A stretch of 64,000 bases of DNA from Sacculina carcini (taxonomy: Eukaryota; Arthropoda; Thecostraca; Sacculinidae): positions 4,553,849 to 4,617,848 of the forward strand of contig OU696584.1 in NCBI GenBank assembly GCA_916048095.2, read 5' to 3'. The position numbers and the translations under genes are program-made. Every line of letters starts with the position of its first letter. Position 1 is the first letter of the stretch. The notes beneath the pieces were generated by a model. That model searched no databases and was not told the DNA's origin. It saw nothing but the letters and a program-made list of their open reading frames with translations. Positions 1 through 64,000 of this stretch are shown here, piece by piece.

Positions 1-2100
1 ACCAAGATGAGAGACGTCATGCATTAGGATAGAGTGATTAACAAGGTCGAAGGCGGAGAACATATCGAGAAGAACGAGAAGAACAGAGCGACGGTACGAG
101 AAGTGCGAAAGGATGCCATTGGAGATAGAAAGAAGAACTGATTCGGTAGAATGAGAAGGGCGAAGCCCGGATTGGAAGGGATCAAGAGACTGGCAGATGA
201 AAGGGGAAAGTTGCGCAGAGATAGCGGACTCGAGAAGCTTAGAAGCAAAGCTCAGAAGAGATATAGGACGATAGTTACTAAGTATAGAAGAGTCAAGGTT
301 CTGTTTCTTAAGAATCGGACGGACAATTGCATGTTTGTCAGCGAGAAACTGGCCGTGAAGAAAAGAGGAGTTGATAAGATGCAGGAGATAAGGAACCAGG
401 GAAGGAAGGGATTTGGAGATAGCAGGGAAGTTGATTGGATCAGCTGGTGAGAAGGATAGCTTGGAAGAGGAAACGAGTGGAAAGATATCATGAAGATCAA
501 TGTGAGAGAAGGACGTGAACCGGTGATGAGTGGAAGTGTGAGTGAGGGCAGCACAATTGGTGGGAATACTCGATTGTGTGAGTTTTACTTTTTCAGAGAA
601 AAATGTTGAGAACTCGGGAGCCGTTAGAGGAGAGGAAAAAGCAGCAGAGCAGGAGAGTGAAGACCGCAGAGAGAGTTCAGAGTGGACCACAATGACTTGG
701 AGGAACGAGAAAGGGACGAGAGTTTGGAGCTATAGTAGCTACTTTTAGCAGCAGAAAGAGCAGAAGTGAAAGATGAGCGAGCGGAGCAAAACAAAAGCCA
801 ATCGGAAGAAGATCGTGAACGCCTCCAAGTACGCTCAAGACGTCGTTGAAGAGACTTGAGTACTCGAAGCTGAGGAGATGACCAAGGAGGAGAGCGAGAG
901 GAAGATGAGCGAGTGATGATTGGGAACATACAATTATTTATATGGGAGAGTGCGGAAGAGAAATATGGGTAGATGTCATGGGGAGGAAGATAATACAGAG
1001 CAGAGATAGGGAGACAGGAGGATAATAGTGAGTGAAATTGAATGGAATTAAAACATTTGTAGTTACGATAGCTGGACGGAGTATGAGAAGGGGGACAAGT
1101 GAGCGGCAGAGTAGATAAAAGTAGGCTGTGGTCAGAGACAGAGGAATCAGGAGGAAATACAAAGATATCGGAAGGGACAGGATCAGTCGAGAGAAATGGG
1201 GAGGGAAACAGGACTAGATCAAGTGTATGGCCAGATATATGTGTAGGAGAGAAAGAAGAATAAGAGAGACCATGGGAAGTAAGTAATGAGATAAAATTCA
1301 AGCATTAAGGATTGGCCGAGGGTGAATCAAGCCAGAAGTTAAAGTCGCCGAGTATGATAAAATGGCTGGAGAAAATAGACGAGACTGCTTCAATGAGAGG
1401 AGGAAACTCTTGAAAAAACATCGCGGAAGTGCCGGGGTGATTGGGACGGTAAATGATAAGGATGCAAAACTTGTTAAAAGAGGGGACCGAGAGGGTAAGA
1501 GCTAGGAATTCGAATGAGGTGGGAGAAGAAACCAGATTGGAAAGGGACGAAATGGAGAGACCTTTGGAGAATAGACAACCTACCCCGCCACCCGAAGACT
1601 TAGAACTGTCGCGCGATTTGTGTAGGAATGAAGAACAGGAAGGTAGGTTAGCAGAGAATGAGGAAATATCAGAATCAAGGAGCCAGGTTTCGGCAAGACA
1701 GAGAATAGACATATTATGTGAGGCAAAGAGGTGGGATATGTGAGTCGTTTTATTTCGAGCCGATCTGATGTTGAGAAATCCAATTGAAAGATACTTAGAG
1801 TTAAAATGTGGACTAGGTTGAGGTGAGGGAAGTGAGGAACAGGAGAGGGAAGAGATGGAAGAGCGGCAGGGAAATTGCGCTGAAATAGAAAGAGGAAGGG
1901 AAGAATCGCTAGAAGGCGATAGTCAATTTAGCATTGGCGAGGGATGACAAAGGATGACGGTCGGTGGTGAGGGGGTGGGAGCTAAGAGAGTGCGGGCACG
2001 GATAGAATTGCGGACAGCCAAGAAGGAAGAACACTGCGGAGAAAAAACAGAATGGTTAGAAGCGTGGCCGTGATTAGTACAGTTGACACATTTCATACAC
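1..2100 (-). mobile_element. N1: CR1/L2-like LINE remnant, cut by window edge
   Basis: Minus-strand non-LTR retrotransposon of the same family as N4 at 37388-41765. From 2100 downward it encodes the Cys/His tail of ORF1 (CVNC then a PQCSSFLAVRNSIR stretch matching N4), a UGA stop at 1925-1923, then the ORF2 apurinic-type endonuclease (NIRS near 1765, AETW near 1690, ILGDFNFW near 1340, SDHSLL near 1120). The reverse transcriptase starts below about 560 and reaches FSAFDLVNHS near position 50, where the window ends. Several frameshifts separate the blocks (about 1300 and 560-620), so ORF2 is a pseudogene. The protein keeps many matches to N4 but is clearly diverged, so it is an older copy. Confidence 0.85.
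1920..1925 (-). promoter_or_regulatory. UGA CUA stop between ORF1 and ORF2 of N1
   Basis: On the minus strand the ORF1 frame ends in TGA followed directly by CTA. The same frame then stays open through a Ser/Pro-rich linker into the endonuclease start (FLNIRS). There is no ATG before the MSILCLAETW segment, which is already inside the endonuclease. N4 has the same arrangement. UGA-CUA is a known stop-codon readthrough context; its use here is inferred. Confidence 0.6.
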
Positions 2101-2531
2101 CGGACATTCTAGAAGGTATGCCACACAAGCATACAAACACGTGCGGCACATACATATAAACGCATACGCGCACGCATACACATTTAAATATACACACATT
2201 TATACAATGAATAAAACATGCATGGCACGCCACAATATCAACTCACAACTTGTAGTGTAATTTAAACCTTTTTTTTAATATTGCGCTGATATCAAATATA
2301 AGTTTTTGATAAATATAGCCCAATGATTTTTATCCGATAAAAAATAGGATTGAATTTTTTTTAGTGAAACCAATTGATTGAATTAATTAATTAATATAAA
2401 TAATTGAAGAATAATTAAAGTTCTTGTTGTAAAATGACTGCTTCACTCAAGCTGACAATCAGAGAACATGAGCCTACTATCATGACAGTATCTGCTTATG
2501 CTGTGCATTTCCCATTCAGCCAAGTCAGTAC

Positions 2532-2532
<1 letters not shown>
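2101..2532. other. AT-rich stretch without recognisable gene
   Basis: AT-rich sequence between the 5' end of N1 and the (TG)n tract, with short CACA-rich runs near 2130-2200. I see no coding pattern, LTR or terminal repeat. Confidence 0.5.
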
Positions 2533-2621
<89 letters not shown>

Positions 2622-2763
2622 TTTGTGTGTCTATGTGTGTGTGAGTGTTTGAGTGTTTGAGTGTGTTTGTGTGTTTGTGTTTGTGTGTGTGTGTGTGTGT
2701 GTCTGTGTGCGTGTTTGTGTGCGTGTGTGTTTGTGTGTGTGTGTGTGTTTGTGTATGTGTATG
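2533..2763 (+). repeat. (TG)n microsatellite with imperfect flank
   Basis: About 85 bases of pure TG followed by interrupted TG with TTTG, TATG and GAGTGT variants. Open frames here read as Val-Cys or Thr-His repeats and are not genes. The tract ends exactly where the 5'-truncated LINE N2 starts. Confidence 0.95.
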
Positions 2764-3084
2764 GCGTCGTCTCAGGACTGACTCTTCGTGGCAATCTTTC
2801 TGTTCTGCCCGCCGTCATCATCATCTTCTTTGTGATTCCGCCAACAAATCTTCCTATAATTCTAAAATTTCTTCCTGTCTCAATTCTAAGAAACTTTGGA
2901 AGCTTTTTGACAGTCTTTTAGGTAATTCCCGTAGTCTTGTTTTCCCATATTCTGCCTCTAATCAGTTACCTTCTTTATTTATGAATTTCTTCCAGTCTAA
3001 AATCGATAAAATTCGCTGCTTGTTCCCTGCTGCTCTACCATTATACTCTCCGCCCTTACCCTCCTCTGTTTTTCACTCTTTTAC

Positions 3085-3408
3085 TGTAAGTTGACAAAAC
3101 AAAAACTGAAAAAGATATATTAAAAGACAGGCGCGCGTGGGACAGCGACGTCCCACGCGCGCCTACAAGACAACACCGCACAGCAAACACGCCCGAACAC
3201 GACTCCTGCACCACACTGCCGCTCGTCTCAGCTCGTACCCGTCTCCTCTCGCCTGCAAGATGACACCGCTGCAGCACTTACACCATTCCGCACAGACACG
3301 CATACACACATACGCACATACACTTTGCTGAATCAACATTGCTATACATAGATACATAGAACGCCGCTCTGACGCAACACACACACTCATCACATATACA
3401 ACACCACA
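3085..3408 (-). repeat. E1 3' LTR
   Basis: 324 bp. On the minus strand it is preceded by a G-rich purine tract (about 3409-3420), the expected plus-strand primer. It pairs with 4446-4769, and the TSD sits at 3080-3084. It contains a GC-rich palindrome centred near 3147 (GGCGCGCGTGGGAC and its inverse). Confidence 0.9.
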
Positions 3409-3427
3409 CGCCCCCGTGATATATAAA

Positions 3428-3979
3428 TCATAACTCATAATCTTGTAACCACACCGGCGGTCTCCTGATCCTAGACGACCTCCGAAGAACGTCACTACGA
3501 GACTGCTCGTCATTAGTTTCTCTTCCATTTTCTTCATCATCGCTCACTAACGGCAATCGCCCCCCAGCCTGATCCGCATCATCCTCGACCGCATCACCAC
3601 TTGACCGGAGGAAGGACACGTCATTTGCGCTTTCTTCATTGACAGGGCGCAAGTCCAACACATGACGCGGCATCCTATCCACCTCCACGTTCACGTCAGA
3701 TACAACACCAGTCACACGTCCGGGTAACCATCGGGAAGTACAGCGAGCATTCACAGGCTTCACGACAACCTTTTGGCCCACGACATACCTGCATGACTTC
3801 TCATACTCAAATTTCGAGGGTTGCGACCTTGGATGTCGCCATTTGTAGGTGTGTAAAGCAGCACTCTGGGTCGAATCATTGCTAGCAGCGTCTTCTCCAT
3901 CAACGGCCGCCGCGACAGGGCACAACACCTTGGCCCCAGCACCCACCGTGCTCCCGCCGTCACCTGTGCTCTTCAGCAC
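3428..3979 (-). pseudogene. E1 integrase C-terminal tail
   Basis: Frame of up to 183 residues. A segment YVVGQKVVVKP..RWLPGRVTGVVSDVNVEVD..RHVLDLRP matches the C-terminal DNA-binding domain region of the E2 and E3 integrases. It ends in RRSSRIRRPPVWLQDYEL, like the pol ends of E2 and E7. The catalytic core is absent. The upstream GC-rich part (about 3980-4430) has no recognisable domain. Confidence 0.75.
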
Positions 3980-4433
3980 CCTGTCGCAGCCGGCCGTAAT
4001 CCACCTTCCACAAATGCCGTCTTGCCTTCCGGGTCACGACGCCTCCTGCCGCTTCAGCAGCTCCTTGCCTCCTTGAGCACCAGCAGCTTCCCCCGACTGC
4101 TCTGCGACGTAGCCAGCACCAAGGCAGGCGAGACGACGACGACGACGACGAGCAACCTCGGCGCAGCTCACCGGCTGCCTGCTTGCCGGCACCATGCTCC
4201 ACTGTCGTCCCCCTGCACACCCTCTTGCCATGCCGCCGAACACCACCTCTATCTTCCACTTTGCCACTGATGCCCAAGGGTCAGTACCACCGCCCCTGCT
4301 GAAGTCATTGTCAATTCATCAATTCCATGACACTATCCCGAAGCAACTACAACAATCTACACTAAACTACACTGTTCCGAAGCAAAATCAAACCGCCTAT
4401 CTATAAAAACCACAAAAACAAATCACTGAAAAG

Positions 4434-4445
4434 GCCGAAATAGCT
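4434..4445 (-). promoter_or_regulatory. E1 primer-binding site matching a tRNA-Phe 5' end
   Basis: Directly after the 5' LTR on the minus strand is AGCTATTTCGGC, the reverse complement of GCCGAAATAGCT, which is how animal tRNA-Phe(GAA) genes begin (bases 1-12). No TGG, the usual start of a site complementary to a tRNA 3' CCA end, is present. The LTR edge is fixed by the TSD. Confidence 0.75.
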
Positions 4446-4769
4446 TGTAAGTTGACAAAACAAAAACTGAAAAAGATATATTAAAAGACAGGCGCGCGTG
4501 GGACAGCGACGTCCCACGCGCGCCTACAAGACAACACCGCACAGCAAACACGCCCGAACACGACTCCTGCACCGCACTGCCGCTCGTCTCAGCTCGTACC
4601 CGTCTCCTCTCGCCTGCAAGATGACACCGCTGCAGCACTTACACCATTCCGCACAGACACGCATACACACATACGCACATACACTTTGCTGAATCAACAT
4701 TGCTGTACATAGATACATACAACGCCGCTCTGACGCAACACACACACTCATCACATATACAACACCACA
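4446..4769 (-). repeat. E1 5' LTR
   Basis: 324 bp, nearly identical to 3085-3408 with a handful of substitutions. The second copy of the TTTAC duplication follows at 4770-4774. Confidence 0.9.
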
Positions 4770-6101
4770 TTTACTTTAGTTACCCTTTCTGACTGTAGAA
4801 CTATTTTAAGGCATGTTAAAATCCATTCTTCATCTCACGACTCCATGGATCTTTCCAGGACTCATCACTCCATTGAATTGCTCCTTCCTTGCTTAGCTAA
4901 TTTCATTAATGCTCCTTTCACTCTTGGGGAATTTCTTGCATCTAAAACTGCCAGTATTCTCCCTATACTTAAGAAATCTGATCTGGATGCTAACACGCTT
5001 TCTAACTATCGACCAATCTCTAGAATTCCTTGGCTGTCTAAGGTTCTTGAAATGGCTGCCTACATACAGATATCTGAATATCTTGAATCTAACAATTTGT
5101 TTCTTCCTGAGCAGTCTGGCTTCCGTCACTTTCACTCTACGGAAACTTCTCTAATTTTTATCTATGATTCTATTCTCAAATCTACTCTCTCTGGTAGTGA
5201 TGTTCTACTTATACAACTAGACTTCTCTGCTGCATTTGACACTGTTAATCATCTGCTTCTTATTGATACTCTGTTAGATTTAGGCATTAGTGGCAAAGCA
5301 CTCTCTTTATTTCGCTCTAATCTTTCTGATAGACTTCAGTTTGTTTCTACCTCTGCTGATTCTTGTAGTGACGCTTGCCCACTAACTTGTGGTGTACCTC
5401 AAGGGTCTGTCTTAGGTCCTCTCCTCTTCAATATGTATCTTACCTCTGTAGGGAAAGTTCTTCGTCGTCACGATGTGTCCTTCCAGATATTCGCTGACGA
5501 CATTCAAATCCTTCTCTCGTCTGAGTCTATTGCTCACTCTTCAGTCAGTACCATCTTATCTGATATAGAAAGATGGGCGTTCACTCGTCATCTCAAACTT
5601 AATCCTGATAAGACTAAGTATATTCTCTTTCCATCTTCTAATAGTACTACTTCTCTTAGTATACATCTATCCTGCTCTGTACGTAGTATTGGTATCATTC
5701 TCGATAGCTCTCTTTCTATTGATTCACACATCTCTGCCATTATCAGGTGCTGTAACTTTCAACTAAGACGTATCTATTCCATTCGTAGATATATAACTAT
5801 CTCTACTGCCTTTAAGTTAGCCAACTCATTCATCTTTAGCAAAGTTCAGTATTGCTGTTCTCTTCTACTATCTCTCAACCACCGCCAGCTTAGGAAACTT
5901 CAATCTATTAATAATAATGCCTGTCGTATGATATGTAATCTTTCTTCGGGCTCTCATGTTTCTTCTTCTTTACAAAAACTTGGGTTACTCTCCATTAAGG
6001 CTCTTGTTGAGTATCGTTTGTTGAGTATTTGTTTAATTATTCATTCAGCTCTTCATCTTCGTAAGCCTACGTATCTGTTTGACCTCCTCTCTTATAAAAC
6101 C
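4770..6101 (+). pseudogene. N2 reverse transcriptase domain
   Basis: Uninterrupted frame covering most of a LINE reverse transcriptase: NYRPIS near 5005, QLDFSAAFDTV at 5216-5243 (first catalytic Asp), GVPQGSVLGPLLFN at 5391-5430 and FADDIQ at 5490-5507 (the catalytic Asp pair), then thumb and C-terminal region to KPTYLFDLLSYKT. The frame continues from 2764-3084 once E1 is skipped. At 6102 it runs into the E2 LTR and would read TG-repeat-like residues. The host copy is dead because it is split, although the catalytic motifs remain intact. Confidence 0.85.
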
Positions 6102-6403
6102 TGTAGTATGTGTATGCATGTGTGTGTTTGTGTGTGTGAATTGGTGCATGCATGGTGTGTGTGCATCATCGGGTTGTGCAACATGAGCTCACTGTTGCTG
6201 GGGTGTATGTGCGCGTGCAGCAGTTGACTGGTGTATAATTCCAGGTATGTCCTGTCCTTGCAAGTGTGATCGGTGATGACGCATGGTTCGTTGCTGGTGT
6301 GTAATGTAGTGGGAGTGTGGGTGGGTTGGTTGTAGGCTGTCGTTGTGTGTGGTCGTTGTGTCTGAATAAAATGTTTTTGCGTTGTGCTCGTGCGTCTTTT
6401 ACA
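6102..6403 (+). repeat. E2 5' LTR
   Basis: 302 bp starting TGTAGTATG, with an AATAAA at about 6365 (inside TGAATAAAATG). It differs from the 3' LTR by a few substitutions and the length of a TG tract. Confidence 0.9.
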
Positions 6404-6415
6404 AGCTATTTCGGC
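6404..6415 (+). promoter_or_regulatory. E2 primer-binding site matching a tRNA-Phe 5' end
   Basis: AGCTATTTCGGC starts at the first base after the LTR. It is identical to the E1 site although the two elements have different LTRs. It is the reverse complement of tRNA-Phe bases 1-12. Confidence 0.75.
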
Positions 6416-6416
6416 G

Positions 6417-7400
6417 TGTCAGATTTGTCAGTCGATCGGACCGGCCCCAGTCAAATGGAGACGCGGCGATTTGAGTGTGCCAGAACTGTGGCAGAGAGTC
6501 GCTGTTGACGTGACGCATTTCAAGGGACACGTGTATCTCACCATCATTGACTGTGGTCCATCGAGATTTGCGTTGTGGCGACACCTGCCTGCTGAGTCGA
6601 CCAATCACGTTGTTCGAGAATCGGACGCAGTCTTCTTCGAACGCGGTGCTCCACGTGAAATACTTTCAGTCAACGGCACGGTTTTCCGCCGTCACGAGTT
6701 CGCTGCGTTCGCTGCCAGGTGGAGCGTTCGTCTGAGGTTTCGTTGTGCCTATTAACCATCTGGCAATGGTATCGTGGAGCGGTGTCACCGCAGCATAAAA
6801 ACCACAGCAGCGAGAAAGCAATGTTCGGTGCAGGAGGCTGTGCACATTTATAACATCTCACCAAAAGATGATGTTAGATCCACCACAGCTCCGGCTAACA
6901 TCATTCATGGATACACAGTACGCGTGAGGAACATTGACCCTGAGCCCGATGTGGAAGCGAACGAGGTGAGGTGTCGCTACCAAGTGGGTGATGAGGTGTG
7001 GGTAAAACCCGCCGACGCGCGCTGCGCCAGCCAGTATTTACAAGGAGTTGTCACGGCAATCATCTCCGAACAAGCTGTGGATGTTGACGGCATGACGAGA
7101 CACGTGCGGGATCTGCGATTTAGAGGTCGCCCAGGTGTTTGCAGAGTTGGCAACAACTTAGCTGTTCAAGAGGAGCTGACAGTGCCGTCGTAGAATCCAG
7201 CTCAGGCGAGTGACGAACTCTTGGTTTGTTCTGTTGCGGATCAGCGACTTCAGCGTGATGATACGTCGCCGCCAGCATCAGATGAACAGCAGGAGGTTGT
7301 CGTGGACGGACTCATCGGGAGTGAGATCAACGAGGGCGGCCCAAGAACATCGACCCGGGCTCGCAGGCCACCTGCGTGGTTGAACAGTTATGAGCAGTGA
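6417..7400 (+). pseudogene. E2 integrase fragment
   Basis: Begins at the zinc-domain CQIC and continues through the core: first Asp in VAVDVTHFKG, a changed second-Asp region (ILSVNGTVF where E3 has LLDND), and the Glu in NGIVERCHR. The C-terminal domain (YQVGDEVWVKP) and a RRPPAWLNSYEQ end follow. In-frame stops at 6753-6755 (TAA, where E6 has the Tyr-Glu-Pro codons) and 7191-7193 (TAG) break it. Loss of the second catalytic Asp and the two stops make it non-functional. Confidence 0.85.
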
Positions 7401-7448
7401 TGTGTGTTACGACGTGTGCATGTATGATCCTTGAAGATCAGGGGGAAG

Positions 7449-7756
7449 TGTAGTATGTGTATGCATGTGTGTGTGTGTGTGTGTGTGTGTGAATTGGTGC
7501 ATGCATGGTGTGTGTGCATCATCGGGTTGTGCAACATGAGCTCACTGTTGCTGGGGTGTATGTGCGCGTGCAGCAGTTGACTGGTGTATAATTCCAGGTA
7601 TGTCCTGTCCCTGCAAGTGTGATCGGTGATGGCGCATGGTTCATTGCTGGTGTGTAATGTCGTGGGAGTGTGGGTGGGTTGGTTGTAGGTTGTCGTTGTG
7701 TGTGATCGTTGTGTCTGAATAAAGTGTTTTTGCGTTGTGCTCGTGCGTCTTTTACA
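7449..7756 (+). repeat. E2 3' LTR
   Basis: 308 bp, matching 6102-6403. The TSD AAACC follows at 7757-7761. Confidence 0.9.
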
Positions 7757-8167
7757 AAACCTCATCTCTTTTTCTTACCACATTTATGCGGATGATCTAC
7801 AGCTTTACTTTCCTATCTCAAAATTTTCTCAAAATTGCATTTCTGCGGTTTTGAATAATATTACTTCCTGGGATTCATCACGCCACCTACTTTTGAACCA
7901 TTCCAAGTCAGAATATATTGTGTTTCATCCTCCCAAATTATCTCCTCCAATAATTCCATTACCCCTATCTCAGTGTGTTCGTGATCTTGGTGAACATTTT
8001 GATCACAATCTTTCTTTCTCAATTAAATATCACGTGTGACTCGCTCCTGTCGTCTTATTCTCCGCCAACTTTATGCTATCCGTCGATTCCTTGATAATGC
8101 TACAGCAATCACACTTGTACAGTCCTTAATTCTCTCCATGTTAGACTATTGTAACTCGCTTTATCTC

Positions 8168-8402
8168 TGTATGGTGCCGGTCTGGCATCATCAGTAGCGG
8201 GGAAGCGATGATGACGCGATAGCGACATTCACTGTGGAGGCGTGTTTTGGGATTGCGGTGGTGGGAGATTAATGCGATGTGATTGAGATATTGCTGAGTT
8301 ATTCTGGTGATTTTGTGGTTAGTTAATTTGACCAAGTTCGTTACCGTTTATATAAATATATTCAGTTGTGTTATTGGGTTGTTTGATCGTAATAACATAA
8401 CA
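8168..8402 (+). repeat. G1 5' LTR
   Basis: 235 bp, essentially identical to 17257-17491. The last base of the LTR is the A of the probable gag start codon. Confidence 0.92.
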
Positions 8403-8417
8403 TGGCGCAGCCGACAG
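8403..8417 (+). promoter_or_regulatory. G1 primer-binding site, tRNA-Ser type
   Basis: TGGCGCAGCCGACAG follows the LTR directly. It is complementary to a 3' end ending in GGCTGCGCCA, like animal tRNA-Ser. This is the normal 3'-CCA type and contrasts with E1-E4. The gag ATG overlaps the LTR/PBS junction. Confidence 0.6.
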
Positions 8418-8501
8418 CGGCAACGGATGATCAAATTTCTAAGCTAACTAGTCTGGTCGCACAATTGGTGGACCAAAACATTCAAAGAGAACGAATGTTA
8501 G

Positions 8502-8877
8502 TGTATTATGTTTATTGTGTATTGCATGGTATTGTATCTTGTACTATATATAATTGTGTGTGCGTGCATGTGTATTTGTGTGCGTACGTGGGAGTGTGAT
8601 TTTGTGTACGGTGTTGTGTCCGCGCGCGGAGGTAGCTGCGTCACACAAGCGCGAGCGATGAGTGCATGCATGCGCGGGTGGTATCCGCCCTGAGTCAACG
8701 GTCGCTCGTGCATGCTGGGCAGTGCGTTACTGGTGAAGTGAGAGTGTGGTGTTTGTGCAGTAGTTTAGAGTGTTGTTCGGTGGAGAGAGTAGTATTTAGT
8801 GCATTGTGTTGCGGTGTGATCGTGTGGAATTGTGCTTTCTTGTTCTTTTTTATTTTTCGTGCTTACATTCAAATACA
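8502..8877 (+). repeat. E3 5' LTR
   Basis: 376 bp. I found no differences from 12494-12869 on reading, so insertion was very recent. Confidence 0.93.
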
Positions 8878-8889
8878 AGCTAACCGGCC
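8878..8889 (+). promoter_or_regulatory. E3 primer-binding site matching a tRNA-Ile 5' end
   Basis: AGCTAACCGGCC starts at the first base after the LTR. It is the reverse complement of GGCCGGTTAGCT, the first 12 bases of animal tRNA-Ile(AAU). As in E1 and E2, complementarity ends exactly at tRNA base 12, the LTR boundary. Confidence 0.75.
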
Positions 8890-8898
8890 CTTCGAAAA

Positions 8899-9600
8899 AT
8901 GGAGTCTTCATGTGGTTTCGACGCTCGCGTGATACCAGAATTTGATGGTCAGAGTGACATTGTGGAATGGTGGACTCGCACGGAGATGATGTGTCAGCTC
9001 AAAGGCGTCGATGTGATGAGCGTAGTGCCACTACGTCTCTCAAAAGGTGCGTTTGTTGTGTGGTCCCAACTGCCGGATGAAATTCGCCGTTGCGCGAAAG
9101 GAACTCGCAGCGCTTTGTTCTCGGCGTTTGGAGTGGACAGATTCCGTGCATACGCCCTGTTCACCAGTCGTCGTCTGCAAGAAGGTGAGTCGCCTGACGT
9201 ATATTTGGCAGACTTAAAAAAGCTTGCAGTTTCATTCGGTGGCGTATCCGATAATCTGCTGATATGTGCATTTGTAAATGGCCTACCCGAGCACGTGGCG
9301 ACCAGTATTCGTGCAAGCACAGTGTCAGAGTCTCTGTCGCTGAGTGATATTACGAGCAGAACTCGCATGGTGTTACAAACGACAAAAAGCCCGCCGAACT
9401 GTCTAGCTGCCAATGCCGGGTCGCTTTCACCCCGAAAATGCTATATTTGCAATCAGACTGGTCACTTGAGTAGAGAGTGCCCCAAAAGGAAATATCGGAT
9501 GCGATGTTACAATTGTTCCAAGTTGGGTCACATGGCGAAGGACTGTCAGGGAAACGAGGAAGGAGAGGGTTCGTCAGCGCCAGCACCCTCTCCTCAGTGA
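8899..9600 (+). CDS. gag: E3 Gag (nucleocapsid with two zinc knuckles)
   Basis: 234 codons from MESSCGFDARV to a TGA at 9598-9600. The N-terminal part is a retrotransposon Gag fold candidate (segment ALFTSRRLQEGESPDVYLADLKKL resembles the conserved Gag central motif). Near residues 180-215 are two CCHC knuckles, CYICNQTGHLSREC and CYNCSKLGHMAKDC, which bind RNA. The ATG is the first after the PBS and is about 10 bases past it. The end overlaps pol in the -1 frame. Confidence 0.9.
   Translation: MESSCGFDARVIPEFDGQSDIVEWWTRTEMMCQLKGVDVMSVVPLRLSKGAFVVWSQLPDEIRRCAKGTRSALFSAFGVDRFRAYALFTSRRLQEGESPDVYLADLKKLAVSFGGVSDNLLICAFVNGLPEHVATSIRASTVSESLSLSDITSRTRMVLQTTKSPPNCLAANAGSLSPRKCYICNQTGHLSRECPKRKYRMRCYNCSKLGHMAKDCQGNEEGEGSSAPAPSPQ
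9549..9594 (+). promoter_or_regulatory. -1 ribosomal frameshift signal (GGGAAAC plus hairpin)
   Basis: In the gag frame the heptamer reads G GGA AAC (9549-9555), a canonical X XXY YYZ slippery site. Five bases later AGGAGAGGGT (9561-9570) pairs perfectly with ACCCTCTCCT (9585-9594) across a 14-base loop. Slipping one base back enters the pol frame. The gag stop follows directly after the stem. Confidence 0.85.
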
Positions 9601-12470
9601 GCAATGAGGCGCTTCCTTCAGTCTCTGTGTTTATTGATCAACGTGAGTCTTGTGTGCTTGTTGATACCGGTTGTTCTCGCTGTATTGTGTGGAGCGGTGT
9701 TTGTAAAACATGGACACCAGTAACGACTCATGTGAATACTTTGGGTGGCATGAGCTTTGACTGTTCGGGTGTTGGTGAATGTCGTGTGAGTGTCGAGAAA
9801 CAGTCAGTTGTTGTAAAAGCACTTGTTGTGCAGCACAAGCCGATGGGATATGATGCGATTCTGGGAATGAACGCCATATCAGCGCTGGGGGGTGTTTGCG
9901 TACGTGCTGACGGTGGGGTGCATTTTCAAGTGAGTACCAAGGCTGCATACTGTGCTGCGGCTGGTGATATTCTTGAGTCAAAACCTGGACATGAGGCACG
10001 GTTCGATGCAGCTAAAAACATGTGGACTTGCAAGTGGAAGTGGCTTGACGACCACGAGCCGCAGCGTTTGACAAACGAAACTGCACAATATCATGTGAGG
10101 CAACACGCCAAGGAGGCATTCGACAGAGAGATCAATGAGTGGATCAGCAACAAATGGTTGATTCCCTATGATGAGAGTGTACATGGGCCTGCCCGCTGTT
10201 TGATTCCACTGATGGCAGTAACCCAAAAGAACAAGAACAAAGTGAGACCGGTCCTCGATTTCCGAGAATTAAATAAACACATTGACACTCGTTCTGCAGA
10301 TGCTGACGTATGCAATGAGAAGCTGAGGGAATGGCGGATGAAGGGAGACAATGTGTTTATCATGGACCTCAAGAAAGCCTACCTGCAGATATCAGTTGAC
10401 AGTTCATTGTGGCCTTTCCAGACGGTGAAGTTCAATGGTGTGTTGTACTGCTTGACCAGGCTTGGATTCGGGTTGAGTGAGGCGCCCATGATCATGCATA
10501 CGGTGGTCGACTCGGTGATGGCACAGAACGACCAGATAAGACGTGGGACATCGGCATATGTTGACGATGTTCTCATTGACGGAAACATTGTGTCACCCGA
10601 AGCGGTGAAGGAGCACTTTGCCAAGTACGGCCTTGAATCGAAAGAGATTGAAAAGCTCTCTGACGGAACCCGAGTGCTCGGCTTACACGTGTTTTCGTCA
10701 GAGTCTGGCAAGCTGATGTGGAAAAGGGACAATGCCGTGGGTGAGTGTCCGGAACAGCTCACGAGACGAGTCGTGTTTTCACTATGCAGCACTGTAGTGT
10801 CGCATTATCCTGTCGGTGGCTGGCTGCGAGTTGCCGCTTCGTACATCAAGCGACTTGCATCCGAAGCGACAAACAGCTGGGACGAACCGATTTGTGACTC
10901 GGCACTCCAGAGTCATGTGAACGAAGTGATGTCGAGACTACAGCATAGCGATCCCGTGAGAGGCGTGTGGAAGATCGATGGTGATTCGGCGAATGTATGG
11001 GTGGACGCCAGCAACATAGCCATTGGTGCGTTAGTTGAGGTAAATGGCGAGACAGTGGAGGATGCTTGCTGGTTGAGAAGGGACAGCCACCACATAAACC
11101 TTAGTGAGCTAGAGGCCGTGATAAAGGGGCTTGGACTGGCGATCAAGCTAAAATTTCGAAAAATTCGGCTTTTCACAGATTCATCCACGGTGCATGTATG
11201 GCTCAGGGGACTCCTAACGGCAAAGGAGCGTGTCAGGACCACTGCCTGTAGTGAGTTGCTGATCAGGCGCCGACTAGAGATCATCGGTGGATTGTTGGAC
11301 GAGTACGACCTGACGGTTGAAGTAATGAAGGTGGCGTCTGAGAAGAATAAAGCAGATTGCCTGACTCGTGTGCCTGGTCACTGGTTGAAACAGGACAAAT
11401 CAGTGTGTGCCGCAGGTGCTGAACCGACTGACGTGCGTTCTCGCATCAGGCAGATTCACCACGACGCCGGACATCCGGGCATCCACCGAACGCGGTACTT
11501 TTGCCGGAGGAAAAAGCTTTACGTGAGCAAGCGGGAAGTCGCAGATGTTGTGAGGTCGTGTGACATCTGCAATTCGATTTGCCCGGCGTCAGTGAAATGG
11601 AGACACGGGAAACTGAGCGTGAATCAAAACTGGCACCGACTGGCAGCAGATTTTGTGCATGTGCGTAATTTATTGTATGTGTCTGTCATCGATTGTGGTC
11701 CTTCGAGGTTTTCTCTCTGGCGCAAGGTTCGCAGTCGCAGCAGCGATGAAGTGGCGGACATTTTCGATGATATTTTTAGTGAGCGTGGACCCCCAAATGA
11801 GATACTTCTGGACAACGACACGTCTTTTCGTGGACAGTCTTTTGTGCGGGCGATGGAACGTTGGGGTGTGAGCATTCGCTATCGGTGTGCTTTTCGCCCA
11901 GAAGGAAACGGCATAGCAGAGAGGTCGCATCGGACTGTCAAGACCATTGTGGCGAGGAAACAGTGCAGCGTGAGAGAGGCTGTGATGCTGCACAATTTGA
12001 CGCCAATGGATGACGCCGGTCGCAGACCTGTTGATGGTGTGTATCGATACAGAGTACGAATGCGTGATGAACTCCCGCGACAGCGCAGCACATCTGTTCG
12101 TGGCTGCGATTATGAGGTCGGCGATCCTGTCTGGGTGAGGCAGCGCGGAGACCGGTGTGATGCTGTCGGTCGCAGGGGTACCGTCACAAGTGTCGTGTCA
12201 GACCTTGTTGTCGCCGTCGATGGCATCAACAGGCACGTGGGTGATGTCAGACCACGGGCGGAGACGGAGAACGGTGGCGGCACGAACGGATTGGACGAGG
12301 CGAGCGGTGACGTGGCGGACGACGGCGAGCCTGCCGTCATGGTGTACGGCGAGAGGACTGCCGGGACTGATCCGGCGAGTAGCGGTCAGCAGCAGACGCG
12401 ACCACAGCGACAGAGTCAGCGTCCGGCGCGGTTCAATGATTATGTTGTGTATAATTCTAATCGGACATAG
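9555..12470 (+). CDS. pol: E3 Pol: protease, reverse transcriptase, RNase H, integrase
   Basis: Open in the -1 frame relative to gag; the frame itself opens at 9474. Order: aspartic protease with VDTGCSRC (near 9660), reverse transcriptase (VLDFRELN, then YVDD at 10557-10568), RNase H (VWVDAS, LSELEA, LFTDSS), a KADCLTRVP hinge, integrase zinc domain (HHDAGHPG..CDIC) and catalytic core with Asp in ADFVHV, Asp in LLDNDTS and Glu in GIAERS at DD35E spacing. A C-terminal domain (YEVGDPVWVRQ) follows. All catalytic acids are present and there is no stop. Order PR-RT-RH-IN is Ty3/gypsy-like, but the RT/RNase H is divergent from G1 and E5 and resembles E6. Confidence 0.9.
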   Translation, partial: RGRRGFVSASTLSSVSNEALPSVSVFIDQRESCVLVDTGCSRCIVWSGVCKTWTPVTTHVNTLGGMSFDCSGVGECRVSVEKQSVVVKALVVQHKPMGYDAILGMNAISALGGVCVRADGGVHFQVSTKAAYCAAAGDILESKPGHEARFDAAKNMWTCKWKWLDDHEPQRLTNETAQYHVRQHAKEAFDREINEWISNKWLIPYDESVHGPARCLIPLMAVTQKNKNKVRPVLDFRELNKHIDTRSADADVCNEKLREWRMKGDNVFIMDLKKAYLQISVDSSLWPFQTVKFNGVLYCLTRLGFGLSEAPMIMHTVVDSVMAQNDQIRRGTSAYVDDVLIDGNIVSPEAVKEHFAKYGLESKEIEKLSDGTRVLGLHVFSSESGKLMWKRDNAVGECPEQLTRRVVFSLCSTVVSHYPVGGWLRVAASYIKRLASEATNSWDEPICDSALQSHVNEVMSRLQHSDPVRGVWKIDGDSANVWVDASNIAIGALVEVNGETVEDACWLRRDSHHINLSELEAVIKGLGLAIKLKFRKIRLFTDSSTVHVWLRGLLTAKERVRTTACSELLIRRRLEIIGGLLDEYDLTVEVMKVASEKNKADCLTRVPGHWLKQDKSVCAAGAEPTDVRSRIRQIHHDAGHPGIHRTRYFCRRKKLYVSKREVADVVRSCDICNSICPASVKWRHGKLSVNQNWHRLAADFVHVRNLLYVSVIDCGPSRFSLWRKVRSRSSDEVADIFDDIFSERGPPNEILLDNDTSFRGQSFVRAMERWGVSIRYRCAFRPEGNGIAERSHRTVKTIVARKQCSVREAVMLHNLTPMDDAGRRPVDGVYRYRVRMRDELPRQRSTSVRGCDYEVGDPVWVRQRGDRCDAVGRRGTVTSVVSDLVVAVDGINRHVGDVRPRAETENGGGTNGLDEASGDVADDGEPAVMVYGERTAGTDPASSGQQQTRPQRQSQRPARFNDYVVYNSNRT

Positions 12471-12493
12471 TGATTCTTAGAATCAGGGGGATA

Positions 12494-12869
12494 TGTATTA
12501 TGTTTATTGTGTATTGCATGGTATTGTATCTTGTACTATATATAATTGTGTGTGCGTGCATGTGTATTTGTGTGCGTACGTGGGAGTGTGATTTTGTGTA
12601 CGGTGTTGTGTCCGCGCGCGGAGGTAGCTGCGTCACACAAGCGCGAGCGATGAGTGCATGCATGCGCGGGTGGTATCCGCCCTGAGTCAACGGTCGCTCG
12701 TGCATGCTGGGCAGTGCGTTACTGGTGAAGTGAGAGTGTGGTGTTTGTGCAGTAGTTTAGAGTGTTGTTCGGTGGAGAGAGTAGTATTTAGTGCATTGTG
12801 TTGCGGTGTGATCGTGTGGAATTGTGCTTTCTTGTTCTTTTTTATTTTTCGTGCTTACATTCAAATACA
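12494..12869 (+). repeat. E3 3' LTR
   Basis: 376 bp, followed by the GTTAG duplication, after which G1 gag resumes. Confidence 0.93.
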
Positions 12870-15800
12870 GTTAGAGCAACAACTTCAGCAAGCAAGGGCT
12901 AGTGATTCAAATCGCCAAAATCAAAATAGCTCTGAATCTCAGAATAAGACGGTGAAATTACCTGCGAATTCCACTCCAGTGTTGCATGCAGATTGTTCAT
13001 TGCGCGATTTTGATACGTGGAGGTACAAAATAATGGGCTATGTCGCGTTGTCAAATCTAGACAAGCTCCCGCCAAAAGAACAACAGGCAGTGTTGCACGC
13101 GTCAGTCGATGAGGACTGGTCGCGTATATTGCGATTCAGTCTGAACATCAGTCAGGGTTCCGACATGGATCAGTGCATCACTCAGATGGAACAGCACTTA
13201 CGAGCACAACGCAATATTGTAATCGACCGGAGGGAATTTTATCTCAGATCTCAACAGCCCGGTGAATCTTTCGATACGTTTTTGTGTGCAGTAAAAGAGA
13301 TACAGTCTTTCTGCGATTTTTGCACGGTCTGCAGTGATGATAGACTTCGTGACAAAATTATGATGGGGACAGGTGATGAACAGGCACTGAGTCACATGCT
13401 TCGCGAGAAAGACATGAATTTGATGAGGGCGATCGATATATGTCGTTCATCTGAGGCAGCAAAAACAAACTCTTCGCAAATTAAGGGCGAATCGTGCAGA
13501 GCGGTATCCCACAATCACCTGAAAAAGGCGGATGCCAGTCATAGCGACAGGCAAAATTGCACCAAGTGTGGATCGAAATGCAGCGGTGGTCAGAAATGTC
13601 CCGCATACGGCAAGGCCTGTCGTATATGCGGAAAAAACGGACATTATGCGAAGGTATGTCGTAGCAGTAACCGCAGAGGATCCCACAAAACCAACAGACG
13701 TCAACGGGTTGTTCAGGCCGACTCAAACGAACAAGTACGACGCATTCGTGTGGGTGACGTACGACAGAAGCAAAAAGGAAAGCGAGCGCCCGCGATCAGC
13801 ATCAACGTGAAGCCTAGTCAAGGACGGTCGGTCGATATACGCTGGATCGCTGACACTGGCGCTGAATGCAGTGTCATAAATTCTGCTGTGGCAGCCAAGT
13901 TGGGAATCAAAACGACTTCTTTGACTACATGTGCAGCGCGCCTATGTTCGGCGGATGGCGGTCGTCTTCACTGCTCCGGCACATGCGAGGCGACTCTGCG
14001 ATTGGGAGACGCAACGTGTATCACAACATTGTACGTGGTTCCTGCCGCAACAGATGCTCTCCTATCGTGGTCTGACGCAGTTGACCTGCGTATTATTCAC
14101 CGCGCCTTTCCTCAGCAGCTGCCGGAGTATCCCTCAAGCAACCAGGCAGTATGTACCAACTCTACCTGCGTCAGGGCTGGGAAGATGCAGTCGGTGTCAG
14201 TCTCAAAAGGCGGTAATTATACAGCATCTGCCGCCGCGTTGTCACGCAACAACAACGAGGGATGTCCGGCCGGAACACCATCGAACGACGACAACCAGCG
14301 CAGAGAAATGTCCGACACCGTGTCTGAAAAACGAGAGATTAAAAGCTCGAGACCAATATGGCCGCATGCACGAGAGCCAACAACTATGGAGCGGCGCCAG
14401 CATGCGAATGCATTGCGGCTCGCTTTTCCTGATGTGTTCAACGAAGATGGTCCGTTGAGGTGCATGAAGGGGCCTCCCATGCGCATTTCGTTAGCCGAAA
14501 ATGCACGCGCAACGAGCGTTTACGCACCGCGGAACATTCCAGTCGGGTACCGCGAGCACATCAAGCGTCATCTAGACGAACTAATTAAACAGGATGTCAT
14601 CGAACATATCACCCATCCGACCGAATGGTGCCACCCTGTAGTACCAGTACCGAAACGCAGCAGTGACGGAAAAATTATCGGATGTCGTCTGACCATCGAC
14701 TTAACTAAATTGAACCGGTACGTGCTTCGGCCTGCATATCCTGTCAGGGTCCCGCTTGATGCAGTGTCTAGCATCACACCCGGATGTCGTTACTTGTCGA
14801 CATTGGACGCGAAACATGGGTATTTTCAGATTGCCATACATGAAAATGACCGTGATTTGACGTGTTTCATGACGCCGTGGGGTCGTTACCGATTGAAACG
14901 TGCTCCAATGGGTCTCATCTCCAGCGGTGACGTGTATAATCAGCGCTGTGATATGGCTCTGGCCGGCCTGGTCAACATGAATAAAATTGTTGATGATATT
15001 CTCGTGTACGACACTACATACGACGAACACTTGAAAAATGTGTGGAACGTTCTCCAGCGATGTCGAGAACATGGCATCACATTGAACAAGCAAAAATTCA
15101 CATTCGCTGAATCTCGCGTACAATATTGTGGTTTCGTGATCGACAAAGATGGATATTGTGTGGATGATAAGAAACTGGAGGCAATTTCCAAGTTTCCCCG
15201 TCCATCGAACGTCAGGGAGGTCAGATCGTTTCTTGGTTTGGCTAACCAGTTATCTCAATTTTCAACTGAGATAGCCAGCACCACAGCACCGTTGAGGCAT
15301 TTACTGCGAAAGGATGTTGAATGGCGTTGGGACGAGGCCATACACACACCGGCGTTTGAGGCAACGAAAAGATTCCTGACGTCACCTCCTGTATTGGATT
15401 TCTACGAGCCCTCGAGACAGACGGTGGTTGAGACTGATGCTGCTCGTTTGCACGGTCTCGGTTTTGTTGTACGTCAAATGGACGAACAGCAGCGCTGGAG
15501 ACTGGTTCAGTGTGGTTCGCGCGCCCTTACGGAAACTGAAACCAGGTACGCTGCCGTGGAACAGGAAATGTTGGCAGTCGTATGGGCCTGCCACAGAGCA
15601 AATAATTATCTTGCTGGCGCCAAGAAATTCGTCATCATGACAGACCACAAACCACTCTTGCCCATACTGAACACAAAAAGTATCGCGGAAATAAGCAACC
15701 CGCGCTTGCAGCGCATGAGAACCAAGCTATCGCACTTGAGGTTTGAAGCCGTTTGGAAAGCAGGCAAGGAACACGTAATTGCGGATTGCCTGTCCCGATC

Positions 15801-17256
15801 GCCACTGCCGATTTCCAGTGACGAGAACATTGATACGGCAGTTTGCGATGAAACCGGCGGAAAATTTGAGCATTCCATCACGATATCACGCCTGTTGGAC
15901 GAGCAAGCTGAATCGCAAACAGAATCAGGTGATCTTCTTCTGAATCGCATCATCGAGGCCGGTAAATCAGATCATGAATACCGGACTTTGTTCAACACTG
16001 TGAGACGTGGTTTCCCAGCAGAAAAGTATCAGACAGAGGAACTGATGCGTCCGTACTGGAATGTACGTAACGATTTACGTCTGGATGGAGATGTTATACT
16101 CTATGGATGTCGATTAGTCGTGCCGCGTGCTCTGCGACGCGAAGTACTCAATTCGTTACACGCCAGTCATCAAGGAATCGTGAGGACAATGCAACGCGCG
16201 CGACAAGCGGTATATTGGCCAACAATCAACAACGAAATAAAGTTGATCGTGTCTTCATGTCAGCAGTGCGTAACGCACCGTAGAAGCATTCAGAAGGAGG
16301 AATACTTGTGCGATGATGCGCCTACTCGTGTGTTCGAGAGTGTGTCTTCGGATTACTTCACCTACGCCGGTCGAACGTACCTCGTGTATGTTGATCGACT
16401 GTCCAACTGGCCGGTGGTCGTCGACTGTCCGAGAGGCGACTCCACATCACGTCACCTCATCAAAACAATGCGGCGATTATTCGCGATGTTTGGAGCCCCG
16501 AATCGACTTCGCAGCGATGGAGGACCACAGTACACGTCGCGGCGAACAGCTGAGTTTTTCAAACGCTGGCACGTGGATCATCACATGAGCAGTCCAGAGT
16601 ATCCACAAGGAAATGGTCACGCGGAGGCTACTGTGAAGAAGATAAAGCTTCTGGTAAAAAAACAACGCTGAATGGAAACTTAGATACTGATGCCTTCACC
16701 GAGGGTCTTGTGGAGATGCGGAATACTCCAGGACGGGACGGACGATCTCCAGCACAAGTCTTGTTCGGACACCCCATTCGTTCCCAGGTGCCGACTCATC
16801 ATACAGCCTTCTCACAGGAATGGCAGCGGTGTGCAGACGTCTGTGACACGGTGAGGGAGGTGGAGCAGAAGAAGGCACAGGAAGCGTACAACAGGACGTC
16901 GAAACCCCTTCCTCGACTGAAGGTGGGCCAAGACGTGTACATACAGGATCAGACTACAAAGCAGTGGCAGCGTAAGGGCACTGTCGTCGGTGTACGTGAT
17001 CATCGCAATTACGCCTTACGAATGCCCAGCGGACGCATAGCTATCCGAAACCGGCGCTATCTTTTGTTGGAGACGAGACCGACAATTGTCAACCCAGAGC
17101 GGAGCGACGTCGACAACACCCCGGTCACTGTGGATCACGTTGATCCTCAGAATCGTGAACAGGTCGAACTTCCGAGGCGGAGCCAACGTGATCGAAGACG
17201 TCCCGGCTATCTGAAGGATTACGTCTGCCCCATCAAGCGACAGACTGAAGGGGAGG

Positions 17257-17491
17257 TGTATGGTGCCGGTCTGGCATCATCAGTAGCGGGGAAGCGATGA
17301 TGACGCGATAGCGACATTCACTGTGGAGGCGTGTTTTGGGATTGCGGTGGTGGGAGATTAATGCGATGTGATTGAGATATTGCTGAGTTATTCTGGTGAT
17401 TTTGTGGTTAGTTAATTTGACCAAGTTCGTTACCGTTTATATAAATATATTCAGTTGTGTTATTGGGTTGTTTGATCGTAATAACATAACA
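17257..17491 (+). repeat. G1 3' LTR
   Basis: 235 bp, followed by the second ATCTC duplication at 17492-17496. The pol frame runs a short way into it and stops at 17298-17300. Confidence 0.92.
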
Positions 17492-18202
17492 ATCTCCATG
17501 TTTCTTGTAAAAATATACGCTCGTTTCAGAAAATTATAAACTAATCTTGCCGTTTTGTTTTTCTTCTTCCACCGAGAACTCCCACCTCGAAATTCATCCG
17601 CCAACTTGGATGGCTTCCTGCACGGCAGCGAATCCATCACAAGGTTTGCTGCATCATCTTTAAGATCATCCACTCCGACTCTGCTCCTCCTTATCTCCGT
17701 TTTCTTCTTACTGTTTCTGATCGTCCGGGCCGCTCACTATCACGTAGTCTCTTCTGTCCCCGTGCTCTCAACGACTCCACCTGGTCTTCGAAATCTCATT
17801 TTTTCTCTGGACCTCGTTTGTTCAATGAACTTACTCTTAAAATTCGATCTTCTCTCTCTTACAGGTCTTTTTCCACTTCTCTTTGTACATATATTCTCGG
17901 TGTCTCCTCTGATGAATAATTATATTGTGTGAATAACTGTTTGATTTTTTTATCCGTAGTTATTTTCAGTTGTTCCTCCATAGTATATCGCTGCTTATAT
18001 CTTTGTTTATGCGATACTGTTTTGTTAATTCCACATAGTATACATTTTATAACTAGTCGTTCTTCGCGCCTATGATAATTAGAGCGCTATATCAAATACA
18101 TGTGTTGTTGTTGTTGTTACGAGAGAGCGAAGCGAGCAAGTTCATACTTGGTGTTACTAGAAAAATTAGTATGAGCGGCCCGCCGGCCGGCCGTGGTCAC
18201 GC

Positions 18203-18720
18203 TTTTCAGAGGCTTATATCTCTGGAACCATAAGTTCGATTAACATGCATTTTCTGTGTTGGGTAGCGTCATCTTTCCTGCCGCGGATGAGATCAAGCCA
18301 AATCATGTCAGTGCCCACTGTGGCACGTGGCACGTCCCAAATGCCCTCCTACTTTTTCGAAAAACACTTTTTACCCGTTTTTCAGAGGCTTATATCTCTG
18401 GAACCATAAGTCCGATTAACATGCGTTTTTTTTTGGTAGCCAAATCGTTTTTGCCGCGGATGAGACCAAGCCCAATCACGTCAGTGTCCAGTGGGGCACG
18501 TGGCACGTGCCATATGCCCTCTTATAATTTAGCAGATAACTTTACCCATGGTTTTTGAGAGTCTTATATCTCTGGAACCGTAAGCCCGATTAACAAGCGA
18601 TTTTCTTTGTTGGGTAGCAATCTCCGTCGAGGACTGATGAAGATACATCGATGGAACAAATAGAAGACGCGTCCCATTCCATCATGGAAGTGGGGCACGT
18701 CATTACCTTGGCTCGAAATG
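18203..18720 (+). repeat. Three imperfect copies of a 175-bp repeat
   Basis: Units begin near 18203, 18379 and 18553, each with CTTATATCTCTGGAACC, a CCGATTAAC block and a GTTGGGTAGC-like block. The first two also share CCGCGGATGAGA and GGCACGTGGCACGT. The array lies between the N3 tail and the N2 C terminus, in a segment edged by AGCGAAGCGAGC (about 18126) and GCTTCGCGCTCGCTCG (about 18799), which are partly inverted. I see no coding potential. Confidence 0.8.
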
Positions 18721-18824
18721 CAAAATGAAGATAATTCATGGAAATATAAATTTACTTAAACAAATGCATATACGACAAAGTTTGATTACATATAATAGCT
18801 TCGCGCTCGCTCGTTCATCGCCGA

Positions 18825-19005
18825 ACACGGCGACTTACTGGTTGTTAGGTCTTCTAACGATCCTTTTCTACTAGTTGAACCTTCCTTTCCTTCTAGGACT
18901 TCTCACTACAATCGTTGTTTCTCCATCTTAGGACCTCGTATCTACAATAGGCTTTCTCCCTTAATACGCTCGATCAAATCTCTATCCCATTTCAAGAAAA
19001 AATAG
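18825..19005 (+). pseudogene. N2 ORF2 C-terminal end
   Basis: Reads VVRSSNDPFLLVEPSF, then FSILGPRIYNRLSPLIRS, then a stop at 19003-19005. These are typical final residues of CR1/L2-type ORF2 (compare FYGPRLYNSLPSHI in N4). The frame stays open into it from about 18825. Confidence 0.75.
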
Positions 19006-19394
19006 TAAAAATTTCTTTCTCACTAAGTCTTATTACTGTCTTAATATTGTATATATTAGTACTGAATATAAGGTCTGATTGTTTCCTAATTATGTCTTCT
19101 ACGTGTATATGCTTCATGCGTGTGTTTTCCGTTCTTGTGTATATATGTTTCTCCATTGTATGCTGTCTGTGTGTTGTTGTGTTGACCTCTGTTATCTGTG
19201 TGTGTGTGTCTGTTGAGTTGTGTTCTCTGTCTATTTGTTTGAGTGTATGTCTGTGTGTTTGTTTTGTTGTGGTTTCTGGTTTGTATTTGTGTGTCTATTG
19301 TGTTGTGATTTGTCAATCTGAGTGTATGTCGTTGTATGCCTGCTGTGTTGTCTTAATGTGTTGTATGTTGTGTTGTCTTCCGTGCTGTATGTCT

Positions 19395-19506
19395 GCTGTG
19401 CATCTTATTCAATATGTATGTGTGTGTGTGTGTATTTTTGTGTTTTTGAGTATGTAAACGTGAGTGTATGTTTGTGTTTGTGCGTATATGTACTAGTCTG
19501 TTGCGT

Positions 19507-19568
<62 letters not shown>

Positions 19569-19652
19569 GTGAGTGAGTGTTCGTGATTGTGTATGTGTAT
19601 GACTCTTTTGCTTGATCGTGTACGTGTGTGTGTGTGTGCGCGCTTTTGAGAC
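19395..19652 (+). repeat. (TG)n-rich tract
   Basis: Interrupted and pure TG, longest run about 19510-19567, ending at the E4 LTR. Confidence 0.9.
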
Positions 19653-19934
19653 TGCTACAGGCCGATTAGCTTGTAAAAGCAGACATGAAGAACAAACACA
19701 AAATATGTATTAGAAGACGGGCGCGCGGGGGCATTGCAGCCCCACGCGCGCCCACAAGAACCCGCACACCGACACACACTCCACGACGCTCACACAACGA
19801 CTCCCGAAACATGACTCCACCACGTGGCACGCGCAGTCAGCAAACCAGACAATCCACCATTCAAATGCACGCTCATATACACATACAGCACCTTTACTCG
19901 CACTCATACAAAACAGTGATTCATACACAATATC
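19653..19934 (-). repeat. E4 left LTR (interrupted at 19934 by E5)
   Basis: Starts TGCTACA, then a tRNA-Ile-like GGCCGATTAGCT, then TGTAAAAGCAGACATG. The remaining bases lie after E5 at 27599-27603. It matches 28292-28578. Confidence 0.75.
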
Positions 19935-20131
19935 TGTAATGTCGTGACTACTATTATTTATCTAAATATTATCCGTCGTGCGGCAGTGACGCCGCAATGA
20001 GGACGTTGGTGGTGTTTTGGGACCGCGTGTAGTTTTGGTTGTGTTTGTATCGTTATATTTGATATTCTATCGTGCAGATAATTAATTACATTGTTGTATG
20101 AAAATATCCAGAGTGTCAATTGGGTATTACG
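19935..20131 (+). repeat. E5 5' LTR
   Basis: 197 bp. It ends ATTACG where the 3' copy ends ATTACA, and is otherwise similar with several substitutions, so it is older than E3. Confidence 0.9.
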
Positions 20132-20133
20132 AA

Positions 20134-20144
20134 TGGCGACGAGG
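20134..20144 (+). promoter_or_regulatory. E5 primer-binding site, tRNA-Ser(GCU) type
   Basis: TGGCGACGAGG two bases after the LTR is complementary to a tRNA 3' end ending CCTCGTCGCCA, as in animal tRNA-Ser(GCU). Conventional 3'-end priming, as expected for Mag-like elements. Confidence 0.6.
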
Positions 20145-20207
20145 TGAAAACAATAGTTTTTCATTGTTTTATCGAGTATCTATCTGTTTATTGTGAATAT
20201 ATCTGTT

Positions 20208-21158
20208 ATGATGAATCTTTCACCGAACCAGCTGCCGAACTTCGATGTTCACACCGAACCAGTGGGTCCACGATGGACAAAATGGATTACTAGATTCGAT
20301 AATTATCTTATTGCGATGGACATTACCGACGTGAAACGTCAATGTGCATTGTTGTTGCATTTTGCCGGGGAAGATTTGCATGAAATTGATCAGACAATCA
20401 CCGTACCAGAACCAACACCGACCAGTGGTGTGACTGCCTACGAGGCAATGATAAATGCACTGAAAACGTACTTTGAACCGAAACGCAACGTGCACTACGA
20501 AATATACACGTTCCAGTCAGCCAGACAAGAACCGAACGAATCACTAGATGAATTCGTCACCAGACTGCGGAAACTTGCCAAACATTGTGAGTTCACCAAC
20601 ACCGACAGAGAGATCCAATCCAGAATCATTCAAGGCTGTGTGTCCGATAAATTGCGCCGCAAAGCGTTGCTCGAGGAGATGTCACTATCAGCGCTTCTAT
20701 CTGCAGGCCGTGCAATGGAGAACGCAGAAAGGCAGGCGAGAGAGATTGAAAATCATCACAAACAACCGGCCGTCAACAGAGTTTGTGCTCGTTATGACCA
20801 GGAGCGCCAAAATAATCGTAAGACACACCAACATAACCATCGCAACCAACACTCGAATTCTATCATCTGTGGTCTGTGCGGCGGACATTATCCACATCCT
20901 GGAGGACAAAATTCGTGTCCAGCTCGCGGTAAAGAGTGCTACTCCTGCGGAAAGAGAAATCACTTCAGCAAGATGTGTCGTCAGCGATCATCAGTCACAA
21001 ACGGTCAACGACCATCAACCACAAACAGCCAAAGATCACCAAACACGAATAATCACCGACCACCAATCATCAGCGACCAACGTACACAACGAAGCGTGAC
21101 AACTAATCAGACTGACAGGGGGAGAAACGTCAGACAAATATCAGTCACCAGAGACTGA
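20208..21158 (+). CDS. gag: E5 Gag
   Basis: About 316 residues from MMNLSPNQLPNFD (an upstream ATG at 20193 is possible). The middle part has the conserved Gag motif region YTFQSARQEPNESLDEFVTRLRKLAKHC. Near the C terminus are a Cys/His block ICGLCGGHYPHPGGQNSCPARG and a zinc knuckle CYSCGKRNHFSKMC, the layout of Mag-clade Gag. The tail has near-repeats of SVTNGQRPSTTNSQRS type. No stops. Confidence 0.85.
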   Translation: MMNLSPNQLPNFDVHTEPVGPRWTKWITRFDNYLIAMDITDVKRQCALLLHFAGEDLHEIDQTITVPEPTPTSGVTAYEAMINALKTYFEPKRNVHYEIYTFQSARQEPNESLDEFVTRLRKLAKHCEFTNTDREIQSRIIQGCVSDKLRRKALLEEMSLSALLSAGRAMENAERQAREIENHHKQPAVNRVCARYDQERQNNRKTHQHNHRNQHSNSIICGLCGGHYPHPGGQNSCPARGKECYSCGKRNHFSKMCRQRSSVTNGQRPSTTNSQRSPNTNNHRPPIISDQRTQRSVTTNQTDRGRNVRQISVTRD

Positions 21159-22260
21159 TCAATCTACCTGCAAGGATCATGCTGAGTATGTGTTTTCAAT
21201 CGATCAACAATCAACAAAAACACCTATTGTACATGTGTATATCAATGATCAACCAGTGCCAGTGCTCATCGACTCTGGAGCCAGCGCGAACGTACTCGTG
21301 AAAGGTATGTATGACTCATTTCGACCAAGACCAAAACTTCGTTCGACCAACACAAAATTGTACGCGTATGGATCGAAGACGCCGTTAAATGTTCTTGGAG
21401 CTGTTGATGTGCAATTGTCGAAAGGTGAGAAGTGTGTTGAAACATGTTTTTATGTGGTTAAATCTAACACCGATTCACTTGTGGGCTATGAGACCGCCAC
21501 GGAACTTGGTTTACTTCAGATAGTCTGTTCTGTGCAGCAACTGTCTGACAGTGTGATTCAGAGACTCCTGAAAGAGTATCCTGTCGACCAGGGAATCGGC
21601 ATGCTGAGAGGTCACCAAGTGAAAATCCACTTCGACGAGAACGTAACACCAGTCGCTCAACCTCACCGCAGAATTCCTTTTCACATGCGCAAAGCTGTGG
21701 AAGCTGAAATCGATTCATTGTTGGAACTAGACATCATTGAACCGGTATCTGGACCAACACCTTGTGTGTCACCTATCGTCTGTGTTCCCAAACCGAAAAA
21801 TCGGTCAGAAAATCGCATTTGTGTCGACATGCGCTGCCCAAACACGGCAATTCAGCGTGAGCGTCATATCTCTCCAACAGTCGACGACATCATTCATGAT
21901 CTCAATGGAGCCGGATATTTCAGTAAGATTGATTTTCGCAGCGGATATCACTAGCTAGAACTCCACCCAGATAGCCGAAAAATCACCACATTACCCATGT
22001 TGGAAATTTCCGATACAAACGACTGAATTTTGGCATCTGTTCTGCAGCAGAAGTCTTCCAAAGAACGATCGAGCAAGTTCTCGCCGGAATTCAAAACGTA
22101 CGAAATTTTGCAGACATTATCGTCTATGGCAAGACACAATCCGAACACGAGCAAGCTTTACGCAATTGTAACTTGTGCTCCATGTCTTCACCCAATAACA
22201 AACGGAAGATTGCACGATGTATTAAAGATGAAGATGAAACAAGGCCGTAGAGATGAGAAT

Positions 22261-22400
22261 GACGAGCAAAAACGCAACCAAGAAGAATACACAGAACGCC
22301 ACGAGAACAACTCAACCGCGCACTAACACAATTCCTGTACCACCACAGCTCACAACACACACAACCACTCCTCGTATGACACTGCCCTTCTTACCAGCAA
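22261..22400 (-). repeat. E6 left direct repeat
   Basis: CGAGCAAAAACGCAACCAAG through CTTCTTACCA, repeated at 24698-24837 with few changes. Possibly part of an LTR. Confidence 0.7.
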
Positions 22401-24714
22401 TTACCGTGTGGCTCGTAGGCACAACGATACATGGGGTTGATTTTCCACCCTGCTAAGAAGCATCGAAATTCCCGACTGCAAAATGCTGTTCCGTTGTCAA
22501 GCAGCACTTCTCGTGGCGCTCCTCGTTCCAAGGATACTTCTTGCAATTGATCTACTATATGCTTGGAGTCCTCTCGCCACAACGCTCTCCAAATTGCATA
22601 ACGCGATGGACCGCAATCAATAATAGACAAATACGATGTCCCGCGGTAGTGAGTGACGTCCATTGCCAGTCGCTGCCAAACGGTTTTCACAGTCAGGCTG
22701 CCTCGCTCCCACTTCACAGGGGCGGGGTCAATAGAACGGCACGAGTCGCATGATGTCACTACATTGTGTGCTAGTCTTCTTGTCGCGAAGCGGTTCCTCC
22801 TTTTGGCAAAGTACTGCGTTCTCCGTACTCCCGGATGTCCTGCCAGCTGATGCACCTCTTTCATCTCTGCCTCACTCATGCTCTCCCGTGGAGTGCCGCT
22901 GCAACACACATTCGATTCCTCTGAAGCATTCAACCACCTGAGAGGCACTCGGGTCAAAACATCGGCGATGTTTTCTTTCGATGGTACGTGGACAACTTCT
23001 ATTGCCAGTCCTAGCTCCTCCCTCACACATTTGAGAGTTTCGAGTCGTCTCCTAATCAATAATTCTCCAATAGCCTTGGTTTTTACTCTTACGGCTCCGG
23101 TAAGCACATCTTTCATCCATCGAAAAACAGTGAACGAATCGGTTTTTACTGTTATATTTTCCATATTCCACGCTGCAGCCAAATTCAGCCCTTTTAGAGC
23201 AGCATCCATTTCCGCCATGTTAATATGCTGACTGTCCTTTCGTAGCCAACATGCGTCCTCTACCACGTCGCCGTTTATTTCAAGCACCACCCCCAGCGCC
23301 AACTGGCTTGCATCTACCCAAACATTCATCTGGTTTCCTTTCACACTCCACGTTCCTCTCGCAGCGTCTTCGTTCTTAACTCTATCTGCAAACTGTTTCA
23401 ATACACTCAAACATCTCTGATCCACAATCTCGTCATCCCAACCTTGACTTGATTCATTTGCCAGTCTCTTTACAAATGAAGCCGCGACTCGCATCCATCC
23501 TCCCACTGGTAGGTGCCCAATCACCTGCCCGCAGAAACTGAAAACTTTCCTCCGAGTTATCGGGCCTCTTGACTCTTCTATGATGTTGTCTCTTGTCCAT
23601 GACAACTTGCCATTGTCGCGTTGAAGACTCAACCCCAATACGCGACAAGTCGGATTGGCCCGCGAGGCCGCATTGCACACCAGGCCAAACTGATTAAAAA
23701 TGTTCGCTCACCTTTTCCGCAGTTACTCCCGACTCGTCCACAATGATGTCGTCAATATACGACGAAGCTGAACCCTGGATTACGTCGTCTTGAGCCAGCA
23801 CATACTCGACGATAACCTTCATAATCATTGGTGCAACACTGAGTCCAAATCCGAGCCGTGTCAAACAGTATCTCTTCCCTTGTACAATCACCGTTTGATA
23901 ACTCCAGAGCTCGGGGTCAACATGTATCTTCAGGTATGCCTTTCTCAAATCCAGTAGTGCAATTTTGTCACCTTTTCTTCGCCAATCCCGCAACTTTTGA
24001 TGGCAAACATCAGCTTCTGCAGTGTGCAGCTCGATATAGTGGTTGAGTTGACGAAAGTCCATAACTGGGCGAACTTTGGACTTGTTTTTCTGATTTACCA
24101 CCATCAGTGGTATAAGTCCCTTTGCTGGTCCATGGATCTTCGAGTCGTGGTCTATTAACCAGCCCTCACTGATCCAATGCTGAATTTCATCTTTGTATGC
24201 TTCCCGAAGGTTGTGAGAAATGTTGTATTCAGCCGTCTGATTAGTCAGAATCTCTGGTTGAGTGGCCCATTTCCATTTGACGCTCCAAAAATTTCCCTCT
24301 TTGTCGTATGTGGCAGAGAAATCGCTGTGCTCTATCGAGAGACATTGGGTTTCCGCCACCGCCATAGCGTCCTCTGTGCGGCTGACACACCATGCCTGTG
24401 AATCTAGTCCAAAGGAGGGATGTAGGTCGACATCCAACGATAATCCCCCCAACGATTTCACGCAGTCCAATCCAAGTACGACGTCCATACCAACAGGCCT
24501 GTGGTTCACCACTAGGGCGTCGATGTCTATTCTTTTTGCACCGTCCACTTCAACGTCTACGCGACACTCTCCTTCACACGCCATCTCGTCACCACTGATA
24601 GTTACCAATGTTGTATCAGTTCTTCTTAAACGGCTATCACATAAACGTTTGTATACTAGGCTCCTAGTACAACCAGTGTCCAGCATTGCACGAATTGCAC
24701 GAGCAAAAACGCAA
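22391..24714 (-). pseudogene. pol: E6 Pol fragment (protease to integrase core)
   Basis: From about 24700 down: protease MLDTGCTRSLV, reverse transcriptase with VMDFRQLN and SSYIDDIIVD, then a one-base insertion in an A/T run at 23696-23700 that shifts the frame. RNase H (VWVDASQ, MAEMDA, VKTDSF), ADVLTRVP, integrase zinc domain (HQLAGHPG..CDSC) and core (AMDVTHYRG, LLDNGTAF) follow. It ends at EPHGN near 22400, before the catalytic Glu. Closely related to E3 in every domain. Confidence 0.88.
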
Positions 24715-24837
24715 CCAAGAAGAATACACAGAACGCCACGAGAACAACTCAACCGCGCACTAACACAATTCCTGTACCACCACAGCTCACAACACACACA
24801 ACCACTCCTCGTATGGCACTGCCCTTCTTACCAACAA
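24698..24837 (-). repeat. E6 right direct repeat
   Basis: Second copy of the 140-bp repeat. The pol frame starts immediately to its left (AIRAMLDTG on the minus strand). Confidence 0.7.
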
Positions 24838-25179
24838 CTTCATAGCTGAACTCCCAACTGTAAAGCTCATAAGCGCAACAACGCACCACTGTATGCGCAC
24901 ACACGCGCATCAGCTTACACTACAGCTTTCAATCATCACTACACTAGCTCCGCTTATGCCCTTGACACTCACTACACTAGAACATACGCACAAGCACACA
25001 CACATACATACATACATACATTCGCACACGCTCACACTCACACACAAATGCACGCACACGCCAATACAGAACTACACACAAGCACACACACACACATACA
25101 TACATACATACGCACACGCTCACACTCACACACAAATGCACGCACACGCCAATACAGAACTACACATATGTAATATACA
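24838..25179 (+). repeat. CA-rich tract with an 85-bp tandem duplication
   Basis: At about 24990-25164 a unit with ACACACATACATACATACAT, CGCACACGCTCACACTCAC and CCAATACAGAACTACACA occurs twice in tandem. It lies at the right end of E6. Confidence 0.8.
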
Positions 25180-27396
25180 CAAATGTAATTCGTCGTCTTC
25201 ATGAGAGTGGTTTAACTATTCAACCGAAGAAATGTGAGTTTGATGTACCATATCTGACATTTTATGGATTCAATTATTCCAAAGAAGGCATATCTGCAGA
25301 TCCCGCTAAGGTGAAAGCATTATCAACCATGTCAGCACCATCAAACGTCGGCGAAGTACGAAGTTTCCTGGGTATGACCAACTACCTTTCACGTTTCATC
25401 AATAATTATGCTGACATCACTACACCTCTACGTGCTCTTACACGAAAAGATACACCGTGGAAATGGAGCAGTGAAGAAGAATCGGCATTTCAAACGATCA
25501 AGCGGAAATTATCTAGTCAATCAACTTTGTCGTATTTTGATCCGAGCAAGCACACAGAAATAAATGTTGATGCTAGTCCACACGGCATAGCTGCTATCTT
25601 ATCTCAGCGCAGTGGGGCACATGATGAAGTCACCGATATCGTAGCTTATGCTAGTCGAGCTCTATCACCCGTGGAGCAGCGGTACTCTCAAACCGAACGA
25701 GAAGCCCTCGCAATTGTATGGGGATGTGAACATTTCAGGATCTACATTTGTGGTCAACCTGTCACCGTTGTAACCGGTCACAAACCAGTTGAACTCATCT
25801 GGAACAATCCGAAATCTAAACCACAAGCAAGAATCGAGAGATGGGGACTCCGTCTTCAGCCATACGACATCCACATCAAGTACAAGACTGGAAAATCTAC
25901 TCCAGCTGACTATATGTCCCGCCACCCTATCGACGACGTCACCAATTCATCTGAATCAGATAATGCTGAAGAATATGTGAACTACATCATCCAAAACGTT
26001 ATCCCGAAGGCGATGACGCTCGAAGAAGTGCAGTATCACGCCGTCCGTGATCCTACCATGATTCGTCTGACAGAGCTGATAGAGTCAGATTACTGGAAGA
26101 TTGACCAATCAAATCCTGATGTCGATCAGCACTTCCTGAAGAGCATGCACAACGTCAGAGATGAACTTACCTTATCGTCCGACCGGGGAACCATTCTTCG
26201 AGGCAACAGAATCATTATACCACCGTGTCTACAAGACCGAGTGATCAACCTGGCTCATGCTGGAGATCAAGGCGTTGTGAAAACCAAGAGTCTACTTCGT
26301 GAGAAAGTATGGTTGCCAGGTATAGACAAGAAAGTAGAAGACACCATCAGCAAATGCATGGCATGCCAATCAACCAGCAGCCCCAACAAACCTGAACCAT
26401 TTTCAATGAGCAGCCTGCCAATCCGACCATGGCATGAAGTGAGCGTTGATTTTATGGGTCCTTTACCGAACGGCATATATCTGTTTGTCATCATTGACGA
26501 CTACTCTCGATACCCGATAGTGTATCCCACATCAAGTACCTCATTCAATGCCACAGCATCACTTCTGGACTCAGCATTCGCCATGTTTGGCACACCAAAG
26601 ATCGTCAAGACAAACAATGGTCCACCATTTAATGGTCCTCAATTCGAACAACTATCCAACTACCTCGTTTTTCATCACCGTAAAGTAACTCCCTTGTGGC
26701 CTAAAACAAATGGGCACGTTGAACGATTCATGAAAACACTGAAACGAGCTTTGTCTGCAGCATCTGTAGAGCAAAAACCTCTCCAACAAGCTTTGAATAC
26801 GTTTCTACGGCAGTACAGATCTACACCTCATCCTTCGACTGGAAAGTCACCGTGTGAGTTGCTGTTTGGTAGGTCTGTGAGGTCTTTGTTACCTGAAAGT
26901 TTTCCACCAATGGATGACAACACAGTTCGCGATCACGACACCTCCGCGAAGACCAAGATGAAATTTTATGCCGACAAAAGAAGCAAACATCAACGACTGA
27001 GAGTAGGAGATCAAGTCCTCGTACCAGCAACCAGAAAGGACAAGCTGACTCCAAATTTCAAACCGACACCGTATACTGTCGATCGAGTGAAGGGTACAAT
27101 GATAACCGCTCGATGCTAAAATCATACCGTGACGCGAAACAGTTCACTCTTCAAGCCATGTCCAAACGTCAACCTGAACCACACCACAGATTCGTCTGAT
27201 GAAGAGGAGGAAGGACTTGTGATTCCGACCAGCGCTGACCACGTTCCGGGTTATCCAACAAGCGCTGAACAAGTTCCTGACCATCCGACGGAGGAAGCAG
27301 TTGGGCCGGAGGAGCCTGTCCCTGCACCACGTCGATCTACAAGACCACGACGCCCTCCAGAGAGATATAGAGAGTTCTTTTCATAAGGGGAGTGAA

Positions 27397-27593
27397 TGTA
27401 ATGTCGTGACTACTATTATTTATCTAAATATTATGCGTTGTGCGGCAGTGAAGCCGCAATGAGGACGTTGGTGGTGTGTTGGGACCGCGTGTAGCTTTGG
27501 TTGTGTTTGTATCGTTATATTTGATATTCTATCGTGCAGATAATTAATTACATTGTTGTATGAAAATATCCAGAGTGTCAAGTGGGTATTACA
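27397..27593 (+). repeat. E5 3' LTR
   Basis: 197 bp matching 19935-20131. The ATATC duplication follows. Confidence 0.9.
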
Positions 27594-27603
27594 ATATCCA
27601 ACA

Positions 27604-28279
27604 CTAATCTATGACATCATCCCCTGTTTCTCAAGAAACAAAACTGAAAGTTGAACTGAAAATACAAGCAGAAAAGCAAACGCGGAATCAAATTAAACAA
27701 GGAATAAACAGGACAAAAAGTTCCGACTCCACGACCTCCATCAGGCGCACACCATGACTGCGTCGAAGCACAACACGGCTAGCCCCAGCGTCGACCGCGC
27801 TCCCGCTTCCGCTCGTGCTCTTCAGTGCTCCGCTGCAGCCTGCCGTCTCCTACATCACCGGCTGCCGCGACAGGGCACAACACCCCGACCCCAGTGCTCT
27901 TCAGCATCCTGCCGCAGCTAGCCGAGACCGCCGTTCACACATACTACGCCATCTCGTCTTTCTTTCTTCCAGATCCCCGGCTTCAGCAGCTCTCGCTCCA
28001 CCAGCCCTCCAGCACCAGCAGCTTCCACCGCCAGCTTAGCGACGTGCCCAGCTCCAATACGGACGGAGTGAGCATGATCCGCCACAGCTTCCACGCTGCC
28101 TCCAACCGGCACCATGCCTCACCACCGTCCCTACAACACGCTCCTGACACGCAACTGAGAACCTCCACTGCTGCTGTCCTCCCCTGGTGCTGAAGGCATC
28201 ACCACTGCTGCTGAAGCCGGAACCAAATTTTTATCGAATTAAAATTTCACCAAAACTTCATTCAAACCGAAATAAAATA
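27604..28279 (-). other. E4 internal region
   Basis: GC-rich, Pro/Ala/Ser-like frames in all readings, with weak similarity to the E1 inside. No domain recognised. Nonspecific composition explains the open frames on both strands. Confidence 0.6.
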
Positions 28280-28310
28280 GCCGAAATAGCTTGTTACAGG
28301 CCGGTTAGCT
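28280..28310 (-). promoter_or_regulatory. E4 double tRNA-5'-end site (Phe and Ile)
   Basis: Plus-strand order: GCCGAAATAGCT (28280-28291, tRNA-Phe 1-12), TGTTACA (28292-28298), GGCCGGTTAGCT (28299-28310, tRNA-Ile 1-12), then LTR core TGTAAAAG. Read on the minus strand, the LTR core ends ACA, then the Ile-type site, then a 7-base TGTAACA, then the Phe-type site. Confidence 0.7.
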
Positions 28311-28578
28311 TGTAAAAGCAGACATGAAGAACAAAAACAAAATATGTATTAGAAGACGGGCGTGCGGAGGCATTGCAGCCCCACGCGCGCCCACAAGACC
28401 CAGCACACCGACACACACTCCACGACGCTCACACAACGACTCCCGAAACATGACTCCACCACGTGGCACGCGCAGTCAGCAAACCGGACAATCCACCATT
28501 CAAATGCACGCTCATATACACATACAGCTCCTTCACTCGCACTCATACAAAATAGTGATTCATATACAATATCCAACA
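28292..28578 (-). repeat. E4 right LTR
   Basis: Starts TGTTACA, then GGCCGGTTAGCT, then TGTAAAAGCAGACATG, and ends near CCAACA at 28578. The shared 19-bp start suggests the tRNA-Ile-like block is part of the LTR in this element. Confidence 0.75.
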
Positions 28579-29340
28579 CTAATCACTGATTACATACTGT
28601 CCATAATATAATAATATACAGTATATAATTACACACTAATTATATACTGTATGTGTATATGAGCGTGCATTTGAATGGTGGATTGTCCGGTTTACACATA
28701 TATGGCTATGAATAACAGAGATTTTAGGTTTTTCATACATCTTCAGCGTATTTGCATTGCTCTTCTACGCATGACGATTTTTTCCAATTTGCACACACAT
28801 ACACATACATAAGCACAAACATACACACAAACATACACAAACACAAACACACACAAACACAAACACACATACACACACACAAATACAAACACACACACAC
28901 AGACACACACATGCACAAACACACACATACATTACATTACATTACATTAAGACATTTATATCGCGCTTTTCACCCGAGGGTCTCTGTGATAGATTAGATA
29001 TTGTATATGAATCACTGTTTTGTATGAGTGCAAGTGAAGGTGCTGTATGTGTATATGAGCGTGCATTTGAATGGTGGATTGTCCGGTTTGCTGACTGCGC
29101 GTGCCACGTAGTGATTATTACTTCATTGTCACATATAGACAATGAAGATTCCGATGCTGAACAAACAAACACACACACACACGCACATACACACACACAT
29201 ACACACACACACATACACACACACATACACACATACACACACATACACACATACACATAATCGCACACACACACATTTACACACATGCACACACATACAC
29301 ACACATACACACACATACACATACACACACACATACAAAC
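28579..29340. repeat. (CA)n tracts with inverted E4 LTR pieces and a LINE tail
   Basis: Contains CA tracts at 28795-28930 and 29162-29335. Inverted copies of E4 LTR segments are at 28640-28700 and 28991-29120, which could form a hairpin with 28450-28575. At 28930-28975 is a minus-strand CR1-like 3' end (AAAAGCGCGATATAAATG followed by an ATTAC/GTAAT repeat). Confidence 0.7.
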
Positions 29341-29357
29341 TTGTTGTGCTGTACCAG

Positions 29358-29495
29358 GTGACGCTGCTGGTGGTTGGAATGGTGCAGTTGGCGCCGGACT
29401 CCACCATGGGTGCCAACAAGTTCATCGTGATCGCGGTCGGAGTGTGTCTGCTTGCGCTAGGCTCGGTGTGTCTGATCGGCATGTGTCTGTATCAG
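29358..29495 (+). CDS. Orphan exon, two membrane segments, unknown gene
   Basis: 138 bp (46 codons, phase 0 at both ends) between GTACCAG and CAG|GTGTGT splice sites. It encodes VTLLVVGMVQLAPDSTMG then NKFIVIAVGVCLLALGSVCL, one partial and one full hydrophobic segment. GC and codon third positions are higher than in the surrounding AT-rich DNA, which is why I think it is coding. I do not recognise the family and found no partner exon in the window. The 3' splice site follows a (CA)n tract. Confidence 0.4.
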
Positions 29496-29952
29496 GTGTG
29501 TGCACCGCTGTTCACACTGTTCCAGCTGGTTTAGACTGTCTATATGACACGCCGAAAGTCGTACTGTGACCCGGGTCAATATTCCAGCCACGGTGAACCT
29601 CCGGCACACCAGAGTTCAGCAGGGATCCAGGATATTAGGCCTACGGGCCATTGGCGCATACGCTTCAGTCCGGCTCTTTTTCTCTTGTTAGGTTAAGTGA
29701 GGTAGGCTGGGTTATGTTTGGTTAGTCCGTAGGGGTAATATTCTCAGCTCCGCACCGGAGTATGAAACAAACAAGGGCGGAGGCAGCAACACTTGTCTGA
29801 GGAAGAATGGCGATTTATATTTAACCATTTAAGATTTATATTTACATTAATAATATTAAACTCCCGTGACGCGTCCAAATAACAAGCAATGTTACAAATT
29901 AATGAAATTTACAAATATAAAACGTTGCAAGTATAATTTTTCAGTATACTTG
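29496..29952. other. Unassigned, no gene seen
   Basis: Probable intron or intergenic DNA, with a short GGTTAAGTGAGGTAGGCTGGG stretch near 29690. No coding pattern. Confidence 0.4.
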
Positions 29953-30176
29953 TACTGGTGGATCCAGAGGGGCGGTGGGCCCAAGGGGCTGAAGCCCCCC
30001 ACATGTTTCTATCAATTCCTCATAACAAAGAGGTTAACTAAATAGAGGCGAAGACAAATATTGTTCTGTAGAATTTGTTGATATAAGCATTATCATAAAG
30101 ACGTTGCATAGTGATGCATGCAAATGACTGATCGCTCCCGAATTTCAGCCCCCCAAAATTGTACTCTAGATGTGCG
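29953..30176 (-). mobile_element. MITE copy (CAGTGGCGGATCCAG family), ends degraded
   Basis: Starts TACTGGTGGATCCAG and shares long blocks with 61680-61914 and 59775-60395 (TTTGTTGATATAAGCATTAT, GTTGCATAGTGATGCATG, ACTGATCGCTCC). The right terminal repeat is mutated (CTCTAGATG in place of CTCTGGATC). Confidence 0.75.
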
Positions 30177-33100
30177 TGTGCATGTGCGGTGCATGTGTGT
30201 GTGTGTATGCATGTGCGGCAGAGGTACAAGCAGGCCAATGATTCACAGAGCAGACAGGGACCAGGCGGAGACGGTGGTGATGCTGTATCCAGCAAAAGAT
30301 TGCCTCTGTCTGACGAATGTGCGCTGAGAGATTGAGCGCTCTGACATATTCCAATTGCCCACTGACAAACGGAACACAATGGACTCACAAACATCGATGA
30401 ACCCAGCTAGCTACTGTTCGCCGCAATAGCTATGAATCTATGTGGTATTCATGGGCCAATTCTGGGCGAGCTAATGACTAAACGTGGCATTAAACACACC
30501 GGGTACTGGCACGTCCGCGAAATACGGCGCAAGTTTGATGAGACCAATTGAACAGGCTAGTAAGAGATTAGAGCAGTTGCTGGATTTTCAGGTAGATGTA
30601 CTGAAGGCGAGCAATTACTGGATTTGCCACATAATATGCCAAATTTCTGGTACAATACCTTGAATCTGATTTTTTGGTTAGGCTCATTGGCAAGTTTGAA
30701 TCGGATAGGTTTGAATCGGATAATACCCAAGACCGAAAATGTATCCGAAGTCATACTTTTAATATCTTGGTTACGGCAGTTGTTTATTTTCAATCAACTA
30801 TATATTTTAATAACACATATATACCTCACTATGAATATGTATGTGTATATATAAATTAGTAATACATTTTTTACGGTTTATTCGTCGATTCAGCTAACAT
30901 TGAACATTCCTCCAAAAATGTGCGTCCGACATCGATGTGCTCATTAGCGGGCTAAGTAGCAGTTTACGGATTAGTGGATTAGTGGATTCGCAAATCGCTA
31001 GCTGAAAGTATTTCTTTAAATTGCCAATGGTGTTAATTGGCAAGATTTGTTGTCACGACTACCTCAAATTGTTTCACATACAGGATCAAAATGGTTTTAT
31101 TTATATATTCAAGCACTTGTAAGATGGTATCGAGGCGGTGTGTGAATGCTCTAATACGCACATAATTGATACGGTACGAACAACATGTGATATGCATTTA
31201 GGTACATATTTCTGTCATTATATGACAGTGGCGGTGTCGGGATTATTGCGGAAGGCGGTTGAGGAGGGGCCAAGGGAAAAAATGCGGGGGTTTGGCGAAA
31301 CACAGGATGACCATGGTACGAAAACTGAAAAGAGGACACTTGCATGTACGCGCATGAAAATTTGAGGTTTTTATTGAGAAATTTACCTTTTTGATAGACC
31401 GATGACAAATATTTTGATTGACGTTTTTAGCCATGGACCAAACCAGAATACACTCGCAGTGGGAGCATATCAATTTTAACTACTGAAACTATACAGAACC
31501 CGGACATTCGAAGGATTTTACACAAAGAACCCGGAAAAGCCGGACAGACCCCAAAACGAGCACATGTGCGGTGAAAAGAGGACGTATGGTCACCCTACGA
31601 AACATGAAGTACTACACTCCGAATGCTCATGGTTAGAATTATTGGGGACGTATAGGGAAGCTGGGCTCATATCTGGGGACTCAAGCCCCCCTAGCTCCCT
31701 CTTAGCGCCGCCATTGTTGTATGATACCAATGTAGCAGTATTTGTACCGGCATATATTTACACGTTAATACATATATCACAGATATATTTATATCTGAGT
31801 TCATGAGGTTAAATCTAAATCTATTAAATCATATCTGAATACTGTGCGATTAGATAAACATACAGAAATACACATGATTCGCACAATCAGATACAACGTT
31901 CAAACTGGCTGGCACGTGCTACATTCCCTTAACAAGTTTGCTAGACGTAATCTCCACTTTATAAGAGAATTTAATTGTTTCAATCAATAATACTTTATAT
32001 ACTTCACCGGCCTGACCAAAGTGGAAAATCTTTCATTGATACGTTTGGCAGGCGCGGATACAGAGACACATAAGTTTGAGGGTATTTGTGTTGTCCATCT
32101 ATCGCTCGGTTTCATCATCCAGAGGTATGGCCAGAGAGCGAGAAATGGCGGTCATATAAGCCTATATAAGCATATAGCCTATACAACCAATATAACTTTG
32201 ATATGATCTAGTCTTTGCATGCCTCTTCAATGAAAAGTTATGATTACGCTCATTCTATCGACATGAATTATTTGCTACATTTTTGGAAAATTTATCTGCC
32301 CAGAATATTGGGGTTGATTTTGAACCCCCCAATTTCAGTGTACTATATATGCGCCTGACACAAACAAATTTCTGCATTTAAGTAATTCAATGATTTGATC
32401 AGAAATTTTTACAACCTGTAATTCAATTATTGACTAACTCAATTAAATTATTTATTCTTGTAATTTGTTTATTGTATTACGCAACACAGTGATGCTGTTT
32501 TTGATCGACTTATTTTATTCTTCTTGATCTCGTGTCGCTGAATGTCGGCCGAAAGCGCTAGGTGTTCGAAAGATATTTGACGTTTTCATTGTTGGATTTG
32601 TCGGTGTGAATTGACACATTATGCCATAATACAATGAAAAGACGTTTAGATTGTTTTATCACCATGAAATAATTTATTAAGTAAATTAAAAGATATCGAA
32701 AGATATTCATTCCAAGCAGCGGGGAATCATCAAAAACATTTATTCCTAATGCACCATTTTTGTACAAAGCATGTGCTTTGTAACTTGTAAGCACTAATAA
32801 CTTGAAACATTCAATAATATCATTGGATATCGTTATATAATATAGTTGTTCAATAACATCTACAATAGAGACATTTTAATCGAATGATTTGTTTGATTAA
32901 ATTCTGCACCGAATTTATTGCAATAATTGGGCGATTTCAACACGTTTGCAGTTCCACACCCAAAATAGACTGGATCTAGTGCCGCTTCAAAAATATCTCT
33001 GACGTACTTAACCTCCAGCAGATTACGATGTATAATTACAGAAATACACTTCACAATAACACTGTGCGAAGTGAATGAATATCTGCACACACATGTTGCG

Positions 33101-34040
33101 CATAGTTCTGTATATATCAAACTGTGTGTGTGTGTGTGTGTGTCTTTTTAGGGTATGTTCAATACATAACTTCCGAAGTGCATGACTCGAACACTTTCAG
33201 AAGTGCGACAACTATTACTGTTCAGTGCATTGTGGTGTTTTGTTTCGCTGACGAGTCAGCATTTTTGCTGACACTTCCAGTTGTTATTTGATGTTTCAAA
33301 TTGAGCTTCAGAAATGTTCTGATAGTTCTGAACGAATTGCGCTCAAAGCGAATGTCCGCGAAACAAACACACAGGAGATGGATGCCTGTTCTGCTCCAGG
33401 AAAGACAACTTTTAAGAACTTCTAGACTTACTTTAAAAGCATTGAACAGCACTACCGAAGTATGAATCGAATGCTTAGAATTACTTTCCAGGTACTGTTG
33501 AAGTTGAATCAAACCTGCCCATATTGTGTATTACTGTACGTAAATGAAAAAAATGCGGATTCTACAGCAATGACAAAAATGTGAGCCTTATGACGCAGTA
33601 CCGTGTTCCACCAACATTTACCGGTATAACAAGAAAAGTTCGTGCGCGTTCATGCAATTACAGGGTGATTCATGTGTGAAAGGCGCAACGCACGCTTGGT
33701 ACTCGCCGAATTCACCGACACCGACACAACACAAAAACAAACGCACCAACTGAACACACCTCATGGCTGTCGCGAATTTATTGGCGTGTGTCCGTCACAC
33801 AAACACACACATACACGTGCGCGCGTGCAGTACACAATTATACAGAAGAAGACAAAACGCCCGCGTGGACCCACTGACTAGCGACAACATACTCTACTGA
33901 TCCACACATACACACATACGCACACACAGCTGCAGAAGAAAGCAGGGCTTCATGGGAGACACGCTCAAACACACGCTACACCCATCCGAACACATGGCAC
34001 GTGTGTCAATACACCAAGACTCATCCAGCACTCGCGATAA
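30177..34040. other. AT-rich DNA without recognisable gene
   Basis: About 3.9 kb with no supported coding region. A stretch at 31225-31320 (CAGTGGCGGTGTCGGG, then GGGGCCAAGGGAAAAAATG) resembles 57150-57230 and may be an old MITE. CA/TG tracts occur near 33120 and 33800. Confidence 0.5.
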
Positions 34041-34307
34041 ATAACGACAATATACAATATATGTATAGAATATGTCTATTATATATGTGTGGATATTTGC
34101 AAATATAAATCTTTGTTACACACACACACACACACACATACATACACACACACACACATAAGCTTTCTGTACCGTCACCAAATGGCGCGCTCATTCACTC
34201 ACACAAACATACAGACGGACATACTCTCATTTTTCGGCTTACGTACAATTAAGTCCTCAACACAGTCGAAGCCAATACAACGAAGCCACCATGGAACAAC
34301 CACAAAA

Positions 34308-35816
<1,509 letters not shown>

Positions 35817-35820
35817 CTAA

Positions 35821-36289
35821 CGCCACACACGCTCGCACATCCGCTGCGGCCGTGACACTGCAAATCTCGTACAAGTCATATAGGAACACTATGACACACT
35901 ACATAGCACAAGCTCAAACAAATTGCACGAGGAATGTTTTGGTTGCCACAGAATTTCCTGCAATACACAATCATAGGCAGACGGCATTACAGATCAGTTC
36001 TAGACATACCAACGCCAACCCTTGAATAATCGTCTATGATTGAAGGAAATTTAAGTTGAGTACAGTACTATAGCGATACACACCTGAATAAATTAAATTA
36101 CGACAGATCAGTTTCAAATGCTTATCCATTTGTTAAGAAATCAAACACCATATTCTGTATCTCGAAATGAACACTCTCATTATTAAATAAATTGCTCCAA
36201 AGCTGCTTCTTGCAAAAATGAGCCCGGCAATCAAGAACTTGGATAATACACTAAAACTAAGAATCAACTAAATCCAGCGCAGCACGTGT
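35821..36289. other. No gene seen
   Basis: Upstream side of the kinase gene, AT-rich, probably its first intron or promoter region. No clear TATA or exon. Confidence 0.4.
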
Positions 36290-36452
36290 TCCTCACTGCC
36301 ACTCTATTGTTTTGTGATCGAGCTCTATATTATTATCGTATTATCCCATGCTCGCATTGCCAGTTTATATTTCATGTTTATCTGTACTCGTCTGCGCGCC
36401 TATGATGATGGGCGCTATACCAAATACACACTGTTGTTGTTGTTATTGTTGA
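36290..36452 (+). mobile_element. CR1-like LINE 3' end fragment
   Basis: GCGCGCCTATGATGATGGGC then GCGCTATACCAAATAC followed by (TTG)n-type repeats at about 36428-36452. It matches the 3' end of N3 (18060-18119). No coding part remains. Confidence 0.8.
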
Positions 36453-37387
36453 TTTTTAATTTCATTGACAAAATCCAAGCGTCCACCAACACGCTTGCAG
36501 GCAAGCCAGATGAGAGCAGCGAAATCGTTCAGCCTAACCATAGCATCACATACAAGTAAAACCAAAAACTAGACGTCCGCAAAACAAATATTTACAATTA
36601 AACAAAGCAGTAACCACATTCATGCCCAATCCGTTTCGTCACATACATTGACCTCGATAGCGTAACTCACTCATACATAAGTCATATTATACACTTTAAT
36701 TTTTCTTTGTCACAAACATGGCATACAGATGACATGAGTACGAATATATAAGACTGCGGAAACATTCAGCGCTGACCCACACAAAGTCAGCAGCTTGCAA
36801 AAAATATCGAAATTTCAGCAAGCAATAGGTTGTAAACACAAGTAGGCCCTTTCAATATAACTGGTGAACCTTGAATACACCATTAAACGAAGACAAAAAC
36901 AAGGAACCTGGCGAGAGAAATGTAATCTAATCTATTATCGAAGACAAATATCGGACGAGTCTTTGAATACGCCAACAAACAAATTAATTCAAGAGATAAG
37001 TCATGTACTAGAACAAACCGGAAAAAAAGCACAAAGCACTGGAAGTCAGCTGGTACCTGGAGACTGCAGTAAATAACGGGAAAATTGGTCTCTAATTTCT
37101 TCACAACAGGCATGTTTATATATACATATATGTATTCATACAACTCATTAGGGAATTATTTTCGCCATTTCAAAATTAAATCGTCCCTAAAATTGATATT
37201 TGAGGAAAAATGTTGTTAAATATGTAACTGCATTTGAGACAAAAACAATTATATTTGGACATTCAACCAGGATTCGCTTATTTTTTTGCGAACATATTTG
37301 GTGGTCTTCATTCGGCTCTTTAGCCTGATTATAGTCAGGTAAGAAACAACAGTATTCAAAATAGTATTATTAATAATAAATTCAGTA
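36453..37387. other. No gene recognised
   Basis: AT-rich. A short plus-strand frame at 36864-37076 has no known pattern and overlaps a minus-strand frame, so I do not call it. Confidence 0.4.
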
Positions 37388-37418
37388 TTCAATTCAATTC
37401 AATTCAATTCAATTCAAT
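37388..37418 (-). repeat. N4 3' tail, (ATTGA)n
   Basis: Six or so tandem AATTC/GAATT-phase units after the element 3' end, the tail position typical for CR1/L2 elements. Confidence 0.85.
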
Positions 37419-37688
37419 GTATTTGTTATAGCGCCTGTCATACACGGGCGCGCAGCAGCTAAACAGTATGTACAAGCGGACAAAGCTAAACAGTTATTAC
37501 AGAAACAATAAAAAGAACACATGAATGAATAAATATAACACGATTCAAATAACACAATGAACACATTTACACAATGAGAAGAACACATTGAAGAGTGATT
37601 GAAGAACACAATAACAGAGTACAATGAACATAATTAGACTAAAACATAAATAAACACAAACATACATGCATTCCCGCTCACACACATA

Positions 37689-40640
37689 TCAGAGAGAGGC
37701 AAAAGGAGTCAAGGAATGAGTCACGGGATCAAAGGAAATTTCGACAAGATGTTTACGTAGAGAAGAGGTAAAAGATCGATACGTGAGCGAGGAGGTGATA
37801 TGAGAAGGGAGCGAGTTATATAATCGAGGACCGTAGAACGAGAACGATTTAGAAGACCAGGCAGATTCATTGAGGGCGCGAGGACAGCATAGAGGAGCAG
37901 AATGACGGGAAGTGGGATTAGAAGAGGGATAGAGCAGATCAGAAAGATATAAAGGTTGATTAGGAGCATGTAAGAGTTTGAATATTATGCAGCAGATTTT
38001 GAAGTGAATGCGCGATTTAATAGGAAGCCAACGGAATTGAAACAGAAAAGGAGAAGTATGGCGACAGAAGATAGGATGCAAAACAAAACGACAGGACTGA
38101 TTCATTACGCGCTGAAGAATTTTTAAAGAATAATTAGGACAGCTGAAGTGGAGTGAGTTGCAGTAGTCGAGCCTGGAGAAGATAAGAGAATGAATAAGCT
38201 TGATTGCAGAGGGCTGATCGAGACAGGGACGGATGGGATAAAGCGAGCGAAGAATCAAGCGACAAGTGCGAGCTGTAGAAAGGATATTGGTTGAGAAGGA
38301 AAGGGAAGAGTCAAAAATAACACCGAGATTTTTAACAGTCACTGAAAGAGACAAGGGGAGGAAAGGAGGAGCAATACGAGGAGGATGAAGAGCGATAAAT
38401 TCAGATTTAGAAGTGTTCAAGAGGAGGCGACGTGAGGAGGTCCAGGTCGAGATAGCAGAAAGTACGTCAGACAAGGTATTAGGATGCGAGAGAGAGCAAG
38501 GGAGATAGAATTGGATATCGTCTGCATAAATATGGAAAGGAATGGAGTAGCGCCTAAGGATGGGACAAAGAGAGGACATGTAGACATTGAAAAGGAGAGG
38601 ACCAAGAATAGAGCCTTGAGGAACACCGGACTTAAGAGGGAGCACAGTGGAAACGGAGGAATTGAACTTAACAGAAAAAGTGCGACCATGCAAGTAAGAA
38701 CGAAGTAGTGAGAGAGCGGAATGCGAGACACCGAGATGGAGGAGGTCATCGATGAGAATAGAATGATCAACCAAGTCAAAGGCAGAGCTCATATCAAGTA
38801 GAACTAGAAGAACAGAATGACGATAAGAGAAGGAGGAAAGAATACCTTGGGAGACAGAAATGAGAACGGATTCAGTAGAATGACCAGGGCGGAAACCGGA
38901 TTGGTGAGAGTCAAGAGCATTGCAGACATAAGGGGATAACTGAGAGAAAATTGCAGATTCGAGGAGTTTGGAGGAAAAGCTGAGGAGGGAGATAGGACGA
39001 TAGTTACTACATAAAGAAGGATCGAGAGAAGGTTTTTTGAGGATAGGATGTACATGGGCGTGCTTGTCGGCAAGAAAATCACCGTGCAAGAAAGAGGAGT
39101 TGACTAAGTGAAGTAGGTAAGGAATCAAGGAGTTGAAGGATGGAACAATAACTCGGAAATTAATGGGATCAGCAAGAGAGGAAACGAATTTACATGTGGA
39201 CAGGAGAGAAAGGAAGTCGGAGAGGACCAGTTGAGAAAAAGACGAGAGCTGGCAGTGGGATGTAGTACGAGAGAGAGGGACATTCACGAGAGGGATTTTA
39301 GATTGCGCAGATACAATTTTGTTCACGAAGTAGGAAGAGAGTTCGTCAGCAGTGAGAGAAGAACTAGCAGAGGGAGGACGGAGACCGCAGAGAGAGTTGA
39401 GTATATTCCAGAGGGCTTTGGGAGAGCGAGATAGAGAGGAAAGGCGTGAGGAGTAGTAAGCTTGCCTAGCAGAGGATAGGGAGGAAATATAGTTAGAACG
39501 AGCAGAGCAAAAGGCCGACCAGTCATCCGCGAGCCGAGTGCGTCGCCAGATACGCTCCAAAGCACGGAGTCGGCGCTTAAGACAAGTAAGAGAGGGACAG
39601 CTCCAAGGAGAAACACGAGGACGGTGAGAGCGGAACGAGAGAGGAAAAATGAGGTTATTGATATCAGACAAAGTGGAGTATAAGAAGGGATAAATTGAAG
39701 ACGGAGGGAGTGAGTGAAGAACATGCAAAGGGAAATGGTTAGATAGAAGATTGTGAAACGTAAGAGGATTAAAATTCCTGAAATTTCTGAAAAGGGTGAA
39801 TGCTGGTGGAGGATTAGAGGATTTACACGCCGGCAATGACGTAAGGATAAGACTGTGGTCAGAGAAGAGAGGATCAGGAGGAAGAACAATGACTTCGGAT
39901 GGCGGTACATCAGAAGAAAGAACTGGAGAAGGGAAAAGGACTAGATCAAGAGAATGACCCGATGTGTGAGTGGGAGAGGAAACAGGGGAGACTAGACCAT
40001 GAGAATCAAGAATAGAAATGAAAGTCGATGCGAAGGAGGAGCGAGAGGGACAGTCAACCCAAAAGTTAAAGTCACCAAGGATAATGAAACGGCTGGAGAA
40101 AGAAAAAACTATAGCGTCAAGGAGCGAGGAGAATTCAGAGAAGAAAAGAGGAGTAGACCGGGGGTGATTATGCCGGTAGATAACGAGAATACAGAATTTA
40201 TGAGAGGAGCGACTTGATGACATACAGAGTGGAAGAAATTCGAAAGAAGAAGGAGGAGGAATGGGATCAGATAAGAGAGATATTGGAAGAGATTTGGAAA
40301 AGATGCAGCCCACTCCACCACCAGAGAATTTAGAATCAGAACGAGATTTGTGAAGAAAAGAAAAGTTAGAAGGAAGGTTAGCCATGAAAGATGGAATATC
40401 AGACTCAAATAGCCAGGTTTCGGCTAGGCAGAGAATTGAAAGGACATGAAAGCAGAGAAGGTGGTTAAGGTAGGTGAATTTGTTTCGACAAGATCTTATG
40501 TTAAGGAAACCGATAGAAAAAGATGAAGAAGAGCATGAAGAAGCAGCAGGTTGAACATCAGGTGAGGAGTTGGAAGAATGGTGAAAGGAAGGCGAGGGGG
40601 CAGAGGAACGGGACGACGGCGCGGATGGAAGGGAAGGTAG
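37689..40640 (-). CDS. N4 ORF2: endonuclease and reverse transcriptase
   Basis: Open from the codon after the ORF1 stop to 37689, about 983 codons. A Ser-rich linker is followed by an APE-type endonuclease (FLNIRS near 40505, AETW near 40420, ILGDFNFW near 40070, SDHSLI near 39860). The reverse transcriptase follows: NYRPIS near 39000, LDMSSAFDLVDH near 38790, SGVPQGSILGPLLFN near 38610, YADDIQF near 38520, with a thumb and C-terminal region ending SFDPVTHSLTPF. The first ATG is at 40385, already inside the endonuclease past AETW, so translation of a complete enzyme must start elsewhere, most simply by readthrough from ORF1. Confidence 0.9.
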   Translation of the reverse strand, partial: LPSLPSAPSSRSSAPSPSFHHSSNSSPDVQPAASSCSSSSFSIGFLNIRSCRNKFTYLNHLLCFHVLSILCLAETWLFESDIPSFMANLPSNFSFLHKSRSDSKFSGGGVGCIFSKSLPISLLSDPIPPPSSFEFLPLCMSSSRSSHKFCILVIYRHNHPRSTPLFFSEFSSLLDAIVFSFSSRFIILGDFNFWVDCPSRSSFASTFISILDSHGLVSPVSSPTHTSGHSLDLVLFPSPVLSSDVPPSEVIVLPPDPLFSDHSLILTSLPACKSSNPPPAFTLFRNFRNFNPLTFHNLLSNHFPLHVLHSLPPSSIYPFLYSTLSDINNLIFPLSFRSHRPRVSPWSCPSLTCLKRRLRALERIWRRTRLADDWSAFCSARSNYISSLSSARQAYYSSRLSSLSRSPKALWNILNSLCGLRPPSASSSLTADELSSYFVNKIVSAQSKIPLVNVPLSRTTSHCQLSSFSQLVLSDFLSLLSTCKFVSSLADPINFRVIVPSFNSLIPYLLHLVNSSFLHGDFLADKHAHVHPILKKPSLDPSLCSNYRPISLLSFSSKLLESAIFSQLSPYVCNALDSHQSGFRPGHSTESVLISVSQGILSSFSYRHSVLLVLLDMSSAFDLVDHSILIDDLLHLGVSHSALSLLRSYLHGRTFSVKFNSSVSTVLPLKSGVPQGSILGPLLFNVYMSSLCPILRRYSIPFHIYADDIQFYLPCSLSHPNTLSDVLSAISTWTSSRRLLLNTSKSEFIALHPPRIAPPFLPLSLSVTVKNLGVIFDSSLSFSTNILSTARTCRLILRSLYPIRPCLDQPSAIKLIHSLIFSRLDYCNSLHFSCPNYSLKILQRVMNQSCRFVLHPIFCRHTSPFLFQFRWLPIKSRIHFKICCIIFKLLHAPNQPLYLSDLLYPSSNPTSRHSAPLCCPRALNESAWSSKSFSFYGPRLYNSLPSHITSSLTYRSFTSSLRKHLVEISFDPVTHSLTPFASL

Positions 40641-40643
40641 TCA
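40638..40643 (-). promoter_or_regulatory. UGA CUA junction joining ORF1 to ORF2 in frame
   Basis: The minus strand reads GCC TGA CTA CCT. The codons on both sides are in the same frame and no other stop occurs from 41765 to 37691. UGA followed by CUA is an established readthrough-promoting context in other systems. The same hexamer at the same place in the diverged copy N1 (1925-1920) supports a function. Confidence 0.7.
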
Positions 40644-41765
40644 GGCGGACGATTGAAGCGAGGACGATGAAGAAGGAAGAGAGGAAGGTGGAGAGGACAG
40701 AGCCACAGTCGAGGGATGGAACAGGAGGTCATCAGAAGTGGCAGTGCGCAAACGAATAGATTCGCGAACAGAGACAAACGAAGGACACGACGAGAGAAAC
40801 GATGAGTGCGAGTGGGGGCGAGACGAGACTGCGCAGTTATTGCACTTCGGCGGCGCTGTGCGGTCGCAGTTGATAGAGCGATGAGAGCCAGCGCAATAGC
40901 CGCAAATTTCCGCACGCGAACATTTGGCCTCATTGTGGCCTAGTCCAGCACAGCGGGCACACCGGGCCACCCAAAAGCGATCATACACGCGACACGAACA
41001 CAACTCCACGAACAGTCTGTCACCAACGGACGTAAGGGCAGCGCGAGCCGACGGAGTCACCGACAGAACCGCATGTTGGGAGTTGTGCCTAACGCCAGTG
41101 AAAAAAAGGAGACGCAAATCACTATCAGGTATCCCAGCAAGGGCAGTGTTTTTACGGCGAAGGTGATCGACAAACGTAGATGGCTCCAACCCCATAGGGA
41201 TGTTCGCTACCGTAACCTTGGGACGAAGTGGCGCAACCCTGGGCAGATGAGCGTCGACCTGCGGAATGGCCTCACGTACGCAGTGAACGGCACGCGCCGC
41301 ATCGCTAGACGAGGAGCAACGAAGGACGAAGCCACCATTGGCCGCACGCCGGGACGACTTGATCGGAATATCGCACAGAGCGGAGGCAACCTTGCGCGGA
41401 CAGACCGGCGATTTATCACGGGATTTTAGAACCACGGTGTGAGTGGGTCTCGCTGGTTGATTTTCTGTCGCTAGTGGTGCAAATGGCCGAGATGATGAGT
41501 GAATCGAGTTGAGTGTCGACTCAACTCCCGCAAGACGGTCTCGGATACTGGACACGCTGTCGGAAAGGTTAAGGGCGAATTTAGCCTTTGTCAGGCATGG
41601 CGAGCAGACCCAATTTACCTGTTTGATCATCTCAGCCCGGATGCCCACAAGGGATGCGCATTTTATGTGGGCCCAGCCGTCGCAAAGGGAACAACCGATC
41701 CACTTTGAGGAGTCGCCACTGGAGGACTTGCAGACGTAGCATTTGTCCTGATCGCCGCATGACAT
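40641..41765 (-). CDS. N4 ORF1: PHD finger and Cys/His nucleic-acid-binding protein
   Basis: 374 codons from MSCGDQDKCYVC. A PHD-type zinc finger occupies residues about 8-60 (CYVC, CSLC, WAHIKC, WVCSPC), followed by a short predicted helical stretch. Near residues 255-330 are Cys/His motifs ARCARCAGLGHNEAKC, ICGYCAGSHRSINC and CNNCAVSS, and the tail is Ser/Pro-rich. ORF1 proteins of this type bind element RNA; PHD-bearing ORF1 is known in CR1/L2 elements. It ends in UGA followed by CUA (40643-40638). Confidence 0.85.
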   Translation of the reverse strand: MSCGDQDKCYVCKSSSGDSSKWIGCSLCDGWAHIKCASLVGIRAEMIKQVNWVCSPCLTKAKFALNLSDSVSSIRDRLAGVESTLNSIHSSSRPFAPLATENQPARPTHTVVLKSRDKSPVCPRKVASALCDIPIKSSRRAANGGFVLRCSSSSDAARAVHCVREAIPQVDAHLPRVAPLRPKVTVANIPMGLEPSTFVDHLRRKNTALAGIPDSDLRLLFFTGVRHNSQHAVLSVTPSARAALTSVGDRLFVELCSCRVYDRFWVARCARCAGLGHNEAKCSRAEICGYCAGSHRSINCDRTAPPKCNNCAVSSRPHSHSSFLSSCPSFVSVRESIRLRTATSDDLLFHPSTVALSSPPSSLPSSSSSLQSSA

Positions 41766-41900
41766 CGTTCGTATTACTCGAAATGTCCGCAACACCGCAC
41801 GAATGACGCAATTAAACCGCAACGAGTCCAAGGACGCAAAAAGCAGCAGCAACGAGCCACAGACCAACGATTAGCAGATTAGCCTTTGATATGTGTTTTT

Positions 41901-42040
41901 GTCAATGCCTCTCACCGAGCAAAGAAGTATAAGCATCAATACAAGCAGGAAAGAGAATAACACCCACCAACCAAAAAACAGCAAGCGTTTATTCAGTGTT
42001 TTTATTTGCGTTCTTAAATTATGTGGGGAAATTCCAGTTA
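41901..42040. other. Short spacer
   Basis: Sequence between the N4 5' end and LINE fragment N5. Nothing recognised. Confidence 0.4.
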
Positions 42041-42276
42041 TTTACGTTTTCGGAGATGTTATATAGGAGAATGAGAGGAGACATGATTGAGATGTGTAAA
42101 ATTATGAATAACAAATTTGACGAAAAAGGTGAATATGCGATTCGAGAAATAGAAGGAGTGACTCGAGGAAATTGTATGAAGGTAATAAAGCCTAGATGTC
42201 GAACTAGAAGGCGGCAAATCTTTCTCCGTGAGGATAGTGGATGTGTGGAATCGTTTGCCGAATATTGTAGAAGCAC

Positions 42277-42476
42277 TGTGGTGTTATCTAATGACTTAAT
42301 ACAAACACTCACTGCCTAAGGATAGGTTTTTATTAACTGAGAACACAGCATACACATCTACAAACCGCACATGAACAATCGCACAAAACACACATATATA
42401 ACGCATGTAAACAATATCAACCGCCAGATGAATGATGCCAGTCACTAACATAAATAATAACAACAATATCACTACA
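42277..42476 (-). repeat. E7 3' LTR
   Basis: 200 bp, lacking the insertion present in the other LTR. Contains TTTTATTAACTGAG at 42328-42341. Confidence 0.9.
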
Positions 42477-42672
42477 TTCACCGTCCGCCAAAAAAACATC
42501 CACACATCATTCACATAAGGAGTATAATAACTGTTGCACCCAATCACCACCAGAGGTGTCAATGTGCATGCAACGATGTCTCACTGCCACCGCCTTCGTT
42601 CTGCACGTACACCTACACACATAATCACAAACATTCACACCGAGCATCTACATAAAAAGTATAATCACATCT

Positions 42673-45600
42673 CATAATCAGCATAGCGAACGGGCGGTCG
42701 CCTGCTCCTCCCCGAACGCCTAATCATGGACCGACCATCACCCGCCTCTTCACCGATAACAGTTTCTTCTCTGACCGCTGAATGCTCTATAGAGGCTCCA
42801 GGCTCAGTAGAGTGATTGTCGTCCAGTGGTCGAGGCACCTCTGTTGGTACCTCAGGAGGACCTCGATAGACCTCAGGTGGACTTCGGTGGACCTCAGAGG
42901 GACCGTCCTCGATGTGGACCAGAGAAGCATCTTGACACAGTCCTGCAGGAGTCAAATGTCTTAATGACACGAGTGGTTCACGCCCACTAGGCAAGCGTAC
43001 TCTGGCATATAAGGGGTTTACTTCAATAATCTCGACGTCTTGTACCGCAGGGTCATACTTACTACGCTGAAGACAACGCAGTAAGGCTCGTTTTGTAGTC
43101 AACAACCACGTCGGCAATGGAAGTCCGTTAGCCGTTCTCCGTTCGTGCCGAAAAAGTCGCTCGTGAGGAGTGGCATTGGCTGCTGTACACAGCAAAGAAC
43201 GCAGTGAATGCAGCACCACAGGGAGTAATTGCTCCCAACAACTGATTTTCAGGTTGCGCGAGTAACAAGCCATTTGCAAGGAGTTCCATATTACTCCGTT
43301 ATAACGTTCCACCTGCCCGTTTCCTTGTGGATTATAAGCTGTTGTGAAAGTTTGGACCACGCTGTTGGATAATAAGAATTCTCGGAAATGCTGAGAAGAA
43401 AAGCTCGTGCCTCGATCTGAATGCACACACTCAGGCATACCAAAAACAGCAAATAGTGTTGTTAGACAACGAACTGCCGACAACGACAGTATCCGGAGTT
43501 GCAAAAGCAAAAGGGAATCTAGAATACTCTAAAATCTAGGCTTAGTTTTTCAAAAGGTCGAGTGGCCTTGATCAACGTATTATTAGGTTTCACAAATTGG
43601 GGTTTAAACCTAGCACATGTGTGACAACCACCGACCGTTTTCTTCACTTCATCCAACGTATGCGGTAAATTTCGCGCTTTCACGAAATGCCATAACCTCG
43701 TGATTCCCGGGTGACATAAGCTCTCATGAAGATCAGCTAAATTGTCAACTTTAACCGAGGCTACGACATCAGCACGCGAAATCATATCGGGGGTCACGTT
43801 CATTTCACCTGGTCTATACGAGGTTTCGTAACTGTGACATGCTAATTCAAGCCTCCATCTAGCGATCTTATCGTTCTTCACCTTTCCTCTGCTCGTTTTG
43901 TCGAACATAAACGATACTGATTTCTGGTCCGTAATCAATTTAAAATGCCGTCCCAAAAGCAAGTATCTCCAGCGCCGGATCGCCTCGACAATTGCAGCGG
44001 CTTCTTTCTCAATGGAAGAATGTCGTCGCTCCGTGGGATTCAACGTCCTCGAAAAGAATGCGACGGGTTTGCCGTTTTGCGAAAGAGTAGCGGCCAACGC
44101 GTTGTCGGAGGCATCTGTTTCTATCACAAATTGAGCCAAATCATCTAGAGGAGCAAGTGACGCTTTAGCTATATCTCGCTTCATATTCTCGTACGACAAA
44201 CACCGCGGCAGGAGATAACGGGAACGAATGAGTGTCCACGAGGGGACGTAACTTTTCTGAAAAAGACGGTATCCACTTAGAGTAGTGGGAAAGCATACCC
44301 ACCGCACGTTTCAACGACCTGCCATCATGGGGCTTTGGTAAGTCAATCAGCGTTCTTAACCTGTCAGGATCCGGACGAATGCTACCCTTTCCGATCACAT
44401 GACCAACATTTTTATGGACATCTTGTTAAAATTGCATTTATCATAGTTTATCGTGAGTTGGTATTTTTCTATCGATTTCATAAAAATTTCTAGGTTCTAG
44501 GTTCTTATCATGCTCTGCTTGGGTTTTGCCACATATAACTACATCATCTACATAGGCAAAGGTATCTTGAAGGTTTTCATCTTGAACAATGTCATTGAGC
44601 ACCTTTTGAAAACACGCTACTCATTTGTTACCCCAAAAGGTATTCTTGTGAATTCAAACAGTTTACCGTCTGCTTCAAATGCCGTAAACTTGCAATCGCT
44701 GGGATGAAGGGCAATCTGGTGATAAGCTTCCCGTAAATCTATCGAGCTGAAATAAGAGTATTGCGAGATTTTATCAATTATTTCGCTGATACTCGGTAAT
44801 GGATATGCATTCAATTCCGTGAAGCGGTTGATAGTCTGCGAGTAATCAATAACCATTCTTCTCTTTCCATTTTCTGAATTGACCACGAGAACCTGAGCTC
44901 TCCATGGACTAGAACTGGGCTTTATCATCTTTTCACTAAGAAGTCTACTAACCTCTGTCTTGATGAATGCGCCTTCGTCGTGAGAACGTCGTCTGGTCTT
45001 CGTTTGTATTGGCCTGCAGTCTGCTCGCAAATTCGTGAACAGCGACGGAGCCTGCACCTTGGCAGGGACTAGGCCGCAAACATCCAAGTTCGGCTTTGCG
45101 CCACCGAATTTCATGGTGACCCAGTCATAGGCCGTCATGAAATCATGACCCAACAACACTGGTGCACATAAATCTTCCAATACCGCCAAGCGGAAGTCAC
45201 TGAATACGTCTTCTTTTACTCTAATATCAGCTACACATTCTCCAATTATGCTGGCTTGATGCTGGGTTGCAGCCAAACAAACGGTACCCGAAGCAGCCTG
45301 AATATGTAGACCCAATTTTTGGGCGTGAGCCAACTTGATGAAACTTCTCGTACTTTCCGTGTCTACAAGCGCTGTTTCCTTATTTCCGTTTATCCTGATC
45401 GTACACACAGCTGACTTCAAGCCATGTGTGATGCCAGCGGCGACAGCAGCGAGAAAGTTCATCGAAGCCGACTGGCCTTTTGAAGATTTGTTTTCTGATT
45501 TCCACCGGCACACTTTCGAGAAATGGCCCACTTTCCCACAATTATGACATGTAGCATTGCGTGCTCCACACCGAAACCTTGGGTGAGCTGGTCCACCACA

Positions 45601-46263
45601 AAAGCCACACCTCTTCACGACCGCAGCAGTAGTCTCGATGAAGTTTTGATCTTTGTTCACCGACATACCACATTCCTCCGATGATTGAGCAATGCTGTTA
45701 TCATTCACCGCAAACGTAGAAGGGTGTTCGATTCCATAGGCTTCCGACTGAATTTGTGCTCTCTCCAGAGCTCGTGCTTGAGCTGCGGCTTCATCCAGAC
45801 TCAAATTCAAATTTTCCAACAGACGCTGACGTATCAAGTTTGATGAAATACCATTAATGAATGTGTCACGGATCGCTTCACTTCTAATTTCCTCCGCCCT
45901 CGCGTCAGTGAAGCCACATTCAGTAGCTAGGGACTGCAAAGCCTCAATATACGCGTCGAGAGATTCACCTGGTTTTTGCCTTCTCGAAGTCAGACTATGC
46001 CTAGCAAAAATCACACTTCTCGGCTTGACATACCGGGACGATAACAAACTGATTGCTTCATCATAGGACTGAGCTCTTTTCACAAATTTATGACAATCAC
46101 ACGACAGGTGGGCACGCAGTAATGTGAGCTTTAGCATTTCTTCTTGTGGATTAACGGCATGCATAAATGCTTCAAACATGCATTTCCATACAACCCACTC
46201 ATCCTCCGCCGAACCAGCATTCGGGTCCAAGTCTAACTGTTCAGGCCGTAAATACTTTTCCAT
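42673..46263 (-). pseudogene. E7 gag-pol, multiply broken
   Basis: Gag starts MEKYLRPEQLDLD at 46263, with CGFCGGPAHPRFRC and CHNCGKVGHFSKVC. A fused protease reads LVDTESTRSF (Glu in place of the usual Gly after DT). Reverse transcriptase to about 44617, then shifted frames; AYVDDVVICGK is near 44560-44520. RNase H (IETDASDNA near 44120, ITDQKSVSF), integrase zinc domain (HESLCHPG..CHTC), a stop near 43519, then a core fragment with HSDRGTSF and NGQVERYNG. The C-terminal tail ends RRPPVRYADYEM at 42673. Not functional. Confidence 0.88.
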
Positions 46264-46273
46264 TTGGTTATGA

Positions 46274-46287
46274 CTCAGTTAATAAAA
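46274..46287 (-). promoter_or_regulatory. E7 PBS complementary to its own LTR (14 bp)
   Basis: One base after the LTR the minus strand reads TTTTATTAACTGAG. The transcript of the same LTR contains CTCAGTTAATAAAA (from 46353 to 46340), a perfect 14-base complement. Tf1 and sushi-type elements prime from the 5' end of their own RNA in this way. No tRNA-like TGG site is present. Confidence 0.7.
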
Positions 46288-46288
46288 T

Positions 46289-46598
46289 TGTGGTGTTATC
46301 TAATGACTTAATAAAAACACTCACTGCCTAAGGATAGGTTTTTATTAACTGAGAACACAGCATACACATCTACAAACCGCACATGAACAATCGCACAAAA
46401 CACACATATATAACGCATGTACACGCGGGCTACACAATCCTTTCGGATTCTCATGCCCTGCCCTTTGTGTATTGTATTGTATGCTGAAATTGTGTATTGT
46501 GAAAGGCAAAATATATGATGATGATGATGTAAACAATAGCAACCGCCAGATGAATGATGCCAGTCACTAATAGAAATAATAACAACAATATCACTACA
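46289..46598 (-). repeat. E7 5' LTR with insertion
   Basis: Matches 42277-42476 outside 46422-46527. Contains TTTTATTAACTGAG at 46340-46353, whose complement on the transcript can pair with the PBS. Confidence 0.9.
46422..46527 (+). mobile_element. Short retroposed fragment with (ATG)n tail in E7 LTR
   Basis: Absent from the paired LTR at 42418. Starts near CACGCGGGCTACACAATCC and ends ATATATGATGATGATG. The duplicated ATGTA at both ends suggests a TSD. Probably the 3' end of a LINE or a SINE. Confidence 0.7.
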
Positions 46599-46854
46599 AG
46601 CACCAAATATTGCATACTTTGAAAGACGATTAGATAAGTGGGGGAACAAATAATAAATTAGACATGATCCCCCTGGGGAAATTTATTGCCGTTACTCGCC
46701 ACCATGATTTTACTGTGATGAAGATCTGGACATAGAGGCTGATTAGCCCTGCGTCCAGTAACGCCGTAACGTAACGTGAGGTAAGGAGAGGGGTGTGCTG
46801 TTAATCGCTTTGCTAACTTTGAATCTTGTCTTGTCCATTAGGGAGTTCTTAACA

Positions 46855-48699
46855 CTAGAAGGACCGGAAAATTGAGCTACCTAGAAGGACCGGAGCCGTC
46901 AATTGACGGCTGTCAATTAATAGTTCTTTATTCTTGGCGAAGTTTTTCTCAAATGATCCGTGGTTTGCGTTTTCTAGTGAATTAGAGAACGCTGAACCCA
47001 ATGGTGATAATAAAATTTAAATCAAAGGACATTTAAGAGTCGTACATTCAATTTGAAAATCCAATTTTTTTTTTATATCTAACGAATTTCACACTTTTTT
47101 ACTGTTAATTTGCTTATTATAACGGTTATGTCAATTTAACAACCACCATTTGAAAGATATTTTAATGCTCTATCTAACGATATAATTCAAGTAAACATGC
47201 TAAGTAATATTTATCACTATAAGAACCGAAAAATTAAACTACGTAGAAGGACCGGTGCCGTCAATTCACGGCTTTCAATTAAGGACTGCTTTATAGGCAA
47301 TTTTTGCAAAAATTTGTTTTAAATACTCTTCCTTATGGTTTAGACAACGCTAAATCCAATGGTGTTAATTAAATTGAGTTAAAACTTATTTGGTTGCCGT
47401 GAGGTCAATTTAAATATTCCATATTGGAGAAAATATGACAAAGTTTGTACATTTTAGTTGTTAGGTCGCGTTAAATACTATTTATGACACCCATTGGAAA
47501 TATCTTTTTGCGTTCTATCAAATGATATAATGATGTTACACTTTACTCGCTACTTTACAGCAAAAAACATGATAAACCATGAAGAACCGCAGTCGTCAAT
47601 TGGCGGTTTGACCGCTAGATTATATAACAGTACAGGTTTAGTGAATTCGTTTAGTCAATGAGGGTATATCTCGCGAATATGCCATGCGTAATAATCACCT
47701 GCAACTTGGTGCTCTAGACATTTTATGCTGCACCGGGCGTACTTCAGTATTGTATATTGGTTTGTGGGCTTGGTTTCATAAAAAATTGTAAAATTTTGAG
47801 GTACTATAGTGTTGAGCATTGTCGTTGGTCTTGCACAATATAATAGCACTGACTTTGTGCAATAATGCGGAGAAAGAAACAAGTGGATGAGGTAGAAGTG
47901 AAGCGCTCTTTCGTTTCCAAGATGCACGATCTGATGAATCCGATCAGTCAAACTATTATGACGCCCGAACGCATGCTAAAACCCAATACCCACCCCGTTT
48001 TTCTAAATAATCGTGTAATTTAGTTTTAGTATATTCGATTGATGGTGTTAAGAATGTATGTGTATCATGTAATATAAATATAATACATATTTCAAATGTT
48101 TCATGCATTGCACAGAGTCGAAATTGTAAAAAACGTGGGCGGCCGTCAGTTAACTTTACACATTCTTTTAGGAAGTTGTATTTTTTCTGATCTTAATATG
48201 AATCAAATTATAACAAATGGTATACCATTACAACTATAGTAAACTGATCTATTGAATGCTGTTCGTTAAAGTTCCTATAAAAGTGCTCTAACAATATGAA
48301 TTGAGATAAACATCAATTTTTTCATGATAAGCATGACAAACATGGGTAAACTTGTACTTTTCAATTTAAATTTTCGCCCCTTAAACTTATTTAGATTATA
48401 ATCACTTTAGCATCATTAGATTTAGCGTTGTCTAAAGTATTCGAATATATGTACTGATGAATAGTTTCGGGAAAAAATTGCCGAAAAATGTCATCCCAAA
48501 TGACAGCCGTCAATTGACGGCTCTGGTCCTCCTAGGTAGTTCTGTTTCTATAAAAATATCTTTCAATGCTATACAACTCGTATTTTGTCGATGTGTTCGT
48601 TTTACCAGAAAAATACAAGTATGCAACTCTAACCAGTGAAAATATATTTGAGACTGAAATTTGAATAACCGTCAATTGACGGCTCCGGTCCTTCTAGTG
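46855..48699. mobile_element. P1: piggyBac-like element without transposase
   Basis: Perfect 16-bp TIRs, CACTAGAAGGACCGGA at the left and the inverse at 48684-48699, flanked by TTAA at 46851-46854 and 48700-48703. TTAA targets are characteristic of piggyBac. Length 1.85 kb. No transposase is recognisable; short frames near 47655-48010 show no known motif. Five copies of a palindromic CCGTCAATTGACGG-like motif lie inside the ends and body. Confidence 0.88.
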
Positions 48700-48703
48700 T
48701 TAA

Positions 48704-49048
48704 GCATATGAACCAGTGGTGGCGCCAAGGGGAGCTTGGGGGGGGGGGGGGGGCTGAGCCCCCAAAATGTGCCAAGCCCCCCTGCGCCCCCTAAAATCTT
48801 GACCTTGAACATTCCGAGTGTAGTTCCTTTTGTTTCGCCAAGCTTACACATCTTTTAGTTTAGACCGGAAAACTCCTGGCGCCGCGACTGATATGCACAT
48901 ACTTTTCCGATAGAAGCTGGGTGAATTTATGTAACAGTTAATAGCTGACAGAAACACAAACTCCAGACACGGGCTGGTCCAAGGGCCTGGACTTGTGTGC
49001 AGTCTCGGTGGAGGGGATGACAGCCATCACACATTGGCTCAGTATGGG
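48704..49048. other. G-run and short repeat, no gene
   Basis: Contains AGTGGTGGCGCCAAGGGGAG followed by a run of about 17 G (48738-48755) and an inverted C-rich stretch, possibly a degraded MITE. No coding pattern. Confidence 0.5.
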
Positions 49049-49080
49049 ATCCTCAACTGTAATGAAACGCATATTGCATG

Positions 49081-49489
49081 TAACACTAAACCTCTTCAAA
49101 TTTGACTTTTTCATCACACTTATGCAAACTGATATTATTTCCATTCTCCAAGGTCTAAATGAACTAAATATGCCAGTTACTTTGATCTTGGACCTTGGCT
49201 ATGCCCGCCTCAAGAGCCATGTAGTTTTATTGTTGACGTTATTCAAAAACGCCGCAAAATCCGGGATATCATCTCTCTTTTTTCACTGTAGCTTCCCAGA
49301 GGATGATGCTATAGCACTGAAAGTGATACCAAATGAAAGCTAATAACATTTTCTTGCACATTGTGTCAAACGCATTCACACCTATGGAAATTTTTTAACT
49401 AATTTTAATGCACAAATATATATATTTTTATGTTTGGAAAGGATGACATTATATAATAAATTACTTTATCTTTAAATGTTACTCTTACT
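49081..49489 (+). repeat. Left long inverted repeat
   Basis: Includes CCTCTTCAAATTTGACTTTT and ACTTTGATCTTGGACCTTGG, whose inverses are at 52459-52474 and 52369-52388. Confidence 0.85.
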
Positions 49490-49619
49490 GCACATACATC
49501 ACATTTTACATAGAGGATTAGGTTTAAAACAATTTTGTTTTAACTCATTTCAGATTGTTTGTGAACTGTTGATATAATGACATCTGGAAGACCACTACGC
49601 AACTAGCCAGATTACTGCA

Positions 49620-50960
49620 CTCTACACTGGGATTAAAAACATTTAAAGGATGATCTTGGTGAAACAAACCCAGTAGAAAGTTTTGCTGTGCTCGTCTCTG
49701 GTGCTCCACAGTATGAAGAAGGGAAGCTGCTTGGTGTGCCCTTCATAGAAAGTTCTACAGGAATCCAGGAGTGCAATGCTACACTGGAGCTTATAGAAAC
49801 ATGGGGTCTCACAGACAACATTGTAGGCTTGGTATTTGATACTACAGCAAGCAACAGTGGCATCAACAAGGGTGCAGCAAAACTGATTGAAGAAAAACCA
49901 GACAAGCAAGTATCCTACTTCGCTTGTCGCCATCACATATCAGAGGTAATGATTGGAGGTGCATTGGAGGCTGTGTTCAGCAAGGTCAAGAGTCCTGACA
50001 ATCCAATCTTCATCAATGTGAGAGATAAGTGCGACAATTTGGATAAGCACTGCCCAAGAGTTATGGGCTTTGAGTTATGAGTTGAAGAAGACTTGAAACA
50101 GAATAAGACAATCGCAATTGCGGTCGTAAGCAATTTCCTTGAGGAAGCAAGTCCGAGGGCAGATTACAGAGAGGTGGCAGAGCTGTGCCTGATCCTCCTT
50201 GGTGAGGAACCACCTCGAGGTATCCACTGGACCAAGCCAGGTGCCATTCACCAGGTCCGCTGGATGGCCAGGAGCATTTACTGTATGAAGATGCTCATTT
50301 TTTCCAAGGAACTCAAATACAACAAGGACACTATCTTCAAGCTGGAGAGGATGAACAGGTTCCTGACGTTATTCTACACCAGCCACTGGGTGACCACCAC
50401 ATCTGCTGCTGACGCACCTATCCATGACAACCAGCTTATGAAGGACATGCTGCAATACAAGGACCATGACTATGAACTGGCGACCTCTGTTCTCAAGAAA
50501 ATGAACAACCAGCTCTGGTATCTCACCCAGGAACTGGTGCCATTCCCTTTGTTCAGCTCGCACGACAGCGTGCCCAAGTCTGCAAAAGAGAAGCTCGCAG
50601 TCAAGCTGTCAGAAAGAGATAAACCTGATAGCTACAGGAAAGGCAAGCCAGTGTTTCCTGTTATCAACAGAGCTACAGTTCTCACAGACTTGGTTGGGCC
50701 AGATTCTCACTTTCTGTTTGATGTTTTTGGGGTGGAATGTGACTGGCCCACTACTCCTGCTGACACCTGAGAATACAATGACAGCTACAGGAATGCACAG
50801 AAGTTTGTGAGGTGAGTGAAAGTGACCAATGATGTGGCTGAGAGAGGCGTGAAACTGATGAGCGACATCGCGACTCAGATCACAACTGATGCAGAGCAGA
50901 GAACTGCCTATTACAAGTTGTGGAGTACCACAGGAACAAAATTGGCAGTTTCAACAAAGC
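49620..50960 (+). pseudogene. Decayed transposase (family not named)
   Basis: One reading frame with in-frame stops at 50078-50080, 50768-50770 and near 50813. Visible motifs: LVFDTTASNSGINKGAAKLIE, YFACRHHISEV and, near the end, NDVAERGVKLMSD. A DTT, RHHxxE and ND(x)AERG arrangement like this occurs in DDE-type transposase-like proteins of several invertebrates, as far as I recall, but I cannot name the superfamily. Its place between long inverted repeats supports the transposase reading. Confidence 0.65.
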
Positions 50961-51177
50961 CACATTGAACAAGTGACAACACATGTATTAGTGACGTACT
51001 ATCTGGCAGTTTCGTACACAAAATTTGTGTAGTGCAGTGCTATCATACTATCACGTTGATTTTTAGTGTCCCATCTCAAGACAGACATAATTGTACACGT
51101 GTAACACATATGTATTTACCTGTAGTAAGATTAATTTGCATATCATTGTACTGTAATAACTTGCAATCAGAGCCGTT

Positions 51178-51438
51178 GCGAGGAATTATGCCCCCCCCCC
51201 CCCCCCCCCCGAAGGCAACACTTGGGGCCCCCATTATAAATATAGCACCAAATAATGAATGTATTTGTTATACATAATCACATAACACAAGCTCAGGTGA
51301 AAACATCTGAGCAAAAAGGTATAAGCTATACATATTAAATATGATAAATTTTATTATCATACGTGAAGCAACGGGGCCCCTCAACATTCGGGCCCCCTCC
51401 CGGCCGGGGGTATACGGGGTGCGGTTGCTACGGCTCTG
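51178..51438. mobile_element. hAT-type MITE (copy 1)
   Basis: 261 bp with TIR CAGAGCCGTTGC and inverse GCTACGGCTCTG, and a perfect 8-bp TSD CTTGCAAT at 51170-51177 and 51439-51446. Eight-bp duplications and CAGNG ends are hAT features. Contains a run of about 20 C near 51192. Confidence 0.85.
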
Positions 51439-51493
51439 CTTGCAATCACATTGTGTAATCATCCTTATAGTCACATTGTATAATTATCTTTAA

Positions 51494-52060
51494 CCCTAGA
51501 ATGGTAACCCCCGATTTCAGAAACGTGAAAGGTAACCCCGGGAGAATTTCTCCCGGTAATTAAATAATTGAAATAAAATACTGATCCTGGTAATTATTTT
51601 ATTTGAAGAACATACAAAGAAAATACATCTTGTACTATATTACTGAGCATAATATAAATTATATTATCCTTTAAAAAAAATTAAATTTCAAAAACAAACT
51701 AAAAAAGGTACTTTTTTGGTGGGATTAATAATTTATTTGACAAACAAATTATACAGGCCAGATTGTTTTTTCTCGTGTAGTAGTGTTGTTGGGTCTTGGG
51801 ACTACACCCTGGCTGAGTCCATCCCTCTAGCTCGTCTACAATTTGTATGGTAGACGGACTAAAATGGGTAAATTTTCCCTAAATGCAGTCTATGGAAAAA
51901 ACCCATTGATATAGCCGGACAGCACACCCTCCACCAACCAAGTCAGACAAGGCCATGAAGGTACTGAGACAGCCAACCCATTCCCACCATGCCTTGTGGG
52001 TGAATTGCATAATCTCCAAATTCACTCGGGAGAAAATCACCCCAGGTTACCATTCTAGGG
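51494..52060. mobile_element. piggyBac-type MITE
   Basis: 567 bp with perfect 16-bp TIR CCCTAGAATGGTAACC and TTAA at 51490-51493 and 52061-52064. No coding capacity. Confidence 0.9.
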
Positions 52061-52076
52061 TTAAGCTCTATAGACT

Positions 52077-52484
52077 ACAGAGTAACATTTTTTAGATAAA
52101 GTTATGTATTATATAATGTCATCTTTTCCTAACATAAACATATGTATATTTGTGCATTCAAATTAGTTAAAATTTCCACAGGTGTGAATGTGTTTGACAC
52201 CATGTGCAAGAAAATGTTATTAGCTTTCATTTGGTATCACTTTCAGTGCTATAGCATCATCCTCTGGGAAGCTACAATGAAAAGAATGGCATCATATCCT
52301 GAATTTTGCAGCGTTTTTGAAGAACGTCAACAATTAAACTACATGGCTCTTGAAGCAGGCATAGCCAAGGTCCAAGATCAAAGTAACTGGCATATTTAGT
52401 TCATTTAGACCTTGGAGAATGGGAATAATATCAGTTTGCATAAGTTTTATGAAAAAAGTCAAATTTGAAGAGGTCTAATGTAAC
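52077..52484 (-). repeat. Right long inverted repeat
   Basis: Inverse of 49081-49489. Ends just before the host exon of the LAMTOR2-like gene at 52680. Confidence 0.85.
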
Positions 52485-52589
52485 ACACTTGCAATCACTC
52501 ACTTGCTTCACGCATTCAACTGAAGTGTCTTTTATTCATAGAAGATCCCAAATGTATGTCTGTCTGTTTAATGCATCCGAGCTGTTCTC

Positions 52590-52629
<40 letters not shown>

Positions 52630-52697
52630 TGTATGTGCCCTTCATTCACGCACACTGACACTACGTATGTTGTATACAGAGGCTGAACTACGCGGCC

Positions 52698-54108
52698 ATG
52701 TCGTCCAGATATATGACGTCATCGTCGTCGTCAGGTGTGACGTCACAGGGTCAGGCCCAGTTGCTCAGCGTATACAGTGTGACCGATGTTCTTCAGCAAG
52801 TGGTCGGCGATGGCATCAAATCGGCAGTGTGAGGCACGCCGACTGCATTGTACTGTATTGATAACCGTGTATTGATAACTATTCATAATTGTGTACTATT
52901 TATAATTGTTGGACTGCGTGTTGTAGTGGTTAGCACACCCGCCCCACAAGCGGGAGGTCCGTGGTTCGAAACCCGGCGGAGGATAATTTCTTTGACCGAA
53001 TTCCGTAATCCAACATCCCCTGTCCACCCAGCAGTAAATGATGGTACCAGATATCAGTCATGCGTTGTGTCATTCATTCTGGGGAGGTGGTCCTCTCTAA
53101 TGCGTCTTCCGTCCTTGTGGCGTCATAGCGTGGAGAGGGTCGGTTCTGCGGTGGCAGCGAGCTGCACGGGACACACCTCTGTGGTCATAAGCTTCTGCTT
53201 CTTTCCGTGTAGCAGCTGTCACTTGATGCGCCTAACCTTTAACCTTTAACTGATACATGTGTGTTGATATATTTATATCGCCTGTTCGTATTGATACCCG
53301 CTGATTAGCAATTGCATATGGATAATTGTACATTGACATCCATTTATTAGTGATTATGTATTGATAATTATGTTTATAACTGCACTAGTAATATGAACTG
53401 ATAACTGTATATCTTGATGTAGTGGTGTGTGTGTGTGTGTGTGTGTATGTGTGTGTGTGTGTTATACTTTGTCGGCTATGGACACTCAGTTATCTGTACG
53501 TGCGTGTGTATATGTACGCGCGTGTGTGTGTGTGTGTGTATTAGTGTGTTGAACACACAGGGCAAGTGTGTGGCGTGCGCGGGAACAGGCATCGGGGAGA
53601 TGGTGGGGGAGGGGGCGGGCACACTGGACGAGGGGGTTCAGTTTGACACGCTGGCGGCTGTCGTGTCGGGTGTGGCCGCACACACCATGCCACTGCTGCC
53701 GCCGCCGACGCAGCCGCTGCGCGTTGGCCTGCTAGACTTCGAGGTACCGCCAAGCGCAATGGTCGACGACGCTGTAGCTCTTCTCATATTGTTGCTGGTT
53801 GTTGTGTAACTTGTGTGCGAGGGTGTGTTGATTTTTTTGTATATTTGTATTTATTACCATACACAAACAAACAATTCAATGCTATCAAAATGAGATCAGT
53901 TAAAATATGACAAATGTGCATCGAGCATAGGCTGCTTAATGGACATAAGAATCAGTATCAAAATGTGAACATCTTCTCACCAATAATTGCCAACACAGAC
54001 CATAGAAGTAATCTCATTCCGTGCCAGTGAATATAAATTGTTTCAAAAGCTCCATGATAAGGAACACCGTAGATCAACAAAACACCGCACAACACGCACA
54101 TACACACA

Positions 54109-54142
<34 letters not shown>

Positions 54143-56687
54143 TGTGATTGTGTGTATGCGTGGCATGTGTTAACTGCAGCGTCGAGCATTTGACCAGGTC
54201 GCCGCTGATTGGTTGTTAGAGTTGTGTGTGAGTGTCTGGACTGGGTGTGCGCTGCCGTATGTGAAGGTGTGAGCGTGAACGTGTCGTGTAGAGTCGTGTT
54301 GGAGTGAGGTCTTATAGGCGCGCGTGGGGAGGAAATGACCCTCGCACCTTTCTGTAATTATATTTTGTTTTTTTTCTACAATGATGCTGTTGTTGGCGTT
54401 CCTCAGGTTGTCGGGCCGAGCAACCTCGAGCTGCTGAGGAAATACATGGCACTGTGACCGGGTGGTTCCACATGTCCCTGGAGGGTTTTATTTTGTGTTG
54501 GCGTCTGAGTTGTGTGTGTGCTGTGCAGTGTTTCATGATGTGTGTGATGGTGTGTGGTGCTGAATTGCAATCTGGACAGGTGTCATCGATTGAGTCATTC
54601 AACCTTTTCTGATATGACAGAAGGGCAGGATGATGACCGCATCTCAACCTGGCCAGATGCACCTTGTCTTCTCGTGTGCGTGTGTAATTTGTAATTTTGA
54701 AGTGTATTACCACAACAACAAACAAAAGTAACAAGGACACTAAAACAAATACGGCAAGGGTTCATCGAGCAGAGTTCTTGGATTAACACAATAAATGTTA
54801 TATGTATATATAGTTATTAACAGTGATCATACATTATATATGCTAAAGCAATAATGCTAAACCAAAAACACATAAAATAATAATAACAATAATAATAATA
54901 ATAACGCTAAAAAATGAAAGAAATGGTTATTTCAGTTACAATTTTTTGGTCAGAAATATGTCAGAAATGAATATTGAATGGTTCGTTTGAATCTGGAGCG
55001 ATTTATAGAATTGATCAGTTTTTTGCATTCAAGGGGTAATTGGTTGAAAAAGGTTGGTCTTACTCTAAATATGCTGTCTTTATATGCCGTTGTTGGAAAG
55101 GCGGGACATACTTAAGCAACTGTGTTATTCCTGGTGTTACGACCGCTATCAACATATTGGAAACATATTGTCACGATGCATGTTCTATGTACTGACATTA
55201 GTGTGAATAGTTGATGTACATATTGAAATTCTAACAACTTGTGTTTGGCAGAGATTTGGCATGTACTATCAAACTTCTTCCACAAAAAAATGCAGCGAAA
55301 AATTTTGTTTTGTGCAATGACAATTTTTTTCACAAATGACGGTTATGTGCAGGCCCAGACAGAAATACTGTGAGTCATATGCGAATAAAATAAGGTGTAA
55401 TATATGCAAATTAGAGCCTCAGTCGTCAGACTATATCGAATCCTATACAGAACTCCGGTAACTTTTGACAGTTCAAGATATAATTGGTCTATATGGGTCC
55501 TCCAGTCGAGATGTTCGTCTATAAACTCACCCAAGAATTTGTGCTAGAAGCGTATTCAATAATTTCACCATTGAACATCAACGGAGGCGAAGTGAATTTC
55601 ACAGATTTGTTGAAGAATAACATACCTTTCGTTTAAGAAGCGTTTAATTTCAACTTATTGGCCGTGTGTGTGTGCGTGCGTGCGTATATGTGTGTGTGTG
55701 CTTTCTCATTTGTGTATGTTTGGTGGGTGTTTTTGGAGTAGTTTGTTGTGTTGTAGTGAATGGATTGATTTGCGTGAGATGTCTGTGTGTAGTGTTATTG
55801 TTGTTACTGCCGTTGTTATTTCGATTATGGCGTTTCACTCATGCTCGATTATGTCACGCCTTCACGGTTGTCTCAACATTGCCTACCGTGATACTTGGAT
55901 ATTTACTGGCTGTGAATGGGCGATCAGCGAGTTGTGCCATTGTGCAGTCTGTACAAACTTTCAAAAAAGCGTAAAAACACAATGTATTTGAAGTTATGAG
56001 TGATATATAATGTTGCGCAGACGTGTGGGAACATCTAAACAGCGTGGCCTGTTGCAATGTTTTACCTCTGTAGTTGTGCATGTTCTGTATGTTATTGTAT
56101 ATTATCTTTGCTCGAAAAGGGCAGTGCAAGCCTGCAAACTTCTTATGCCCGCCATCCTGACATCTTGAATCCTCTTTTTTGTATGTTGTGGTGAATGTTT
56201 GCGCTATGTTTTGTTGGGTAAATACAGAGCAGATGCGTGGTCTTGTGCCCCACCCCCGAATACAATGCTTGGACCCCTATTCTAAATATAGCACCATTAT
56301 AATGGAGGTCCCACTTTGAAAAAATGCAGTTACGAACAGCTCCTCGGTCTCCTGGTCTCCATGATATCATGCGTGAGGCAACGATGTCCTTCAACACTCA
56401 GGTTTCCCCGGTCTGGGGATACGGGGGGCGGTTGCTATGACTCTGGTCAAATACATGATGAAACTGCTGTTCACGCTGGCAACATGCAACACTAATGACG
56501 TGTGTGTGTGTGTCGGTTGGTCAATTGACAGAGAGCCAGGCTGTGCTACGTGCCGCTGGCTGGCAGTCTGCTGTTGTGCGTGGTGGCCGAGTCGCACGTG
56601 CCCGTCGAGCTGGTGATGAGTCGTGCGCGCGCTCTCAAACACTGTCTCCACGAGCCTCTGCTGGCCGTGACAACAGCGGCGTCGTGA
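52698..56687 (+). CDS. LAMTOR2: LAMTOR2-like Ragulator subunit (roadblock domain), three coding exons
   Basis: Coding exons 52698-52828, 53545-53743 and 56532-56687, giving 161 residues. Splice sites: GT|GTGAGG, ATTAG|T, GAG|GTACCG, GACAG|AGA; phases agree. Start MSSRYMTSSSSSG at 52698 in context GCGGCCATG. The roadblock fold matches human LAMTOR2 in order: LLSVYSVTDVLQQ, then KSAVVLNTQGKCVACAG across exons 1-2 (human QSTLLLNNEGSLLAYSG), then LRVGLLDFE, and the C terminus SLLLCVVAESHVPVELVMSR, ALKHCLHEPL..AAS (human LLLCMYAKETVGFGMLKAKA and QYLEEPL..AAS). Ragulator anchors Rag GTPases and mTORC1 on lysosomes. Unlike the 125-residue human protein it has an N-terminal Ser-rich extension and a Gly/Glu-rich insert in exon 2. 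Introns hold a SINE, LINE scraps and a hAT MITE. Another roadblock paralogue is the alternative. Confidence 0.7.
52910..53250 (+). mobile_element. tRNA-headed SINE in LAMTOR2-like intron 1
   Basis: Head with an A box (TAGTGGTTAGCAC, 52924-52936), an anticodon-arm-like CCCGC..GCGGG and a B box (GGTTCGAAACC, 52963-52973), resembling tRNA-Val(CAC). The body contains CACCCAGCAGTAAATGATGG and a tail of CCTTTAACCTTTAAC at 53237-53250. The head supplies a polymerase III promoter. Confidence 0.8.
54420..54740 (-). pseudogene. LINE ORF2 C-terminal scrap
   Basis: Reads LARLRCGHHPALLSYQKRLN, DTCPDC and HTITHIMKHC, the Cys/His tail seen at the C end of many LINE ORF2 proteins. The rest is absent. Confidence 0.75.
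55110..55610 (-). pseudogene. LINE reverse transcriptase thumb scrap
   Basis: Two frames: MGEFIDEHLDWRTHIDQL and VTGVLYRIRY, then FDSTCQISAKHKLLEFQYVH. Both are typical of the segment after the catalytic domain of CR1-type LINEs. Broken by stops near 55340. Confidence 0.75.
56225..56445. mobile_element. hAT-type MITE (copy 2)
   Basis: Same family as 51178-51438 (shares CTAAATATAGCACCA-like and GGGGATACGGGG-like blocks). Ends CAGAGCAGATGC and GCTATGACTCTG. Imperfect 8-bp duplication GGTAAATA/GTCAAATA. Confidence 0.75.
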
Positions 56688-57378
56688 TTGGCTCGCGTGA
56701 TATGAGTGGCTCATGCAGTATGACCGCATCACGTGATCTTCTTGTGTCACGTGACATAATTGGGCTGCAGTTGGTCACGTACCATGATCGGGTCACGACT
56801 GGGTCACGTGACATAATTTTGCGTGTATCCGCCTGTAATTGTGTTTGTATTGCAGTTTTGTTTACAATGTTCTCACGTGTATAACGCATTTTCATGTATA
56901 TGTTTGTGTATTGAGCATGAAATGGTATTTATATTGAGTGCAGAATTGTTTATTGTAAACATGTACGCTTATGAATAAATGAATATGCAGCACGAATTGT
57001 TGTTCATTCTGGCTGGTATTGCGATCGTTATGTAACGCGGGCATATTAATATCATCAGCCTGAGTTTTGCCTGTTGATATGGGTTCCATTGTAAATACAG
57101 GACGATACCATTTCTAGAAATTTTCATTTGTTGTGATTTGTAGAACATCCAGGGCAGTGGCAGCGACATATTTTTCCGGTGGGGGCCAAGGGGAGGATAA
57201 GGAAAAAGATGCGGGACTCGGCGGAGCATGAGGACACTCGAGATGTTCACGATTTTCACGATGGTCATGATTTTCGGGGGGCCTCAGGCGCTCCAAGCCC
57301 GCCATGACGCCGCCTCTGATCTAGGGCGCTAGTACTCCACCGCTTAACTGTCGGTGAAATCAAGTAATGATGCAACGT

Positions 57379-57774
57379 CAGTGGTTCCCAACTGGTGTGC
57401 CGCGGCACCAAGGGGTGCCGTGATCTTTTGAGGGAGCCACCAAAATTCAGGGGAGAAATTACATATTTGTATTATAATACCATTTTTGTAATAGCAGGAT
57501 CATTGTGGAAACTTTTTCATATTCATTCATTCATAAATGTATTTTTCCAGCGTTTAATTAAACAGAATAAGAATGTGTCATTAAATAAAAACTGGAAAGG
57601 CAATTGAAGCTTAATAGCTTGTGTTGCCTGAGTTCAATACAATTGCTAATACGATGCAATACATACACGTGTACATATAATCATATTCACGCGCACTAAT
57701 TTACTCATCTAAACACTGATAAATATATCATGCATACAATCACACTCCCACACATAACACCAAACACACGCGTA

Positions 57775-57858
<84 letters not shown>

Positions 57859-58439
57859 TAGCATAATCACGACTCATCGCACTCGACTATATCAACAACA
57901 ACAACAAATATATTTGCTATAGCGCACAAAGTAATCAGAGGCGCGAAATATAGCATATCAATGGGTGCGAGAAAAATACAATGGAATTAAGTTGCTCGGC
58001 AGGGGAGAGTCAAAATGAGCTTTTGAGTTTTCGATATCTATGTATAAATGTACTCGGTGTTCTATGTATCTATGTACTCGGTGGTCCCTGCGGTCAGGGG
58101 AAAAGAATACTGCCGCCGTACCCGCTGCGTGTCGTAAGAGGCGACTAAAAGCGGACCCTCTGCTTCTTTTCTCCAAGATACTACTGTCAGGACCGGTGGG
58201 GGCGCGATAATTCAGCAGAGTTGGTGCCCCCACTGTAACGGCAGCTTTCTTCTGTCCTATCATTCTCCCCGAATAAAAAAATGTACTCGGTGTTGTTACA
58301 CCGATGTAAAATGTCGAAATGAAAAAACTATAATAACAACAGCGGATATTTTAAAATATGTATTTGCTTATAAGGGTGTCGCGAACTTTTGAAAGGCTTG
58401 CCAAGGGTGCCGCAAACTAGAAAAGGTTGGGAACCACTG
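57379..58439. mobile_element. hAT-like non-autonomous element
   Basis: Ends CAGTGGTTCCCAAC and GTTGGGAACCACTG are perfect inverses, a common hAT terminal sequence. The duplication is not clear. Inside are a CA tract (57777-57856), a minus-strand LINE tail at 57895-57960 (GCGCTATAGCAAATATA with GTT repeats) and a segment at 58081-58260 with GTCGTAAGAGGCGAC. No transposase. Confidence 0.75.
57777..57856 (+). repeat. (CA)n microsatellite
   Basis: About 80 bases of nearly pure CA with one ATA interruption. Confidence 0.95.
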
Positions 58440-59167
58440 GCATAAGCCGTATGAAAATCACTGGATGACTTACTCAAGTAGAATATTCTTCAATTATAGA
58501 TTTTATATAAAAATAGTCAAGTCGAATGGGATAGCCCAAATATATTGATTTGGATGAGTCATAATTATATTTTCAGAATCGAAAACAATAAGGGCTACGA
58601 AATGGAGTACTGTTGTTACATAAGCGGTGATTGTAAATATGTTCTAAGCGCAGTGTGCAGGTTGGCAGCGGTACGTTGGTGTAGTAGTGCTGTTGTACTT
58701 GGGTTGTTGGTGTGCTATAAGTTAGTACTATATCAAGTTCTCGGGTAGTTCCTTATTGATAATGCGCTTGTATTCGAGATACTTTTTTGATTTTTTACTT
58801 TGCAGACCATTTTCGAGTACATTTTATATTGTCATAATATAATTAGATATCATTGATCTTTCTCATCAATGTTATTTCACGAGTAACCCACTGACTGATT
58901 GAGTGCTGTCATTAGCTTACGTTTTTGCATGTCTTGTGAGCTGTCTAGTGTAATTAAATGTACATATGTACGCATGAATATATATATATATACATGTGGA
59001 TGTATGTATATGCAGGTATAGAATGGTTATTTGAGTACCAACGAAAGTCGCCGTTGTGTGATTTCAGATATAATATGCAGAAAACATCAGGGAGTGCCGT
59101 TGCAAAGGCCATACTCCCAACTCTGATCTGATCTGAAGCGACAAATCAGCAGTCTGGATGCAAGCTT
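58440..59167. other. No gene seen
   Basis: Probably upstream intron or leader of the MARF1 gene. Short frames have no recognised pattern. Confidence 0.4.
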
Positions 59168-62100
59168 ATGTCCAAATCGACCAATGAGTGGGCTGCCTAC
59201 AAGTTCTTGCCGCCTCGGTCGACCAATCAGCAAGCTTCACGCATGTCGGAGCCGACCAATCGCAGCTCGGCGATGGAGTCCTGCCCTGGTCAGAGTTCCG
59301 CCAATGACAGCCCGACCAGTGATGACGGCGCCGTGTCTGAGGTCGGTGGCAGGTCTTGTCAGTGCTGCGTGACCGCCGGGGGCAGTGACCCACGACAGCA
59401 TGATCTGGCGTCAGCTGCACGTCCCCAGCCGCTCGCCATTTTTTGGGACATTGAAAATTGCCAGGTCAATGAGTTCCAGTGCGTGCGTGTATGTGTGTCA
59501 ACGGTAGTGATAGTTTTACTGTTAACGTTAGTGTAATGGACGAAGCCACACAAAATATGTGCGTGTATGTGTGTATGTGTGTATGTGTGTGTGTGTGTGT
59601 GAGCGCAGGTGCCTAAACACTGCACGGCCAGCGGGTTTGTGGCGGCGGTGCGCGACCGTTTTCTCACGTCGCGCCACTGGGAGACCGAGTTTATGTGCGC
59701 GTGCGACGTTGGCAACGCCTCGGCCGTCACCATGACTCAGCTGAACGACGCACAGGTGCGTTCCATAAGCATCCCAGTGGCGGGTCCAGATTGCGATTTT
59801 GGGAGGGACTGAATTAATTTTGGGAGTGGCTGAATCTTGGCGGCGATCAGTCATTTACATCAGTGTTTCTCAACGTGGACCATATGACCCCCTTAGGGGT
59901 CACGGGATTTTTCTGAGGGCCATATAATCAAATTTCTAAAATGGGGTCCACCATATTTTATCACGGGCTACGAAACATTTGTTGAAACAATTCAATAGTT
60001 TATATTATTATTGTCGATGTTGTACATTTCAATCGTGTGTTCCGGTTGTGGCGTTGTTTCGGTTGTCGGTGGAAAAAGTCACCGGCGCACATGAGCTAAT
60101 CCTATGGAGAAGTCAAGTCGCGACGATCCATGTGTGTATGGGGCCATAGGGATTTCTAGGAGGCCACAAGGACTCACATTGTGTTTAAGGGGGCCACGGC
60201 AATAAAAAGGTTGAGAACCACTGATGCACATGCATCACTATGCAACGCTTTTGCGATAATGCTTATATCAACAAATTCTATAAAAAGAGTATTGTTTCTT
60301 GACCTCTTCTAGTGAATCTGTTGGTTATGAGGAGTTGATAGAAACATTTGAGGGGGGGGGCTTCTGCCCTCTGAGCCCCCCTGGATCCGCCAATGAAGCA
60401 TCCGAAGGGATTTTCGGTCTATAGGGATGTTTGTGTTTTATTCTTTGGTCTTTTCTTCCTTTCTCTCCCATTCGTTCTGGTTTTTCGGTTTTGTGTAATT
60501 GTTCGATTTTTTCTTGTAATTTGGTCATTTGTTATATGCCTCTTTGTTATTTGCTATATAAATATTTGTGATATGGTTATTTGGTGTTTTTATATGATTA
60601 TTTGTTATATAAAAAGTGTGCATGTGTGTGTGTGGTTTGGGCACTTCCGGTAGATGGGGCGACCACTGGGTGCTAATATGCTTGCTATATTATATTATTA
60701 TTTTATTATTGTATTATATTGTTATATATTTATATTATGTATTATTTTATATATTTTATATTGCTATATCAATAATAGTACTTGCTCTTTTGCCATGCTG
60801 CCCGATTTGGCTGTTATTAGTGATGTAATAATGAACCGGTGCAGGTGAACGTGCTGCACGTACCGGCCGTGAGCAAAAACGCGGCCGACGACCGCATCAA
60901 GCAATGTATTCGCCGCTTCAGCGACCAATTCGCCGCGCCAGCCACCGCCGTTGTTATCACGGGCGACATGAATTTCGCTCCCGATCTCTGCTTTCTGCGT
61001 CTCAGGCATGTCCTCTTTCCTTTGTCCTCTCATCGGTTTCACCCACCCAGTCGTTGTGCCCTTGTAAGCTTTGTATGGGAAAACTCACTTAGTGAGGTAG
61101 GGTTTTATCCCACATGTGTATGGTATGCTGTTTTGCATTTTCTAGTTTGAAATATTACGGAATACATATTTGTATTCATTTCTGTGCTGAAAATAGTATA
61201 CATGCATTGGGGTGTACTCACTTGCTATCTTTCACTCGTTTGGTCTATATGATTTGTTGAAAAGTATCAACAATAAATAAATTAATTATAAACATAAAAG
61301 TTTGCGTTTCATTTTTGGTGATAATTTTTTCCGGTTGTTTTATCGATGCTGTAGTTTTTTCCTATTTTCATGAGCATCAGTGTTGACTCATGTCAAAAGC
61401 GACGCAAAACACGCACAATTGTCACACATACACACACACACTCACTGGCGCATGTGCGCAGGAAGCGTGTGCACGTGATTCTGGTGCACAATCGGCATGC
61501 GCGACAGTCTCTACTGGCCTGCGCCGATCAGTGCTTCACTGTGCAACAAGTGGTCTCCAGTTCGCGCGGCACGAGCGCCGAGCAGAAGTACACTGTGAGT
61601 TTGTGCGTTGGCTGGCAATGACAGATGCATAGAAGTGAATAGTTAATGATAGAGGGGGGCTGTTTGTAGGGGCATGGGGCACTGGTGGATCCAGTGGACT
61701 GAAGCCCCCAAACAACGTTTCCATCAACTCGTCATAACCAAGAGGTTCACTAAGAGAAGTAAAGAAAAATATTTGTCCTGTATAATTTGTTGATATAAGC
61801 ATTATCGCAAATACGTTGCATAGTGATGCATGTACATGACTGATCGCTCCAAGATTCAGCTTCCCCCCAAATTAATTCAGCCCCTCCCAAAATTGCACTC
61901 TGGATCCGCCACTGGCATATTGTATTTTTGCACCGCCACTGAAGCGAGCTGAATGCAACCCAAATTTTGGGCTTGCTAGAATATTACCGAGCCAACATTT
62001 CAAATTGTCCAGGTCATTTAGCTCATGGAGGACCAATCGTTAAATTTGGCATCCTTTCGTGGTCTCCACATGGAAATCGTTGGCCAGAGAGTTGCTACTG

Positions 62101-62626
62101 GTTCAGTTCATTTATCAGAAATTGGCACAATTATTCGAGTGGAATATTTTCAAAATATGAAATATATTAATCGAAAAGAGGCAGTCTTGTTTTTATATTT
62201 GGCGCATGTTTTTGTATGCTATTTGATACGTTAAATTTTGAATTAGGAAAATGGGCGAGAACATGGATGGGAGTTTAGTATTGTCATGTATTCGAACATT
62301 TTAGGCAAAATTATATTGCAACAAACGGTGTCGTTGTGAAGACAAAATTTTGTCAGCAGTCGACTTTGCCAGATATGCTGTGAAGTAGCGCTTTTTCGCT
62401 GTGTGTCTGCTATGATCGTTGAGCAGACGGGGCGCCGTGATTGTCGCTCGTATCAGCTACTTGTCAGCGGCCTGCCTGCGATGACCGGCTGGTCGGAGGC
62501 GGGCCATCGCTGGCTCAGCTGTCAGCTGCGGCGGCTGGTCGACAATTGTGGCGGCCGAGTGCGCCACATTGATCTGGCGCAACGACATGCCGTGTTGGCG
62601 TTCTCGTCGCCCGACAGCGCTGCCAG
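59168..62626 (+). CDS. MARF1: MARF1 (NYN/PIN RNase plus RRM), five exons, incomplete
   Basis: Exons 59168-59464, 59609-59755, 60845-61005, 61462-61594 and 62427-62626; phases agree. They encode LAIFWDIENCQ, VPKH.., a segment with FMCACDVGNASAV, then SKNAADDRIKQCIRRFSDQF and ATAVVITGDMNFAPDL, then VHVILVHNRHARQSLL and ADQCF, matching the MARF1 NYN domain in order (human WDIENC, KNAADD, DVNFALEL, ILVHKN). Exon 5 (LLVSGLPAMTG.., LVDNCGGRV, AVLAF) matches the first RRM. MARF1 cleaves RNA in germ cells and helps silence retrotransposons in the mammalian oocyte. Asp residues of WDIEN, AADD and TGDMN are present. Exon 1 may extend upstream; 3' exons with LOTUS domains are expected beyond 62626 but I found none before 64000. 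Intron 3 would begin GC. Confidence 0.85.
59775..60395 (-). mobile_element. MITE (CAGTGGCGGATCCAG family) in MARF1 intron 2, split by a hAT MITE
   Basis: Left end CAGTGGCGGGTCCAG, right end CTGGATCCGCCAATG. Skipping 59860-60222 gives the same internal sequence as 61680-61914 in inverted orientation. Confidence 0.85.
59860..60222. mobile_element. hAT-type MITE nested in another MITE
   Basis: Ends CAGTGTTTCTCAACGT and AGGTTGAGAACCACTG. The 8-bp duplication is ATTTACAT/ATGCACAT; the unoccupied site in the 61680 copy reads ATGTACAT, one change from each. Confidence 0.8.
61680..61914 (+). mobile_element. MITE (CAGTGGCGGATCCAG family) in MARF1 intron 4
   Basis: 235 bp with ends CACTGGTGGATCCAG and CTGGATCCGCCACTG (13 of 15 match as inverses). 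Complete copy of the family also at 29953 and 59775. No coding capacity. Confidence 0.85.
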
Positions 62627-64000
62627 GTGATTAGCGAGCTGGTTTTCGCTAAATGTTTTTGTAGGGTTTATAATTTTTTGCTGGTCAATGTTTTGCACGG
62701 CCTGTATCATAAATAGAATCCTACCGATTAACTTGTATTCTAATTATATTGAATTTGTACGGCTTCGTTAACGTGATAATGTGTCAGTTCTCAGAGGGTT
62801 TCAAGACGAGGAGCTAAGTACAGTATATAATTAATCCGTACAAAAGATGTGTATATTCCATTTGAATATTTTTAATTTAAGATGTGAACAAGTCGTGAGA
62901 CTGTGTCATATTATGGGAATTATAATTAAACAACACAAAACACTAGCATACCTTTGTTTTTCATCGCGTTCTTAACGTATTTGAAGGCTACACTAACCTA
63001 GAAAGTGTATGTTTTGCCAGTATTCGTTTTGTAAATGTTGTTAATAGTAGGTCTGTACCAAGGTTGATTTTGTTAATGCTGATTCGTGTTTTGGGACTGT
63101 ATATATGCCAAGTTATGTTTATCGTGACTAAAAAGACATTATTCAATTCATCATTTTATCGGGAACAAAGGTTTTCTCTGTCACCATTAGTTCAGTTATC
63201 TTTTGTCTATATGATTTTTTTGCTGTATGCTTTATGAAATTAATTTTCATTTTTAAGCGTCATTATCTTTTTGACACATCACAATCTGACATGGACAGGT
63301 ACGTCATGCACCGAATCCAATGTGTTGAAATATGTGCAGCTGATATTTTCGGGTGTTTATAATTCACTTGGTCTGTGTGTTGTTCAATTGAATTTAATTA
63401 TTTTTAATAATTGAAATTCATCAGCGGTTCTTGTATCGAATACATTTTTATTGGGTATTTACTTATTTTTATTTTAGTTTTCGAGTTTAGTAATGGCCCT
63501 GTGGGCGGAGCTCGTGACGTCACACTGCGGTTATTGGTCAATATATTTGACCATTGCGCATTGTGGGTCATTGCTTTTTCAGCAGGTGTTTGTCTTTTGC
63601 TCTTGCGGTGTTTGTTGTCTTTGTGGATATTTGAAATTCACTAGTAGTGCGTTGTACATTTTTCTGATAGTTTTCACGTATTGAATGAATTACTACTAAA
63701 GAGTTGAATTATTACAAAGAGGGCGTATTATTCTTGCTATTCGTTCAGGTCACTTGGGTGGTAATTTTGATTTTTTTGACCGAATATCCAGACCAAGGAA
63801 TGCACCCCACTACGAATTCAACCGTGGCGATATCCGTTGATTGTCACATTAATTGTGTATTTTCCCTTGGTCGTGTCACATGTGCTTTATTTGACATTAG
63901 TCTTTTAGCGCACATACGCTGTCCTGTCCTCGTATGCTAGAATGTCCTGCCACCCCTATGTATTTGTTTATAACGATAGGTCAATAAATTGTTATTATCA
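62627..64000. other. No exon recognised after MARF1 exon 5
   Basis: AT-rich DNA starting with a GTGATT donor at 62627. Probably a long intron. Short frames such as the hydrophobic one near 63490-63660 show no homology that I recognise. Confidence 0.45.

Follow-up and report, generated by a model that had tools for sequence, protein, structure and literature searches.

Three types of primer are described for LTR elements: the 3′ ends of whole tRNAs, half tRNAs cut at the anticodon, and self-primers (PMC6317226, PMC10886601, PMC5371799, PMC10085805, PMC4600332; all papers are cited here from excerpts). Half tRNAs are used by copia, Ty5, some plant copia lineages and most fungal Helenus elements (same sources). 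A systematic survey of plants names these three types as the ones described to date (whole tRNA, half tRNA and self primer) and places the plant half-tRNA users in Ty1/copia only (PMC6317226). Some elements carry odd sequences where the primer-binding site (PBS) should be: the fungal GalEa elements have a conserved hairpin that matches no tRNA and FunCo1 has an internal tRNA-Lys site (PMC5445492), while in the Culex element cqgypsy_1 two tRNAs match head to head at the LTR end (PMC3286476). The crustacean elements in the excerpt of PMC3587641 have 3′-end sites. In the literature searched, which consisted of such partial texts, no description was found of an LTR-element primer site matching the 5′ end of a tRNA.

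The window analysed here, a stretch of 64,000 nucleotides of the Sacculina carcini genome (contig OU696584.1), contains three LTR elements, E1, E2 and E3, that carry such a match. Directly behind the 5′ LTR, the predicted primer-binding site of E1 (4434..4445, minus strand) and that of E2 (6404..6415, plus strand) read AGCTATTTCGGC, the reverse complement of bases 1-12 of tRNA-Phe, and the predicted site of E3 (8878..8889, plus strand) reads AGCTAACCGGCC, the reverse complement of bases 1-12 of tRNA-Ile(AAU). The original prediction gave these letters and positions correctly. It also held that the 12-mers adjoin the TSD-defined ends of the 5′ LTRs, with pairing that stops at tRNA base 12, that is, at the LTR border; this is confirmed in all three elements and, as described below, genome-wide.

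Elements primed by half tRNAs (copia, Ty5 and the plant Osser, Bryco, Gymco-II and Bianca) are among the closest in kind, as there too the primer is the 5′ part of a tRNA that has gained an internal 3′ end, and its site comes right after the LTR. The half-tRNA elements, however, have their cut in the anticodon region, whereas the sites of E1-E3 point to a cut after U12 and match bases 1-12 only, so that the complementarity to the anticodon arm which marks the half-tRNA (Hemivirus) type is not seen. Furthermore, plant half-tRNA users belong to Ty1/copia, as mentioned above, whereas the RT of E3 matches RVT_1 and its integrase comes after RNase H. Tf1 and the sushi chromoviruses offer another likeness, in that a longer RNA has its short 5′ end cut off (PMC10085805, PMC4600332), but that RNA is their own mRNA, whereas the primer of E1-E3 would come from a host tRNA and their LTRs lack a complement of the site. 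Ordinary tRNA 3′-end elements share with E1-E3 the LTR pair and a site at the LTR end or a few bases from it; their sites start with TGG and match the bases of the CCA end, which those of E1-E3 do not. The window itself provides two ordinary elements as internal controls, and the tRNA-Ser 3′-end sites claimed for them hold against this genome's own tRNA-Ser: the PBS of G1 (8403..8417, plus strand, TGGCGCAGCCGACAG) matches 15 nt at the 3′ end of tRNA-Ser(UGA), and that of E5 (20134..20144, plus strand, TGGCGACGAGG) matches 11 nt at the 3′ end of tRNA-Ser(GCU). The sites of GalEa, FunCo1 and cqgypsy_1 are odd like those of E1-E3, but none, as described in the excerpts, matches tRNA bases 1-12.

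The sites of E1-E3 thus fit none of the three described types; they suggest a new form of priming by tRNA that may amount to a fourth type. The choice and preparation of the primer set the LTR border of these elements and their dependence on the host. If true, a 12-nt 5′ tRNA primer would form a bridge between the half-tRNA mode and the self-priming of Tf1. Some enzyme would then have to gauge 12 bp along a tRNA duplex, and searches for tRNA 3′-end sites would miss such elements.

The 5′ LTR of E3 (8502..8877, plus strand, terminating in ..TACA) is 100% identical to its 3′ LTR (12494..12869), which is preceded by a G-rich tract (AGGGGGA), and a TSD, GTTAG, stands at 8497-8501 and 12870-12874. 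The gag frame (8899..9600, plus strand), whose first ATG lies 9 nt after the PBS, encodes two CCHC zinc knuckles (PF00098). The pol frame (9474..12470 from stop to stop, plus strand) has the order protease, RT, DUF7047, RNase H, integrase; PF00078, PF23088, PF13456, PF17921 and PF00665 match above the Pfam cut-off and cover the last four, while the protease match is weak and below the cut-off (best E 0.005). E3 therefore has the protease, RT, RNase H and integrase of an LTR retrotransposon, the protease being below cut-off. By eye, the D, E, D, D positions known for RNase H are present in that domain. E1 (3085..4769, minus strand; LTRs 4769-4446 and 3408-3085; TSD GTAAA) is short and has no space for pol. 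E2 (6102..7756, plus strand; LTRs 6102-6403 and 7449-7756; TSD AAACC) is deleted but retains a piece of integrase, with a match at 6408-7124. All three have LTR pairs with TG..ACA ends, 5-bp TSDs and a G-rich tract preceding the 3′ LTR, and are LTR retrotransposons by their LTR pair, TG..CA ends and TSD; the TSDs were read by eye and used to trim the ends of the LTR pairs. The RVT_1 match and the pol order would fit Ty3/gypsy. Of 192 PDB matches of the RT, the 60 listed are retroviral RTs. The pol pieces of a second element of the DUF7047 clade lie at 22391..24827 (minus strand), and their RT groups with a Phe-site family (L260).

It had also been claimed that the host's tRNAs begin with the corresponding 12-mers. 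This stands for tRNA-Ile; for tRNA-Phe the gene was not found and nothing contradicts the claim, so that half of the match is indirect. The tRNA-Ile pattern GGCCGGTTAGCTCAGTTGG has 10 exact places in the genome, and five of the six stretches fetched were called tRNA-Ile(AAU) by ARAGORN, starting GGCCGGTTAGCT, although one call adds a base at either end; the remaining stretch measured only 43 bp. Since the tRNA-Ile genes of this genome begin with GGCCGGTTAGCT, the E3 site is exactly complementary to the first 12 bases of a host tRNA. Six of the 10 places are clustered inside 48 kb (C30:2047508-2095012).

Neither patterns covering the 5′ end, the anticodon arm, or the anticodon arm plus T loop of tRNA-Phe(GAA), nor BLAST with the human gene, found this gene in the searchable genome sequence, of which some stretches are N, so that absence is not implied; three of the pattern searches gave 0 places. 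Unlike tRNA-Phe, tRNA-Ile, -Lys, -Ser and others were recovered from the genome. Several candidates were rejected: a place on C4 does not read as a tRNA; of two further pattern places, one, whose sequence was fetched, is not a tRNA, and the other, on C22, lies 831 bp upstream of a pol match and is probably an altered element site; and six more places are, by eye, tRNA-Tyr anticodon arms. The Rfam tRNA profile scored 63 of 15,013 candidates, a number that does not amount to a tRNA census. As animals need tRNA-Phe, its gene must be absent from the searchable letters (unassembled or N) or too unlike the patterns. The Phe half of the match is accordingly made indirectly, through the animal tRNA-Phe start, which we take to be GCCGAAATAGCT, and through one relic (L111), which keeps the acceptor 3′ strand TTTCGGC and hence implies the 5′ strand GCCGAAA. 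Bases 8-12 of animal tRNA-Phe are usually TAGCT.

Two partial pieces of tRNA-Phe, both from its 3′ part and both beginning at base 38, were seen at L167 582-616 (C19:4480881-4480915) and L168 528-557 (C12:8527627-8527656). The former is enclosed by a 174-bp inverted repeat. Rearranged repeats that share stretches with the loci of these elements surround both pieces. Base 37 of tRNA-Phe is heavily modified, and the pieces start just after it; they may be cDNA of tRNA-Phe produced by aberrant reverse transcription.

The genome searched comprises 264 Mb in 43 contigs. The 15-base string ACAAGCTATTTCGGC (ACA followed by the Phe 12-mer) has 1,844 places, split 924 to 920 between the strands, and the 16-base string ACAAGCTAACCGGCCC (ACA, the Ile 12-mer and C) has 86, 48 and 38 on the two strands; the reversed control gave 0 in each case. 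Because of its one extra C the latter string undercounts, missing for instance L159 and L160, and Ile sites number at least 86. When 60 loci fetched with the patterns (30 Phe, 30 Ile) were grouped by LTR sequence, they fell into 16 clusters, 4 Ile and 12 Phe, whose LTR ends and leaders are mostly unlike with the exception of the site. A script recognized an LTR pair in nine of the 60 loci, six of which end exactly at the site, and found a TSD automatically in two. At one locus (L061 1501-1560), words of the LTR end recur within 40 bp behind a Phe-type site.

One objection would be that the 12-mer is an inherited sequence of some other function whose resemblance to tRNA starts is fortuitous. 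All families may share ancestry, as this objection would have it, but the site exists in two versions, one complementary in every base to the start of tRNA-Ile in this genome and the other to the start of animal tRNA-Phe; at least two switches appear on the RT tree discussed below, and the chance that a 12-mer equals any of an assumed 50 tRNA starts is about 3e-6 per family. We give this coincidence a vanishingly small probability.

A further sample was anchored on RT and hence chosen independently of the site. With a Hydra pol relative (P0100) as query, the search yielded 3,529 candidates, 81 of which received a score; 20 of the 81 were picked by hand across groups of frame length and identity, and the 651 bp upstream of each were inspected. 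Seventeen of these loci have an exact 12-mer (15 Phe, 2 Ile), following an LTR end that reads ACA in 16 and ATA in one. Copies with varied sequence after the LTR would have spoken against the original prediction; the copies do not vary, and at the remaining three loci (L161, L164 and L165) no element 5′ end was seen within the 651 bp fetched upstream. When those three stretches were compared by blastn with the rest of the upstream sequences, the only similarity was a 146-bp match, inverted, between L161 and L157. A site for another tRNA was rejected there: the best of 17 tRNA-start strings leaves 2, 4 and 3 mismatches, respectively, and none follows an LTR-like ACA. The RTs of two of these loci, L263 (for L161) and L262 (for L164), fall with L257/L261 and with L256, families whose other copies have the Phe site.

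The extent of the common block was measured as information per column over representatives of 21 families (all of the 16 clusters but L061, plus six RT-anchored families). Each was cut at an exact ACA plus 12-mer, a choice that by itself fixes the block. In the LTR, positions -14 to -8 hold 0.03-0.25 bits and -7 to -3 hold 0.34-0.88; behind base 12 there are 0.73 bits at +13, with some preference for A, and 0.03-0.31 at +14 to +27. The common block stops sharply after base 12, and this fall is what the alignment can tell; for the site itself the informative figure is the RT-anchored count.

A site shared by clusters with unlike LTRs also argues against self-priming in the manner of Tf1 and sushi, in which the 5′ end of the element's own RNA would pair with the site. 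Position and primer length are similar, the latter being reportedly 11 nt in Tf1. In E1-E3, nonetheless, self-priming is refuted, as their LTRs hold no complement of the PBS: the best match is 7 of 12 with a longest exact run of 4-5, below the shuffle mean in all three elements. We consider this explanation highly improbable.

The two site types are not separated on the RT tree (29 sequences, 91 columns, excluding 21 E3-family loci and hits spanning fewer than 60 residues). Among the Ile families, E3 and L259 stand together (0.958), while the Ile group L002 joins the Phe families L075 and L063 (0.969), to which L020 (Ile) is weakly added (0.626). Gag starts alike in L020 (Ile) and L088 (Phe). 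As Ile families occupy at least two places, the site would have undergone two switches or more, always ending up on the first 12 bases of the other tRNA, to judge from a tree that is short and has several weak nodes.

One such switch may be seen in E4 (minus strand), whose LTRs lie at about 28573-28292 and 19934-19653, with E5 between them. The end of its 5′ LTR reads TTTTACA-AGCTAACCGGCC-TGTAACA and is followed by AGCTATTTCGGC: an older site of tRNA-Ile type (28299..28310) is now within the 5′ LTR, and a predicted Phe site (28280..28291, tRNA-Phe bases 1-12) stands behind the shifted LTR end. The older site is also present in the 3′ LTR (19660..19671) with one base changed from AGCTAACCGGCC. 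The LTR end of E4 has thus shifted and now adjoins the new Phe site, which is what a site that fixes the start of the minus strand would bring about; in this one case the border moved with the site, so that the site sets the border, as a primer site must. E4 has no clear TSD and an uncertain upstream border; a second double site of this kind was not found among the sequences compared.

E4 also helps to weigh the idea that the 12-mer serves only to recruit or package the tRNA, the true primer being a conventional tRNA 3′ end or some other 3′ end. A precedent for additional contacts exists in the bipartite PBS of Ty1 and Ty3, which makes further contacts with the tRNA (PMC5371799). On the other hand, families with unlike sequences all have their LTR border at the site, in E4 the border followed the site, and no TGG-type site matching a tRNA 3′ end was found at the LTR border in E1-E3 and the other loci inspected. 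A second tRNA contact was looked for in E3 and rejected, nothing longer than 8 nt being complementary to tRNA-Ile elsewhere in the element. Pure recruitment is therefore given little credence.

The primer site may also be a point of exchange between families. L079 and L153 have the LTR of the non-autonomous family (in the last 100 bp, 92% to L064 and 88% to L084) but internal regions of other families (over 200 bp, 97.5% to L066 and 100% to L154), with the junction at the PBS, in keeping with strand transfer at a common primer site.

We therefore propose a pathway which we regard as probable: LTR elements of the DUF7047 clade (PR-RT-RNase H-IN) would start minus-strand DNA on the 5′ end of a host tRNA cut after U12. 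Pairing of the 12-base site with tRNA bases 1-12 would open the acceptor stem and the beginning of the D stem. A cut in the tRNA after U12 would follow, made most likely by the RNase H of the element, and the 3′ OH at U12 would prime strong-stop synthesis of U5. The position of this end is read from the LTR border: the minus strand can start only from a 3′ OH that is paired to the PBS at its first base, and as this base pairs with tRNA position 12, the primer should be a 12-nt fragment ending at U12. The simplest model would be that of Tf1, a paired RNA 5′ end cut off as primer, with a tRNA in place of the mRNA; RNase H is said to make the cut that yields the 11-nt self-primer of Tf1. Several points count against this pathway. 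U12 lies within the D stem, so that the tRNA must be opened, and cleavage of an RNA:RNA duplex by RNase H is unusual. The failure to find a tRNA-Phe gene in the searchable genome, the three RT-anchored loci of 20 that gave no site, and the fact that E4 is a single case with no clear TSD weigh on the same side. During plus-strand synthesis the 12-nt RNA would be copied up to its mature 5′ end, which would restore the exact 12-base site at each round. Ty1 and Ty3 reportedly inherit their PBS and copy no primer (PMC7472051, in the portion cited), so that copying-back is something we infer here. The tRNA-Phe and tRNA-Ile used both have A at position 9. As m1G9 blocks copying, such a block would be predicted to favour tRNAs with A at that position.

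The same anatomy would result if a ready-made 12-nt host 5′ tRNA fragment (5′ tRF) annealed and primed, the element making no cut. Animals do have 5′ tRNA fragments, according to review abstracts, but those described are longer, at 16-35 nt in the excerpt of PMC7515703, and the cut would need to fall at exactly 12 in each of two unlike tRNAs, which suggests that the duplex acts as the ruler. We find this origin of the primer unlikely and prefer cleavage of the paired tRNA by the element.

Pol proteins with DUF7047 (PF23088) from Trichuris, Trichinella, Hydra, decapods and barnacles resemble that of E3, a likeness by protein only, at 49-60% identity among the 120 matches listed of 602. Neither the viral_contigs nor the genome_contigs collection gave relatives by protein, and the site patterns in viral_contigs (33 stretches, fewer than the 86 of the reversed control) are attributable to chance. 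In the broadest form of the hypothesis, the whole of this old clade, known by protein from nematodes, crustaceans and Hydra, would constitute a fourth primer class that primes on 12-nt 5′ tRNA fragments cut from intact tRNA by its own RNase H, changing the host tRNA and keeping the cut after base 12; we put this at slightly short of an even chance.

Other features of the window can be mentioned. An open frame of 983 aa at 37689-40640 (minus strand) resembles, by eye, a non-LTR retrotransposon reverse transcriptase, with a diverged DNA match at 1-1374. At 49079-52485, a 410-bp inverted repeat, 91% identical, flanks frames at 49637-50770 and is perhaps a DNA transposon. Finally, one open frame of 502 aa at 34309-35816 (minus strand) encodes an NDR/tricornered kinase, whose best named match, among the matches listed, is from the barnacle Amphibalanus amphitrite; the match points to a thecostracan crustacean as the probable host. 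It has 87% identity and covers 91% of the query, while a jgi protein without a name reaches 90%.
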